41,002 nt of DNA from Corynebacterium faecale (GTDB lineage: Bacteria; Actinomycetota; Actinomycetes; Mycobacteriales; Mycobacteriaceae). The position numbers were made by a program, and so were the translations under genes. Location of the stretch: contig NZ_CP047206.1 of the NCBI RefSeq assembly GCF_030408735.1, forward strand, positions 1-41,002, given 5' to 3'. The notes below the pieces were generated by a model. That model ran no database searches. It was given only the letters and a program-made list of their open reading frames with translations, and was not told where the DNA came from. Positions 1 to 41,002 of the stretch are shown piece after piece (positions within the stretch are counted from its first letter, which is position 1; each line of letters begins with the position of its first letter).

Positions 1-924
1 TTATTCACTCAGCTGGCGTTTCAGCTTAATTTGCACGGGAAGAGGGCCTCTATAGATAGTGAGTCCTTCTTGTACCACGCTCACTTCCACCTGGTGCCAC
101 TCATTCTGAATTGAGGTAATACATTTCTTCACATGCTCCCTAAAGTCCCGCATTTGAGCAGGAGTTTTTATTTCCTGGGGAGAAAATTGTTTAGCCAGTA
201 TGTCCCAGCTAAATGTGTAACTAGGGTATCCCCGCTTGAGCACCCAATACTTTTTAAGCGTGATCCAGATATACATATCCATTGCTCTGGGCTTTCCGAG
301 GGCAGTAAGGACATTAAGGTCGATGGGAATGGGGGACTCCGTAATTTCTTTATAAAATGTTGGAGTCAGCGCGATAAAGCACTCTTTAAGCGGCGTGGTG
401 GTTTCACCATTCGAGAACCACAGCTCGTGGTCATTACTGATTTCCATTGCGGGTGTAGCTTTTCTCCGCGATGAATACTGAGTCCGAGCGATACTTTCTA
501 TTTTGATCGAACAAGCAGTGATCTTTTCAATCTGGGTGCGAAGATTTGAAATAACGCTCCCACCACCTCGAGTTTTTAACCCGATGGCTCGCAAGAAAGT
601 ATTAAGAGATGTTCCCAGCGGGATCTTTCGGGCTTCCTCGTGAGTTATATATCCCAGTTCGGCTTGCCCGTGCCTGGCGACTGCCTGCGTTATGAGGTAG
701 GCCATGATGAGACGTGGGTATTTTCCATAAGGAATGCCGTCAGTAGCCGAAACTGTGATGCGAAATGCCCCTTGATGCACTTGGCGCATTGTTTCTTCTG
801 TAGCTCGATAAGGGAAAAGTGCCTGAACAAAAAGTTTAGATACGTACCCAATATCAACTGAGTCATCACACATCTGACCAGACAGGCTCTGGTTATTCAT
901 GGTGCTTAGGGTATTATCGGTCAT
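1..924 (-). CDS. repA: Plasmid replication initiator, RepA_C type
   Basis: Probable initiator protein that binds the iterons of the plasmid origin and recruits the host replisome. The 307-aa protein carries the hallmark stretch GIPYGKYPRLIMAYLITQA (about residues 64-82), followed by LGTSLNTFLRAIGL and a GGG-S-I-N-LR-Q-I-K run, which is the winged-helix pattern of the plasmid-encoded RepA_C family. The stop codon is the first three bases of the window. Downstream across the circular join lie a rep-oriented terminator (40961-40991) and nine iterons (40547-40941), so gene, terminator and origin form one replicon. The start has only a modest purine-rich leader (GGAAG and GAGG). A hairpin at 962-986 in its upstream region may take part in its control. 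Family assignment is from recognised motifs; the iteron-binding role is inferred from context. Confidence 0.88.
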   Translation of the reverse strand: MTDNTLSTMNNQSLSGQMCDDSVDIGYVSKLFVQALFPYRATEETMRQVHQGAFRITVSATDGIPYGKYPRLIMAYLITQAVARHGQAELGYITHEEARKIPLGTSLNTFLRAIGLKTRGGGSVISNLRTQIEKITACSIKIESIARTQYSSRRKATPAMEISNDHELWFSNGETTTPLKECFIALTPTFYKEITESPIPIDLNVLTALGKPRAMDMYIWITLKKYWVLKRGYPSYTFSWDILAKQFSPQEIKTPAQMRDFREHVKKCITSIQNEWHQVEVSVVQEGLTIYRGPLPVQIKLKRQLSE

Positions 925-961
925 GATCCTCGCGCTTCCTCAAACGTATGTGGGGGTTTAT

Positions 962-986
962 CCGGGACTGTTACCGCAGTACCCGG
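962..986 (+). terminator. Hairpin followed by T-rich tract upstream of repA
   Basis: CCGGGACTG pairs with CAGT-A-CCCGG (one bulged A) around loop TTACCG. On the + strand it is followed by ATTTTTAATTT, which resembles an intrinsic terminator for rightward transcripts, that is, transcripts antisense to repA. On the - strand it sits between the 219-aa gene and repA and could be a weak attenuator. No + strand promoter was identified. Confidence 0.4.
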
Positions 987-1028
987 ATTTTTAATTTCTC
1001 TCACAGTATTACACGGCTGTAATTCAAG

Positions 1029-1688
1029 CTACATATCCACCAATGGTGGGAGCGCAACCTCACGCCATCCTTGGAACCCATTTTCGCGGCACCAATCCAA
1101 GGCGGGCACTCCCTGATCCTCGATGTGGAACTCCAGGCCGAGTCCTGCTTTCACGCATGCACCCGTGGGCTTGGGCACTTCATGGTTGCACACATGCAAC
1201 TCCAACATGAGAGTCTCCACCTTTGCAGCCTCTTTGATTTTCGTTGCCAGCCACACAGCCTTTTTCATAGCCTCAACATCCGCCGTGGTCTGCTCGCCGT
1301 CGTAATGCTTATCATCCGGGTGGAACGTCCCGTACCACAGAACCTTTTCACCCTTGCAGACCGCAAAGGAGTCAACCTCAGCATCTCCGGCTGCGTTGAG
1401 CACTACGCGCGGGCCGTCTTTCGACTCGGCATTTAGGGCTTCCGCCTTGGCTTCTAGCTCTTCCTCATACCGCTTCTTGGCTTCGGCGCGTAGCTCGTCA
1501 TAATCCAGGTCGAGCTGCTTGCGGATCTCGGTTTTGAACTTCGGGAATTTGGATTTGGTGGCAAGCTCCTGCTCCTTGGCCCAGGCGTACAGCTCTGAGT
1601 GGGTGGTCATCGCCCCCAATTCCTCGGCATTTTCCTCCACGAGGGCGGCAATTGCGTCCCATTCCTGTGCGCTGGTTTGAGTGCTCAT
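1029..1688 (-). CDS. Hypothetical protein, possible RNase H-like fold in C-terminal half
   Basis: This 219-aa protein belongs to no family I can name. The first 90 residues or so are helical and highly charged (runs of Glu, Lys and Ala). The C-terminal half looks like an alpha/beta domain: strand DSFAVCKGEKVLWYGTF, then T-TADVEAMKKAVWLATKI (helix), then strand TLMLELHVCNHEV. That order resembles an RNase H core, but the catalytic acidic set is not clear, so this is inference only. Two ATGs stand in tandem; the second (1688) is chosen because AAGGAG lies six bases before it and only three before the first. It lies between repA and a double-XRE gene, all leftward, which suggests a replication or maintenance role. 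Confidence 0.7.
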   Translation of the reverse strand: MSTQTSAQEWDAIAALVEENAEELGAMTTHSELYAWAKEQELATKSKFPKFKTEIRKQLDLDYDELRAEAKKRYEEELEAKAEALNAESKDGPRVVLNAAGDAEVDSFAVCKGEKVLWYGTFHPDDKHYDGEQTTADVEAMKKAVWLATKIKEAAKVETLMLELHVCNHEVPKPTGACVKAGLGLEFHIEDQGVPALDWCRENGFQGWREVALPPLVDM

Positions 1689-1733
1689 CATCGTCTCCTT
1701 TTAGACAAAAATATTTGACACGTTAATTAAATG

Positions 1734-2195
1734 TTAGTGCTTATGCTTCCGCTGCATTGCTCCCTGGCTGCGTCCTATAGCAGCAGTTATTTCTTCGCGT
1801 GGTTTCCTAAAAAGTTCCGCTAGTACCTCCACCTGTTCGGGGGTGGCCCCGACTACTCCGCGCTCTAGCTTCCCGTAGGTCTGCTTCGGTATCCCGGCCC
1901 CCTCGAAAGCCTTCCAGACATCCTCATGGTTGAGTCCGGCATGGATTCTCAGGTCTGCGAGATAGGCCATGTTAGGTGAGACGTCAACAAAGTCCCAGGT
2001 AGAGACTTCAAAGTAAGATGCAAGGCGTTTTAAATGCCGGGGAAGTGGCGCATTTACCCCCGACTCCCAGCGGGAAAGCGTTCCCACTGAAACATTTATT
2101 TGGGCCGCAAGATACTCAAGGCTGACGCCAGATCCTAACCGGAGGGTCCGTAGACGATCCGGGTTCCAACCGCGCGCGCCTCGATGTGGGGCCAT
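1734..2195 (-). CDS. XRE-family regulator with two helix-turn-helix domains
   Basis: DNA-binding protein of 153 aa. The first HTH_3/XRE domain spans about residues 13-72 (LRTLRLGSGVSLEYLAAQ..VSVGTLSRWESG). A second, more diverged one spans about 78-140 (LADLRIHAGLNHEDVWKAFEGAGIPKQTYGKLERG). Two such domains in one chain let a monomer contact two half-sites. The start is fixed by AGGAGG seven bases upstream. It is divergent from the long rightward transfer operon across a 194-bp gap, the usual place for a repressor of tra genes that also controls itself; that role is inferred. The family assignment is secure. Confidence 0.85.
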   Translation of the reverse strand: MAPHRGARGWNPDRLRTLRLGSGVSLEYLAAQINVSVGTLSRWESGVNAPLPRHLKRLASYFEVSTWDFVDVSPNMAYLADLRIHAGLNHEDVWKAFEGAGIPKQTYGKLERGVVGATPEQVEVLAELFRKPREEITAAIGRSQGAMQRKHKH

Positions 2196-2389
2196 GAAAA
2201 ATCCTCCTGTGAATGCCTTGCATGAAAATCATTATAGGGTATTCTGAAAATGCAAACGGAAAATCGAAACGAAAGAACATCGTGTGTCCACCGGGGATAA
2301 ATCCGGGTTCAGCATTAAGTTATTTAGGGGCCTACGATCCTTGGCTTCATTTTCCCTCACATCACCTTACGGAAAGGCTGTCATCTCAC
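2196..2389. promoter_or_regulatory. Divergent intergenic region between XRE gene and transfer operon
   Basis: This 194-bp AT-richer spacer separates the leftward XRE gene from the rightward operon, so it must contain promoters for both and probably the operator of the XRE protein. TATAGGGTATTCT around 2234-2246 and AAGTTATTTAGG around 2316-2327 are the AT-rich candidates for -10 regions. No convincing paired -35/-10 or long inverted repeat was found by eye. Confidence 0.4.
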
Positions 2390-3334
2390 ATGACGTTGAA
2401 CCGCACCACCCGAGCACTTTCGGCCCTGCTGGCCACCGGGGCGTTGGTACTGTCTCCCACCGTGGCCATGGCGCAAGAACAGCCGGGCACCGGCACCGGT
2501 GTTCAGCCGGGCACCGGCACCGGAGGGGACAAGCCCGCTCCCAAGCCGGAACCCAAGCCAGAACCTGCGCCGGAACCCAAGCCGGAACCCAAGCCGGAAC
2601 CCAAGCCAGAACCCAAGCCAGAACCTGCGCCGGAACCTGCGCCAGGAGGGGGGACGAATGTTCCGGTCAATGGCGGGGATTCTCAGCCGGGCACCGGTAA
2701 CGGTGCTCAGCCAGGCACCGGCACCGATAAGCCTGTGACCCCTGCCCCAGCACCGACCCCCACCCCTGCGCCAGCACCAAAGCCAGTGCCACAGCCACAG
2801 CCTGAGCGCCCGGTGTATGTCCCGGTGACTCAGCCGTCTGATCCAGCGCCAGCACCTAAGCCTGTCCAGCGGCCTGCGCCAGCACCAAAGCCAGTGGTGG
2901 CCCCAGCACCGGCTCCTGCACCTGCGCCTGTGGCCCCGGTCCCTGCACCGGCACCTGTGGCAGTTCCAGCACCGGCACCTGCGCCGGAGCCACTACTGAG
3001 TGTTGATCTCGATGGCGCTGGCACCGGAAACGTGACCGTGACCGAGGATGAAACCGGCATGAGCACGGCAGGGCAGTGGACAACTCCCCTGGGCGAGGGA
3101 GCTGTGGATCTCCACGTTTCCCACCCTGACGCTGACTACAACGTCACCGCCACCGACCACCTGACCGGACAGTCCATCACCTGGAACGTTGGCCTTGCAG
3201 CACAGGCCAGCGAGTGGATTGATAGCCAGCCGTGGGCAGACAATATCACCACTGATATTCCGTCTGCGCTGACTGCGATCCCCACCCAGGGCGCAATTGG
3301 TGGAGTGACTTACTCCGCCACCGTGAACCAGTAA
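2390..3334 (+). CDS. Secreted Pro-rich protein, first gene of transfer operon
   Basis: This 314-aa exported protein probably spans or decorates the cell envelope at the transfer site. The chosen ATG gives a clear Sec signal peptide: MTLNRTTRA, then hydrophobic LSALLATGALVLSPTVA, with a likely cut after AMA. GGAAAGG lies 12 bases upstream. An in-frame ATG at 2213 would add 59 residues and bury the signal, so it is rejected. Residues about 32-205 are low-complexity: PGTGTG units, then Lys-Pro-Glu-Pro and Ala-Pro repeats resembling peptidoglycan-spanning spacers. A small beta-rich domain (about 208-314) ends the chain. No enzymatic motif is visible and there is no LPXTG sorting signal. Confidence 0.82.
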   Translation: MTLNRTTRALSALLATGALVLSPTVAMAQEQPGTGTGVQPGTGTGGDKPAPKPEPKPEPAPEPKPEPKPEPKPEPKPEPAPEPAPGGGTNVPVNGGDSQPGTGNGAQPGTGTDKPVTPAPAPTPTPAPAPKPVPQPQPERPVYVPVTQPSDPAPAPKPVQRPAPAPKPVVAPAPAPAPAPVAPVPAPAPVAVPAPAPAPEPLLSVDLDGAGTGNVTVTEDETGMSTAGQWTTPLGEGAVDLHVSHPDADYNVTATDHLTGQSITWNVGLAAQASEWIDSQPWADNITTDIPSALTAIPTQGAIGGVTYSATVNQ

Positions 3335-3362
3335 GTCAACAGACATCTGAGGAGGTGCCCTT

Positions 3363-4061
3363 ATGGCCCGCAAAAAGCCGGAACCACTACCACCGCCAGA
3401 ACGGCCTGAGATCGACCACTGGCGCGATTGGATTCCAGTCGCAGAGGTGGAAGAAATCGACGTCGATCCGGCCGTGGAAGAACAGGTCGAGGATCAGGTG
3501 CTCGATGCAAAACCAAAGCGCAGCAAGGCCCGTGTGGCTGCTGTGTCGGTCGCGGCCGTTGCCTTGCTGGGTATTGGTGGTGGGGGAGTGGCGTTTCTAA
3601 TGAACAACAACCAGAACCCCACTGAAATCACTACCGCTTCGCAGCAGGCGATCACCGTCACTGAGACCCCTGAAAAACCAGAACCCGAGCCGTTTTGCTC
3701 AAGTCCTACGGCCACCTCCGACGATGCCCCCATGCTGTCCCCGGAAGGGGTTATTCAGCATCTCCAGTACGCCTACTACGTGACCAAAGATGTCAATGTC
3801 GCCCTCGATACCTACACCGCTGATGCCGGAGTATCGGAAACCGCGCTGCGTGAAGCTATCGAATCCACCCCAGAAGGCACTGAGCATTGTCTCATCATTG
3901 ACATTGTGGACGAGGAAGCCGGTCTGGTGAACGTCGATTTGCAGGTCAAAGACCCAGATGAGTCCTACCGGACGTACCTGCAAAAAGTCACCGTTGTCCC
4001 CCTCGACAACGGCGAATACCGAATTGCATCCATCGAAGCCCGCAAGGAGCTGACTGCATAA
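3363..4061 (+). CDS. Bitopic membrane protein with NTF2/VirB8-like extracytoplasmic domain
   Basis: Inner-membrane component of the mating channel (inferred). The 232 residues comprise a cytoplasmic acidic N-terminus, one transmembrane segment at about 57-79 (ARVAAVSVAAVALLGIGGGGVAFL), a Thr/Pro/Glu linker, and a C-terminal domain from about 118 (EGVIQHLQYAYYVTKDVNVALDTYT...YLQKVTVVPLDNGEYRIASIEA). That pattern of helices followed by strands resembles NTF2-like VirB8/TcpC folds. GAGGAGG precedes the start. Its stop overlaps the next start (TAATG), indicating translational coupling. Localisation is well supported; the VirB8 comparison is by topology only. Confidence 0.8.
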   Translation: MARKKPEPLPPPERPEIDHWRDWIPVAEVEEIDVDPAVEEQVEDQVLDAKPKRSKARVAAVSVAAVALLGIGGGGVAFLMNNNQNPTEITTASQQAITVTETPEKPEPEPFCSSPTATSDDAPMLSPEGVIQHLQYAYYVTKDVNVALDTYTADAGVSETALREAIESTPEGTEHCLIIDIVDEEAGLVNVDLQVKDPDESYRTYLQKVTVVPLDNGEYRIASIEARKELTA

Positions 4062-4651
4062 TGGAACGCCTATCAGCAGTATCACCCCCTGATCGTCCCT
4101 TGGCGGTGACGCAGCCAGATCCACAGAAACGGCCACCGTTGGTGTGGCTTGTCGGTGCTCACGGTGGAGCCGGCACGACCTATCTCGCTGCATCTCTCGC
4201 CTTTGTCGGGGAAAAAGGCAACGCCTGGCCTGATGTGTCTGCCGAGGATGTATCGCCCTATGCCGTGATCGTGGCTCGGGAAAGCACCTCGGGCCTGGAT
4301 GCGGCAGAAACCGCGCTGCGTCAGTGGCACACCGACCCTGCACTGCGCGAGGTCATCCTCCTGGGCCTGGTGCTTGTAGCTGAAACCAGCTCGAAGAAGC
4401 TGGGGAAAGAGCTACAAGCCTGGCGGGAATCCGTCTCCGCGCTCGCCCCGGAAACGTACCGGGTGGGCTGGATTCCAGACTGGACAAACCTGCGCCCTGG
4501 CGAGTTACCAACCTGGTGGCCTGGGGATGCAGTGCCAGAAAAGAAGAAAAAGTACGAGTCCGAGGTACCAGCGACAATCGCCACAGTCGGACATCACCTC
4601 TATACAGCTGCAATCGCAGACCTCACTGAAAAGGAAGAAACCAATGCTTGA
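4061..4651 (+). CDS. ParA/MinD-like P-loop protein of transfer operon (DUF6668-like)
   Basis: This 196-aa cytoplasmic protein has a degenerate ParA-type nucleotide loop: VWLVGAHGGAGTTYLAASLA at about residues 28-47. The canonical KGGxGKT lysines are replaced, so binding or hydrolysis may be altered. It continues with SPYAVIVARESTSGLDAAETAL and EVILLGLVLVAE, matching the A' and B strands of the fold. I associate it with the DUF6668-type proteins common in actinobacterial conjugative elements, without certainty. Its start overlaps the preceding stop and its stop overlaps the following start, so it sits inside a tightly coupled operon. It is probably an accessory factor for channel positioning or assembly, not the plasmid's partition ATPase. 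Confidence 0.75.
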   Translation: MERLSAVSPPDRPLAVTQPDPQKRPPLVWLVGAHGGAGTTYLAASLAFVGEKGNAWPDVSAEDVSPYAVIVARESTSGLDAAETALRQWHTDPALREVILLGLVLVAETSSKKLGKELQAWRESVSALAPETYRVGWIPDWTNLRPGELPTWWPGDAVPEKKKKYESEVPATIATVGHHLYTAAIADLTEKEETNA

Positions 4652-4970
4652 TCTCTCACTGATCGCGCAAGCTGCCAACGACACCATCACCTTGGCTCAG
4701 CTGCCCGCTGGCACTGGTGGCGGTGCGGGTATCCCTGACATTGCCCCAGAAGCACCACCATTTGCAGACAAATTCCTCGATCTTGGCTCAGCGGGTACCT
4801 GGGTGGCTTACCTTGCCTGTGCTGCGGCTCTGGTGTTCGCTGGCGCGAAGATGGGTTGGGAGCGCTGGCAGGGCGGACAGGTGGAATCACCGAAGAAGAT
4901 GGCAGCAGTTATTTTCGGCGCCATTATCGTTGCTTCCGCTGTGTCCATCGTGAACTGGGCGTCGGCATAA
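4644..4970 (+). CDS. Small two-TM protein, pilin-like subunit candidate
   Basis: This 108-aa protein has two predicted membrane helices (about 51-68 and 86-105) joined by a short basic loop (GAKMGWERWQGGQVESPKKM). This VirB2/TrbC-like topology is common for channel or pilus subunits in type IV secretion. The ATG overlaps the previous gene by eight bases and is preceded by AAGGAAG. The following gene has the same loop pattern (GAQLGWARSQG), so the two appear to be paralogues. Assignment as pilin is by topology and operon position only. Confidence 0.78.
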   Translation: MLDLSLIAQAANDTITLAQLPAGTGGGAGIPDIAPEAPPFADKFLDLGSAGTWVAYLACAAALVFAGAKMGWERWQGGQVESPKKMAAVIFGAIIVASAVSIVNWASA

Positions 4971-4973
4971 GCC

Positions 4974-5360
4974 ATGGCAATTTTCGGAATCCTCGACACC
5001 ATCGGAAACGCCCTGAATCCGGCTTTCGGAAACGGCGGAAACGGGAATTCGGGAACTCCGCAAACGCTCAACGACTTTGGCCTGGGCTTCCTCCAGGAAG
5101 GCGGCGGTTACGGAGTTACCGCGGGTGGACAGCAATTACCACCTGATGCTCTGGAGCCGCTGACCCAGGCCATGAGTTACGCCATGTGGATCAGCCTCGC
5201 CGTTTTGGTCGGAGCGCTGATCCTCGGCGGTGCCCAACTCGGGTGGGCACGATCCCAAGGTTATGAACCCAACGCAGGGGCACAACGCACCCTTGTAGCA
5301 ATTATCGTTGCGGCCCTACTCGGCACCGTGGCATCTACCTCTGCCGTGCTTATCGGCTAA
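4974..5360 (+). CDS. Small two-TM protein, paralogue of preceding pilin-like gene
   Basis: This 128-aa protein has a Gly/Asn-rich N-terminal half (PAFGNGGNGNSGTP) and two membrane helices at about 68-88 and 105-126. The inter-helix loop GAQLGWARSQG matches the neighbour's GAKMGWERWQG. It starts three bases after the previous stop, with little ribosome-binding signal of its own, so it probably depends on coupling. A VirB2/TrbC-like or VirB3-like membrane subunit of the secretion channel is the likeliest role. Confidence 0.78.
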   Translation: MAIFGILDTIGNALNPAFGNGGNGNSGTPQTLNDFGLGFLQEGGGYGVTAGGQQLPPDALEPLTQAMSYAMWISLAVLVGALILGGAQLGWARSQGYEPNAGAQRTLVAIIVAALLGTVASTSAVLIG

Positions 5361-5378
5361 ATATAAGGAGCACCAGCT

Positions 5379-6167
5379 ATGTCGGCAGAATCCTCTGCGA
5401 CTACCAGATGGGGACTCATCGGAGCTGTAGCAGCTCTCGTCCTAATTGTAATTTTTTCCTCTGCCACCGTAATATCGGCACTTTCTTCACCAGATAGTGC
5501 CAGTGGCCAGGAAGTCGCGGAGGATTCCGGCCTGACACGCGATCAGCGCACCACAGTGCGCGATCAGATCGGCCGCACTGTCTACTCACCGCTTAATGAG
5601 GGTGGGGACGTGTTTGAGCCAACCAAGGGCATGGACGAAAACTCGAGTTCCTACTTCACTTTCCGCCCTGATGTGGAGTGGCAACGACTATCCGGGTGGA
5701 CGAAGAAGTCAGTGGCGCGCGACTACCCGTACTCGGCGGTTGCTGGGCCATGGGAAGTCACCGATGGAATCGCCCACAGCTTTGCTAGATCACCCCAAGG
5801 TGCGGCCCTGGCAGGCATTCACATGCTCAACGGCCTGGCACAAGGTGGCGAACGAGCTGCGAAAGCCACCATCCGGTTTGTCGATGATGACCTCAGCGTC
5901 GAGATCGCAGAACAAATGCTGGCGGAACCAGAAGGGCCGCAGCTGCCCGAACAGTCCTGGTCAAGTGCTTATGCCTCGTACACGATCCTGGACTACAGCG
6001 ACGATGAAGCGACCATCCGCTACGGACTAGCTGATGGAGATGGATATGCCTCCTGGGATCTCACCGTTCACTGGGTCGGTGAGGACTGGAAAATGCGGGC
6101 GAATTCTGTTGCACCCGAACTGAGACCACAAGGAAAAGAAATGGTCACCCGCTGGGTGACCTTATAG
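5379..6167 (+). CDS. Bitopic transfer protein, DUF8175-like, copy 1 of tandem pair
   Basis: This 262-aa protein has one N-terminal membrane helix (about 11-34) and a large extracytoplasmic domain. Signature segments are VEWQRLSG, ARDYPYSAVAGPWEVTDGIA and FARSPQGAALAGIH, as seen in actinobacterial conjugation clusters (DUF8175-like). AAGGAG lies eight bases before the ATG. The next gene is the same length with the same signature segments in the same order. Function is unknown; the topology and operon suggest a periplasm-side or wall-side part of the mating bridge. Confidence 0.8.
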   Translation: MSAESSATTRWGLIGAVAALVLIVIFSSATVISALSSPDSASGQEVAEDSGLTRDQRTTVRDQIGRTVYSPLNEGGDVFEPTKGMDENSSSYFTFRPDVEWQRLSGWTKKSVARDYPYSAVAGPWEVTDGIAHSFARSPQGAALAGIHMLNGLAQGGERAAKATIRFVDDDLSVEIAEQMLAEPEGPQLPEQSWSSAYASYTILDYSDDEATIRYGLADGDGYASWDLTVHWVGEDWKMRANSVAPELRPQGKEMVTRWVTL

Positions 6168-6184
6168 AACCGGAGCGCGAAAAA

Positions 6185-6973
6185 ATGACTGAGACAACCA
6201 CCACCACCGCCACTGCCGATGTGAAAGAACCCCGTCCTCGGTGGGGAATCATCATTGCTGGTGTTTTCCTGATCTTTGTGCTCATTGGCGCAGTCGTGAT
6301 GTGGGTCAATAACGACGATGAGCCAGACGCTACTGCTACCACCTCGGGATCATCCCAGCCTATTTCCGGTGATAGTCGCCAGACTGTCACTGACCGCCTC
6401 GGCCGGGTGGTGTTCATGCCGGACAACCCTGCCGGAGATGTCCTCTCCAAGACGGAATCCACCACCGATGAGTTAGATGTTCAGTGGCAGCGACTAAGCG
6501 GGCGTACACAGATCACTATTGCGCGTGACTACCCCTTTTCCGCTACCGCTGGGCCATGGGAAGTCACCGATGGTATCGCTCACGGCTTTGCCCGCTCTGC
6601 TGAGGGGGCGGCACTAGCAGGTATTCACGCATTCCTTGGTATCGGTCAAGGTGGCCAGCAAGCATCTCGGGCCAGCCTCCAGTTCCTTTCTGATCCCGCA
6701 GCTAAGGAAGCACCCCAGTTCATGCTCGATAACCCCGATGGTGTGCAGTCCCCAGAAGCACCATGGACAACCACATTCGTGGCCTACACCGTGTTGAGCT
6801 ACGACGATGACAACGCGCTGATCCGCTATGCCATTCCATCCGGTGATGGATACCAGCAGCTCGACGCAAGTTTGGTGTGGCAAGACGGTGACTGGAAACT
6901 CACCCCTGGTGTGCCTTTCACGAAAACCTCTGCTGTGGCTGAAAGTGAGGTGCAGACATGGGAACAGCTCTAA
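6185..6973 (+). CDS. Bitopic transfer protein, DUF8175-like, copy 2 of tandem pair
   Basis: This 262-aa paralogue of the preceding gene has a Thr-rich cytoplasmic tip, a membrane helix at about 20-41, then VQWQRLSG, ARDYPFSATAGPWEVTDGIA and FARSAEGAALAGIH. The N- and C-termini have diverged more than the central domain, which suggests an old duplication with possible assembly as a hetero-oligomer. GGAG precedes the start by nine bases. Its last 16 bases overlap the start of the next gene, so translation is coupled. Confidence 0.8.
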   Translation: MTETTTTTATADVKEPRPRWGIIIAGVFLIFVLIGAVVMWVNNDDEPDATATTSGSSQPISGDSRQTVTDRLGRVVFMPDNPAGDVLSKTESTTDELDVQWQRLSGRTQITIARDYPFSATAGPWEVTDGIAHGFARSAEGAALAGIHAFLGIGQGGQQASRASLQFLSDPAAKEAPQFMLDNPDGVQSPEAPWTTTFVAYTVLSYDDDNALIRYAIPSGDGYQQLDASLVWQDGDWKLTPGVPFTKTSAVAESEVQTWEQL

Positions 6974-9093
6974 AGAGATTTTTCTCCGCACTCGCCCTTG
7001 CCCTGGTGCTGTTTCTGGGAGCATCCAGCACCGTCACAGCTCAAGAAGCTGAGGGCCAGTCAGATAACGGCCTTGCCTGCCTTGCCGCAGACATCGGCAC
7101 CATCGGCGGCACTATCGCAGCCGTGGTTCCAGGTGCTCAGACTTTCGCCCCCATCCTGAGTGTGATCGGCGGTGCCGGACAAGCCGCAGGCGGTGGAGAT
7201 TGTGCCTTGGGTGAGGGAATCCTCGGACTTGGCGGCACCATTAAAGATGCTGTTAAGGACAAGATTTATGACTCCACCCTGGGTAAGTTCATCGAATCTA
7301 TGCTGGTGGCTAATGGTCAGCTGCTGAAAACCATTTTCTCCTGGTGGATCGCTGTCCCCAGTATCGACATGGGTGATTTCGGCGCGCTCGATGGTGCCAG
7401 CCCAGAACAGCTCCTTGGTCTGGCTGATGAGGCAGGCCAAGCCTATGCCGATGCCACCGGAGGGGAAAACCCCATCGCAGGACTTGCTGAAGGGATAGGT
7501 GAAGCAGGCTCAGAATCCAGTGTTCCTCGGGTCGGTAATGGTGGTGACCTCAGCGGACTGGCAAACCCGGTGGCAGAAGATGGTAGCTCGCTGCTGTCGA
7601 AGATCAATGACTACACCGGCTCTCTCCAGGTCTGGCTGCTCATGCTGGGGATCATGCTCGGACTCATCCGCATTGCCTGGGCACACCAGCAAGCACAGGG
7701 TCAAGAATCCATGGCCATGGTCAAGGGCATTACCCGCGCGGTCTTTATCGCCTCCGGCTTCTCCGTCTTTATCACCCTGGCCACCCGATTCAGCGACAAC
7801 CTCTCGGTGTGGTGGATGTCAGAGATGGTCGAGCCAGAAGAGTTGGCGAATTTCGCGGAGCAGATCGTTAAGCTCTCCTTGTCGCCCCTGGCTGGTGCCC
7901 TGGTCTTTATCGTCGGTCTATTGGGACTACTAGCCGCCATCGTCCAGGTGGCGATCATCATCATCCGCAACGCGCTGCTCGTGGTAGTCGTTGCCGTGAT
8001 GCCTTTGGCCGCGGCTGCGTCCCTGACACGGGCGGGAAATTCCTCGGTGGAAAAGCTCATGGGCTGGTCGGTCGCGCTGGTGCTGTTTAAGCCAGTGGCC
8101 GCATTGATCTACTCCATTGCGATCTCACTGATCGGATCAAGCACCGATCCGTGGGAAACCATTACCGGTATGGCATTGCTGGCCATGGCAGTAATGACCT
8201 TGCCTGCACTCATGGCCATGGTCGCCCCTGCTACCCAGGCAGTCGGTGGCGGTGCCTCTGGCCTGGGAGTTGCCGCAGGTGTCGCCGGTGGTATCGCCAC
8301 CGGTGCCGCAGCCGTGGCCACCGGAGGTGTAGCCGCAGGAGTCATGGGTGGCGGTGCCAGCAAGGTCGGCGCACTGAGTAAATCCGGTGCCGGTGTGGGA
8401 GCCGGTGTCGGTGGTGGTGGGTTCGGCGCACCATCGGGAGCAGGTGGCGGTGGTGGTTCCCCATCTGGCGCTGGTGGCGGTGGTGGCCTACTTCCTGGAG
8501 GTGGTGGGGCTGGGGGAGCCTCGCCCCTGGGTGCAGGTTCTGATCTGGTTACCGCTGGTGTCGGGCCATCAGGTAGTACCCCGGATGCAGGATCAACCAC
8601 CTCTGTCCCACCGGTGCCAACCGGTGGTGAGGGCGGAATTGGTGGCGTCACACCATCTGGATCTCCCGGTGGAGCAAGCGCAGCACCATCATCTCCTGGC
8701 GGAGCCGGTGGCACAGGTGTTGTTCCCACCCCCGGTGGCGCAGGCGGGGCAGGTCGTGGCGCGAGCGCAACACCTCCACCTCCCGGTGGGGCAGGATCTA
8801 TCCCCACACCCGGTGGAGCAGGCGGAGCTAGTAGAGCAGGTGGCGGGGGAGTTATCTCCAGCCCCGGTGGAGCTAGTGGCGCTGGCGGGTCGGTGGGATC
8901 ACCGTCTCGCGGGGCCAGTGCGTCCTTTGGCGGAGGGGCCATTAGTGCCCCCACACCATCTGGATCAGGTGGATCGACAGGTGGTGGCCACGTTGCTGGA
9001 AATGCCGTCCAAGGTATTCAGCAGGGCGTGAGCAAAGCAGAAGATTTCATCAACCAGAACGCAGATTTCGACCGTCCGACCGGAGGTAAATAA
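6958..9093 (+). CDS. VirB6/TrbL-like multi-pass channel protein with Gly-rich tail
   Basis: This polytopic core component is 711 aa long. It begins with a signal-like hydrophobic stretch (MGTALKRFFSALALALVLFLGASSTVTAQ) and a first domain with Cys residues. Several membrane helices follow from about residue 224 to 430 (LQVWLLMLGIMLGLIRIAW, AGALVFIVGLLGLLAAIVQVAI, ALLVVVVAVMPLAAAASL, ITGMALLAMAVMTLPALMAM). From about 430 to 690 it is Gly/Ala/Ser/Pro low complexity with PGGAGG-type units, probably cytoplasmic and disordered. VirB6/TrbL proteins of actinobacterial systems commonly have such tails. Its stop overlaps the next start (TAATG). The long unstoppered antisense frame here is a by-product of the repeats. 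Confidence 0.82.
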   Translation: MGTALKRFFSALALALVLFLGASSTVTAQEAEGQSDNGLACLAADIGTIGGTIAAVVPGAQTFAPILSVIGGAGQAAGGGDCALGEGILGLGGTIKDAVKDKIYDSTLGKFIESMLVANGQLLKTIFSWWIAVPSIDMGDFGALDGASPEQLLGLADEAGQAYADATGGENPIAGLAEGIGEAGSESSVPRVGNGGDLSGLANPVAEDGSSLLSKINDYTGSLQVWLLMLGIMLGLIRIAWAHQQAQGQESMAMVKGITRAVFIASGFSVFITLATRFSDNLSVWWMSEMVEPEELANFAEQIVKLSLSPLAGALVFIVGLLGLLAAIVQVAIIIIRNALLVVVVAVMPLAAAASLTRAGNSSVEKLMGWSVALVLFKPVAALIYSIAISLIGSSTDPWETITGMALLAMAVMTLPALMAMVAPATQAVGGGASGLGVAAGVAGGIATGAAAVATGGVAAGVMGGGASKVGALSKSGAGVGAGVGGGGFGAPSGAGGGGGSPSGAGGGGGLLPGGGGAGGASPLGAGSDLVTAGVGPSGSTPDAGSTTSVPPVPTGGEGGIGGVTPSGSPGGASAAPSSPGGAGGTGVVPTPGGAGGAGRGASATPPPPGGAGSIPTPGGAGGASRAGGGGVISSPGGASGAGGSVGSPSRGASASFGGGAISAPTPSGSGGSTGGGHVAGNAVQGIQQGVSKAEDFINQNADFDRPTGGK

Positions 9094-10571
9094 TGTCTAC
9101 GCGCACTTATGGCAACTGGGGTAAACCTCGGTCAGCGGGTCTTTACGGAATGACCTTTGAGACATCAGCGATTGTGCTCGGTGCCATCATCTTGGCGCTG
9201 TTCACCATCATGATGGGCGGGCTGTCGGCGGCGATTCCACTACTGATTATTGAATTTTTTGTTGTCGCTCCGTTGGTTATCAAAATCGGCGACGAAACCG
9301 GATATGAAAAGGCGATCATCTTGTTTAAGTTCCTGCGTGCAAAGTTCAACGGCGAAACCACCTACCGGTCGGGGCGTTTTTCCCGTGTCCCTGGTGGCAC
9401 CTACAAGCTTCCTGGTCTGCTTCACCGCACCGATCTTTACAACGTTCCCACCGCTGGCCTGGGTGATTTCGCCATGGGCCACGACAAGCCTCGCGGATTT
9501 TATACCGTGTGGTTCAATTGCTTTCCCTCTGGAGCAGAAGCTATTGAAGCGGACTCTATTGACACCATGGTCGATCATTGGGCTGCGTTTCTGGAAGATG
9601 CCAGTAACGTCACCGATCTGGTCTATGTCACCGTGACCCACGAAACCTCCCCGGAATCAGGTATCCGTCTGGCCACCGAAGCAGAACGGATTGCCCAGCA
9701 TGGCACTGTGGATATGGCCAAAGAGATTATTCACGAAGCTGCTGAGATTTTGCCGCAGGTCTCAGCGCGGATGTCCTCACGTGTGGCGGTGACGTTTAAG
9801 GCCACCACCGCAGAAACGCGCAAGAATGTGCGCGCAGAAGCAACAGAAATTGCTCGTTTTCTGCCGGGGCTGATGACTCGCCTCCAGGAGGCCGGCGTGA
9901 CCGTCTCGCTGATGAATCCTGCAGAAGTGTGCGGATTCGTTCACTCTGCGTATGTTCCCGATGATGAAAACGAAGTGGAGCGTGCCCTGGTCACCGGTGA
10001 AGATCATGGATTTACCTGGGATAACTGCGGGCCGACAGCAGCTCAGGAAAGCTCCGCTGACTACCTCCATGACGGCTACAAGTCAGTGACCTTTGAGATG
10101 ACTCAGGCACCGCGAGGACTGGTGACAGAACAAACCCTGACACCATTGTTTGCCATTGACCCCGATCTGCCGCGTAAGCGGGTGACCATGGCTTTTAGGC
10201 CCCATGATTCCGGTGATTCCGCAACGCTTGCCGATAAAGAATTCCGCGACAACCTGTTTAAGTCTCGTTCTGCGGGCGGCATCGGATCTATCGCAGATGA
10301 TATGGCGGCTGGTGCAGCACAGCAGACCCGTATCGAGGTCAACTCCGGTTCTCGGCTGGTGCGCTTTGGTCTGATGATGACCGTAACCCATTCGGCTGAT
10401 GATCCCGCTGAGTTGGCTCGCCAGGAGTCTGTGATGGAGCAGCGCGCTCGTCAGTGTGGTCTCAAAGTGCGACGCTGCCGTAGCTGGCAAGCCGCCGCCT
10501 TTGCCTCAGCCCTGGGCGCAGGCATTGTGCTTCCCGAAGAAACCAGCTTCACGAAATTCGTCTCAGGATAG
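9093..10571 (+). CDS. SCO6880-family transfer protein (VirB3 plus VirB4 N-domain like)
   Basis: This 492-aa protein opens with NWGKPRSAGLYGM and two adjacent membrane helices (about 22-43 and 44-66), as in VirB3/PrgI. A long soluble region follows that corresponds to the N-terminal domain of VirB4 (YRSGRFSRVPGGTYKLPGLL, VYVTVTHETSPESGIRLA, ARMSSRVAVTFKAT). It lacks a nucleotide loop; the ATPase is the next gene. This split arrangement is the SCO6880 family known from actinobacterial conjugative elements. Role: energising and gating of the secretion channel at the membrane, with the downstream ATPase as partner. Family recognition is confident. Confidence 0.87.
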   Translation: MSTRTYGNWGKPRSAGLYGMTFETSAIVLGAIILALFTIMMGGLSAAIPLLIIEFFVVAPLVIKIGDETGYEKAIILFKFLRAKFNGETTYRSGRFSRVPGGTYKLPGLLHRTDLYNVPTAGLGDFAMGHDKPRGFYTVWFNCFPSGAEAIEADSIDTMVDHWAAFLEDASNVTDLVYVTVTHETSPESGIRLATEAERIAQHGTVDMAKEIIHEAAEILPQVSARMSSRVAVTFKATTAETRKNVRAEATEIARFLPGLMTRLQEAGVTVSLMNPAEVCGFVHSAYVPDDENEVERALVTGEDHGFTWDNCGPTAAQESSADYLHDGYKSVTFEMTQAPRGLVTEQTLTPLFAIDPDLPRKRVTMAFRPHDSGDSATLADKEFRDNLFKSRSAGGIGSIADDMAAGAAQQTRIEVNSGSRLVRFGLMMTVTHSADDPAELARQESVMEQRARQCGLKVRRCRSWQAAAFASALGAGIVLPEETSFTKFVSG

Positions 10572-10580
10572 GACACGATC

Positions 10581-12386
10581 ATGACTACCACCACCACTGA
10601 CATTGACCAGCTCAATGCCCGTTTTGAACAAGCTGCCTCCGAGGAACCCACCACCTCGGTAGAAGAAGTAGAAAAGCTGTTAGCACCAGAAGTAACCCGG
10701 AAAGTTACCGCACTGGGCCGCATTTTCGGCGTCGGCCCTGTCAAGGTAGCTCGATGGGAAGAAACCATAGGCACCGGCCAGTCTGCCTTTGGCGCTCATC
10801 TAGGACTTGCTCTGACCACCCGACCAAAGCAGAAAAAGAAGCGGGTGAAAACAGGCCAAGATCCCGATTTCGGGTTCCCGGTTGCGCGTGCAGATAATGC
10901 TGGTCTTATCGGCAAGCATGGTGGCCGTCAATCCCTGGTGGCCCCGGCGAAAGAGCACCGGGGATCATCCAAGCAGGTCTGTGGCCTGTGGCCCTGGGGT
11001 GTGGGCGCTAATGCTCCGATTGTGGGAACCCCGATTGGTTCTCATATCCGCACCGGCGCACCGGTGTGTTATGACGCTTATAACTGGTTTGAGCACGGCG
11101 GATTCATCTCCAACCCCTCCACCTTCATCATGAGCCTGCCAGGTAAAGGTAAATCCACCCTGGCTCGGCGTATGGTCACCGGCAAGATCGCCCAAGGTGT
11201 TACCCCGCTGATTCTGGGTGATCTGAAACCGGATTACGTTGACCTTATTCGCGCGCTCGACGGCCAGGTCATCAGTGTCGGCCCTGGCGCAGGCAAGATC
11301 AACCCCCTCGATGTGGGGGCACTGGGCAGGATTATCCCCCGGCTGGAAAAAGCCGGGAGGGATGATCTGGTGGAAGATGTCTGGGCACAGGTGATCTCAC
11401 GTCAGGTGCTGGTGATTTCCAGTTTGATCCAGATTGTCCGTGGTGGCCGTGTCGCGGACTTTGAAGAAACCGTGCTGTCCTCGGCGCTGCGGAAACTCTA
11501 CTCAGAAGATTTTGTCGGCGGAGAAAAGCACTCGGCGGTCACCTTTGGGCCAGAAAACCCCCCGATTCTGGAAGATCTCATTGAGGTGGTTATTGCTGGT
11601 GACGATGACATGATGCTCGATGCCGCCGCCGATGACATGCGCGAATACAGCGAAACCGTCAAGCCTTTGCGTCGTGCGCTGCGCTCGATTGTGCGTGGCC
11701 CGTTCGGTGAGGTCTTCAACGGTCACACCGATGTGCGGATTGACGTGGATGCACCTGCGGTGTGCATGGATGTCAGCAGCCTCGGCCAGGACTTCTCCCC
11801 GCTGATGGCAGCGGTGTTGTTGACCTGTTGGTCAGATGGGTTCGGCACCGTCGATGCCGCGCACATCCTGGAAGATGCCGGTCTATCAGATCGCAAGCGC
11901 AACTTCATGGTGGTACTCGATGAGATGTGGCGCGTGCTCGGCGCTGGTGTGGGCCTGGTGGATCGCGTGAACGCGCTGACCCGTTTGAACCGCACCATCG
12001 GCATTGAGCTGGTGGAAATTGTTCACACTTTTAAGGATCTGGAGGCTTTGCCCTCTGAGGAAGATCGAAAAAAGGCCATTGGCTTCATCGAACGCGCTGG
12101 TGCGCTGATTGTCGGGGCACTCCCCCGAGACGAGATGATGCGACTGGCTAACATCAAGCCGTTTACGTCCGCAGAAATCAATATGGTCTCGGCCTGGTCA
12201 AGTAACACCCGCGCAATGACAGAAGCACCCCGGCCAGGACAAAAACGCGCTGTGCCTCCAGGAACCGGCAATTTCCTTATCAAGGTCGGTGAATCAGGCA
12301 CTGCCGGTATCCCGGTTCATGTCACCCTGACACAGACCGAACTCAACCTTGGTGTTCACGACACCAACCAGCGATTCGAGAAGTAG
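10581..12386 (+). CDS. virB4: VirB4-type conjugation ATPase
   Basis: This 601-aa ATPase drives assembly and substrate translocation by the type IV secretion apparatus. The Walker A loop SLPGKGKSTLARRM lies at about residues 184-197 and Walker B FMVVLDEMWRVL at about 438-450, followed by a sensor-like RLNRTIGIELVEIVHTFKDL. The preceding region NWFEHGGFISNPSTFIMS is typical of VirB4/TraE ATPases. The N-domain normally fused to VirB4 is supplied by the preceding SCO6880-type gene, nine bases upstream. The start has GGATAGGA before it. Confidence 0.88.
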   Translation: MTTTTTDIDQLNARFEQAASEEPTTSVEEVEKLLAPEVTRKVTALGRIFGVGPVKVARWEETIGTGQSAFGAHLGLALTTRPKQKKKRVKTGQDPDFGFPVARADNAGLIGKHGGRQSLVAPAKEHRGSSKQVCGLWPWGVGANAPIVGTPIGSHIRTGAPVCYDAYNWFEHGGFISNPSTFIMSLPGKGKSTLARRMVTGKIAQGVTPLILGDLKPDYVDLIRALDGQVISVGPGAGKINPLDVGALGRIIPRLEKAGRDDLVEDVWAQVISRQVLVISSLIQIVRGGRVADFEETVLSSALRKLYSEDFVGGEKHSAVTFGPENPPILEDLIEVVIAGDDDMMLDAAADDMREYSETVKPLRRALRSIVRGPFGEVFNGHTDVRIDVDAPAVCMDVSSLGQDFSPLMAAVLLTCWSDGFGTVDAAHILEDAGLSDRKRNFMVVLDEMWRVLGAGVGLVDRVNALTRLNRTIGIELVEIVHTFKDLEALPSEEDRKKAIGFIERAGALIVGALPRDEMMRLANIKPFTSAEINMVSAWSSNTRAMTEAPRPGQKRAVPPGTGNFLIKVGESGTAGIPVHVTLTQTELNLGVHDTNQRFEK

Positions 12387-12397
12387 GAGTACGGGAC

Positions 12398-14218
12398 ATG
12401 GCACGAGTAGTACGTGAATCAGATCAAGGCACTCCGGCAGGTGCCGATGGAACCGCCTTTCTTGTCCTCGCGGGTGCTGCTGTGGCAGCTCTGGCCCTGG
12501 CGTGGTGTTCGATTAACGCTGGCCTGTGGGCTGCGGGAGAAGTCTTTATCCTTAATCCCGTTTCGGCGGTAATCGCGCTGGCGACAGGAAACGTCCCTTG
12601 GAACTGGGCATCATGGACAGCCCTCATCGTCGTAATCGTCATTATTGCGATCTTCATTTTCTTACTGGCCCCATCACCGAAAAGCCCCAGTGAAAAAGTC
12701 CACGCCCGAGCCTCAAAAATGATGGCGCGTCCCTCAGAACTGAACGGGCTGACCGGCAAAGTTGCTCAGGAAAAAGCCACCCGGCTCTATGAAGCAGCCG
12801 ATCCGAAAAATAACGCCAGCACCACCGGGTTGCTGGTGGGGCGCACAGTGGCGAAACCACACAGTGATATTTACATGTCCTGGGAGGATACGGCTGTAGT
12901 TCTAGCTGGTCAGCGCATGGGTAAAACGCAAGCCTATGTCACGACCTCGATTCTTAGTGCCCCTGGCCCTTGCGTGGCCACAGCCAATAAACGTGACGTG
13001 GTGGATATGACCCAGGCAGGGCGCAGCGAAAAGGGGCAGGTGTGGCTGTTTGATCTGCAAAATATCGCCACCGACACCTCGATGGACTGGTGGTGGAACC
13101 CGCTGCGCGAAGTCCACGACTACCGTGATGCACGCAAGCTGGCGAACTACTTTGCCTCGGCGGTGCGCTCTGGTGGTGGCGAAGCTCGAAAAGATCCCTA
13201 TTTTGATACCGCTGCCGAAGAACAGCTCTCCGCCTATATCTTTGCGGCCGCAAAAGCCGATGGGGATCTGCTGCACGTCCTGGAGTGGCTGAAAAACGAC
13301 ACCTCGGAAACACCGGTGAAGATTTTGCAGGCGGTGGGAGAAAATGCCGTGGCCCAAAGTGCCAACGCCAATATTCACATGAACCCCAAGCAGAAAGATG
13401 GCGTGTTCGCCATGGCCGCGAACTTTTTATCTGTGCTTAATGACCGTGGGTATGCGGCTGCGGTGACACCGGAGCACCGCGCACAGTTGAGTGTGACCAG
13501 CGAGGGTATCCATACTGATCGCGGGCTGATGGTGGGCCAGCAAAAACCGGAATTCCGGGTGATGGATTTCGCCAGTTCTAAAGACACTTTGTATGCCATG
13601 TCTGTAGAGGGGCCTGATTCCCCCTCTGCTTTGACTACCGCGCTGGTGGGCCAGGTGATCGACGCTGCTCAGAAAACAGCCCGGAAGATCCCTGGTGGTC
13701 GGCTAAAAACCCCGATGGTGTGTGTGCTGGATGAAGCTGCCAACGTCGTGCGCCTGGAGGAACTGCCCAGCTTGTACTCCTACTGCGGATCACAGGGAAT
13801 TTTGCTCATGACCTTCCTCCAGTCCCGTTCACAGGCATTTCGGGTGTGGGGCCAGGAGGGCTTCCGCGCCATGATGGAATCATCGAACCTCGTCATTTAC
13901 GGCGGGGGCATTAAGGATAAGGATTTCCTCGCAGAAATTTCGGCCATGATTGGCCAGATGAGGGTGGAACGTACCTCCACCTCGCGGGGATCACAGACTA
14001 ACTACTCGACTAGCTTTGAGCGTCAAGACATCATGGGTATTGACGATCTTCAAGCTCTGCCGTCCTCCCATGCCGTGATTATGAGTTCCGGCAACCGGCC
14101 CACGCTGGCCACCAAGGTGTTTTGGTCAATGTCGCCGTTTAAGGAGGCTGTGGAAGAGTCAATGAGACAAGCTAAAGCTCGTGAGATGGGCACTGACGTA
14201 GTAGCTAAGGAGAGCTAA
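12398..14218 (+). CDS. traG: Type IV coupling protein, VirD4/TraG family
   Basis: This 606-aa coupling ATPase recognises the relaxosome and feeds DNA-relaxase to the channel. Two N-terminal membrane helices (about 20-40 and 72-91) anchor it. Walker A is VVLAGQRMGKTQAYVTTSIL (about 167-186) and Walker B is MVCVLDEAANVVRLEELPSL (about 440-459), followed by YCGSQGILLMTFLQSRSQ, the TraG/TraD C-terminal motif. AGGAG lies before the ATG. Operon position after VirB4 and before the DUF4913-like gene fits actinobacterial transfer regions. No obvious sign of damage. Confidence 0.9.
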   Translation: MARVVRESDQGTPAGADGTAFLVLAGAAVAALALAWCSINAGLWAAGEVFILNPVSAVIALATGNVPWNWASWTALIVVIVIIAIFIFLLAPSPKSPSEKVHARASKMMARPSELNGLTGKVAQEKATRLYEAADPKNNASTTGLLVGRTVAKPHSDIYMSWEDTAVVLAGQRMGKTQAYVTTSILSAPGPCVATANKRDVVDMTQAGRSEKGQVWLFDLQNIATDTSMDWWWNPLREVHDYRDARKLANYFASAVRSGGGEARKDPYFDTAAEEQLSAYIFAAAKADGDLLHVLEWLKNDTSETPVKILQAVGENAVAQSANANIHMNPKQKDGVFAMAANFLSVLNDRGYAAAVTPEHRAQLSVTSEGIHTDRGLMVGQQKPEFRVMDFASSKDTLYAMSVEGPDSPSALTTALVGQVIDAAQKTARKIPGGRLKTPMVCVLDEAANVVRLEELPSLYSYCGSQGILLMTFLQSRSQAFRVWGQEGFRAMMESSNLVIYGGGIKDKDFLAEISAMIGQMRVERTSTSRGSQTNYSTSFERQDIMGIDDLQALPSSHAVIMSSGNRPTLATKVFWSMSPFKEAVEESMRQAKAREMGTDVVAKES

Positions 14219-14220
14219 GC

Positions 14221-14733
14221 ATGGATGATGAGGATCTGTTCGGCAGTGACTTCGATGACTCGGATGAATTGCTCGATGATGATGTAGAAGAAGGGGTGGC
14301 AGACACCCCTGCCCCTCAGCGGACTGGATCTGATACCTCGGCCGGCGATGAGGAGAAAAAGCCGCAGTATGCCACCGTCTACGATTTCGTAGAGCAACAG
14401 TTATCGTTTGTGATCCAGCGCAAGCTCAGTGTGCAGGTGGGCCGGGGGTTGGTGTGGGACCCAGCCTGGTGGCGGTATCCAGAAGTAGTCGTGAGGTTGT
14501 CGGTGCTTCATCGTGCCTGGGAAGCCGCCTTTGCTTCAGAAGATCCCTCGGCGCTATCCACCTGGTGGCTCCATCACTGCGATCCGATGATGGATCGTAT
14601 TCTCAATGGTGAAAGCGGCCCGTTCCATGCCTATGACGCCAACAATCCGACTGCGCCTGTGCCACCGGGCCTGGAGATGATGCCGCGCACACAAGAAAAT
14701 ATCGCCAAATACGCCCCACCTAAGAAAAAGTAA
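14221..14733 (+). CDS. DUF4913-like transfer-operon protein
   Basis: This 170-aa protein has an acidic, disordered first 45 residues (DDEDLFGSDFDDSDELLDDDVEE). The DUF4913-type domain follows at about 52-145: YDFVEQQLSFVIQR, then WDPAWWRYPEVVVRLSVLHRAWE and STWWLHHCDPMMDRIL. Members often follow TraG in actinobacterial plasmids; their function is unknown. The gene begins two bases after the traG stop, with GGAG upstream, and is the last of the operon, followed by a hairpin terminator. The acidic tail suggests a binding partner for the coupling protein (inference). Confidence 0.85.
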   Translation: MDDEDLFGSDFDDSDELLDDDVEEGVADTPAPQRTGSDTSAGDEEKKPQYATVYDFVEQQLSFVIQRKLSVQVGRGLVWDPAWWRYPEVVVRLSVLHRAWEAAFASEDPSALSTWWLHHCDPMMDRILNGESGPFHAYDANNPTAPVPPGLEMMPRTQENIAKYAPPKKK

Positions 14734-14769
14734 GACAAAGTAAAAGCCAATCCCGCACACGCGGGGGTG

Positions 14770-14795
14770 AAAACCCAGCCTCCCGGCTGGGTTTT
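14770..14795 (+). terminator. Terminator of main transfer operon
   Basis: AAAACCCAGCC (14770-14780) pairs perfectly with GGCTGGGTTTT (14785-14795) around a TCCC loop, followed by a T/C-rich tract (CTTCTTACTTACTTTTC). It lies 37 bases after the last gene of the operon. Confidence 0.85.
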
Positions 14796-14869
14796 CTTCT
14801 TACTTACTTTTCTTCACTGTCCGCATCCGGGCACCCGGCAGATCGTCGTCATGATTCTCCCTGATTGTT

Positions 14870-14921
14870 AACCCGCACCATACATGCGGACGGGCAGCTG
14901 CATGTCTGCATGGTGTGGGTT
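14870..14921 (-). terminator. Large imperfect inverted repeat beyond mobilisation genes
   Basis: AACCCGCACCAT (14870-14881) pairs with ATGGTGTGGGTT (14910-14921) with a single G:T position, enclosing a second pair ACATGC/GCATGT. It stands just past the stop of the leftward coiled-coil gene, so it is probably its terminator, although no T-run follows. A recombination or protein-binding site is an alternative. Confidence 0.45.
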
Positions 14922-14926
14922 AGTGG

Positions 14927-15682
14927 TTATAATCCAGCATCCAGACCGGGCATTTCCCGGGTCTGTGCGGCCTCGGGCGCTGGGGTCGGTGCGTCAAAGG
15001 TGGTCTCCTGATATTGCCCCAGGGCGGTTTCAAGATCAGTGCTGTGCCACTGGCTCAGCAGATGATCCATATCTGCCTGGTCACTGACGGTCGCGGCGTT
15101 GTCGGCAGCGGGGGCCTGGAACAGGGTGAGTTGTTCACCAACTGCCTTATCCAGGTGTGTGTCTGATACCTGGGATAATTCCGAGAGGGCAAAAGAAGTC
15201 GCCATGATGGGCACAATGGTGCTGGCCATGCTGGGATCAGGTGAGGTGTTTTGGGCTTGCTGGCGTTCTTGTTCCGCAGCAGCTCGGTCAGCCTGGGCTT
15301 GCTGGCGATCTGCCTGGGCCTGGGCCGCGGCTTGTTCCGCCTGTGCGCGCACCCGTAGTGATTCTTCCCTATCTGTCATGGTGACGTAAAGCTGTTGGGG
15401 ATCAATGCCGTTGTCTTTAATCAATTGATCCCACTTCTGGGCGCGTTCCGGGTTGTTGTCGCGGTCGCGGTGCGCGAGTGTCCACCCGGCTGCAAGTTCT
15501 CCGAGACGATCCGCAGCACCGGTGTGAGGACTCACCATCTTGTCCATAGCGCGCTGGCTTTCCCACCGGCGCTGATTGGTGCGGTTAGTAGTGGAAAGTA
15601 AATCACGCATATTCCGTGCGATCCGCTCGGCGGTCTGGCGAACTTCGGCGTTGACCTTATCTTCGATGGAGGGGCTAGTCAT
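14927..15682 (-). CDS. Coiled-coil protein downstream of relaxase
   Basis: This 251-aa protein has no family I recognise. Residues about 8-80 are helical and basic (ERIARNMRDLL, NQRRWESQRAM). Residues about 105-145 form an Ala/Gln/Glu/Arg-rich coiled coil (RAQAEQAAAQAQADRQQAQADRAAAEQERQQAQ). The C-terminal part is acidic and Pro-rich. It starts 12 bases after the relaxase stop with a strong AAGGAG, so the two are cotranscribed. A relaxosome accessory or relaxase-binding role is likely from context, not from sequence. Confidence 0.75.
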   Translation of the reverse strand: MTSPSIEDKVNAEVRQTAERIARNMRDLLSTTNRTNQRRWESQRAMDKMVSPHTGAADRLGELAAGWTLAHRDRDNNPERAQKWDQLIKDNGIDPQQLYVTMTDREESLRVRAQAEQAAAQAQADRQQAQADRAAAEQERQQAQNTSPDPSMASTIVPIMATSFALSELSQVSDTHLDKAVGEQLTLFQAPAADNAATVSDQADMDHLLSQWHSTDLETALGQYQETTFDAPTPAPEAAQTREMPGLDAGL

Positions 15683-15694
15683 GGGGTTTTCTCC

Positions 15695-18600
15695 TTAACG
15701 CTCGCGGCCGTAATCGGCCTCGGTAGTGTGCTGGCGGGGTGCTGCATCCGGCCGGCTGAACTGCTTTCCATCTTGCCCGCTGCCGCCTGCTCGTGCCTGG
15801 GCAATGCGGCTATCAAGATCGGTGATCTTATTGCGGATTAGTGCCGCCTGCTCGCGGGACTGATGCTGCGTGGAATCGGCAGATAGCAACGTCGGCCACA
15901 GGCTCCGATCAGGCACCTGGGACAACAGATTGTCGTGGCGACCCTTGGCCCTATCCAGGGCGCTTTGCGACTCACGGATCTGCTTCTGGGCCTGGGCGTG
16001 GCGGTTGGTGATGTCTTGTTTCTTCTTGGCAGATACGAACAATCCCTTCGGCTCGGGCGGTAGCTCGGCCGCATACTTCTTCGCTGCCTGCACCTGGCGG
16101 GACAGCACTTCAATATCGTGCAGGATTGTCGGTTCTGCCGCCTGCACCTGGCGGATACGCGCGCGGGTGTCCGCGTCGGATTCCACCGGATCGGCAGTGG
16201 CACTAATGACTGTGGTGAGCTGCGATTCCAATTCGCGGCGCTCTGCGATAAGCATGTCAATCTCCCTTTCTTTATTACTACGGTCAGGTCGAGCAAGGTT
16301 TACAGCGCTGCGCTCTAGATCAGTCAGGGCAAGCTGGAGACGGGCAGCAATCGAGTCAGGGGCAGTCGAAAGATCCGGCGCATTAAGCAACATCTGGGTG
16401 ATGTCGGTGGTTTCTGGGACAGATTTGTGCGCCTTTTCTGCCTGCTCTGCTCGCTGCTCGTAGCTGCCTACAGCGGTGGCCACGGTCAGTCCGGCATCAG
16501 CGGTACCCCACTTACTGCGCTCTGCTTCGGCTTCCTCAGCAGTAAGTGTGGAGCGTCGATCAAGCTCGTCACCGATGACAGACAACGCTGTTGTCAAGGT
16601 GGTGTGGTCAAAGCGTGCAGCCTGGAGTTGTTCATCAATGGACAGCGCTAACGTGCGTTCGGCGTGGATGGCCTGGGCAATATCTGTCCGGGCCTGGTGC
16701 GCCTGGAGCTGAATATCCCCCCACTGTTCGCGGCTGGGCAACTGCTTTTCCAGTGCTGCAATTTCTCGCTGAATCTGGAATTGACGTGAGCCATACGCAG
16801 TCGATGCCGTCTCATCCAGGTTCAGCACTGTGCTAATCAGCCTGTCCTGGTGGAGGGTGTGAGCATGAGAATTTTGCAGTCTCATATGCGGCTCGCCCTC
16901 GCGGAGACTGTCATGAATCGCCTCCAATTTTTCAATGATCGTGCTGCGGGCAGTAAGTCGCGCGCGCAAAATATCACGCTGCTCATTGAGCACTGGGGCT
17001 GACACATCGGCCACTCGATGCGGGGTCAGTCCCTCACCCATGGCCACCAATCTGTCGGCGTTCAGGCGACGCTGATCGACCAATGCGACACGATTGGTGC
17101 GCGCCCACTCCAGCAGTTCGGTGTCTACTCCTGGCCCCTGCGGTGGCAGGATACCCACGGGCATTGTGGCTTCCACGCGGGTCAATGCAGCGGTGAGATC
17201 ATCGACAAAGGTCTCAGAATCTCGGCACGCACTGATCTCAACATCCACATCAATGCCTGCATTCAGTGCGTTACTAACGGCCTGGGCAATGGAGTTAATG
17301 TCATCATCATCTAGCTCAGATATGACTTCTGGCGCGTGGATGTTGAGAAGATGGGTACTCCATGAACGGATCATTGTCTCGCGGATATGGTTGTAGGATT
17401 CCAGCTCCACAGCGCGATCTTCCTCGGCAGAAGAGTCCGACAGCATGGACAACGCTGCCTTATTATCACTGCCGCGATTCATGACCTGCTCCCACACAGC
17501 GCGCGCATTGGCGGGGGTTTTCTTATCGTGTTCGGCTTCTGGATCGACAGTTTGCTCAGTCACAATCCACGCCTTGTTGCTCATTTTTCCGCGCGAGAGA
17601 CCAACATAAGCAAGCTCCTTGGACTCGTGACCAGAGATGAGCATGTGGGCGGTATCAACGGTCATGCCCTGGGCGCGGTGGACAGTTGAGGCGTATCCCA
17701 GCTCGACATGGGCGCGTACATAGGCGGCTGGGAGGACAGCTCGGCCACCGTTTTCCTTATGGGAAACGTGCAGGTTTCCAGCGGCATCAGTGGCGTTAAC
17801 CGTCCACAGATCACCATTGAAAATTCGTCGTCCGTCTTCTTTACCACCCACCAGATTGATGGTGGAGTCATTTTTACGAGTCACAATCTGGTCGCCTGCG
17901 TGCAGCGTGGCCCCGTCTCGGGCGACGATTTCAGCTGTCAGCGGGGCCAAGAAACCATCATTCAAGCGACGCTGTTGTGCGGCAGTATTAAGTAGTGCCA
18001 CGTCCTTTCTGGTCGTGGCCATCATCAGGGAAGTCTTTCCATCGGCGGTTTCTACGGCCCATTCATTGAGGATTCCCTCACGCAACGCGGTGGAACTTCC
18101 CGTATTAATGCGGTCGTGTTTGTCGTAGAAGTCGTAAGAATCGTGCTCGCCCTCGCGGATTTTGAGTGACGCTTCGGCCTCACCCTCGGTCTTAAAACGC
18201 ACGACTTCTTCCAGGCTTGGCGCGTTGGTTTCCTGGGCGAGAAGCTCCAACATGCCGCCAGATTCAACAGCTGACAGCTGAGATGGGTCACCAATCATGC
18301 GGACAACTGCACCCTGACGTTGCGCGATTTCGTTGAGTTGGTAGAGGTCTCGGGTTGACGCCATGCCGGCTTCATCGACAATAATCAGCGTTCCCCGGGT
18401 GATTCCGGTGTCCAATCCGTGCTTATCTCGGGTCAGGATCGACGCGATTGTCTGGCCAGCAATACCTAGATCATTGCCCAAAACATTCGCTGCTGCGGCA
18501 GATGGGCCAAGCCCAATGACATTGTTTCCCATGGCTTGCCAGGCATCGGAGACCACCTTCATGGAGGTGGTTTTTCCGGCTCCTGCGGGGCCAACAGCGA

Positions 18601-20356
18601 CAGAAAGCTGCGCTCCAGATCCCAGTAACCAGTGCGCCATGGTGCGCTGTCCCTCGTTAAGTGGGAACCCATTTTCCTTTTCTACAGCGGAAATTACCGC
18701 GTCAATATGACGGCGAGTAGCGACAAACGGGGTCGCAATTCGGGTGGCATCAAGCAACTGCTGCTCGCGGAAAATGGTTTCCGGCGAGGTGAACTTATCA
18801 CTCATGGACTGGTGGAAAAGTGATTTTCCCTTGGTGGTAGTCAGCCCAGAGACGTTCTCAAACTGCTGTCCTGTGAGCCTAATGGATCGTCCATCACGGA
18901 CTTCCTGCATGACTGATTCGATCATTGCGCGCTGCTCGTCGGTGGTATTAAAGCGCATAACAGCCAGTGTTTCCGTAGCTGCGGAATAGATATTGGTGGC
19001 GTTCCACTGCGAACGTCGGCGCTCTAAAAGCTCCAAAGTACGATCTGCTGCGGTGTTCACATCGAGCACTTCCGTGTGCTCTTTTTCCTCATTAACCAGC
19101 CCAGTAACCAGTGCGGATACGTCAGAAGTACCCAGAACTTTCTCGGCTCGCTGCGCCCAAAGTGCCCGCATTTCCGTGAGCGACTGCTGATCTTGTTTCA
19201 CTCCGCGCGTCTCTAGAGTCGCCTGCTGAGCCAACTTAATCTGCGTTTGCCAGCTCGGTTCGCGCTTATTCCTGGCACGAAAATCATCGACAAGTTCTTC
19301 TAAACGGCGCTCAATATCGTCTCGACGGGAGAACTCTTTGAGCAAAGAGTCGGGAACTCCAGCCACTTCGTAGACCGGGGATTTATTCTCACCGTGTGAA
19401 ACAGCACGGAAAGATAGGCCCTTATTCCGTAGCTTATTAGTCAAAGTTTGGTTGTAAAGATTCGATGCAGCAACGTTCATCTGGAACATTGCCCGTCCAT
19501 CTAGCGACCGCCATTTACCATCGTCAGGGCAGTAAATCTTATTGGCTACAGCGCAGTGAGTGTGAAGATTAGGATCACCAGCTCGGTTATCAAAGTGGTC
19601 AAAACGCGCAATTGTTAAGCCCTCGCCCTCCACTCGGATCACTCCGCCTGCGCCTTTACGGGAGAAAGACACGTTACTTTCCACCCATTCAAGGGTCTCA
19701 GAGACCGCCTCCCGGTGGGCATTTTCGATGTCTTTTTGTAGATCTTCGCTGCCAATTCCCCACAACGTTGTCACCGATTTCTGGGGAGTAAACACCAGAT
19801 CGAAACCAGCTACAGCGTCGCCTTGTGCATCTCTAGTGGCCTTAACCCAGCCCATAATCTTCTTAGCATCGACGTTTTTCTCCTCTGGGAAACGCTGCTT
19901 AAAGTGCTGGGATGCGATTTCTAGAGTGATCTCCTTGTACTTTCTATCGGAAATTGTGCCACCGTTTTTGGCTCGTGAAACGCGCACTGCCTCGTCAATC
20001 TGGTCAAGCATTGGGTCGGCTTCTTTGATGTTGTCGGCGAACAAACGGCCAATCTGGGACTTCTTTAACGCCTTTCGAGCGGTCGCTCCATCCTTAATGG
20101 ATGCGGCGATAATCTCGTCTGCATTCGGGTGCCTACCCTCTCCAAAAAGCGCCAGCATCTGCGCTTCGGTGACAGTTCCGTTGATTTCTAAGCGCTTGAT
20201 TCCTGCCCCAGTCCACTCTCCTGGAGGCGTACCTTTCTCCGATGCGTAGTAGTTGGAAAGGGACTGTCCGGGCAGTCGTGGGCGGTCTCCGGTGGCTACA
20301 GAATCAGTCAGATAGGTGTAACCGGTGCCCGCAAAGAGCGTATGAAGTGTCATCAT
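15695..20356 (-). CDS. traA: MobF-type conjugative relaxase-helicase (TraA/TrwC-like)
   Basis: This bifunctional enzyme of 1553 aa nicks the plasmid at oriT, becomes covalently attached to the strand and unwinds it. The TrwC domain (about 1-320) begins FAGTGYTYLTDSVA, with candidate catalytic tyrosines in NYY (about 36-37) and the HUH metal site H254, H265, H267 (FDHFDN...NLHTHCAVAN). The RecD/TraI-like helicase has Walker A VGPAGAGKTT (588-597) and Walker B IIVDEAG (658-664). Two RecD-like motor regions and a long coiled C-terminal region follow. An upstream ATG would add 13 residues; 20356 is chosen because GGGAGG lies ten bases before it and the protein then starts MMTLHTLFAGTGYTYL, as in relatives. 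The inverted repeats upstream are the likely nic region. Confidence 0.92.
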   Translation of the reverse strand: MMTLHTLFAGTGYTYLTDSVATGDRPRLPGQSLSNYYASEKGTPPGEWTGAGIKRLEINGTVTEAQMLALFGEGRHPNADEIIAASIKDGATARKALKKSQIGRLFADNIKEADPMLDQIDEAVRVSRAKNGGTISDRKYKEITLEIASQHFKQRFPEEKNVDAKKIMGWVKATRDAQGDAVAGFDLVFTPQKSVTTLWGIGSEDLQKDIENAHREAVSETLEWVESNVSFSRKGAGGVIRVEGEGLTIARFDHFDNRAGDPNLHTHCAVANKIYCPDDGKWRSLDGRAMFQMNVAASNLYNQTLTNKLRNKGLSFRAVSHGENKSPVYEVAGVPDSLLKEFSRRDDIERRLEELVDDFRARNKREPSWQTQIKLAQQATLETRGVKQDQQSLTEMRALWAQRAEKVLGTSDVSALVTGLVNEEKEHTEVLDVNTAADRTLELLERRRSQWNATNIYSAATETLAVMRFNTTDEQRAMIESVMQEVRDGRSIRLTGQQFENVSGLTTTKGKSLFHQSMSDKFTSPETIFREQQLLDATRIATPFVATRRHIDAVISAVEKENGFPLNEGQRTMAHWLLGSGAQLSVAVGPAGAGKTTSMKVVSDAWQAMGNNVIGLGPSAAAANVLGNDLGIAGQTIASILTRDKHGLDTGITRGTLIIVDEAGMASTRDLYQLNEIAQRQGAVVRMIGDPSQLSAVESGGMLELLAQETNAPSLEEVVRFKTEGEAEASLKIREGEHDSYDFYDKHDRINTGSSTALREGILNEWAVETADGKTSLMMATTRKDVALLNTAAQQRRLNDGFLAPLTAEIVARDGATLHAGDQIVTRKNDSTINLVGGKEDGRRIFNGDLWTVNATDAAGNLHVSHKENGGRAVLPAAYVRAHVELGYASTVHRAQGMTVDTAHMLISGHESKELAYVGLSRGKMSNKAWIVTEQTVDPEAEHDKKTPANARAVWEQVMNRGSDNKAALSMLSDSSAEEDRAVELESYNHIRETMIRSWSTHLLNIHAPEVISELDDDDINSIAQAVSNALNAGIDVDVEISACRDSETFVDDLTAALTRVEATMPVGILPPQGPGVDTELLEWARTNRVALVDQRRLNADRLVAMGEGLTPHRVADVSAPVLNEQRDILRARLTARSTIIEKLEAIHDSLREGEPHMRLQNSHAHTLHQDRLISTVLNLDETASTAYGSRQFQIQREIAALEKQLPSREQWGDIQLQAHQARTDIAQAIHAERTLALSIDEQLQAARFDHTTLTTALSVIGDELDRRSTLTAEEAEAERSKWGTADAGLTVATAVGSYEQRAEQAEKAHKSVPETTDITQMLLNAPDLSTAPDSIAARLQLALTDLERSAVNLARPDRSNKEREIDMLIAERRELESQLTTVISATADPVESDADTRARIRQVQAAEPTILHDIEVLSRQVQAAKKYAAELPPEPKGLFVSAKKKQDITNRHAQAQKQIRESQSALDRAKGRHDNLLSQVPDRSLWPTLLSADSTQHQSREQAALIRNKITDLDSRIAQARAGGSGQDGKQFSRPDAAPRQHTTEADYGRER

Positions 20357-20454
20357 AACGGCCGCACCTCCCAACTTTCCGCACCATTTTTGCACGCTAA
20401 AATGTCTCTACCTGGCATTCTACACTTTAGTGCATGAGGTGTGTGGTTCTTTTT

Positions 20455-20562
20455 GGCGGTGCCCCGGCACCGCCAACGTTGTGACGTTTTTCCTGCGGTT
20501 CAGCAGGAAAAACTTCACAACGGTTCGACGTTGAGTATGATGAGCGGTAAATACCACTCAAC
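20455..20562. other. oriT: Candidate oriT: three inverted repeats between divergent genes
   Basis: Three inverted repeats lie in the gap between the relaxase gene and a divergent small gene. The first is GGCGGTGCC (20455-20463) with GGCACCGCC (20466-20474), perfect. The second is CGTTGTGACGTTTTTCCTGC (20477-20496) with its near-complement at 20503-20522, 19 of 20 paired, with a six-base loop. The third is GTTGAGT (20530-20536) with ACTCAAC (20556-20562). Clustered arms next to a MobF relaxase gene are typical of oriT. The exact nick site is not identifiable by eye. The region also must hold promoters for both genes. Confidence 0.6.
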
Positions 20563-20573
20563 AGGGAGACGTC

Positions 20574-20969
20574 ATGGTTAGAGCCACTCGGGAAGATCGC
20601 AAGATGGCCAGGATGAGTAGCGCTGAGTACATGGAAGAAGTGCAGCGCTACTTGAAGATCCGGGAGGATCAAATTGTTTTGCTTCTGTCAGGGACGCGCG
20701 TTATTCGGGAAGGGCAGGTTGCTGTCGGCAACGCCATCCTCGAACTGCGAAAGATCGGCCTGAAAGCAAAAGATATTCAAGAGGTCTGTCACCTGACTGC
20801 TAAGGAACAAGCCGAATGCGTGCGCCTGGCGCAGCAAGAAACTCCAGCTGAAGAATCTGATGACGATCAGATGGAAGAGAATCAAAAAGAGCTTGATTCT
20901 GAGGTAGCTGAAACAGACACAGAAGAAAAAGCCCCCGTCGCTGCTAAGGCATCCGACGAACTAAAATAG
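20574..20969 (+). CDS. Small charged protein next to candidate oriT
   Basis: This 131-aa protein of unknown family starts after GGGAG. The first 85 residues are basic and helical (REDRKMARMSSAEYMEEVQRYLKIREDQIV...GNAILELRKIGLKAKDIQEVCHLTAKEQAECVRLAQQ), which could form a helix-turn-helix-like DNA-binding unit (KAKDIQEVCHLTAKEQAECV). The last 45 residues are acidic. Being divergent from the relaxase across the inverted repeats, it may be a relaxosome accessory protein or a regulator of that promoter; both are inference. Confidence 0.72.
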   Translation: MVRATREDRKMARMSSAEYMEEVQRYLKIREDQIVLLLSGTRVIREGQVAVGNAILELRKIGLKAKDIQEVCHLTAKEQAECVRLAQQETPAEESDDDQMEENQKELDSEVAETDTEEKAPVAAKASDELK

Positions 20970-20980
20970 GGTGGCTATGG

Positions 20981-21535
20981 ATGAGCGACTGGACAGACGT
21001 TCCGCTTTTTCATATCGACGTGCCCTGTTCCGGTGAGGGCGAAGCCCTCCCGGAACAACGGCGGGTGGAAAGTTCCACGTCGCTTTCGATAACCGATAAA
21101 GAACGCGCGCGATTTAGAAAAAATATCGTGAAGTCGCCCTCATGCTGGTTTTGGATAGGCGCGATCAGTACACCCGATGGATACGGGCGTTTTACGTGGC
21201 AACGCGGTGGGAAACAGCGCACTGTGTTAGCTCACCGGTTCGCGCTCGAACTGGAAGGGTTTTCCACCGTAGGTGTTATTGCGGAACATTTCTGCAATGA
21301 ACCTTTATGCGTGCGTGTCGATGAGCATCATGTCTTTGCCTCCACACAGTCTGACAACATTCGCTACGCGGTTACTCTCGGTCGGCACCGGGGCAACCGG
21401 CGCACCATTGCCCACGGGTTGTTGCCCGCTGAACGCTCCATGAGGATTCGACAAGCCTTACAACATGGGTGGGATGAGGAACGGTTTTATTCGGCTATCT
21501 CCCCCGGCCCACTGGATCAACCCACCCTGTTCTAA
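20981..21535 (+). CDS. HNH-type nuclease domain protein
   Basis: This 184-aa protein has a HNH-like zinc-bound nuclease region: CWFWIG (55-60), YGRFTW, AHRFALEL (84-91), AEHFCNEPLC (H103, C105, C110), EHHVFASTQSDN (H116/H117, N126). That order (CW-W-G ... AHR ... H-C-N-C ... DN) is seen in small phage and plasmid HNH proteins. It follows the preceding gene by 11 bases and is followed by a long perfect hairpin. It may be a homing-type or defence nuclease; the metal ligands look intact. Substrate cannot be told. Confidence 0.78.
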   Translation: MSDWTDVPLFHIDVPCSGEGEALPEQRRVESSTSLSITDKERARFRKNIVKSPSCWFWIGAISTPDGYGRFTWQRGGKQRTVLAHRFALELEGFSTVGVIAEHFCNEPLCVRVDEHHVFASTQSDNIRYAVTLGRHRGNRRTIAHGLLPAERSMRIRQALQHGWDEERFYSAISPGPLDQPTLF

Positions 21536-21555
21536 AGCTCGTCCAGGAACCAATG

Positions 21556-21592
21556 ATTCAGCCCCGAACACTGGAAGTGTTCGGGGCTGAAT
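21556..21592. terminator. Perfect 17-bp hairpin between convergent genes
   Basis: ATTCAGCCCCGAACACT (21556-21572) pairs perfectly with AGTGTTCGGGGCTGAAT (21576-21592) across a GGA loop. It separates the rightward HNH gene from the leftward cluster and, being symmetrical, can act as a bidirectional terminator, although T-runs are short. Confidence 0.75.
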
Positions 21593-21600
21593 CTGTCAGG

Positions 21601-21873
21601 TTATTTCAGGTTGGCGATCTCCTTGGCGAACTCGAACGCAACCGGGGCGGTGTTCTCGGTGAACGTCACCTTCTCCCACTCCCCGTCTAATACGGCTCGG
21701 GCTGATTCGTAGTGCTCCAGGGGGAAGTGGCTTTCCCACCACTTGATTGTTTCCTCTGCCCACTGGATGACACCGGGGAGAAGAATTGCTTTGTCTATCT
21801 CGCTGTCAGCGACTCCGGTTTTGTCTAGCTCGTCGCACAGTCGGTTAAGCATTGCGTCGTGGTTGGCGTTCAT
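21601..21873 (-). CDS. Small acidic hypothetical protein
   Basis: This 90-aa protein has no recognised family: MNANHDAMLNRLCDELDKTG, then a helical Trp-rich part (VIQWAEETIKWWESHFP) and ESARAVLDGEWEKVTF. The start at 21873 is chosen because AAAGGAAAAG precedes it and it avoids overlap with the upstream gene; the open frame runs 23 codons further. It belongs to the run of small leftward genes that probably forms the plasmid's leading region. Confidence 0.65.
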   Translation of the reverse strand: MNANHDAMLNRLCDELDKTGVADSEIDKAILLPGVIQWAEETIKWWESHFPLEHYESARAVLDGEWEKVTFTENTAPVAFEFAKEIANLK

Positions 21874-21905
21874 TGTTCTTTTCCTTTGGTTGTAGGTGGT
21901 GCGGG

Positions 21906-22445
21906 CTACGGGTGTGTTTTCAGGGCTTGTCGACGGTTCCATGCTCGGCGCTGTGCCTTGCCATGTTCGACCATGATTGAAAACAGTTGATCCTCGGGGG
22001 CGGTTTCGGCGGCATGTGCCAGTTTTCCGGCCATCTGCTGGAACTGTCGGCGGTAGCTGGTGCCCAGTACTTGATCTGCATAGGCGGTGAGGCGCTCTGG
22101 TGCTGCACCGAGTGTGGCAATGGATAGCAGCATGGATCGGGCGGTGCTCAGGGGAACAGGGGAGGTATCACCGAGCGCATGAAATGCGCTTTGGAGACTG
22201 GCGGCATCTACGGGGTGGCCGGCGTCGCGTCGCGTGGCGATGAGTGAAAAGATTTCGCCGTAGCTGACGTTGTAAAAGTCATTTGGGGTTAGCACCTCGC
22301 ACACGCGGGTGGCTGCGTCGTAATCGTCAGGTGCCCACATGAGCGCACCAAGGAGCATGGCCTCGGGATCTAGGAAGAGATCAAGCGGGGTTTCCCACTG
22401 GTCGGTGGCTGCGTTGTCCTGGAGCTGATCGTCAATCTCACTCAT
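21906..22445 (-). CDS. Free-standing DnaB N-terminal domain-like protein
   Basis: This 179-aa protein resembles only the N-terminal domain of replicative helicase DnaB: DPEAMLLGALMWAPDDYDAATRVCEVLTPNDFYNVSYGEIFSLIATRRDAGHPVDAASL (about 26-84; key landmarks are the LLGAL and DFY motifs), followed by the small helical remainder to about 125. The RecA-like ATPase part of DnaB is absent and no downstream remnant is present. In DnaB this domain forms the trimeric collar that contacts DnaG primase and helicase loaders. A plasmid-borne copy could dock on the host helicase or primase to favour or block replication. GAAGGA precedes the ATG. The family match is good; the role is inferred. Confidence 0.72.
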   Translation of the reverse strand: MSEIDDQLQDNAATDQWETPLDLFLDPEAMLLGALMWAPDDYDAATRVCEVLTPNDFYNVSYGEIFSLIATRRDAGHPVDAASLQSAFHALGDTSPVPLSTARSMLLSIATLGAAPERLTAYADQVLGTSYRRQFQQMAGKLAHAAETAPEDQLFSIMVEHGKAQRRAWNRRQALKTHP

Positions 22446-22478
22446 GGGGGTTGTCCTTCGTGCGTGGTGTGGTGGGTG

Positions 22479-22509
22479 GCGCGTGATTATCGGAGTGCGC
22501 GCCCCTCCG
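22479..22509. repeat. 31-bp intergenic direct repeat, copy 1
   Basis: A 31-bp stretch beginning GCGCGTGATTATCGG and ending GCGCCCCTCCG is repeated exactly at 22721-22751. Read leftwards it contains CGGAG...CTCCG, a short hairpin. Each copy lies just downstream of one small leftward gene stop or upstream of another start, so it may be a shared regulatory or termination element. Confidence 0.85.
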
Positions 22510-22514
22510 GGGTG

Positions 22515-22688
22515 TTAGACGCGAGAAAACTTTTTGTCCATGTAGGCGGAAACAACCTTGTCGTAGGTCTGCTCGTTTTGGCAGATGGCCCCTGATGCGT
22601 AGCACACGGTGAGTTCGCCCTTAATGCGGAAGAGGTGAAAGGGCGATTCGTCTACGGTGATGGTGTCGAGGAAGTGGTGGATTTTCAT
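22515..22688 (-). CDS. 57-aa hypothetical protein
   Basis: A short gene reads MKIHHFLDTITVDESPFHLF, then RIKGELTVCYASGAICQ, ending AYMDKKFSRV. AGAAAGGACAACCGCC upstream gives a ribosome-binding site like those of its neighbours. Composition is that of a small folded beta-rich protein with two Cys. It lies between the two copies of the 31-bp repeat. No family is recognised. Confidence 0.62.
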   Translation of the reverse strand: MKIHHFLDTITVDESPFHLFRIKGELTVCYASGAICQNEQTYDKVVSAYMDKKFSRV

Positions 22689-22720
22689 GGCGGTTGTCCT
22701 TTCTTGGGTATGCAGGTGGT

Positions 22721-22751
22721 GCGCGTGATTATCGGAGTGCGCGCCCCTCCG
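22721..22751. repeat. 31-bp intergenic direct repeat, copy 2
   Basis: Exact second copy of the 31-bp element at 22479-22509. It begins six bases after the stop side of the 113-aa gene at 22758 (leftward) and precedes the 57-aa gene, so in the transcript it falls between the two. Confidence 0.85.
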
Positions 22752-22757
22752 TGATCT

Positions 22758-23099
22758 TTAGGAGTAGAGCTGCCTACCGTGGCAAGCTACCTGGGCGATC
22801 TGGTCAAGGATGATTGCGTCGTAATCCACGTCCTGCCAGAAGCCTGCAAGAATTTGTGCGGCGTTGTTGCGGAAGAACTTCGAGTTGTCGGCGGTGATGG
22901 TCGCTGCCCACTTCCGTGCAGCGTCCTGGTATGCCTCGCGGGTGATGGGGTGATGGGTGTCGTGGTGCTCGTCATAGATCACGATGCCCTCGCCCTGGCG
23001 GGCGGTCTCTGCCCAGTAGTAGATTGACCGGGCGGTGTCATCGAGCATGTCGGAAATCATCTGGTCGTTGGCTTCGGTGGTGGTGGTTGGTGCGGTCAT
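22758..23099 (-). CDS. Hypothetical protein of leading-region cluster
   Basis: This 113-aa protein has no recognised domain. It has a Thr-rich start (MTAPTTTTEANDQM), a helical acidic body (DMLDDTARSIYYWAETARQG), a His-rich turn (YDEHHDTHHPITREAY), then DAARKWAATITADNSKFFRNNAAQILAGFW. AAGGAGAAAGCC precedes the ATG. The soluble acidic character is reminiscent of the small anti-defence or DNA-mimic proteins found in plasmid leading regions, but no specific family is recognised. Confidence 0.68.
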   Translation of the reverse strand: MTAPTTTTEANDQMISDMLDDTARSIYYWAETARQGEGIVIYDEHHDTHHPITREAYQDAARKWAATITADNSKFFRNNAAQILAGFWQDVDYDAIILDQIAQVACHGRQLYS

Positions 23100-23136
23100 G
23101 GCTTTCTCCTTGGTGTCGCTGGTGCGGATGTCGGGG

Positions 23137-23511
23137 TTAGAACTGGTCGGTGGCGGTGGTGGTGGCCCACTTCGCGCCGTCTGCGGTGAGGTTGTAGACC
23201 TTGGCGGTGGCCATGCCTACCTGAACCTCAGCCACGGGTGCTGGGTCGATCAGGCCAGAATCAACCACCATGCTCAGCGTGTCCTTGGTGACGTTGGGAT
23301 CAATGATGATCTGCGTGTCCTCCAGGGCGATCCGGGGCACGTTGACGGTCAGCACTGAAAACAGGCTTTCTTCGCCGTCCTCGTCCTCGCGGAACATCGG
23401 CAGGGCGATCCGGCCGTTGTCGGTGTATCGCTGCGCGTGGGCTTCCAGGGTGACGGGCTTTCCAAAGAATGTTCCCTCGATGATCCAGGTGGTTGGTTCT
23501 TGCGTAGTCAT
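23137..23511 (-). CDS. Hypothetical beta-rich protein of leading-region cluster
   Basis: This 124-aa protein begins MTTQEPTTWIIEGTFFGKPVTLEAHAQRY and continues with acidic EDEDGEESLFSVLTVNVPRIAL and ADGAKWATT at the end. The frame is open for another 87 codons upstream, but that part translates GC-rich structured DNA into a Pro/Arg-rich peptide. GAAAGG sits before the ATG at 23511, so the shorter form is chosen. No family is recognised. Its 5' neighbour is the structured intergenic region. Confidence 0.68.
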   Translation of the reverse strand: MTTQEPTTWIIEGTFFGKPVTLEAHAQRYTDNGRIALPMFREDEDGEESLFSVLTVNVPRIALEDTQIIIDPNVTKDTLSMVVDSGLIDPAPVAEVQVGMATAKVYNLTADGAKWATTTATDQF

Positions 23512-23565
23512 GGCGTGGCCTTTCTCGTCCTCGATGGTTACGGGTTGTAACCTGCTCTCCCCCTG

Positions 23566-23930
23566 CGTTTTTTGCCGAAGAGGCAGCTTGCTGCCATAGG
23601 CCCGATGAGTGGAGTGCAAGCCCCGGAACCGACTGGCGGAGAAAAGTTTTTCCGCGAAATAAGCGAGCTTGCGAGCGCGTGGAAAAAGTTTTGGACAGAA
23701 GGCGGCGACCGTAGGGAGCGGGGCTTGCGCGCAACGAACGGGCCGTATAATGCCTGAAAGGCTCTTCGGCAATAAACGCTTTGGCCCGCGAAGCGGGTAA
23801 AGCTTTAATTCTTGCCGGAGCGTAGCGACGGCTCCATCTTCCCTCCGACGTAGGAGGAGGGTATCTCTTCATTCTTTTTCTTTTCCCAGACACCGCCACC
23901 CACAAAGCTGGTGGCCCTGTGGGTGGTTGG
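23566..23930. other. Structured non-coding region
   Basis: This stretch of about 365 bp without a convincing gene is packed with complementary segments: GGCAGC/GCTGCC (23582-23595); GCAAGCCCCG (23616-23625) with CGGGGCTTGC (23719-23728); TTTTTCCGCG with CGCGTGGAAAAA near 23648-23687; several nested stems between 23764 and 23861; and CCACCCACA (23896-23904) with TGTGGGTGG (23918-23926). The last may terminate the leftward fic gene. The density of stems is far above that of other gaps in the window. Confidence 0.6.
23758..23880 (+). ncRNA. Candidate structured small RNA
   Basis: A perfect TATAAT (23746-23751) precedes a chain of stems. CTTCGGCAA (23764-23772) pairs with TTGCCGGAG (23812-23820), enclosing GCTTT/AAAGC (23778-23782/23799-23803) and CCCGC-GAA-GCGGG (23785-23797). 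GGAGC/GCTCC (23817-23821/23831-23835) competes with the outer stem. CCCTCC/GGAGGG (23841-23861) follows, then a T-rich tract (TATCTCTTCATTCTTTTTC), as in an intrinsic terminator. No good -35 was seen (TTGCGC lies 15 bases upstream). Transcription and function are unproven. Confidence 0.42.
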
Positions 23931-23935
23931 GGAGA

Positions 23936-24727
23936 TTAAAATTCGTAGCTGTGCCAGTGATTAATCATGGAGGTCTGCGGCCCCGGTGGAGCCTTACTGT
24001 TGTCTGCGCCTTTCTGGGCGGCGTAGTCCAGATTGATTGGACCCATCATGTTCAGCAAAGCGTCAATCCCATCCAGGGTTTCGTCTTGCCACGTCGCCTG
24101 CTCAGCGATTTCTGAATACAGTGCAGTCCACGGAGCCAGTGCTAATCCTGACTCGTGCATCATGGATGCGGAGCTGGCGAAAATCAGTGCGTCGTTGCTT
24201 CCCTCCCATGTAATGGTTACATCATGGCTACGGGCAAGCTCTTCCATGAATGACCGGGTGGCTCGGCCGTTGCCCTCACGGAACGGGTGGACGTAGTTGA
24301 GCTTGGCGTGGATTTCAGCCAGTGCGTCTTTCTTCTCCGACAGCAGTAGGTCATCCCACTCGATGGAGTCAATGCGTTCCTGGATCGCGTCGAGCTGATC
24401 CGGGATATTTTGCCAGGGCGTGAATGCAACCTCCGAGTCGGGGATCTGGGGATGGTTTTTCATCATGTCCACGTCCCTGTACTGCCCTGCCCACTCGTAG
24501 CAGTCCTGGAACAGGTGCTCATGGATCGCGCGAAGCTCGTCGGCCACCGTGTCATGACCAAAACCAAATTCGGGCAGATCAACCGCGCGTATGGCCACCA
24601 GATCTGTTTCTTCTTGTTTCCATGTCTGCGGGTCGGTGACACCTCGGAGGTTACGCAGCACACCCGTGTGCGGATCAAGGTACTCTTCCCACCGCTGGAG
24701 GTGGGTCATTTCGTGCGGTTGGGTCAT
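23936..24727 (-). CDS. fic: Fic-domain toxin (probable AMP-transferase)
   Basis: This 263-aa Fic enzyme is likely to modify a host protein with AMP. The catalytic signature HPFREGNGR is intact at 147-155 (His147 base, Gly-Asn-Gly anion hole, Arg155). The preceding flap and beta-hairpin region fits FAFTPWQNI (about 100-108), and HLFQDCYEWAGQYRDV (71-86) is the usual Fic helix. The ATG overlaps the stop of the upstream antitoxin gene by four bases. The absence of its own inhibitory helix at the N-terminus and the presence of S-x-x-x-E-G in the small upstream protein make this a class I, VbhT-like toxin. Target unknown; DNA gyrase and topoisomerase IV are known targets of related toxins. Confidence 0.88.
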   Translation of the reverse strand: MTQPHEMTHLQRWEEYLDPHTGVLRNLRGVTDPQTWKQEETDLVAIRAVDLPEFGFGHDTVADELRAIHEHLFQDCYEWAGQYRDVDMMKNHPQIPDSEVAFTPWQNIPDQLDAIQERIDSIEWDDLLLSEKKDALAEIHAKLNYVHPFREGNGRATRSFMEELARSHDVTITWEGSNDALIFASSASMMHESGLALAPWTALYSEIAEQATWQDETLDGIDALLNMMGPINLDYAAQKGADNSKAPPGPQTSMINHWHSYEF

Positions 24728-24915
24728 GGCTTTTCGTGATGGGTCGTGATGTCCTGGATTGCCTGGTCGGTGGTTACTTTTCCCACCATGGTGTCGATCA
24801 TGAGTTTTTTAGCTCTCGCGGAGATGGGGGTTCCCTCGATCTCGGCGGATGCTTCGATATTGCGGAGACGATCACGCTGTTCTTTAGTCAGCTGGTCGTA
24901 GTTTTTCTGAGACAT
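24724..24915 (-). CDS. VbhA-like Fic antitoxin
   Basis: This 63-aa protein carries the inhibitory motif S-A-E-I-E-G at residues 23-28 (consensus S/T-x-x-x-E-G/N), whose Glu blocks the ATP site of the partner Fic enzyme. Surrounding sequence (RDRLRNIEAS...GTPISARAKKLMIDTMVGKVTTDQAI) matches the helix arrangement of VbhA antitoxins. AAAGGA lies eight bases before the ATG. It overlaps the recombinase gene upstream by 32 bases and the toxin gene downstream by four, so all are in one transcript. Confidence 0.87.
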   Translation of the reverse strand: MSQKNYDQLTKEQRDRLRNIEASAEIEGTPISARAKKLMIDTMVGKVTTDQAIQDITTHHEKP

Positions 24916-25492
24916 CGGTTTTGTCCTTTGCTCGTAGTTTTGCAGCGAATCGGCTGATGGTGGATGGATGGACGCTCATTAGCTCTGCGATTTCTCGCTG
25001 GGTGTACTCCCCTGAGTGCAGCCACTCGGTAATCAGTTTTTGCTGGCGCTCCGTGAACTGGGATGGACGGCCTTTGAGCCGGCCTTTGTCTCGGGCTATC
25101 GCCATGCCCTCCTTGGTGCGTTGACTAATCAGGTCAGCTTCAAATTCCGCAAAGATCGCGGTCATGGAGAAAAACATCTTGCCCATGGGATTACTGTTGT
25201 CGTAGATGGTCTGGCCTAGCTGGAGAGCGATACCGCGCTGGTCTAGAGCTTCTGCGATTTCGGATGCGTCTGAGACCGAACGGGCGAGACGGTCGAGTTT
25301 GGTCACCACCAATGTGTCCCCCTCCCGGACGGCTGCAAGTGCTTCCTGGAGTCCTGGGCGGGCGCGGTTGCGGCCGGTATAACCGTGATCGACATAGATA
25401 CGGTCAGGGGAGACACCCAGCTGTACTAGCTGTTCTCTTTGCGCTCGAAGATCCTGTTTGGTGGTCGAGCACCTGGCATACCCGATTTTCAT
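24884..25492 (-). CDS. Serine recombinase (resolvase/invertase family)
   Basis: This 202-aa site-specific recombinase probably resolves plasmid multimers. The N-terminal catalytic domain starts MKIGYARCSTTKQDLRAQREQL with nucleophile Ser9; conserved Arg and Asp residues follow in TLVVTKLDRLARSVSD and GKMFFSMTAIFAEFEADLISQRT. The C-terminal DNA-binding helix-turn-helix is GEYTQREIAELMSVHPSTISRF. The start at 25492 overlaps the previous stop by four bases (ATGA); an in-frame ATG eight codons upstream is not favoured. The 3' end overlaps the antitoxin gene. Its res site was not located with confidence. Confidence 0.88.
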   Translation of the reverse strand: MKIGYARCSTTKQDLRAQREQLVQLGVSPDRIYVDHGYTGRNRARPGLQEALAAVREGDTLVVTKLDRLARSVSDASEIAEALDQRGIALQLGQTIYDNSNPMGKMFFSMTAIFAEFEADLISQRTKEGMAIARDKGRLKGRPSQFTERQQKLITEWLHSGEYTQREIAELMSVHPSTISRFAAKLRAKDKTDVSEKLRPAD

Positions 25493-25737
25493 AGGCCGAG
25501 ATGCTTTTTTGCCCACTGCTCGGCAGAAAGAGTTTCCTGGGCAACCTTTCCTAGCGCGGTGGCCACTGCCTCCTGCTCGGTGCCGTCAAGGGCGTCAAAT
25601 TCCGCCGTGAGCACGCGCACAATCTTTGCTAGTGCTGCCTCTCCACCGGACAGTGTTCCATCATCGTCGGCTGTAAAGATCCACTTGGGCAGTCCGCTTT
25701 CCCGCAACATGTTCCCCGTGGGGGTGTCTAAAGGCAT
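25489..25737 (-). CDS. Small acidic protein at head of recombinase-Fic operon
   Basis: This 82-aa protein has no recognised family: MPLDTPTGNMLRESGLPKWIF, then acidic ADDDGTLSGGEAALAKIVRVL and a helical end (TALGKVAQETLSAEQWAKKH). GGAG lies five bases before the ATG, and its stop overlaps the recombinase start. The AT-rich DNA upstream (25760-25810) probably carries the operon promoter. It could be a regulator or a recombinase accessory factor. Confidence 0.68.
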   Translation of the reverse strand: MPLDTPTGNMLRESGLPKWIFTADDDGTLSGGEAALAKIVRVLTAEFDALDGTEQEAVATALGKVAQETLSAEQWAKKHLGL

Positions 25738-26020
25738 TTTTTCTCCACTCGTGCAAATAGGGGGGGTATATGCAATATATTACCGCAACACCTCTACGCA
25801 ATCTAGGGTTCTGGGGGCTTAATGCAAGAAAGTGGAGTTTTTTGCGGTTGCGGTTGACGAACGCTATATGCACGGTGATTTGAGTTAAAACAACCTATCA
25901 ATGAATAAACATATGCGACTATGCAGTCATATAGGCAGATATATGACTGGCAAGACCGCTGCCGTGATAGGGATTGGGTTTAGGGAAATTAGCGGGGGTT
26001 AACTCGTCTAGAATCACAGG
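25738..26020. promoter_or_regulatory. Divergent promoter region with C-box-like inverted repeats
   Basis: The gap between the leftward recombinase operon and the rightward controller gene. It contains GACT-ATGC-AGTC (25917-25928) and the perfect pair AGTCATATA (25925-25933)/TATATGACT (25940-25948), both resembling operators of restriction-modification controller proteins. TAGAAT (26009-26014) lies six bases before the controller's GTG, so its mRNA is probably leaderless. The core TATGCAGTCATAT also occurs at 30.1 kb and 37.4 kb. Confidence 0.55.
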
Positions 26021-26266
26021 GTGACTCGCGATAAAGAAATTCTTATACAGGTTGGTGATCGCATTCGAGCAGCCCGTAAAAAGGCAGAGATTTCCCAAGA
26101 GCAACTCGGACATTTGTCTGGATTGCATCGAACATATATTGGCTGTGTAGAGCGCGGAGAACGCAATATCAGCACCCTCAATCTGCTGTCCATTACGAGC
26201 GTTCTGGGAATTGATGCAGGAGAAATAATTACCGGGCTTAAACGCCCACCACGCCTCAAACCTTAA
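26021..26266 (+). CDS. XRE-type controller protein of restriction-modification locus
   Basis: This 81-aa single-domain HTH_3 protein reads GDRIRAARKKAEISQEQLGHLSG, then LHRTYIGCVERGERNIS (recognition region about 25-47). Size and sequence are typical of C proteins that time expression of restriction enzymes. It starts with GTG and has no ribosome-binding site; a TAGAAT element six bases upstream suggests a leaderless mRNA, as reported for several C genes. In the reconstructed ancestral order it lay about 104 bases before the MmeI-like gene; an IS6-family element now separates the two. Other small XRE repressors look similar, so the C role is a strong inference from position. Confidence 0.8.
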   Translation: MTRDKEILIQVGDRIRAARKKAEISQEQLGHLSGLHRTYIGCVERGERNISTLNLLSITSVLGIDAGEIITGLKRPPRLKP

Positions 26267-26306
26267 AACCTGCCCACTGCCGCCTAAACATTCCTTTGGG
26301 TAGTCA

Positions 26307-26314
26307 CATCGTTC
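26307..26314. repeat. Target site duplication, left
   Basis: CATCGTTC directly flanks the left end of the IS and is repeated at 27158-27165. An 8-bp duplication is characteristic of IS6-family transposition. Confidence 0.92.
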
Positions 26315-27157
26315 GGTGCTGTTGCAAAGTTGGGGCAGTAGGAAGAGCGACGTGAAATAATCACAGCCATGGGTATCTTCTCCGGTCGTCATTTCCCCCG
26401 TGACATCATTCTGTGGGCAGTGCGGTGGTACTGCCGCTACGGGGTGAGCTACCGCGATCTGGAGGAAATGATGACCGAGCGGGGCGTGCCGGTCGATCAC
26501 ACCACGATCTACCGCTGGGTCCAGAAATACGCCCCTGAGCTGGACAAGCAAACACGGTGGTACCGGCAGGTACCTGACTGGCAGGCCAGTTCCTGGCGGG
26601 TGGATGAGACCTATATCCGGGTCGGCGGCAGGTGGTGCTACCTCTATCGGGCGATCACCGCCGGTGGCCAGACCCTGGACTTTTACCTCTCTCCGAAGCG
26701 GAACGTGGCCGCAGCGAAGCGTTTCCTGGCCAAGGCCCTCAGATCCAATGCGTCAGCCGGGTATCCCAGAGTGATCAACACCGATAAAGCACCCTCCCTA
26801 GCCAGGGCAATCGCCGAGTTGAAGTCAGAGGGAATCTGCCCGCCAACAGTGGAACACCGGCAGGTGAAATACCTCAACAACATCCTGGAAGGCGACCATG
26901 GTCGGCTGAAGCGGATCCTCGGGCCGAAAGGCGCGTTTAAGAACCGGACATCTGCATATCGGACGTTGAAAGGGATGGAGGCGATGCACTCATTGCGGAA
27001 AGGGCAAGGCACGATGTTTGCCTACGGGCAACCGAACCCGGACGCGGTGATCGTCAACCGGGTCTTCGAGACGGCCTGAGAACGCCCACACGCAGCGGCC
27101 ATCAGGGAATGAGAAACTGAGTCTTCGCTGCTCTCCGCCCAACTTTGCAACAGCACC
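26315..27157. mobile_element. IS6-family insertion sequence (IS1628-like)
   Basis: Intact 843-bp element. Left end GGTGCTGTTGCAAAGTTGGG is matched exactly inverted at the right end (27138-27157). Perfect 8-bp target duplications CATCGTTC flank it. It holds one DDE transposase gene and resembles IS1628 of corynebacterial plasmids; the family is certain, the exact name is not. It sits between the controller gene and the restriction-modification gene. Removing it and one duplication restores a 104-bp spacer. Confidence 0.93.
26369..27079 (+). CDS. tnp: IS6-family transposase
   Basis: This 236-aa DDE transposase has catalytic residues D79 (WRVDETYIRV), D139 (VINTDKAPS) and E174 (NNILEGDHGRLK), an N-terminal helix-turn-helix (GVSYRDLEEMMTERGVPVDHTTIYRW) and the family ending (GMEAMHSLRKGQ). 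Full length and undamaged, within matching inverted repeats. IS6 elements move by replicative transposition and form cointegrates, and their ends can supply outward promoters to neighbours. The start at 26369 follows weak upstream signals, as usual in the family. Confidence 0.93.
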   Translation: MGIFSGRHFPRDIILWAVRWYCRYGVSYRDLEEMMTERGVPVDHTTIYRWVQKYAPELDKQTRWYRQVPDWQASSWRVDETYIRVGGRWCYLYRAITAGGQTLDFYLSPKRNVAAAKRFLAKALRSNASAGYPRVINTDKAPSLARAIAELKSEGICPPTVEHRQVKYLNNILEGDHGRLKRILGPKGAFKNRTSAYRTLKGMEAMHSLRKGQGTMFAYGQPNPDAVIVNRVFETA

Positions 27158-27165
27158 CATCGTTC
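27158..27165. repeat. Target site duplication, right
   Basis: CATCGTTC, the exact copy of 26307-26314, directly after the right inverted repeat. Confidence 0.92.
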
Positions 27166-27221
27166 TGTGTTGGTCTTATCCCTTATGCGAAAAACTTCTT
27201 CTTGGTGGATAAACTCGATGA

Positions 27222-30068
27222 ATGACCTCCACTCTGCCTGCCACGATTGATCGGGCGACCGTTCACCGCAATCTTGATGAGTTCAAGGCCTTTTGGCTTA
27301 ACCGCATTACTGACTGGCGGGAGCGTGGGGAAACAGCGACGGAGAAAAAATATGCCCAGCAGTTCTGGTCAGAACTGTTCTCCTGTTTCGGGATCAATGC
27401 CTCGCGCATGGATCTGTTTGAACAAGATGCCCACCGCAGCTCTACTGGAGGAAGCGGCTATATCGACTTATTTTGGCCAGGTGTGGTCATTGGTGAGGCG
27501 AAATCCCTCGGGGTCGATCTTGACCTGGCGCATGCCCAGGCCCGTGATTACCTCACTGGTGGCAGCGTCAACGACTTCGAGTTACCGCGTTATATCCTGT
27601 GCTCGAATTTCGAGACCTTACGCCTGAGCAAGCTCGGTGACCCTGACACCCGCTTTGACCTCACCTTTTCCCTGGATGAGATCACCGATTACCTCGACCA
27701 GTTACGTTTCCTTGCCGGCTATGAGGCGGTGACTAAGAAGGAAGAGGAAGAAGCTTCCATTCAGGCTTCTAAGCTCATGGCGAAGTTGTTTACCGCCATG
27801 GCTGGTGATGAGGTGGATGAAGCCGTTGGTGATGAGGCACCGACTGATCCAACCGAAGAGGATCAGCGCACCCAGCAGACTTCGATGTATCTGACCCGGT
27901 TGTTGTTTTTGCTGTTCGGAGACGATGCCGGGTTGTGGGAGCAGGATCTGTTCTATCGCTTCGTTCTGGAGCACACCACCGCGGAAAACCTGGGGCCACA
28001 GCTGAACTCCTTGTTTGAGGTGCTCAACACCCCGGAGAATCGACGCCAGCGGGTGCCGGAGCACCTGGCGAAATTCCCCTACGTTAATGGTTCGATCTTT
28101 GCCGATACGATGCGCACGGAATACTTCGACCCTGCCATGCGTGATGCGTTGTTGGATGCGTGTCGTTTCCACTGGTCACATATCTCCCCTGCGGTGTTTG
28201 GGTCGATGTTCCAGCTGGTGAAGTCCAAGGAAGCTCGGCGTAATGATGGTGAGCACTACACCAGTGAGAAAAACATCCTGAAAACCATTGAGCCGCTGTT
28301 TCTCGATGAACTGCGTGCCGAGGCCACCAGGTTAATCTCAACGGAGACGCAATCAGTGAAGAAACAATTGGAAAATCTTCGGGCGTTTCGAGATTCTTTG
28401 GCGGATATGGTGTTCGTTGATCCTGCCTGTGGAGCGGGAAACTTCCTGGTCGTGGCGTACCGGGAGTTACGCAAGATCGAAACCGATGTGATTGTGGCGA
28501 TTCGCAAGCGCGAGGGTCAAACCGGCATGGCGTTGGATGTGACGTGGGAGCAGAAACTCTCGATTGGGCAGTTCTACGGCTTTGAATTGAACTGGTGGCC
28601 TGCCAAGATCGCGGAAACCGCGATGTTTCTGGTGGATCATCAGGCCAACCGTGAGCTGGCGGATGCGATTGGTGCAGCCCCTGAGCGCCTGCCGATTACT
28701 ATCACCGCGCACATCATCCACGGTAACGCCCTGCACCTGGACTGGAATGCGGTACTGCCCCAGGTGCCCATGACGTATGTCTTTGGCAACCCACCGTTTA
28801 TTGGCGCTCGGCTTATGGGAATCGCGCAAAAGGAAGAGTTGAATAAGGCATGGGAGGGTTTGAAAGGTACTAATCAGCTTGATTACGTCACTGGCTGGCA
28901 TGCCAAAGCACTGACCTTATTGGGGCAGCGGCGGGGGATGTTTGCTTTTGTCACCACGAACTCCATCGTCCAGGGGGATCAAACCCCACGGTTATTCGGG
29001 CCAATTTTTGCTGCTGGCTGGCGTATCCGCTTCGCTCATCGCACATTCTCCTGGGATTCCGAAGCCCCTGGTAAAGCGGCTGTTCACTGCGTGATCGTCG
29101 GTTTTGACCGTCGTCATGAGTCACGGGCGCAACTATGGGACTATCCCAATATTAAGGATGAGCCTGTGTCGGTGGCCGTGGAAAGGGGAATCAATGCCTA
29201 CCTCGTCGATGGCCCGAACGTCTTGGTTGAAAGTCGTAGAACGCCGCTATCGTCCATGCTGGAACCTGCGGTGTTTGGGAATATGCCCAATGACGGAGGG
29301 CATTTAGCGCCGAAGGCTGGGGTACCCCGGCCAGAGCATGATCCTATAGCTATGAAGTACGTTCGGCGCTTTGTAGGAGCGCAAGAACTTATCCGAGGGA
29401 TCGACAGGTGGTGTTTTTGGATGGCTGATGGAAATTTCATTCCGGGGGATGTTGCAGATTCTCCCGAACTAAAAATTCGTATCGAAAATGTTCGCACCCT
29501 GCGCTTATCAAGTAAACGTGAAGCCACTCAAAAGCTCGCGCATACCCCGTATCTATTTGCAGAAGTTCGACAACCCAAGGTCGATTATGTGGCCATCCCT
29601 CGTCATGTAAGTGAAACCCGACGTTATTGGACTGCTGCTCACTTGAGCCCCGATGTAATTTGTGGCGATTCAAACTGTTTAGCTGAGGACCCAGATGGAT
29701 TACAGTTCGCTTTGATCTCTTCGTCGATGTTTATTACCTGGCAGCGCACCGTAGGGGGACGGATTAAATCCGATCTGAGGTTTGCTAACACGTTAACGTG
29801 GAACACTTTCCCTGTTCCAGAACTTGACGAGAAGATCCGCCAGCGTGTTATCAACGCAGGGAAAAAGGTCTTAGCCGCGCGTGAACTTTATCCTGAGCGT
29901 TCCCTCGCTGAGCACTACAGCCCCCTAGCTATGTCTCCAGAATTAGTGCGTGCCCATGACGCATTGGATAGGGAAGTAGACAAGGCTATGGGGGCACCCC
30001 GCAAGCTCACCAATGAGCGTCAACGCCAGGAAGTGCTCTTTGCGAATTATTCTCGAATGACGTTATAG
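27222..30068 (+). CDS. MmeI-like type IIL restriction-modification enzyme
   Basis: This single 948-aa chain is predicted to methylate and cut DNA. The N-terminal nuclease has the PD-(D/E)XK set D82 and E92-A-K94 in IDLFWPGVVIGEAKS. A helical connector (about 155-390) is followed by the gamma-class adenine methyltransferase with motif I DPACGAGNF (400-408) and motif IV NPPF (523-526). The C-terminal region (about 620-860) is the expected target recognition domain, ending in a helical tail. All catalytic positions look intact. Length and order match MmeI relatives (about 920-950 aa). It follows a controller-like gene but is now separated from it by an IS, which may change expression. Specificity cannot be read. 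Confidence 0.88.
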   Translation: MTSTLPATIDRATVHRNLDEFKAFWLNRITDWRERGETATEKKYAQQFWSELFSCFGINASRMDLFEQDAHRSSTGGSGYIDLFWPGVVIGEAKSLGVDLDLAHAQARDYLTGGSVNDFELPRYILCSNFETLRLSKLGDPDTRFDLTFSLDEITDYLDQLRFLAGYEAVTKKEEEEASIQASKLMAKLFTAMAGDEVDEAVGDEAPTDPTEEDQRTQQTSMYLTRLLFLLFGDDAGLWEQDLFYRFVLEHTTAENLGPQLNSLFEVLNTPENRRQRVPEHLAKFPYVNGSIFADTMRTEYFDPAMRDALLDACRFHWSHISPAVFGSMFQLVKSKEARRNDGEHYTSEKNILKTIEPLFLDELRAEATRLISTETQSVKKQLENLRAFRDSLADMVFVDPACGAGNFLVVAYRELRKIETDVIVAIRKREGQTGMALDVTWEQKLSIGQFYGFELNWWPAKIAETAMFLVDHQANRELADAIGAAPERLPITITAHIIHGNALHLDWNAVLPQVPMTYVFGNPPFIGARLMGIAQKEELNKAWEGLKGTNQLDYVTGWHAKALTLLGQRRGMFAFVTTNSIVQGDQTPRLFGPIFAAGWRIRFAHRTFSWDSEAPGKAAVHCVIVGFDRRHESRAQLWDYPNIKDEPVSVAVERGINAYLVDGPNVLVESRRTPLSSMLEPAVFGNMPNDGGHLAPKAGVPRPEHDPIAMKYVRRFVGAQELIRGIDRWCFWMADGNFIPGDVADSPELKIRIENVRTLRLSSKREATQKLAHTPYLFAEVRQPKVDYVAIPRHVSETRRYWTAAHLSPDVICGDSNCLAEDPDGLQFALISSSMFITWQRTVGGRIKSDLRFANTLTWNTFPVPELDEKIRQRVINAGKKVLAARELYPERSLAEHYSPLAMSPELVRAHDALDREVDKAMGAPRKLTNERQRQEVLFANYSRMTL

Positions 30069-30103
30069 AGATAAACCCTCGGGCGGAAAGCTCCCTGGTC
30101 AAC

Positions 30104-30155
30104 AGGCAAGTGGGCGGGTATGCAGTCATATGACTGCATACCCGCCCACTTGCCT
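30104..30155. repeat. 52-bp perfect palindrome between convergent genes
   Basis: Each 26-base arm (AGGCAAGTGGGCGGGTATGC continuing to AGTCAT) is the exact complement of the other, with no loop; the centre is between 30129 and 30130. It lies between the 3' ends of the restriction gene and the giant methylase-helicase. It could be a bidirectional terminator, but no T-run flanks it. Its core CAGTCATATGACTG recurs upstream of parA at 37407-37420, which points to a protein-binding site. Confidence 0.9.
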
Positions 30156-30164
30156 ATCTACGTT

Positions 30165-33100
30165 TTAGTCCAGGGTATGTCCCCTATCCGGGGATTGCCC
30201 TGGCGTAGGCGGTGGAGGTTTTTGCGCCCCACCCTGCCCCTGGCCGGCATTGAGCTGGGTCTCCAGGTCGTACTTAAAGATCACCGGTGTCTGCGCTACC
30301 CACTCCTCGCCAGCGCGAAGATTTTTCTTCTCAATCGGCCGTGACTTCGGATGATGGAACCGGTCAGTCTCGCGCATGTATTTAGTCGGGTTCAGCTCCA
30401 GGGTGTATCCCGGTGACCGACCTTTCGACTGCATTCGCTGGGCATATTCAGCTCGACGCTGCTTCTCGGCCGCAGAGTTATCAAACTTGGAAAGTTCATC
30501 ACGGATCTGCGCGGCTTCCTTGCGCTTTTCATCCAATTCCTGCTGCTGCGGGAACTCAGGTGTAGAGACTTTGCCCTCCAGCCGATCAATCACCTCGGTG
30601 TGCTCACTAATGCGCTGCTCCAGCTCAGCAATTCTCAGCGGCACCGCCTTGGTCGCGTTTTCCATGGAGGTCAACACACCGCGTTGCTTTGGAACGATCT
30701 CGTCTACATCAATGCCACCGTGAATCATGCGAGGATCTGCAAGGTACGCAGGAACTGGATTTGCCAGCGCACCAACGGAACTGGTGATGAGTACTCCCCC
30801 ATCCGTCACTGACCAACGGGCGTTGAATTTGATACCTCCGATTTCACCAATGGGCGTTGACGTCATATCCCGATCCTCCACCACCTCACGCAGGCGGTTG
30901 AATAGGGCGTTAACGGCTTCCCCACGGTCTGAAAACGTGCGGTTGTCAATCGTCCAGCGTCGATCCTCCTTGGCCTGGTCATTCCACGCCTGGGCAGCGG
31001 GTTGAAGCTTCTGAATCCTGCTCAGTGTTGATTTATCAATGGGTAGATCACGCTGGGCTTTACGCAGTGTTACGACATTTGAGGTGGCCACGGCGTGATA
31101 CTCGGCGGCAGCTGTTTCCAGCTTGGCGACTTCGCGCTCCACTTCGACCTGGCGAATGAAGTTCGGATTACCTGTGGCAATGGCCTTATTGTGTGCCAGT
31201 GCGTCCGATCCGTCATTTTCCAGCGGCTCCATCTGGCGGATGGAACGATCTGCTTTGAGGAATTGGTTAATGAACTTGTCCTTGCGGGCAACCACACCCC
31301 ATGAGTAAGCGTCGTAGGTGCCCTTGGCAACGTAGTTATAGATCGACACCTCGGGGTTTTGGTTGCCCTGGCGGATAATTCGGCCCTCCTGTTGCTGGAG
31401 GTCGGCAGGTCGCCAGGGCACATCAACATGGTGTAGCGCAATTGCTCGGGCCTGGATGTTGGCACCGGTGGCCAGGCGGGGGGTGTTGGCTATCAGCACA
31501 TCGACCTTTCCGTTGTTGCAGTCATCAAATAGCTGTAGGCGGCGATCTTCCCAGTCGTGGATGTACCGGATGCGGTCAGTGTCCATGCCACCTGCCACCA
31601 GATCATCTCGGATCGCGTCGTAGAGACTGAATCGTCCCTGCTTATTGGGCACACCCATATCGCAGAAGATGATCTGTAGGGCACCCTTATTAGGAGATTC
31701 TTCTCCAGTAAGGGTCAGATAGGTGTTGTCCTTGTTTTCCTCCCACTCGCGTAACACCGTCTCGGCCAGGGCGTGCACACGCCCGATACCTGGGGTGTTA
31801 TCCAGACCAGCCAGCCGGGGATCAATAGTGGCGGCTTTGCCGTCGTTCACGAGTTTCAGTGGATTATCAATGCGGGGATCTTCGGGGAGATTGGCTTCTC
31901 GCCAGGGCAGATCAGCAATTAGGTCTTTGACCTCTTGGCTGACATCAAACTCCACGATGATGTTTTCTCCCGTGCGTACTGTCGGCAGCTTCGCCGGGAT
32001 TTGATCGCGGTCAACGGTGTCCATAAAGGGTGTGGACATCTGGGCCAGCTCAGCGACATTGGCATAGGAGGAAATGCGTTTGCGCTCTCGCATGACACCA
32101 CCGGCCGTGAAATCAATGTCAGATTCTTGGCTGGTGAAGTTCGCGCCCCAGGCGTTGATCCCTTCGACTCCGGCCTCTTTGAGGATGTCAGGGCGTAGGT
32201 AGTGCTGGAGTACCCACAGCTCAGCGAGGTTATTAGCAATCGGTGTACCAGTGGCAAAGGTGACTGTGGGGTAATCCTCACGACCATGGCGTTCACGCAG
32301 CCACCCGATTTTCATATCCATATCGGTAGCTCGGTCTGATCCAGCACAGGCAAGATCGGCCATGCTCGAGGGGCGGGCAAGGTTTTTATAGGCGTGGGCC
32401 TCATCGACAATGAGGTAGTCGCAACCGGTCTGGTCAAAGGTGATGCCATCGTTTTTGTTGATCTTGGTCAGCGTCTTTTCCATCTTGGTTTCCAGACGGG
32501 CAATCGCTGTCTCAATCTCTCGTACCGCATTTTTATGGTCAGCCTCGGAGGATTTGAGCTTTTCTAGATCCTGACGGTGACGGTTGAGCTGGTCATTCAT
32601 GTACTCGGTATAGGCTTCCGGGGACATGCTGGCGGCTTTAAAAGCGTTGTCAGACACCACCACCAGATCCCAGTCGTTTTGTGCTGATTGGGCCAGTACC
32701 ATCTGCCGTGCATCTTTTTTCTTCGGTGCTGATTCTGATTCGCTGCCCACCAGGATGTTGGCCCCGGGATACCACTGCTTTGCTTCTCGACCGATCTGAT
32801 CGACCAGGTGAGACGGCACCACCAGCCACGGCTGGTTAGCAATACCCAGGCGCTTTAGCTCCATGGCACCCATAATCATAGATCCGGTTTTACCTGCACC
32901 CACGACGTGATTAAGCAGCACAGACGGTTCATTGACCATGCGCTCTACCGCGTCAAGCTGATACGGGTACGGGTTAAAGTTCTCCCCCAGCCCCGGCATG
33001 GTGCGCTGGGCACCGTCATATTCAGGTGCCACCACATTGTTGAAGCGCTCGTTGTAGGCGGTGACCAGCTGGTCATAGCGCTCGGGATCTTCGGTAACCC

Positions 33101-36100
33101 AGGTGGCAAACCGGCTCTGGATGGCTTCTGATTTTTGGCCGGCTGCGCGTGTAGCTGCGGGGTGCAGTCGTTGGCGTTCAGGATCAAACCCGAGGGCTTC
33201 CTTGGCCTCGGCGGACATATTGAGCACCGGAGCCTTCATATTCATAGTGTCATTAAGTGCCTGGCTTGCTGGGTAGACCAGTGAGGAATATCCCCGGTGT
33301 GCGACACCATGGTGGGAGAATTTCTCCATCTTCGCATGGGTGAAGTTGAACGGGCCCTGGGCATTGGCAGCCAGCAGCCCCCAGGCCATGTCCGCGTCCA
33401 TTTTCCCAGGCCAGTAGTTCGGTACCTCCACTGACCACTTATCGGCGGCATATATCACGCTGATGTCCTCGCGGTGAGAGTCAGGGATATTTAGCAGGTC
33501 ACCAATGAAATCACGGTAATGGTGTTCTGGAATCCACGTTGCACCCAATGACATGGTGATGCCGTGCTCGATACGCGGTGGTAGTGCCTCCGTAAGTGCT
33601 TGAACGTTGGGCACCAGGCGCTCGTCCTGGGCGGCGGCTTCCTCGGCGTGTTTGAGCTTGGTACGCACCATGCCTGACAGGTAGCGCTGACCGGGAATCC
33701 AGGTATCTGGCTCATCGGGGTCACGAAACGCGATTTTATCGGCCACGAGCTCTTTAGCCACTCGGTCAAGATCATCAGTGCCCATCAGCTCGGCAAAGGT
33801 CTCGACCGTCAAAGGTCGGCCGCTGTTTTTCGCCACGGTCACCGCGTCGGTGAGGTTATCGACGCTGACTACCTCGATTTCCTGGCGCAGCGGATTAGTC
33901 GTAAACAGCGGCGATTTCCTGGCGGTCTGGGTTTCCTCGTTAAAGTTTTCCAGGGCATAGACCGCGTTCATATAGGGGTCATTAGCCAGGGCACCGCTGA
34001 GATGTTCACGCCACGGGGTGAGATCTTGCTCTACGCGGGCAGCTTGCTCGCGTAATTCCTCGGGCACCCCCTCTGGCAGCTCGCCCTCATAGGCACGATC
34101 TCCGACCGCGTTATCTTGGCGCCACTCCTGCTCGAGCTTTTTGTACTGCTTTTCCACCTGATCGGCGGTTTTCGCGCGCGGCTTTTTGTACTCAAAGCGG
34201 TTAATGAAGCCGTATGTCTCGGTGTAGGCATCATATTGGCTGGTCAGTGCTTCTTGCAGGGCCGCGATCTGGGCTGTGTCCTCGTCTTTACACGCGGTGA
34301 GAAGTGCCTGGGTGGTGTTACGGATGTCGATAAGATCCGTCCACTCCTGGGCAAGTTCTTTACGTTTGGGTTTGACCGGCATCCATGCCGGGCCGTTCTC
34401 GGTGGGTTTGAGCTGCTCGAAAGTAATGGTGTTGGCGGTATCGGTGTAGCGAATGGTGCCCAAGACGGTGTGCATCGAGTTTTGGGCATCGGTGATAAGT
34501 CCTGAGACATCCAGCTCAGCGATAGCCTCCACGGGGCGTTCCTGCGGGCCGTAGCCATACCCAGTGGCAGCAGCAGTAGCCAGATCACGGTCTAATACGT
34601 CGCGGATCTGTTCTCCGAGAGTCGTGGTGGCGGCATCAAGACGAACATCCAGATCAGGGCCATATGCTGTGGAGACCTTGCGGTAGTCACCAAGAATGTT
34701 GTCAGGGTTATCGGCAAAAAAGGCGTTGATTTTCTTGGTGTGCCCCTCCACGGTTAATTCGTGGTGGCCACGAAATAACTCGGTGGTGGCGCTAGGCTCC
34801 CGACCGGGTTCGCGGACACGGAACAGCAAAATGTCGGTGCCGACCTCGGTGTTGGCGTGGGTGGCGAATGCACCGTGTCGACCACCGGGTAACCGGACAC
34901 CGGTAATGAAATCGGCCTGGTCGGTGAGCACCCGCTGGACTTTTCCGCCCTGGCTGGCGGAATCAGCGGTGTGCTGGGAGGTAATCATGGCCACGTAACC
35001 ACCGGGGGCGGTCAGGGCGATGGATTTGGCGAAGAAGTAGTTATGCAGTGAGAGATCGTCGCGGTTATAGGCGGGATCAACAGGGGTGATATTGGCAAAG
35101 GGGACATTGCCAATTGCCAGATTAAAGGCACCATCAGGTGCCTGGGTGTCCTGGAACCGCTCATTGCGGATCTGGTGCTGTGGGTGCAGCGCATTAGCAA
35201 TAAGTGCTGAGGTTGCGTCCTGCTCGACACCGACCACATGGGTGTTGTCCGGGGCGCTGGCGAAAAACCCGCCGATACCGCACCCTGGCTCCAGGACTCT
35301 GCCGCCGTCAAAACCAGCTGTTTCCAATGCCGACCACATCGCGTCGACAATTTCTGGTGGGGTGAAATACGAGGTCAGAACAGTTCTGCGGGCAGAATTG
35401 TATTCCTCCTCGGTGAGATAGGATCGCAACTCTTCTCGGGGACGGGCAAAACGATCATCGTTGTCGTTGAAAACAGCTGATAATCCACCCCAGCCACGGT
35501 ATTGACTAAGCACATACTGCTCATCAGGCGTTGCAGGTCGCTGATCTTCTCGCAGCATTAGGGATACGGCGAGGGCATCGAGGTTTGCCTCTACTTGGTA
35601 GGCTTCCCAGCTTTGGCTTCCTGGTCGCGGATTGCTTGGTCGATTTTCTTCTCGAATGGGGCTTTCAGCTTGCTGTCCCAATCCGCTGGATACGGCCGGT
35701 TGAGGTGCTTCATCCGCTCGATCAGTGCCGCCGCGTACATATACCACGTCGGGTTCTTGTCCGGCCACAGGTCGTGCAGGATCTCCCACGTCGCTGAGCT
35801 GATCTCCACGTCCTCGGGGGTCTCCTGCCACATCCCGGGAGTTTGAATCGTTCGCAGATGCGGGGAGTCCTCCACCTCGTTGAGCTGGTTCTGGATCACC
35901 TGCTCGGTCAGCTCGGCCAGATACTCCTGCCGGATCTGCTGCTCCGCGCTCTGATGTGCTGCGTCCACGATCTGCCCCCAGGTCAATCCGTCCGGCTGGC
36001 GATTGTGGTGTGTGATCCACTGCGTCCGCAGCTCGTGCATCACGGTCTGCTTTCGATCGCTGAATGCGTCCTGGATCTGCTGCTCGTACTGCTGGATCTG

Positions 36101-36239
36101 CTCCGGGGTTGTCTGGGGATTGACCGCCATTAGGGCCGTCTTGATCTCGTCGTAACCGATCATTATCGCTTTCCTCCGGTGGGGTGGTTAGAAAATCAAA
36201 TAGGGAAGGTTGGTGAGGATTAAGGACCTTTTTCGCCAC
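30165..36239 (-). CDS. Giant DNA methylase/SNF2-like helicase (N12-class, DarB-like)
   Basis: This 2024-aa protein probably guards incoming plasmid DNA from restriction. Order: MAKKVLNPHQPSLFDFL with a possible beta-clamp motif (QPSLFDF, 10-16); a low-complexity Arg/Asp/Gly/Pro linker (about 20-220); an adenine-methylase-like domain with LEPGCGIGG (about 316) and NVPF (about 378) instead of NPPF/Y; a long middle region; SNF2-type motor with NHVVGAGKTGSM (about 1113), IVDEAHAY (about 1278) and QQEGRIIRQGNQ (about 1621); then a coiled coil and a tail. GTG start with GGAG seven bases upstream. Related proteins (COG4646 type, phage P1 DarB) occur on actinobacterial conjugative plasmids. The linker overlaps the out-of-frame gene at 35591-36163. 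Confidence 0.85.
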   Translation of the reverse strand: MAKKVLNPHQPSLFDFLTTPPEESDNDRLRRDQDGPNGGQSPDNPGADPAVRAADPGRIQRSKADRDARAADAVDHTPQSPAGRIDLGADRGRSTSERGAADPAGVSGRADRAGDPEPAQRGGGLPASANDSNSRDVAGDPRGRGDQLSDVGDPARPVAGQEPDVVYVRGGTDRADEAPQPAVSSGLGQQAESPIREENRPSNPRPGSQSWEAYQVEANLDALAVSLMLREDQRPATPDEQYVLSQYRGWGGLSAVFNDNDDRFARPREELRSYLTEEEYNSARRTVLTSYFTPPEIVDAMWSALETAGFDGGRVLEPGCGIGGFFASAPDNTHVVGVEQDATSALIANALHPQHQIRNERFQDTQAPDGAFNLAIGNVPFANITPVDPAYNRDDLSLHNYFFAKSIALTAPGGYVAMITSQHTADSASQGGKVQRVLTDQADFITGVRLPGGRHGAFATHANTEVGTDILLFRVREPGREPSATTELFRGHHELTVEGHTKKINAFFADNPDNILGDYRKVSTAYGPDLDVRLDAATTTLGEQIRDVLDRDLATAAATGYGYGPQERPVEAIAELDVSGLITDAQNSMHTVLGTIRYTDTANTITFEQLKPTENGPAWMPVKPKRKELAQEWTDLIDIRNTTQALLTACKDEDTAQIAALQEALTSQYDAYTETYGFINRFEYKKPRAKTADQVEKQYKKLEQEWRQDNAVGDRAYEGELPEGVPEELREQAARVEQDLTPWREHLSGALANDPYMNAVYALENFNEETQTARKSPLFTTNPLRQEIEVVSVDNLTDAVTVAKNSGRPLTVETFAELMGTDDLDRVAKELVADKIAFRDPDEPDTWIPGQRYLSGMVRTKLKHAEEAAAQDERLVPNVQALTEALPPRIEHGITMSLGATWIPEHHYRDFIGDLLNIPDSHREDISVIYAADKWSVEVPNYWPGKMDADMAWGLLAANAQGPFNFTHAKMEKFSHHGVAHRGYSSLVYPASQALNDTMNMKAPVLNMSAEAKEALGFDPERQRLHPAATRAAGQKSEAIQSRFATWVTEDPERYDQLVTAYNERFNNVVAPEYDGAQRTMPGLGENFNPYPYQLDAVERMVNEPSVLLNHVVGAGKTGSMIMGAMELKRLGIANQPWLVVPSHLVDQIGREAKQWYPGANILVGSESESAPKKKDARQMVLAQSAQNDWDLVVVSDNAFKAASMSPEAYTEYMNDQLNRHRQDLEKLKSSEADHKNAVREIETAIARLETKMEKTLTKINKNDGITFDQTGCDYLIVDEAHAYKNLARPSSMADLACAGSDRATDMDMKIGWLRERHGREDYPTVTFATGTPIANNLAELWVLQHYLRPDILKEAGVEGINAWGANFTSQESDIDFTAGGVMRERKRISSYANVAELAQMSTPFMDTVDRDQIPAKLPTVRTGENIIVEFDVSQEVKDLIADLPWREANLPEDPRIDNPLKLVNDGKAATIDPRLAGLDNTPGIGRVHALAETVLREWEENKDNTYLTLTGEESPNKGALQIIFCDMGVPNKQGRFSLYDAIRDDLVAGGMDTDRIRYIHDWEDRRLQLFDDCNNGKVDVLIANTPRLATGANIQARAIALHHVDVPWRPADLQQQEGRIIRQGNQNPEVSIYNYVAKGTYDAYSWGVVARKDKFINQFLKADRSIRQMEPLENDGSDALAHNKAIATGNPNFIRQVEVEREVAKLETAAAEYHAVATSNVVTLRKAQRDLPIDKSTLSRIQKLQPAAQAWNDQAKEDRRWTIDNRTFSDRGEAVNALFNRLREVVEDRDMTSTPIGEIGGIKFNARWSVTDGGVLITSSVGALANPVPAYLADPRMIHGGIDVDEIVPKQRGVLTSMENATKAVPLRIAELEQRISEHTEVIDRLEGKVSTPEFPQQQELDEKRKEAAQIRDELSKFDNSAAEKQRRAEYAQRMQSKGRSPGYTLELNPTKYMRETDRFHHPKSRPIEKKNLRAGEEWVAQTPVIFKYDLETQLNAGQGQGGAQKPPPPTPGQSPDRGHTLD
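35591..36163 (-). CDS. 190-aa gene nested out of frame in the methylase-helicase gene
   Basis: An ordinary-looking soluble protein: MIGYDEIKTALMAVNPQTTP, a long helical Gln/Glu-rich stretch (EQIQQYEQQIQDAF), LTWGQIVDAAHQSAEQQIRQEYLAELTEQVIQNQ, then ATWEILHDLWPDKNPTWYMYAAALIERM. CCGGAGGAAAG stands just before its ATG. Codons end mostly in G or C (ATC, CAG, GAG, CTG), as in the rest of the plasmid, whereas the large gene's reading of the same DNA is Arg/Asp/Gly-rich and disordered. It lies wholly inside the large gene, same strand, frame +1. Either both are made (overprinting) or the large gene's true start is downstream. Family unknown. Confidence 0.75.
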   Translation of the reverse strand: MIGYDEIKTALMAVNPQTTPEQIQQYEQQIQDAFSDRKQTVMHELRTQWITHHNRQPDGLTWGQIVDAAHQSAEQQIRQEYLAELTEQVIQNQLNEVEDSPHLRTIQTPGMWQETPEDVEISSATWEILHDLWPDKNPTWYMYAAALIERMKHLNRPYPADWDSKLKAPFEKKIDQAIRDQEAKAGKPTK

Positions 36240-36323
36240 TGGCTCGCTCCGTTGTGCCTGGGGATTGTATAGATAGCCCTATCCTAAAGTGCTTATGAGA
36301 GTAATTACTTATAGAAACGAAAC

Positions 36324-36361
36324 AGGCCACCAAAAAAGCAAATAAGTGCTTTTGGTGGCCT
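36324..36361 (-). terminator. Terminator of partition operon
   Basis: AGGCCACCAAAAAAGCA (36324-36340) pairs with TGCTTTTGGTGGCCT (36347-36361) with a two-A bulge. It follows the stop of the leftward RHH gene by about ten bases and is followed leftward by a T-containing tract (GTTTCGTTTC). Confidence 0.7.
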
Positions 36362-36370
36362 ATTAAGTTA

Positions 36371-36667
36371 CTAGCGTCCTTGCGCGTGATCCCATGCTCG
36401 GATGAGTAGCTCAGTCATTGTCCTGCCGGTCTCAAATGACTGCCGCCTTAGCTCCTGGTGCATAGCGAAAGGAATGTTGATTGTCATCCGGTGCTGCGGT
36501 TGTTTGACCACAGGCTCGATAGGCTGGGGGATGTTCGTAGGCTGGTGATCGTTTCCCAACGCCTCTGATGACAGGGTTTCTTTGGCGCTACTCGGAGGAT
36601 TATCCTGCACCCGCATAGCGTTGCGGGTTAGGTCGCTGTGCGTGAAACCCTTGGCCTTATCAGTCAT
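36371..36667 (-). CDS. parB: Ribbon-helix-helix partition protein (ParB analogue)
   Basis: This 98-aa centromere-binding candidate has a disordered, Pro/Gln-rich N-terminal half. A C-terminal ribbon-helix-helix domain follows (about 58-98): HRMTINIPFAMHQELRRQSFETGRTMTELLIRAWDHA, with strand RMTINIPF and two helices. Its ATG overlaps the parA stop by four bases, the usual type Ib parA-RHH arrangement. The N-terminal tail would stimulate ParA, while the RHH dimer binds sites upstream of parA and represses the operon. Symbol given by analogy; it is not a ParB of the KorB/HTH type. Confidence 0.82.
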   Translation of the reverse strand: MTDKAKGFTHSDLTRNAMRVQDNPPSSAKETLSSEALGNDHQPTNIPQPIEPVVKQPQHRMTINIPFAMHQELRRQSFETGRTMTELLIRAWDHAQGR

Positions 36668-37266
36668 TTCATAACCTCCAAAATTTGATCGAGTACATGC
36701 TCATACCCCAACATCTGCCGTGCGTCATTGGCAGGCCACTGCCCTCGCATCTGGCGGAAGAAATCACGGTGGGGAATGTACTGGGGGAATACAGCCACCT
36801 CATAGCTTTCGAGCGCTTCGCGCACTTCTCGGTACAACACAGTCTGGGCGTTGACGGCAGTGAGAAGAACCGCTGCCGGCTTGCCATCGGGAATCGCTGC
36901 GCGTGTTTTCCACACACGCTCCATATCAATAGTGGAGGGCAGCGTCGGAATCACCACGAAATCAGCCACTTCGATAGCGCTGTCCACGGTTGAATAGTTA
37001 CCTGGGGGCGTGTCAATAAAGACAAGGCCGTCCCGTTGCGCTGCGCGCTGCATGGTGCCCTGGTTGGCTATGACCAGTTCGCAGTTGTCAAGGCGCGTTT
37101 CTGGGTTTTCCTGAGCATCGTGAAACCACGAGCTTGCAGTGCCCTGCGGATCAGAATCAATGATTGTGACCTTATGGCCTGCATAGTGGGCGGCAGCGGC
37201 GAGAAACATCGTGGAGCATGTCTTGCCTACGCCACCTTTCGTATTGACAAAACTGACAACTGCCAT
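36664..37266 (-). CDS. parA: ParA partition ATPase
   Basis: This 200-aa Walker-type ATPase moves plasmid copies apart before division. The deviant Walker A NTKGGVGKT (8-16) has the signature first lysine K10 and K15. The A' and B regions are VTIIDSDPQGTASSW and LVFIDTPPG. The length and the lack of an N-terminal helix-turn-helix put it in the small type Ib group. The upstream DNA (37320-37423) has repeated short elements and a palindrome. Cotranscribed with the RHH partner. Confidence 0.9.
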   Translation of the reverse strand: MAVVSFVNTKGGVGKTCSTMFLAAAAHYAGHKVTIIDSDPQGTASSWFHDAQENPETRLDNCELVIANQGTMQRAAQRDGLVFIDTPPGNYSTVDSAIEVADFVVIPTLPSTIDMERVWKTRAAIPDGKPAAVLLTAVNAQTVLYREVREALESYEVAVFPQYIPHRDFFRQMRGQWPANDARQMLGYEHVLDQILEVMK

Positions 37267-37319
37267 GGTTGATCCCTTTCGATAGATCCTGATCTGAGTT
37301 ACTGCCCCTCAACCTAATT

Positions 37320-37423
37320 CACGCCTGTCCGAATGTCAACCTATCTTTATGGCAAGCAACCTACTTGCTCGCCTGCCCACTCGTCTATCCATACTATGCA
37401 GGTATGCAGTCATATGACTGTAT
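37320..37423. promoter_or_regulatory. Centromere/operator-like region upstream of parA
   Basis: A series of similar short blocks (AACCTATCT, AACCTACTT, GCCTGCCCACT, GTCTATCC) is followed by TATGCAGTCATATGACTG with a perfect 14-bp palindrome at 37407-37420. In type Ib systems the partition site commonly lies upstream of parA and doubles as operator. Also shared with the 30.1-kb palindrome: GCCCACT-N3-CTATC-N-A. Assigned by position and repeat structure. Confidence 0.55.
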
Positions 37424-37518
37424 GACTCGTGAATGAGAAGTTTTGCGGGGCCGCATGGGGGAATAAACGCTGTTAGATAAGCTAAAAGCACTGACAGCAC
37501 CCGACGTGAGGATATTTC

Positions 37519-37680
37519 ATGACCGAGGACACCACCCCCAAGAAGCCGTTTAAAACCTCGATTTCCGTAGATGAGGATCTCTGGCGAGAGTTTAGATCCA
37601 AGGCGATAGCTAACCGCGACACCGTAAAAAGCATCCTCGAAGCTGCCATCAGGGACTACCTCAAAGAAGATCGCTCTTAA
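37519..37680 (+). CDS. Small ribbon-helix-helix (CopG-like) protein
   Basis: A 53-aa protein: MTEDTTPKKPFKTSISVDED, then LWREFRSKAIANRDTVKSIL and EAAIRDYLKEDRS. Strand KTSISVDED, first helix LWREFRSKAIANR, turn and second helix TVKSILEAAIRDYL fit the RHH fold. Upstream GAGGATATTTC is a fair ribosome-binding site. It is divergent from parA across the centromere-like region, so it may bind there or control copy number or transfer; function unproven. Confidence 0.75.
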   Translation: MTEDTTPKKPFKTSISVDEDLWREFRSKAIANRDTVKSILEAAIRDYLKEDRS

Positions 37681-37721
37681 GTCCTCCACCCTCACCGTGT
37701 TGTAGAAAATCAGTGTCTTAA

Positions 37722-37745
37722 CACCTCACCCCAGCGGGGGAGGTG
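37722..37745 (+). terminator. Hairpin downstream of small RHH gene
   Basis: CACCTC-A-CCCC pairs with GGGG-GAGGTG around a short AGC loop (one bulge). No T-run follows, so termination is uncertain; it may instead separate the RHH gene from the hydrolase gene. Confidence 0.4.
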
Positions 37746-37769
37746 AAATCAGCATGGATGTGGAAAAGT

Positions 37770-37813
37770 GGTATTGGAGTAAAGCGGTAAAACGGTATTG
37801 GAGTAAAGCGGTA
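37770..37813. repeat. Direct repeat, two 20-bp copies 24 bp apart
   Basis: GGTATTGGAGTAAAGCGGTA occurs exactly at 37770-37789 and 37794-37813, within 25-70 bases upstream of the hydrolase start. Tandem identical boxes at such a place suggest an operator for the second transfer block. Confidence 0.85.
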
Positions 37814-37837
37814 TTTACTGATGTCTGGAGACGGTGA

Positions 37838-39442
37838 GTGAAAAACAAAGGTGCCATTGCAGTAGTGGCGATTGTGGCCCTGGTACTCGGCCTAGTGATG
37901 TTTGTGGCGCTAATGTTCACCGACGAGGACATGGTGTGTGAACCGCTCGACGGTACCGGAACAGGCGTGCCTGCCGGATCGTATGCCATGCCGGAATCGG
38001 TGCCCCCCGCGTCTTTGACCTCTGGTTTCGGCCCCCGGTGGGGGTCAATGCACGAGGGCGCAGATATAGCAGGTGGAGCAGGAACCCCGATCTACGCCTT
38101 TGCCAATGGTGTGGTGGTCAATGCCGGGCCTGCCGCTGGTTTTGGAAATTGGATCGTTATTGACCATATGAGTGCTGAGGGGGAGAAATTCTCCACCGTC
38201 TACGGGCACATGTTCGCAGAAGATCTCATGGTCTCTGTGGGCCAGACTGTGCGTGCAGGACAGCAGATTGCCCGTGAGGGCTACGCAGGCAGTGTTCAAC
38301 CCCCTGGGCCTGGCGGCTCACACCTGCACTTTGAAGTCCACCCTGGTGGCTACCGTAATCCCGCCGATCCCACCCCGTGGCTCGATCAAGCCGTCAACGT
38401 GGGGGCCGCAGGCGATACCACCGTGACTGTCCCGGACGGAAACACCGACTTTGGCGCTGGTGACGAACTGCCTCCACTGCCGCCTAGCGTGGGGTCTGAG
38501 GACAATTATCAGATTGACTCCATCCGGCTATCTCGCGCGATTCACCAGCAATTCCCAGAGATTAAAACCATCGGTGGGTGGCGACCAGTCGATGCCTTCC
38601 CCGATCACCCCAGTGGCCGTGCTGTCGATGTCATGATCCCCAATTGGGAAACCAGCGCAGGCCAGGAATTAGGCACACGGGTAAAAGACTGGATCTGGGC
38701 CAACCGGGAGGCGTTCAATGTTGAGTACATGATCTGGCAGCAGACCTATATCCCCAGCTCGGGCACGGCAAATGTCATGGAAGATCGTGGCAGCCCCACC
38801 CAAAACCACTACGATCACGTGCACATCACCACCGTGGGCGGGGGATACCCAGACGGCAGCACACCCATTACTGCCCCTACTGGCCTGAGTTCAGGTGGCG
38901 GCAGCTACTCGGTCAACCCGGATTGTAACGGCGTGGGCGGAGTCGGCACTGACGCAGAACTACTGGAGGGTGTCATCCCAGAAGAATTCTCCCGGTGGTT
39001 TGCTCGCGGTGGCCAGGTCTGTGAGGGCGTGGACGCGCCACTGCTGGCCGCACAGATGGGCCAGGAGAGCAACTTCACGGCCAATCAGGTATCCGGTGCT
39101 GGTGCCATGGGCTTTTCCCAGTTCATGCCGGGGACGTGGGCAAAATACGGCTATAAGGTAGATGAAAACGGTAATAAGGTCGGCGCTGCGGGATCAGGTG
39201 ATCCCAACAACATCGGTGATGCGGTGATGGCACAGGCAGATTACATGTGTGAGCTGCAAACGCTTCTGGCTCCTGCACTAGCATCAGGCCAGATTCAGGG
39301 TGACCTGACCTCCCTGACACTGGCTGCATACAACGCCGGGCCTGGTGCGGTACTCGATCATGGCGGCATCCCTCCCTATGCCGAGACACAAGCTTATGTC
39401 CCCAAGATTCTCGAAGCTCGGGAATCCTACGCAAAGAGGTAA
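37838..39442 (+). CDS. Three-domain cell-wall hydrolase of the transfer system
   Basis: This 534-aa membrane-anchored enzyme is predicted to open peptidoglycan for the mating channel. One N-terminal membrane helix (about 4-27) is followed by three domains. M23/LytM peptidase (about 50-190) has H72, D76 and H162-L-H164. A second zinc-type domain of the ARB_07466 kind (about 222-340) has HPSGRAVDVM and YDHVHIT. Then a lytic transglycosylase (about 375-530) has catalytic Glu410 (QMGQESNF), GAGAMGFSQFMPGTW and LAAYNAGPGAV. GTG start with GGAG seven bases upstream. Three wall activities in one chain is unusual. It is in a separate transcription unit from the main tra operon. Confidence 0.88.
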   Translation: MKNKGAIAVVAIVALVLGLVMFVALMFTDEDMVCEPLDGTGTGVPAGSYAMPESVPPASLTSGFGPRWGSMHEGADIAGGAGTPIYAFANGVVVNAGPAAGFGNWIVIDHMSAEGEKFSTVYGHMFAEDLMVSVGQTVRAGQQIAREGYAGSVQPPGPGGSHLHFEVHPGGYRNPADPTPWLDQAVNVGAAGDTTVTVPDGNTDFGAGDELPPLPPSVGSEDNYQIDSIRLSRAIHQQFPEIKTIGGWRPVDAFPDHPSGRAVDVMIPNWETSAGQELGTRVKDWIWANREAFNVEYMIWQQTYIPSSGTANVMEDRGSPTQNHYDHVHITTVGGGYPDGSTPITAPTGLSSGGGSYSVNPDCNGVGGVGTDAELLEGVIPEEFSRWFARGGQVCEGVDAPLLAAQMGQESNFTANQVSGAGAMGFSQFMPGTWAKYGYKVDENGNKVGAAGSGDPNNIGDAVMAQADYMCELQTLLAPALASGQIQGDLTSLTLAAYNAGPGAVLDHGGIPPYAETQAYVPKILEARESYAKR

Positions 39443-39448
39443 ATAAAA

Positions 39449-40051
39449 ATGTCTATGAAGCAAGTGTGGATCGTGTTAAGCGGCCTGGTCGCTGTGTCGG
39501 CCGTCCTGGTGATCTGGTCGATGACGCGCGATAGTGGCCCAGTGGATTCACACTCCACTGCACAATCGACGTCACTGACTACTCCCACCCCTGTGCAGCC
39601 TGCCCATGACGCCACTGACCACATCACCGAAGATCCTTACGCACCCAATGAGCGCATTGAGCACACGGCAGAACGGGTGATTGCGGAAATGTATTCCTTT
39701 TCCCCTGCCGAGGATTCCTCGCCTCGGGACGCTATGGTGCGTGGACAGCGCTATATGACTGGTGACCTGCTCGATGCCTCGGAACGTGATGTGGAAGAAC
39801 AGCGACTGTCCGCGTCCTGGACTGGGTGGGCAGAATCCGGTGATTACGTCACCACAGCCACCACAGCCACCACCACTGAGATGATGAGTCCCACTGAGGG
39901 CACTGTGGAGGTCACCGGACGGCAAACAGTCATGGGGCGCTCCTCGATGATCCCGCTGGCCCCGTTTACCGCCCAAGTCCATCTCGTCCTGGTCGATGAC
40001 GTGTGGTTAGCCGATGGGTTTGAGATCATCGACGGTGCCCCCACCGTGTAA
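39449..40051 (+). CDS. Bitopic VirB8/NTF2-like membrane protein
   Basis: This 200-aa protein has one membrane helix (about 6-24: VWIVLSGLVAVSAVLVIWS), a Ser/Thr/Pro linker and an extracytoplasmic domain from about 68 (RIEHTAERVIAEMYSF...) that ends in a strand pair (FTAQVHLVLVDDVWLADGFEII), the NTF2-like pattern of VirB8-type proteins. It begins six bases after the hydrolase stop and is cotranscribed. It may position the hydrolase at the channel. It is similar in layout, though not clearly in sequence, to the gene at 3363. Confidence 0.8.
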   Translation: MSMKQVWIVLSGLVAVSAVLVIWSMTRDSGPVDSHSTAQSTSLTTPTPVQPAHDATDHITEDPYAPNERIEHTAERVIAEMYSFSPAEDSSPRDAMVRGQRYMTGDLLDASERDVEEQRLSASWTGWAESGDYVTTATTATTTEMMSPTEGTVEVTGRQTVMGRSSMIPLAPFTAQVHLVLVDDVWLADGFEIIDGAPTV

Positions 40052-40061
40052 CGGTCATAAA

Positions 40062-40094
40062 AACAGCCCCAGTTCTAAAAGAACTGGGGCTGTT
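40062..40094 (+). terminator. Terminator of hydrolase operon
   Basis: AACAGCCCCAGTTC (40062-40075) pairs perfectly with GAACTGGGGCTGTT (40081-40094), followed by GTGTTTC. Stable 14-15 bp stem, 10 bases after the last gene. Confidence 0.85.
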
Positions 40095-40099
40095 GTGTT

Positions 40100-40540
40100 T
40101 CTACAGCTTCCATTTTCGGATGTTCGCGGATTGTGGGGCTTGTTGTACTTCTGGGTTGTCTTTGAAACCGAGCGTGCCTACTATTTAGTGACCCCCGCTT
40201 ATGGGAGATCCGCCATCTGAGTTACTGCTTCTCACTTCGGTGAGGTTGGCCGTGAGATTGTCAGAATCTTTCGTCAAGATCCTTTTCATAGGCGGGGTTC
40301 TTAGCTCTCTACTGAATGTGGAGGGCTTATTTTTATCTCCTGCTCCCGGCCGGCGTTATGGAGATAGCAGTGGCTTAGTTATTTCAGGGACAAGGTGGCG
40401 TAGCCGCCGCGTCAGTCATTTTTAAGCTTTGATGTGGTTGCGGTAAGGAGAATGACCCACTCTCATATTGAACTAGCGGATACTTACATAGTGGAGTCTT
40501 TTAAACACTAAATATGCAGGTCAAAGAGATTTTTAGTAAA
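40100..40540. other. Intergenic stretch with no supported gene
   Basis: About 440 bases without a convincing coding region. Short open frames here have no ribosome-binding signal and no recognisable protein. The last 70 bases (about 40470-40545) are AT-rich and lie beside the iterons, as expected for a DNA-unwinding element. Confidence 0.5.
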
Positions 40541-40546
40541 TTTAAT

Positions 40547-40941
40547 GTGGTTAAATATACGCACTTTTGTGTGTGAATATACGCACTTTTGTGTGTGAAT
40601 ATACGCATCTGTGTGGTCAAATATACGCACTCCGCTTTCCCGTGTGGTCAAATATACGCACTGTCACCTGGGGAAATGTTTTCATCTTCGTTTTCTGATT
40701 TTCCCGTGTGGTCAAATATACGCACTGCTTTTAGCGGCCTTATATCGTCTTTTGACCTGGGGAAATGCTCATAGCTAACACCGATTGGAGGGTATCTGTG
40801 TGGTCAAATATACGCACTCCATTTTCCCGTGTGGACAAAGATACGCACTGCTTTTAGCGGCCTTATATCGTCTTTTGACCTGGGTAAATGCTCATAGCTA
40901 ACACCGGCTGGAGGGTATCTGTGTGGTCAAATATACGCACT
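40547..40941. repeat. oriV: Iteron array of the replication origin (oriV candidate)
   Basis: Nine copies of an element with core ATACGCA(C)T: 40547-40565, 40569-40587, 40591-40609, 40611-40631, 40642-40662, 40706-40726, 40798-40818, 40829-40849, 40921-40941. The last six share GTGTGG-CAAA-ATACGCACT. The first three are tightly packed at 22- and 20-22-bp steps and diverge at their left half. In the circle they are downstream of repA. The eighth copy contains TGTGGACAA (40830-40838), the complement of the actinobacterial DnaA box TTGTCCACA; the others differ there by one base. Confidence 0.87.
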
Positions 40942-40947
40942 CCATTT
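40706..40947. repeat. 123-bp tandem duplication within the origin
   Basis: Sequence from 40706 to 40828 recurs from 40829 to 40947 with only a few differences (period 123). Each unit has an iteron, GCTTTTAGCGGCCTTATATC, TTTTGACCTGGG and a second iteron. A shorter fragment of the unit (ACCTGGGGAAATG) appears at 40667. Confidence 0.85.
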
Positions 40948-40960
40948 TGTATCAAAAAAA

Positions 40961-40991
40961 GGGTAGTCCGCACATTTTTAGCGGACTACCC
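40961..40991 (-). terminator. Terminator of repA across the circular join
   Basis: GGGTAGTCCGC (40961-40971) pairs perfectly with GCGGACTACCC (40981-40991). On the leftward strand it is followed by TTTTTTT (complement of 40954-40960). It lies 11 bases beyond the repA stop if the window ends are joined, and no other leftward gene is near. Confidence 0.88.
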
Positions 40992-41002
40992 TTAATTTTC
41001 AG

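Follow-up and report, generated by a model that had tools for sequence, protein, structure and literature searches.

In phage lambda, Rz1 is a smaller gene that lies nested out of frame in Rz. Well-supported long overlapping gene pairs are few in bacteria (PMC9841429, PMC9927249). In Thermus, the L34 gene (rpmH) is enclosed in the gene for the RNase P protein (rnpA), both genes are expressed, and the two starts lie only 4 nt apart behind one shared Shine-Dalgarno sequence (PMC9841429). Among proteins that shield mobile DNA, the polyvalent 'DNA methylase-helicase dyad' of the phage P1 DarB type combines LPD36, an adenine methylase, and an SNF2 helicase, LPD36 being defined as an N-terminal four-helix domain whose second and third helices flank a GXGU motif (PMC5512222). 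The plasmid adenine methylases M.EcoGIX and M.BceJIII act in a manner that depends on the mode of replication, perhaps as part of a complex with DNA polymerase I, and M.EcoGIX blocks restriction and so aids establishment of its own plasmid (PMC7736820).

The window analysed here is a stretch of 41,002 nucleotides from Corynebacterium faecale (contig NZ_CP047206.1). The list of its open reading frames and their translations places an ORF of 190 aa with an ATG start at 35591..36163 of the reverse strand, wholly within a second ORF of the same strand (30165..36239, 2024 aa, GTG start) and one base out of phase with it, so that the same 573 bases are read in two long frames. The starts are 76 nt apart and each has its own ribosome-binding-like site: GGAGG at 36173..36177, 9 nt 5' of the nested ATG, and GGAG at 36247..36250, 7 nt 5' of GTG 36239. 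Read in the large frame, the shared bases encode a linker of about residues 26-216, which is preceded by a clamp-binding-like peptide, QPSLF, at residues 10-14 (36198..36212, reverse strand). The initial annotation had pointed out both frames, both ribosome-binding-like sites, the GTG start, and a clamp-like QPSLFDF before the overlap, and each was recovered at these positions. The surroundings are those of a conjugative, mobile element, with a ParA-family partition ATPase upstream (36664..37266, reverse strand), a MobF/TrwC relaxase (15695..20395, reverse strand), and a TraG/VirD4-type coupling protein (12398..14218, forward strand). As in rnpA-rpmH of Thermus, a gene is fully nested on the same strand, in another frame, and near the 5' end of the longer gene (PMC9841429); the present case differs in its distant starts and separate sites, in the 190 codons of the nested gene, in its mobile setting, and in having predicted products. 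The pair also recalls the Rz/Rz1 spanins of lambda, a small gene nested out of frame in a larger one, although the proteins and their function are unrelated. The two spanin products act together (PMC5295617).

The arrangement recurs well beyond the window. Scanning covered 111 methylase loci, the window and its near-copies included, those drawn from genome contigs being the best 80 of 526 confirmed matches. A homologue of the nested gene (E<=1e-5) is present in 61 of the 111, near-identical copies counted; the non-redundant set comprises 44 loci. The nested-gene profile was built from 11 sequences, seven of which (the window and six more loci) belong to the 111 and match by construction, and start codons were picked by their nearness to the profile start. 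In 60 of the 61 loci the homologue overlaps the methylase frame in the same phase, exact starts being unsettled in some; the exception, L109, has a broken methylase frame and was left out of the stop tests. Two further draws were made with the nested protein itself. Of 20 Corynebacterium loci fetched, six carry intact methylases, all six overlapping in the same phase, one has a broken methylase (L040), 11 have none on that strand, and in two the nested gene was not re-found. A second draw (394 genomes) yielded 12 loci, nine of them with a methylase and all nine with an open-frame overlap; in two of these nine (L172 and L176) the nested match crosses a stop, in L177 the large frame has only 943 aa, and in L167 one stop falls within the profile-aligned stretch.

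An open frame could be a by-product of codon use in GC-rich genomes, with a shorter methylase starting only after the nested gene. Such starts are indeed given in RefSeq for two loci (9534 in L002 and 7834 in L005), and 56 of 360 control windows taken from methylase cores have no stop in the equivalent relative frame, so that openness alone is weak evidence in GC-rich genomes. Five methylase cores of Corynebacterium, that of the window among them, gave 45 windows of 190 codons, and every one of these has at least one stop in the corresponding frame. The distribution of stops and codons, though, speaks for avoidance. In the window, the large frame has no stop across the nested gene where synonymous codon shuffling gives 3.94 (p 0.006), the third frame of that strand has 10, and T-ending codons occur at 0 of 37 stop-creating places as opposed to 14 of 90 elsewhere. 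Over the 44 non-redundant loci there are 0 methylase-frame stops in the nested gene, against 116.0 +/- 8.1 when shuffling preserves codon use (minimum 87 over 2000 shuffles); the third frame has 349 stops for 337.7 +/- 8.3 expected, and T-ending codons number 0/1788 before AA, AG, or GA but 502/4885 elsewhere. Single loci may be less telling (p 0.40 for L008), and in a more distant group (20 of 24 loci) the count of 0 against 38.4 +/- 4.9 carries no weight, being zero partly by construction because its starts were chosen inside the open methylase frame. Upstream of the nested gene there is a recurrent start of the form MAR...Qxx[LIM]F, and none of the 61 loci holds an intact methylase frame that starts after that gene.

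Loci that keep the nested gene with no methylase in the stretch fetched serve, in some cases, as a built-in control in which the methylase frame has decayed and the nested gene has been kept. The nested ORF is intact in L041 and L036, and the former methylase frame has acquired stops at about the chance level (20 vs 19.0 and 7 vs 7.4, respectively), a loss of openness that again argues against the shorter methylase; the L036 protein is still conserved (dN/dS 0.20-0.27). The other orphans are mixed: L031 and L038 have zero methylase-frame stops within the gene, and nine of the 11 loci without a methylase match, pooled after omission of L039 (internal stops) and L042 (front part missing), hold 44 stops, fewer than the null of 62.8 +/- 5.3. 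On all this evidence, a methylase that begins downstream of the nested gene seems very improbable. Programmed frameshifting, in which translation starts in the nested gene and, towards the end of that gene, shifts to the frame of the methylase, would account for the constant phase and for a nested stop not far from the conserved methylase region; it is rated just as poorly, since a late shift would not need a methylase frame that is open along the entire nested gene, nor a start and motif of its own upstream of the nested ATG. Dual coding, as first proposed from the window, is thus the reading favoured by the fixed phase, the stop avoidance, and the conservation of the nested frame across loci. 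Judged by dN/dS and conservation for the nested frame and by stops and motif for the large one, both frames are under selection, and the pair is an old one.

The nested product is predicted by AlphaFold2 to be well folded and all-helical (mean pLDDT 94.4). No Pfam, NCBIfam, or PHROG family matches it above cut-off, and a protein search at E<=0.001 returned three matches in all, the window's own protein included, as might be expected if the ORF were spurious and the large protein alone were made. There are, though, several signs of a genuine gene. The Corynebacterium profile matches nested proteins of Rhodococcus and Mycolicibacterium (E 2.7e-10), and a profile match extends to the more distant group (E 1.4e-8), so the nested frame is conserved in relatives, across families; dN/dS is 0.07 for L005/L004 and 0.40 for L032/L035, and all 13 disjoint pairs show higher identity in the nested protein than in the linker. 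Taken with the predicted fold, the intact orphans, and the fact that C. atrinae, C. kefirresidentii, and two Rhodococcus plasmids have the protein annotated in its own right, these observations leave a spurious ORF with almost no probability, and the nested gene is, on sequence and model, assigned to a new all-helical protein family.

What the protein does is a separate matter. ArdA and Ocr are acidic DNA mimics that block restriction enzymes, and the nested protein might likewise act alone, dual coding being real. It is acidic in all 44 non-redundant loci (pI 4.21-5.45, median 4.54), and some nested genes persist as orphans, both of which would suit a mimic; a helical hairpin of ordinary acidity, however, is common, and Foldseek gave no match in the PDB at E<=0.001, though an absent match does not exclude the idea. 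Such a role is regarded as unlikely, and a partner of the methylase is preferred.

The large protein resembles DarB over most of its length. The PHROG profile phrog_10089, 'DarB-like antirestriction', matches residues 44-1930 (E 0, 1027.9 bits), in line with the antirestriction role first suggested for it. At its N-terminal side, an LPD36-type helical domain and adenine-methylase region lie at about residues 211-479 (34803..35609, reverse strand): AlphaFold2 predicts helices at 211-232 and 238-245, then at 254-257 and 262-274, and GWGG at 249-252, between helices 2 and 3, fits the GXGU motif. NVPF, present in nine of nine aligned sequences, keeps the N, P, and F of the NPP(Y/F) motif and differs at the second position. 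The C-terminal SF2/SNF2 helicase module of the dyad is also present, at about residues 1088-1625 (31365..32978, reverse strand), with Pfam matches to SNF2-rel_dom PF00176 (33.4 bits, cut-off 24.9) and ResIII PF04851 (29.8 bits, cut-off 22.5). By these matches the protein is classed as DarB-like: in the manner of the described dyad, it is borne by a conjugative element and joins an LPD36-type domain, a predicted adenine methylase, and an SNF2 helicase in a single chain. It is likely to be a DNA-protecting antirestriction enzyme. The available part of the dyad description makes no mention of an overprinted linker, QxxLF peptides, or a nested partner gene (PMC5512222).

The linker is of another character. 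Its pLDDT block means are 36-53 over residues 21-210, with no helix before 197, and its composition is rich in A, G, D, R, and P, so that the disordered Arg/Asp/Gly/Pro-rich linker of the initial annotation is borne out by prediction. Amino-acid constraint on the linker is weak: in 10 of the 13 disjoint pairs (the set without identical copies), fourfold sites are less divergent in the nested frame than in the methylase core (median ratio 0.77, p 0.033), and the ratio is mixed among Corynebacterium pairs (0.54 to 2.59; 1.91 in the pair used). At the edges of the overlap, the methylase frame carries a Qxx[LIM]F pattern, defined after inspection of the data: 33 of 44 loci have it immediately upstream of the nested gene, 28 immediately downstream, and 41 at either edge. 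The pattern is absent from the overlap interior, and shuffles give the upstream motif in at most three loci. The window carries the upstream copy only, and neither edge has one in the Rhodococcus loci L006, L007, and L111 of the 44 or in L176 and L177 of the second draw. QxxLF is a clamp-binding consensus (PMC12309361), and we infer that the peptide of the large protein may bind DnaN. In M.EcoGIX and M.BceJIII the proposed partner is PolI, not the clamp, and the available description of these enzymes includes neither a helicase nor a nested gene (PMC7736820).

These elements can be joined in one explanation, a nested pair that supplies a clamp-tethered, DNA-protecting methylase and a co-made helical partner, which is considered probable on sequence and structure prediction. 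The 573 bases are kept open in two same-strand frames, and two proteins are likely made from them, whereas a single frame is read in the public annotations that were checked. Translation would be initiated at GTG 36239 and, separately, at ATG 36163 of one mRNA. The disordered arm would tether the DarB-like methylase-helicase to the replication clamp through QxxLF and DnaN, and its length would let the methylase follow complementary-strand synthesis on incoming plasmid DNA, such that the new strand is methylated before the host restriction enzymes cut. The acidic helical protein would be a co-made partner of the methylase, most likely a regulator or chaperone. As to history, the claim that the linker arose by overprinting an older gene is supported: a disordered segment does overprint a folded and better conserved protein, and the greater age of the nested gene is likely but unproven, because no intact non-overlapping ancestor of the pair was found among the loci searched. 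The methylase frame was probably extended upstream across the nested gene once, early in a mainly actinobacterial branch of the tree, from which four loci were left out and in which long branches were flagged; L069 is labelled 'none' there despite the same weak overlap, and L129 and L148 have weak same-phase ORFs.

A phase-fixed and phylogenetically broad example is added here to the few long overlaps of bacteria, together with a protein family absent from Pfam, NCBIfam, and PHROGs. On the favoured reading, the N-termini of large antirestriction enzymes are cut short in the plasmid records checked (L002, L005, L006, and L007), and the QxxLF peptides would predict how conjugative elements couple protection of their DNA to replication in the recipient. 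For the broadest statement the chances seem about even: that, throughout the Actinomycetota, DarB-like antirestriction enzymes bear an arm, between two clamp-binding peptides, that overwrote an older gene. A single message would then yield a replication-coupled, DNA-protecting methylase and, from inside its arm, an acidic helical partner, and few long gene-in-gene pairs on one strand would be known in bacteria to be conserved as widely.

On the reverse strand of the window, an open reading frame of 2024 aa with a GTG start (30165-36239) entirely contains a second frame of 190 aa with an ATG start (35591-36163); the inner ATG lies 76 nt downstream of the GTG, and the two phases are off by one base. 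Each start has a purine-rich site of its own (GGAG 7 nt upstream of the GTG; a separate GGAGG 9 nt upstream of the ATG), and the same-strand nested pair, the GTG start and the two sites described in the initial annotation were all found. Against the large protein, the DarB-like antirestriction profile phrog_10089 scores 1027.9 bits, consistent with the anti-restriction type proposed for it, and Pfam SNF2/ResIII domains score over the cut-off; domain and profile searches gave no family over the cut-off for the nested protein. Same-strand gene-in-gene arrangements are already known. The nearest bacterial case found is the rnpA-rpmH pair of Thermus, described as having near-coincident starts and one Shine-Dalgarno site for both genes (PMC9841429), unlike the pair in the window. 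At the level of search listings, the literature searched gave no description of the nested family, the overprinted arm or its clamp-like edges.

Judged by its sequences, this is a real, old and selected gene-in-gene pair. When the synonymous codons of the nested gene were shuffled 2000 times in 44 non-redundant loci, with the nested protein and codon counts kept, the methylase frame was expected to hold 116.0 +/- 8.1 stops and no shuffle gave fewer than 87; the observed number was 0, these related loci not being independent of one another. Together with the conservation of the nested protein, this absence argues for the dual coding claimed earlier. The third frame of the same strand behaved about as the null predicts (349 stops vs 337.7 +/- 8.3 expected). 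Codons ending in T were never used before a codon starting with AA, AG or GA (0/1788) vs 502/4885 at other places. The window alone has 0 stops vs 3.94 expected (p 0.006), with T-ending codons at 0/37 stop-creating places vs 14/90 elsewhere. Control windows were stop-free in 56 of 360 cases and in 0 of 45 from five Corynebacterium methylase cores; an open frame is less remarkable in GC-rich genomes.

The first relatives came from a plasmid blastn search (20 records) and a nested-protein search of 242 Corynebacterium-genus genomes, 21 of which matched, the window's own counted; the Corynebacterium plasmids among them are from the same genus as the window's genome. Plasmids from C. atrinae, C. 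diphtheriae, C. striatum and C. kefirresidentii have a large frame that begins before the nested gene with MARRK/MARKK...NQIS[LI]FD and stays open across it and on into the methylase. RefSeq starts the methylase of C. atrinae and C. kefirresidentii past the nested gene, which it labels a hypothetical protein. Among 20 loci fetched from the genus search, the methylase was intact in six, all with same-phase overlap, broken in one and absent on that strand in 11; the nested gene was not re-found in two. A wider set of 111 loci was scanned: the best 80 of 526 confirmed hits of the methylase domain in genome contigs, 23 viral-contig loci and eight further loci, including the window, seven of which helped to build the profile. 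Homologues of the nested gene (E<=1e-5) were present at 61 (53/80 of those best genome-contig loci, 0/23 viral and 8/8 further), so that the nested frame is conserved in relatives; at 60 of the 61 the open frame of the methylase overlaps it in the same phase, the sole exception, L109, having a broken methylase frame. Among the hosts with this overlap are Corynebacterium, Rhodococcus, Mycolicibacterium, Mycobacterium, Williamsia, Dietzia, Tsukamurella, Nocardia, Kitasatospora and a Pseudonocardia MAG. Of the remaining 27 genome-contig loci, 24 were examined, including one from a MAG labelled Deltaproteobacteria; each of the 24 carries an ORF of 103-309 aa in the same phase at that place, and a profile from 13 of them matches the main nested family at E 1.4e-8. 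Relatives with a short N-terminus and without the nested gene come from viral contigs. In a second draw, the nested-protein alignment was searched in 394 genomes of the class and found 14 places in 13 genomes; 12 of these places were fetched (the window's own and one met earlier were left out); the methylase was present at nine, its open frame overlapping the nested ORF in 9/9, two of these (L172 and L176) having a nested match that crosses a stop, and was absent from the fetched stretch at three. A quick tree places 84 overlap rows on a single branch of 88 (SH-aLRT 98), a grouping that is provisional because of long branches; the other four rows are labelled as having none, one of them wrongly and two with weak same-phase ORFs. 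The Rhodococcus versions (L006, L007, L111 and L119) have a very large methylase, with an open frame of >3200 aa in L006, L111 and L119 and an annotated start downstream of the nested gene in L006 and L007.

Some Corynebacterium loci keep the nested gene with the methylase absent from the fetched stretch, and intact orphan copies occur at L031, L036, L038, L041 and L047. With the nested ORF intact, the former methylase frame holds 20 stops in L041 vs 19.0 expected and seven in L036 vs 7.4. The nested protein remains conserved in L031, L036, L038 and L041: its dN/dS in L036 is 0.20-0.27, and the L031 and L041 proteins are 66% identical (non-synonymous difference 0.19 vs synonymous 0.78). L031 and L038 have no methylase-frame stops within the gene, which would fit recent methylase loss. 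Nine orphans pooled have 44 stops vs 62.8 +/- 5.3 expected, and decay of the frame is therefore partial.

The nested protein is predicted by AlphaFold2 to be wholly helical, with a mean pLDDT of 94.4 and a long hairpin formed by 20-53 and 59-97; when these bases are read in the frame of the large protein, block means are 36-53 and the first helix, at residue 197, directly precedes the LPD36-type domain. These models agree with the disordered linker proposed for the large frame. Identity was higher for the nested protein than for the linker in 13/13 disjoint pairs. In 10/13 pairs, four-fold sites were less diverged in the nested frame than in the methylase core (median ratio 0.77, p 0.033; mixed in Corynebacterium pairs, 0.54 to 2.59), and the linker residues are therefore weakly kept at best. 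A disordered arm overwritten onto a folded protein is the simplest reading, and to that extent the claim of overprinting stands; the nested gene is likely the older of the two.

Bacterial clamp-binding motifs have the general consensus QxxLF (PMC12309361). A clamp-like motif had been noted ahead of the overlap, and the window does have a candidate at residues 10-14 (QPSLF), upstream only. Across the 44 loci, the pattern Qxx[LIM]F, set after seeing the data, occurs in the methylase frame directly before the nested gene in 33, directly after it in 28, at both edges in 20 and at one edge at least in 41, vs three at most in shuffled flanks; none lies in the overlap interior. The N-terminal frames of the four Rhodococcus versions have no QxxLF. 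In L008, L060, L067, L104 and others, a second QxxLF directly past the nested stop is followed by a recurring PTDPRxIDPGGxPLP-like stretch, absent from the Corynebacterium loci compared. Some viral-contig relatives without the overlap (L131, L140) have such a motif near the methylase, which suggests that the peptide is ancestral and that the frame was later extended upstream over the nested gene.

The window, bases 1-41,002 of contig C3 in a genome of 3.15 Mb, encodes a MobF relaxase, a TraG/VirD4-type coupling protein and ParA, and is therefore likely a conjugative element or plasmid. A complete MmeI-type restriction-methylase with all five MmeI domains (27222-30068, forward strand) converges on the DarB-like gene, and a restriction system thus adjoins a likely DNA-protection enzyme on one element; an IS240/IS6-type transposase (DDE_Tnp_IS240; 26369-27079, forward) directly precedes the MmeI gene. 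The peptidoglycan hydrolase at 37838-39442 (forward), which contains M23 and SLT domains, is possibly the cell-wall enzyme of conjugation. An inverted repeat spotted by eye, GGCCACCAAAA...TTTTGGTGGCC (36326-36360), between the large gene and an ORF at 36371-36667, could be a terminator for upstream genes.

DarB shields the DNA of phage P1 from type I restriction, and relatives of DarB are believed to act in the same way (PMC5512222); another plasmid methylase appears to work with DNA polymerase I (PMC7736820). The nested protein is acidic (median pI 4.54), and the main rival reading makes it a stand-alone DNA mimic. Its most likely role is that of a partner or regulator produced together with the methylase, and a single mRNA with two starts would yield both proteins. 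Through its N-terminal peptide the large protein would bind the replication clamp, and the long flexible arm would give the LPD36-methylase-SNF2 body access to newly synthesised plasmid DNA following entry.
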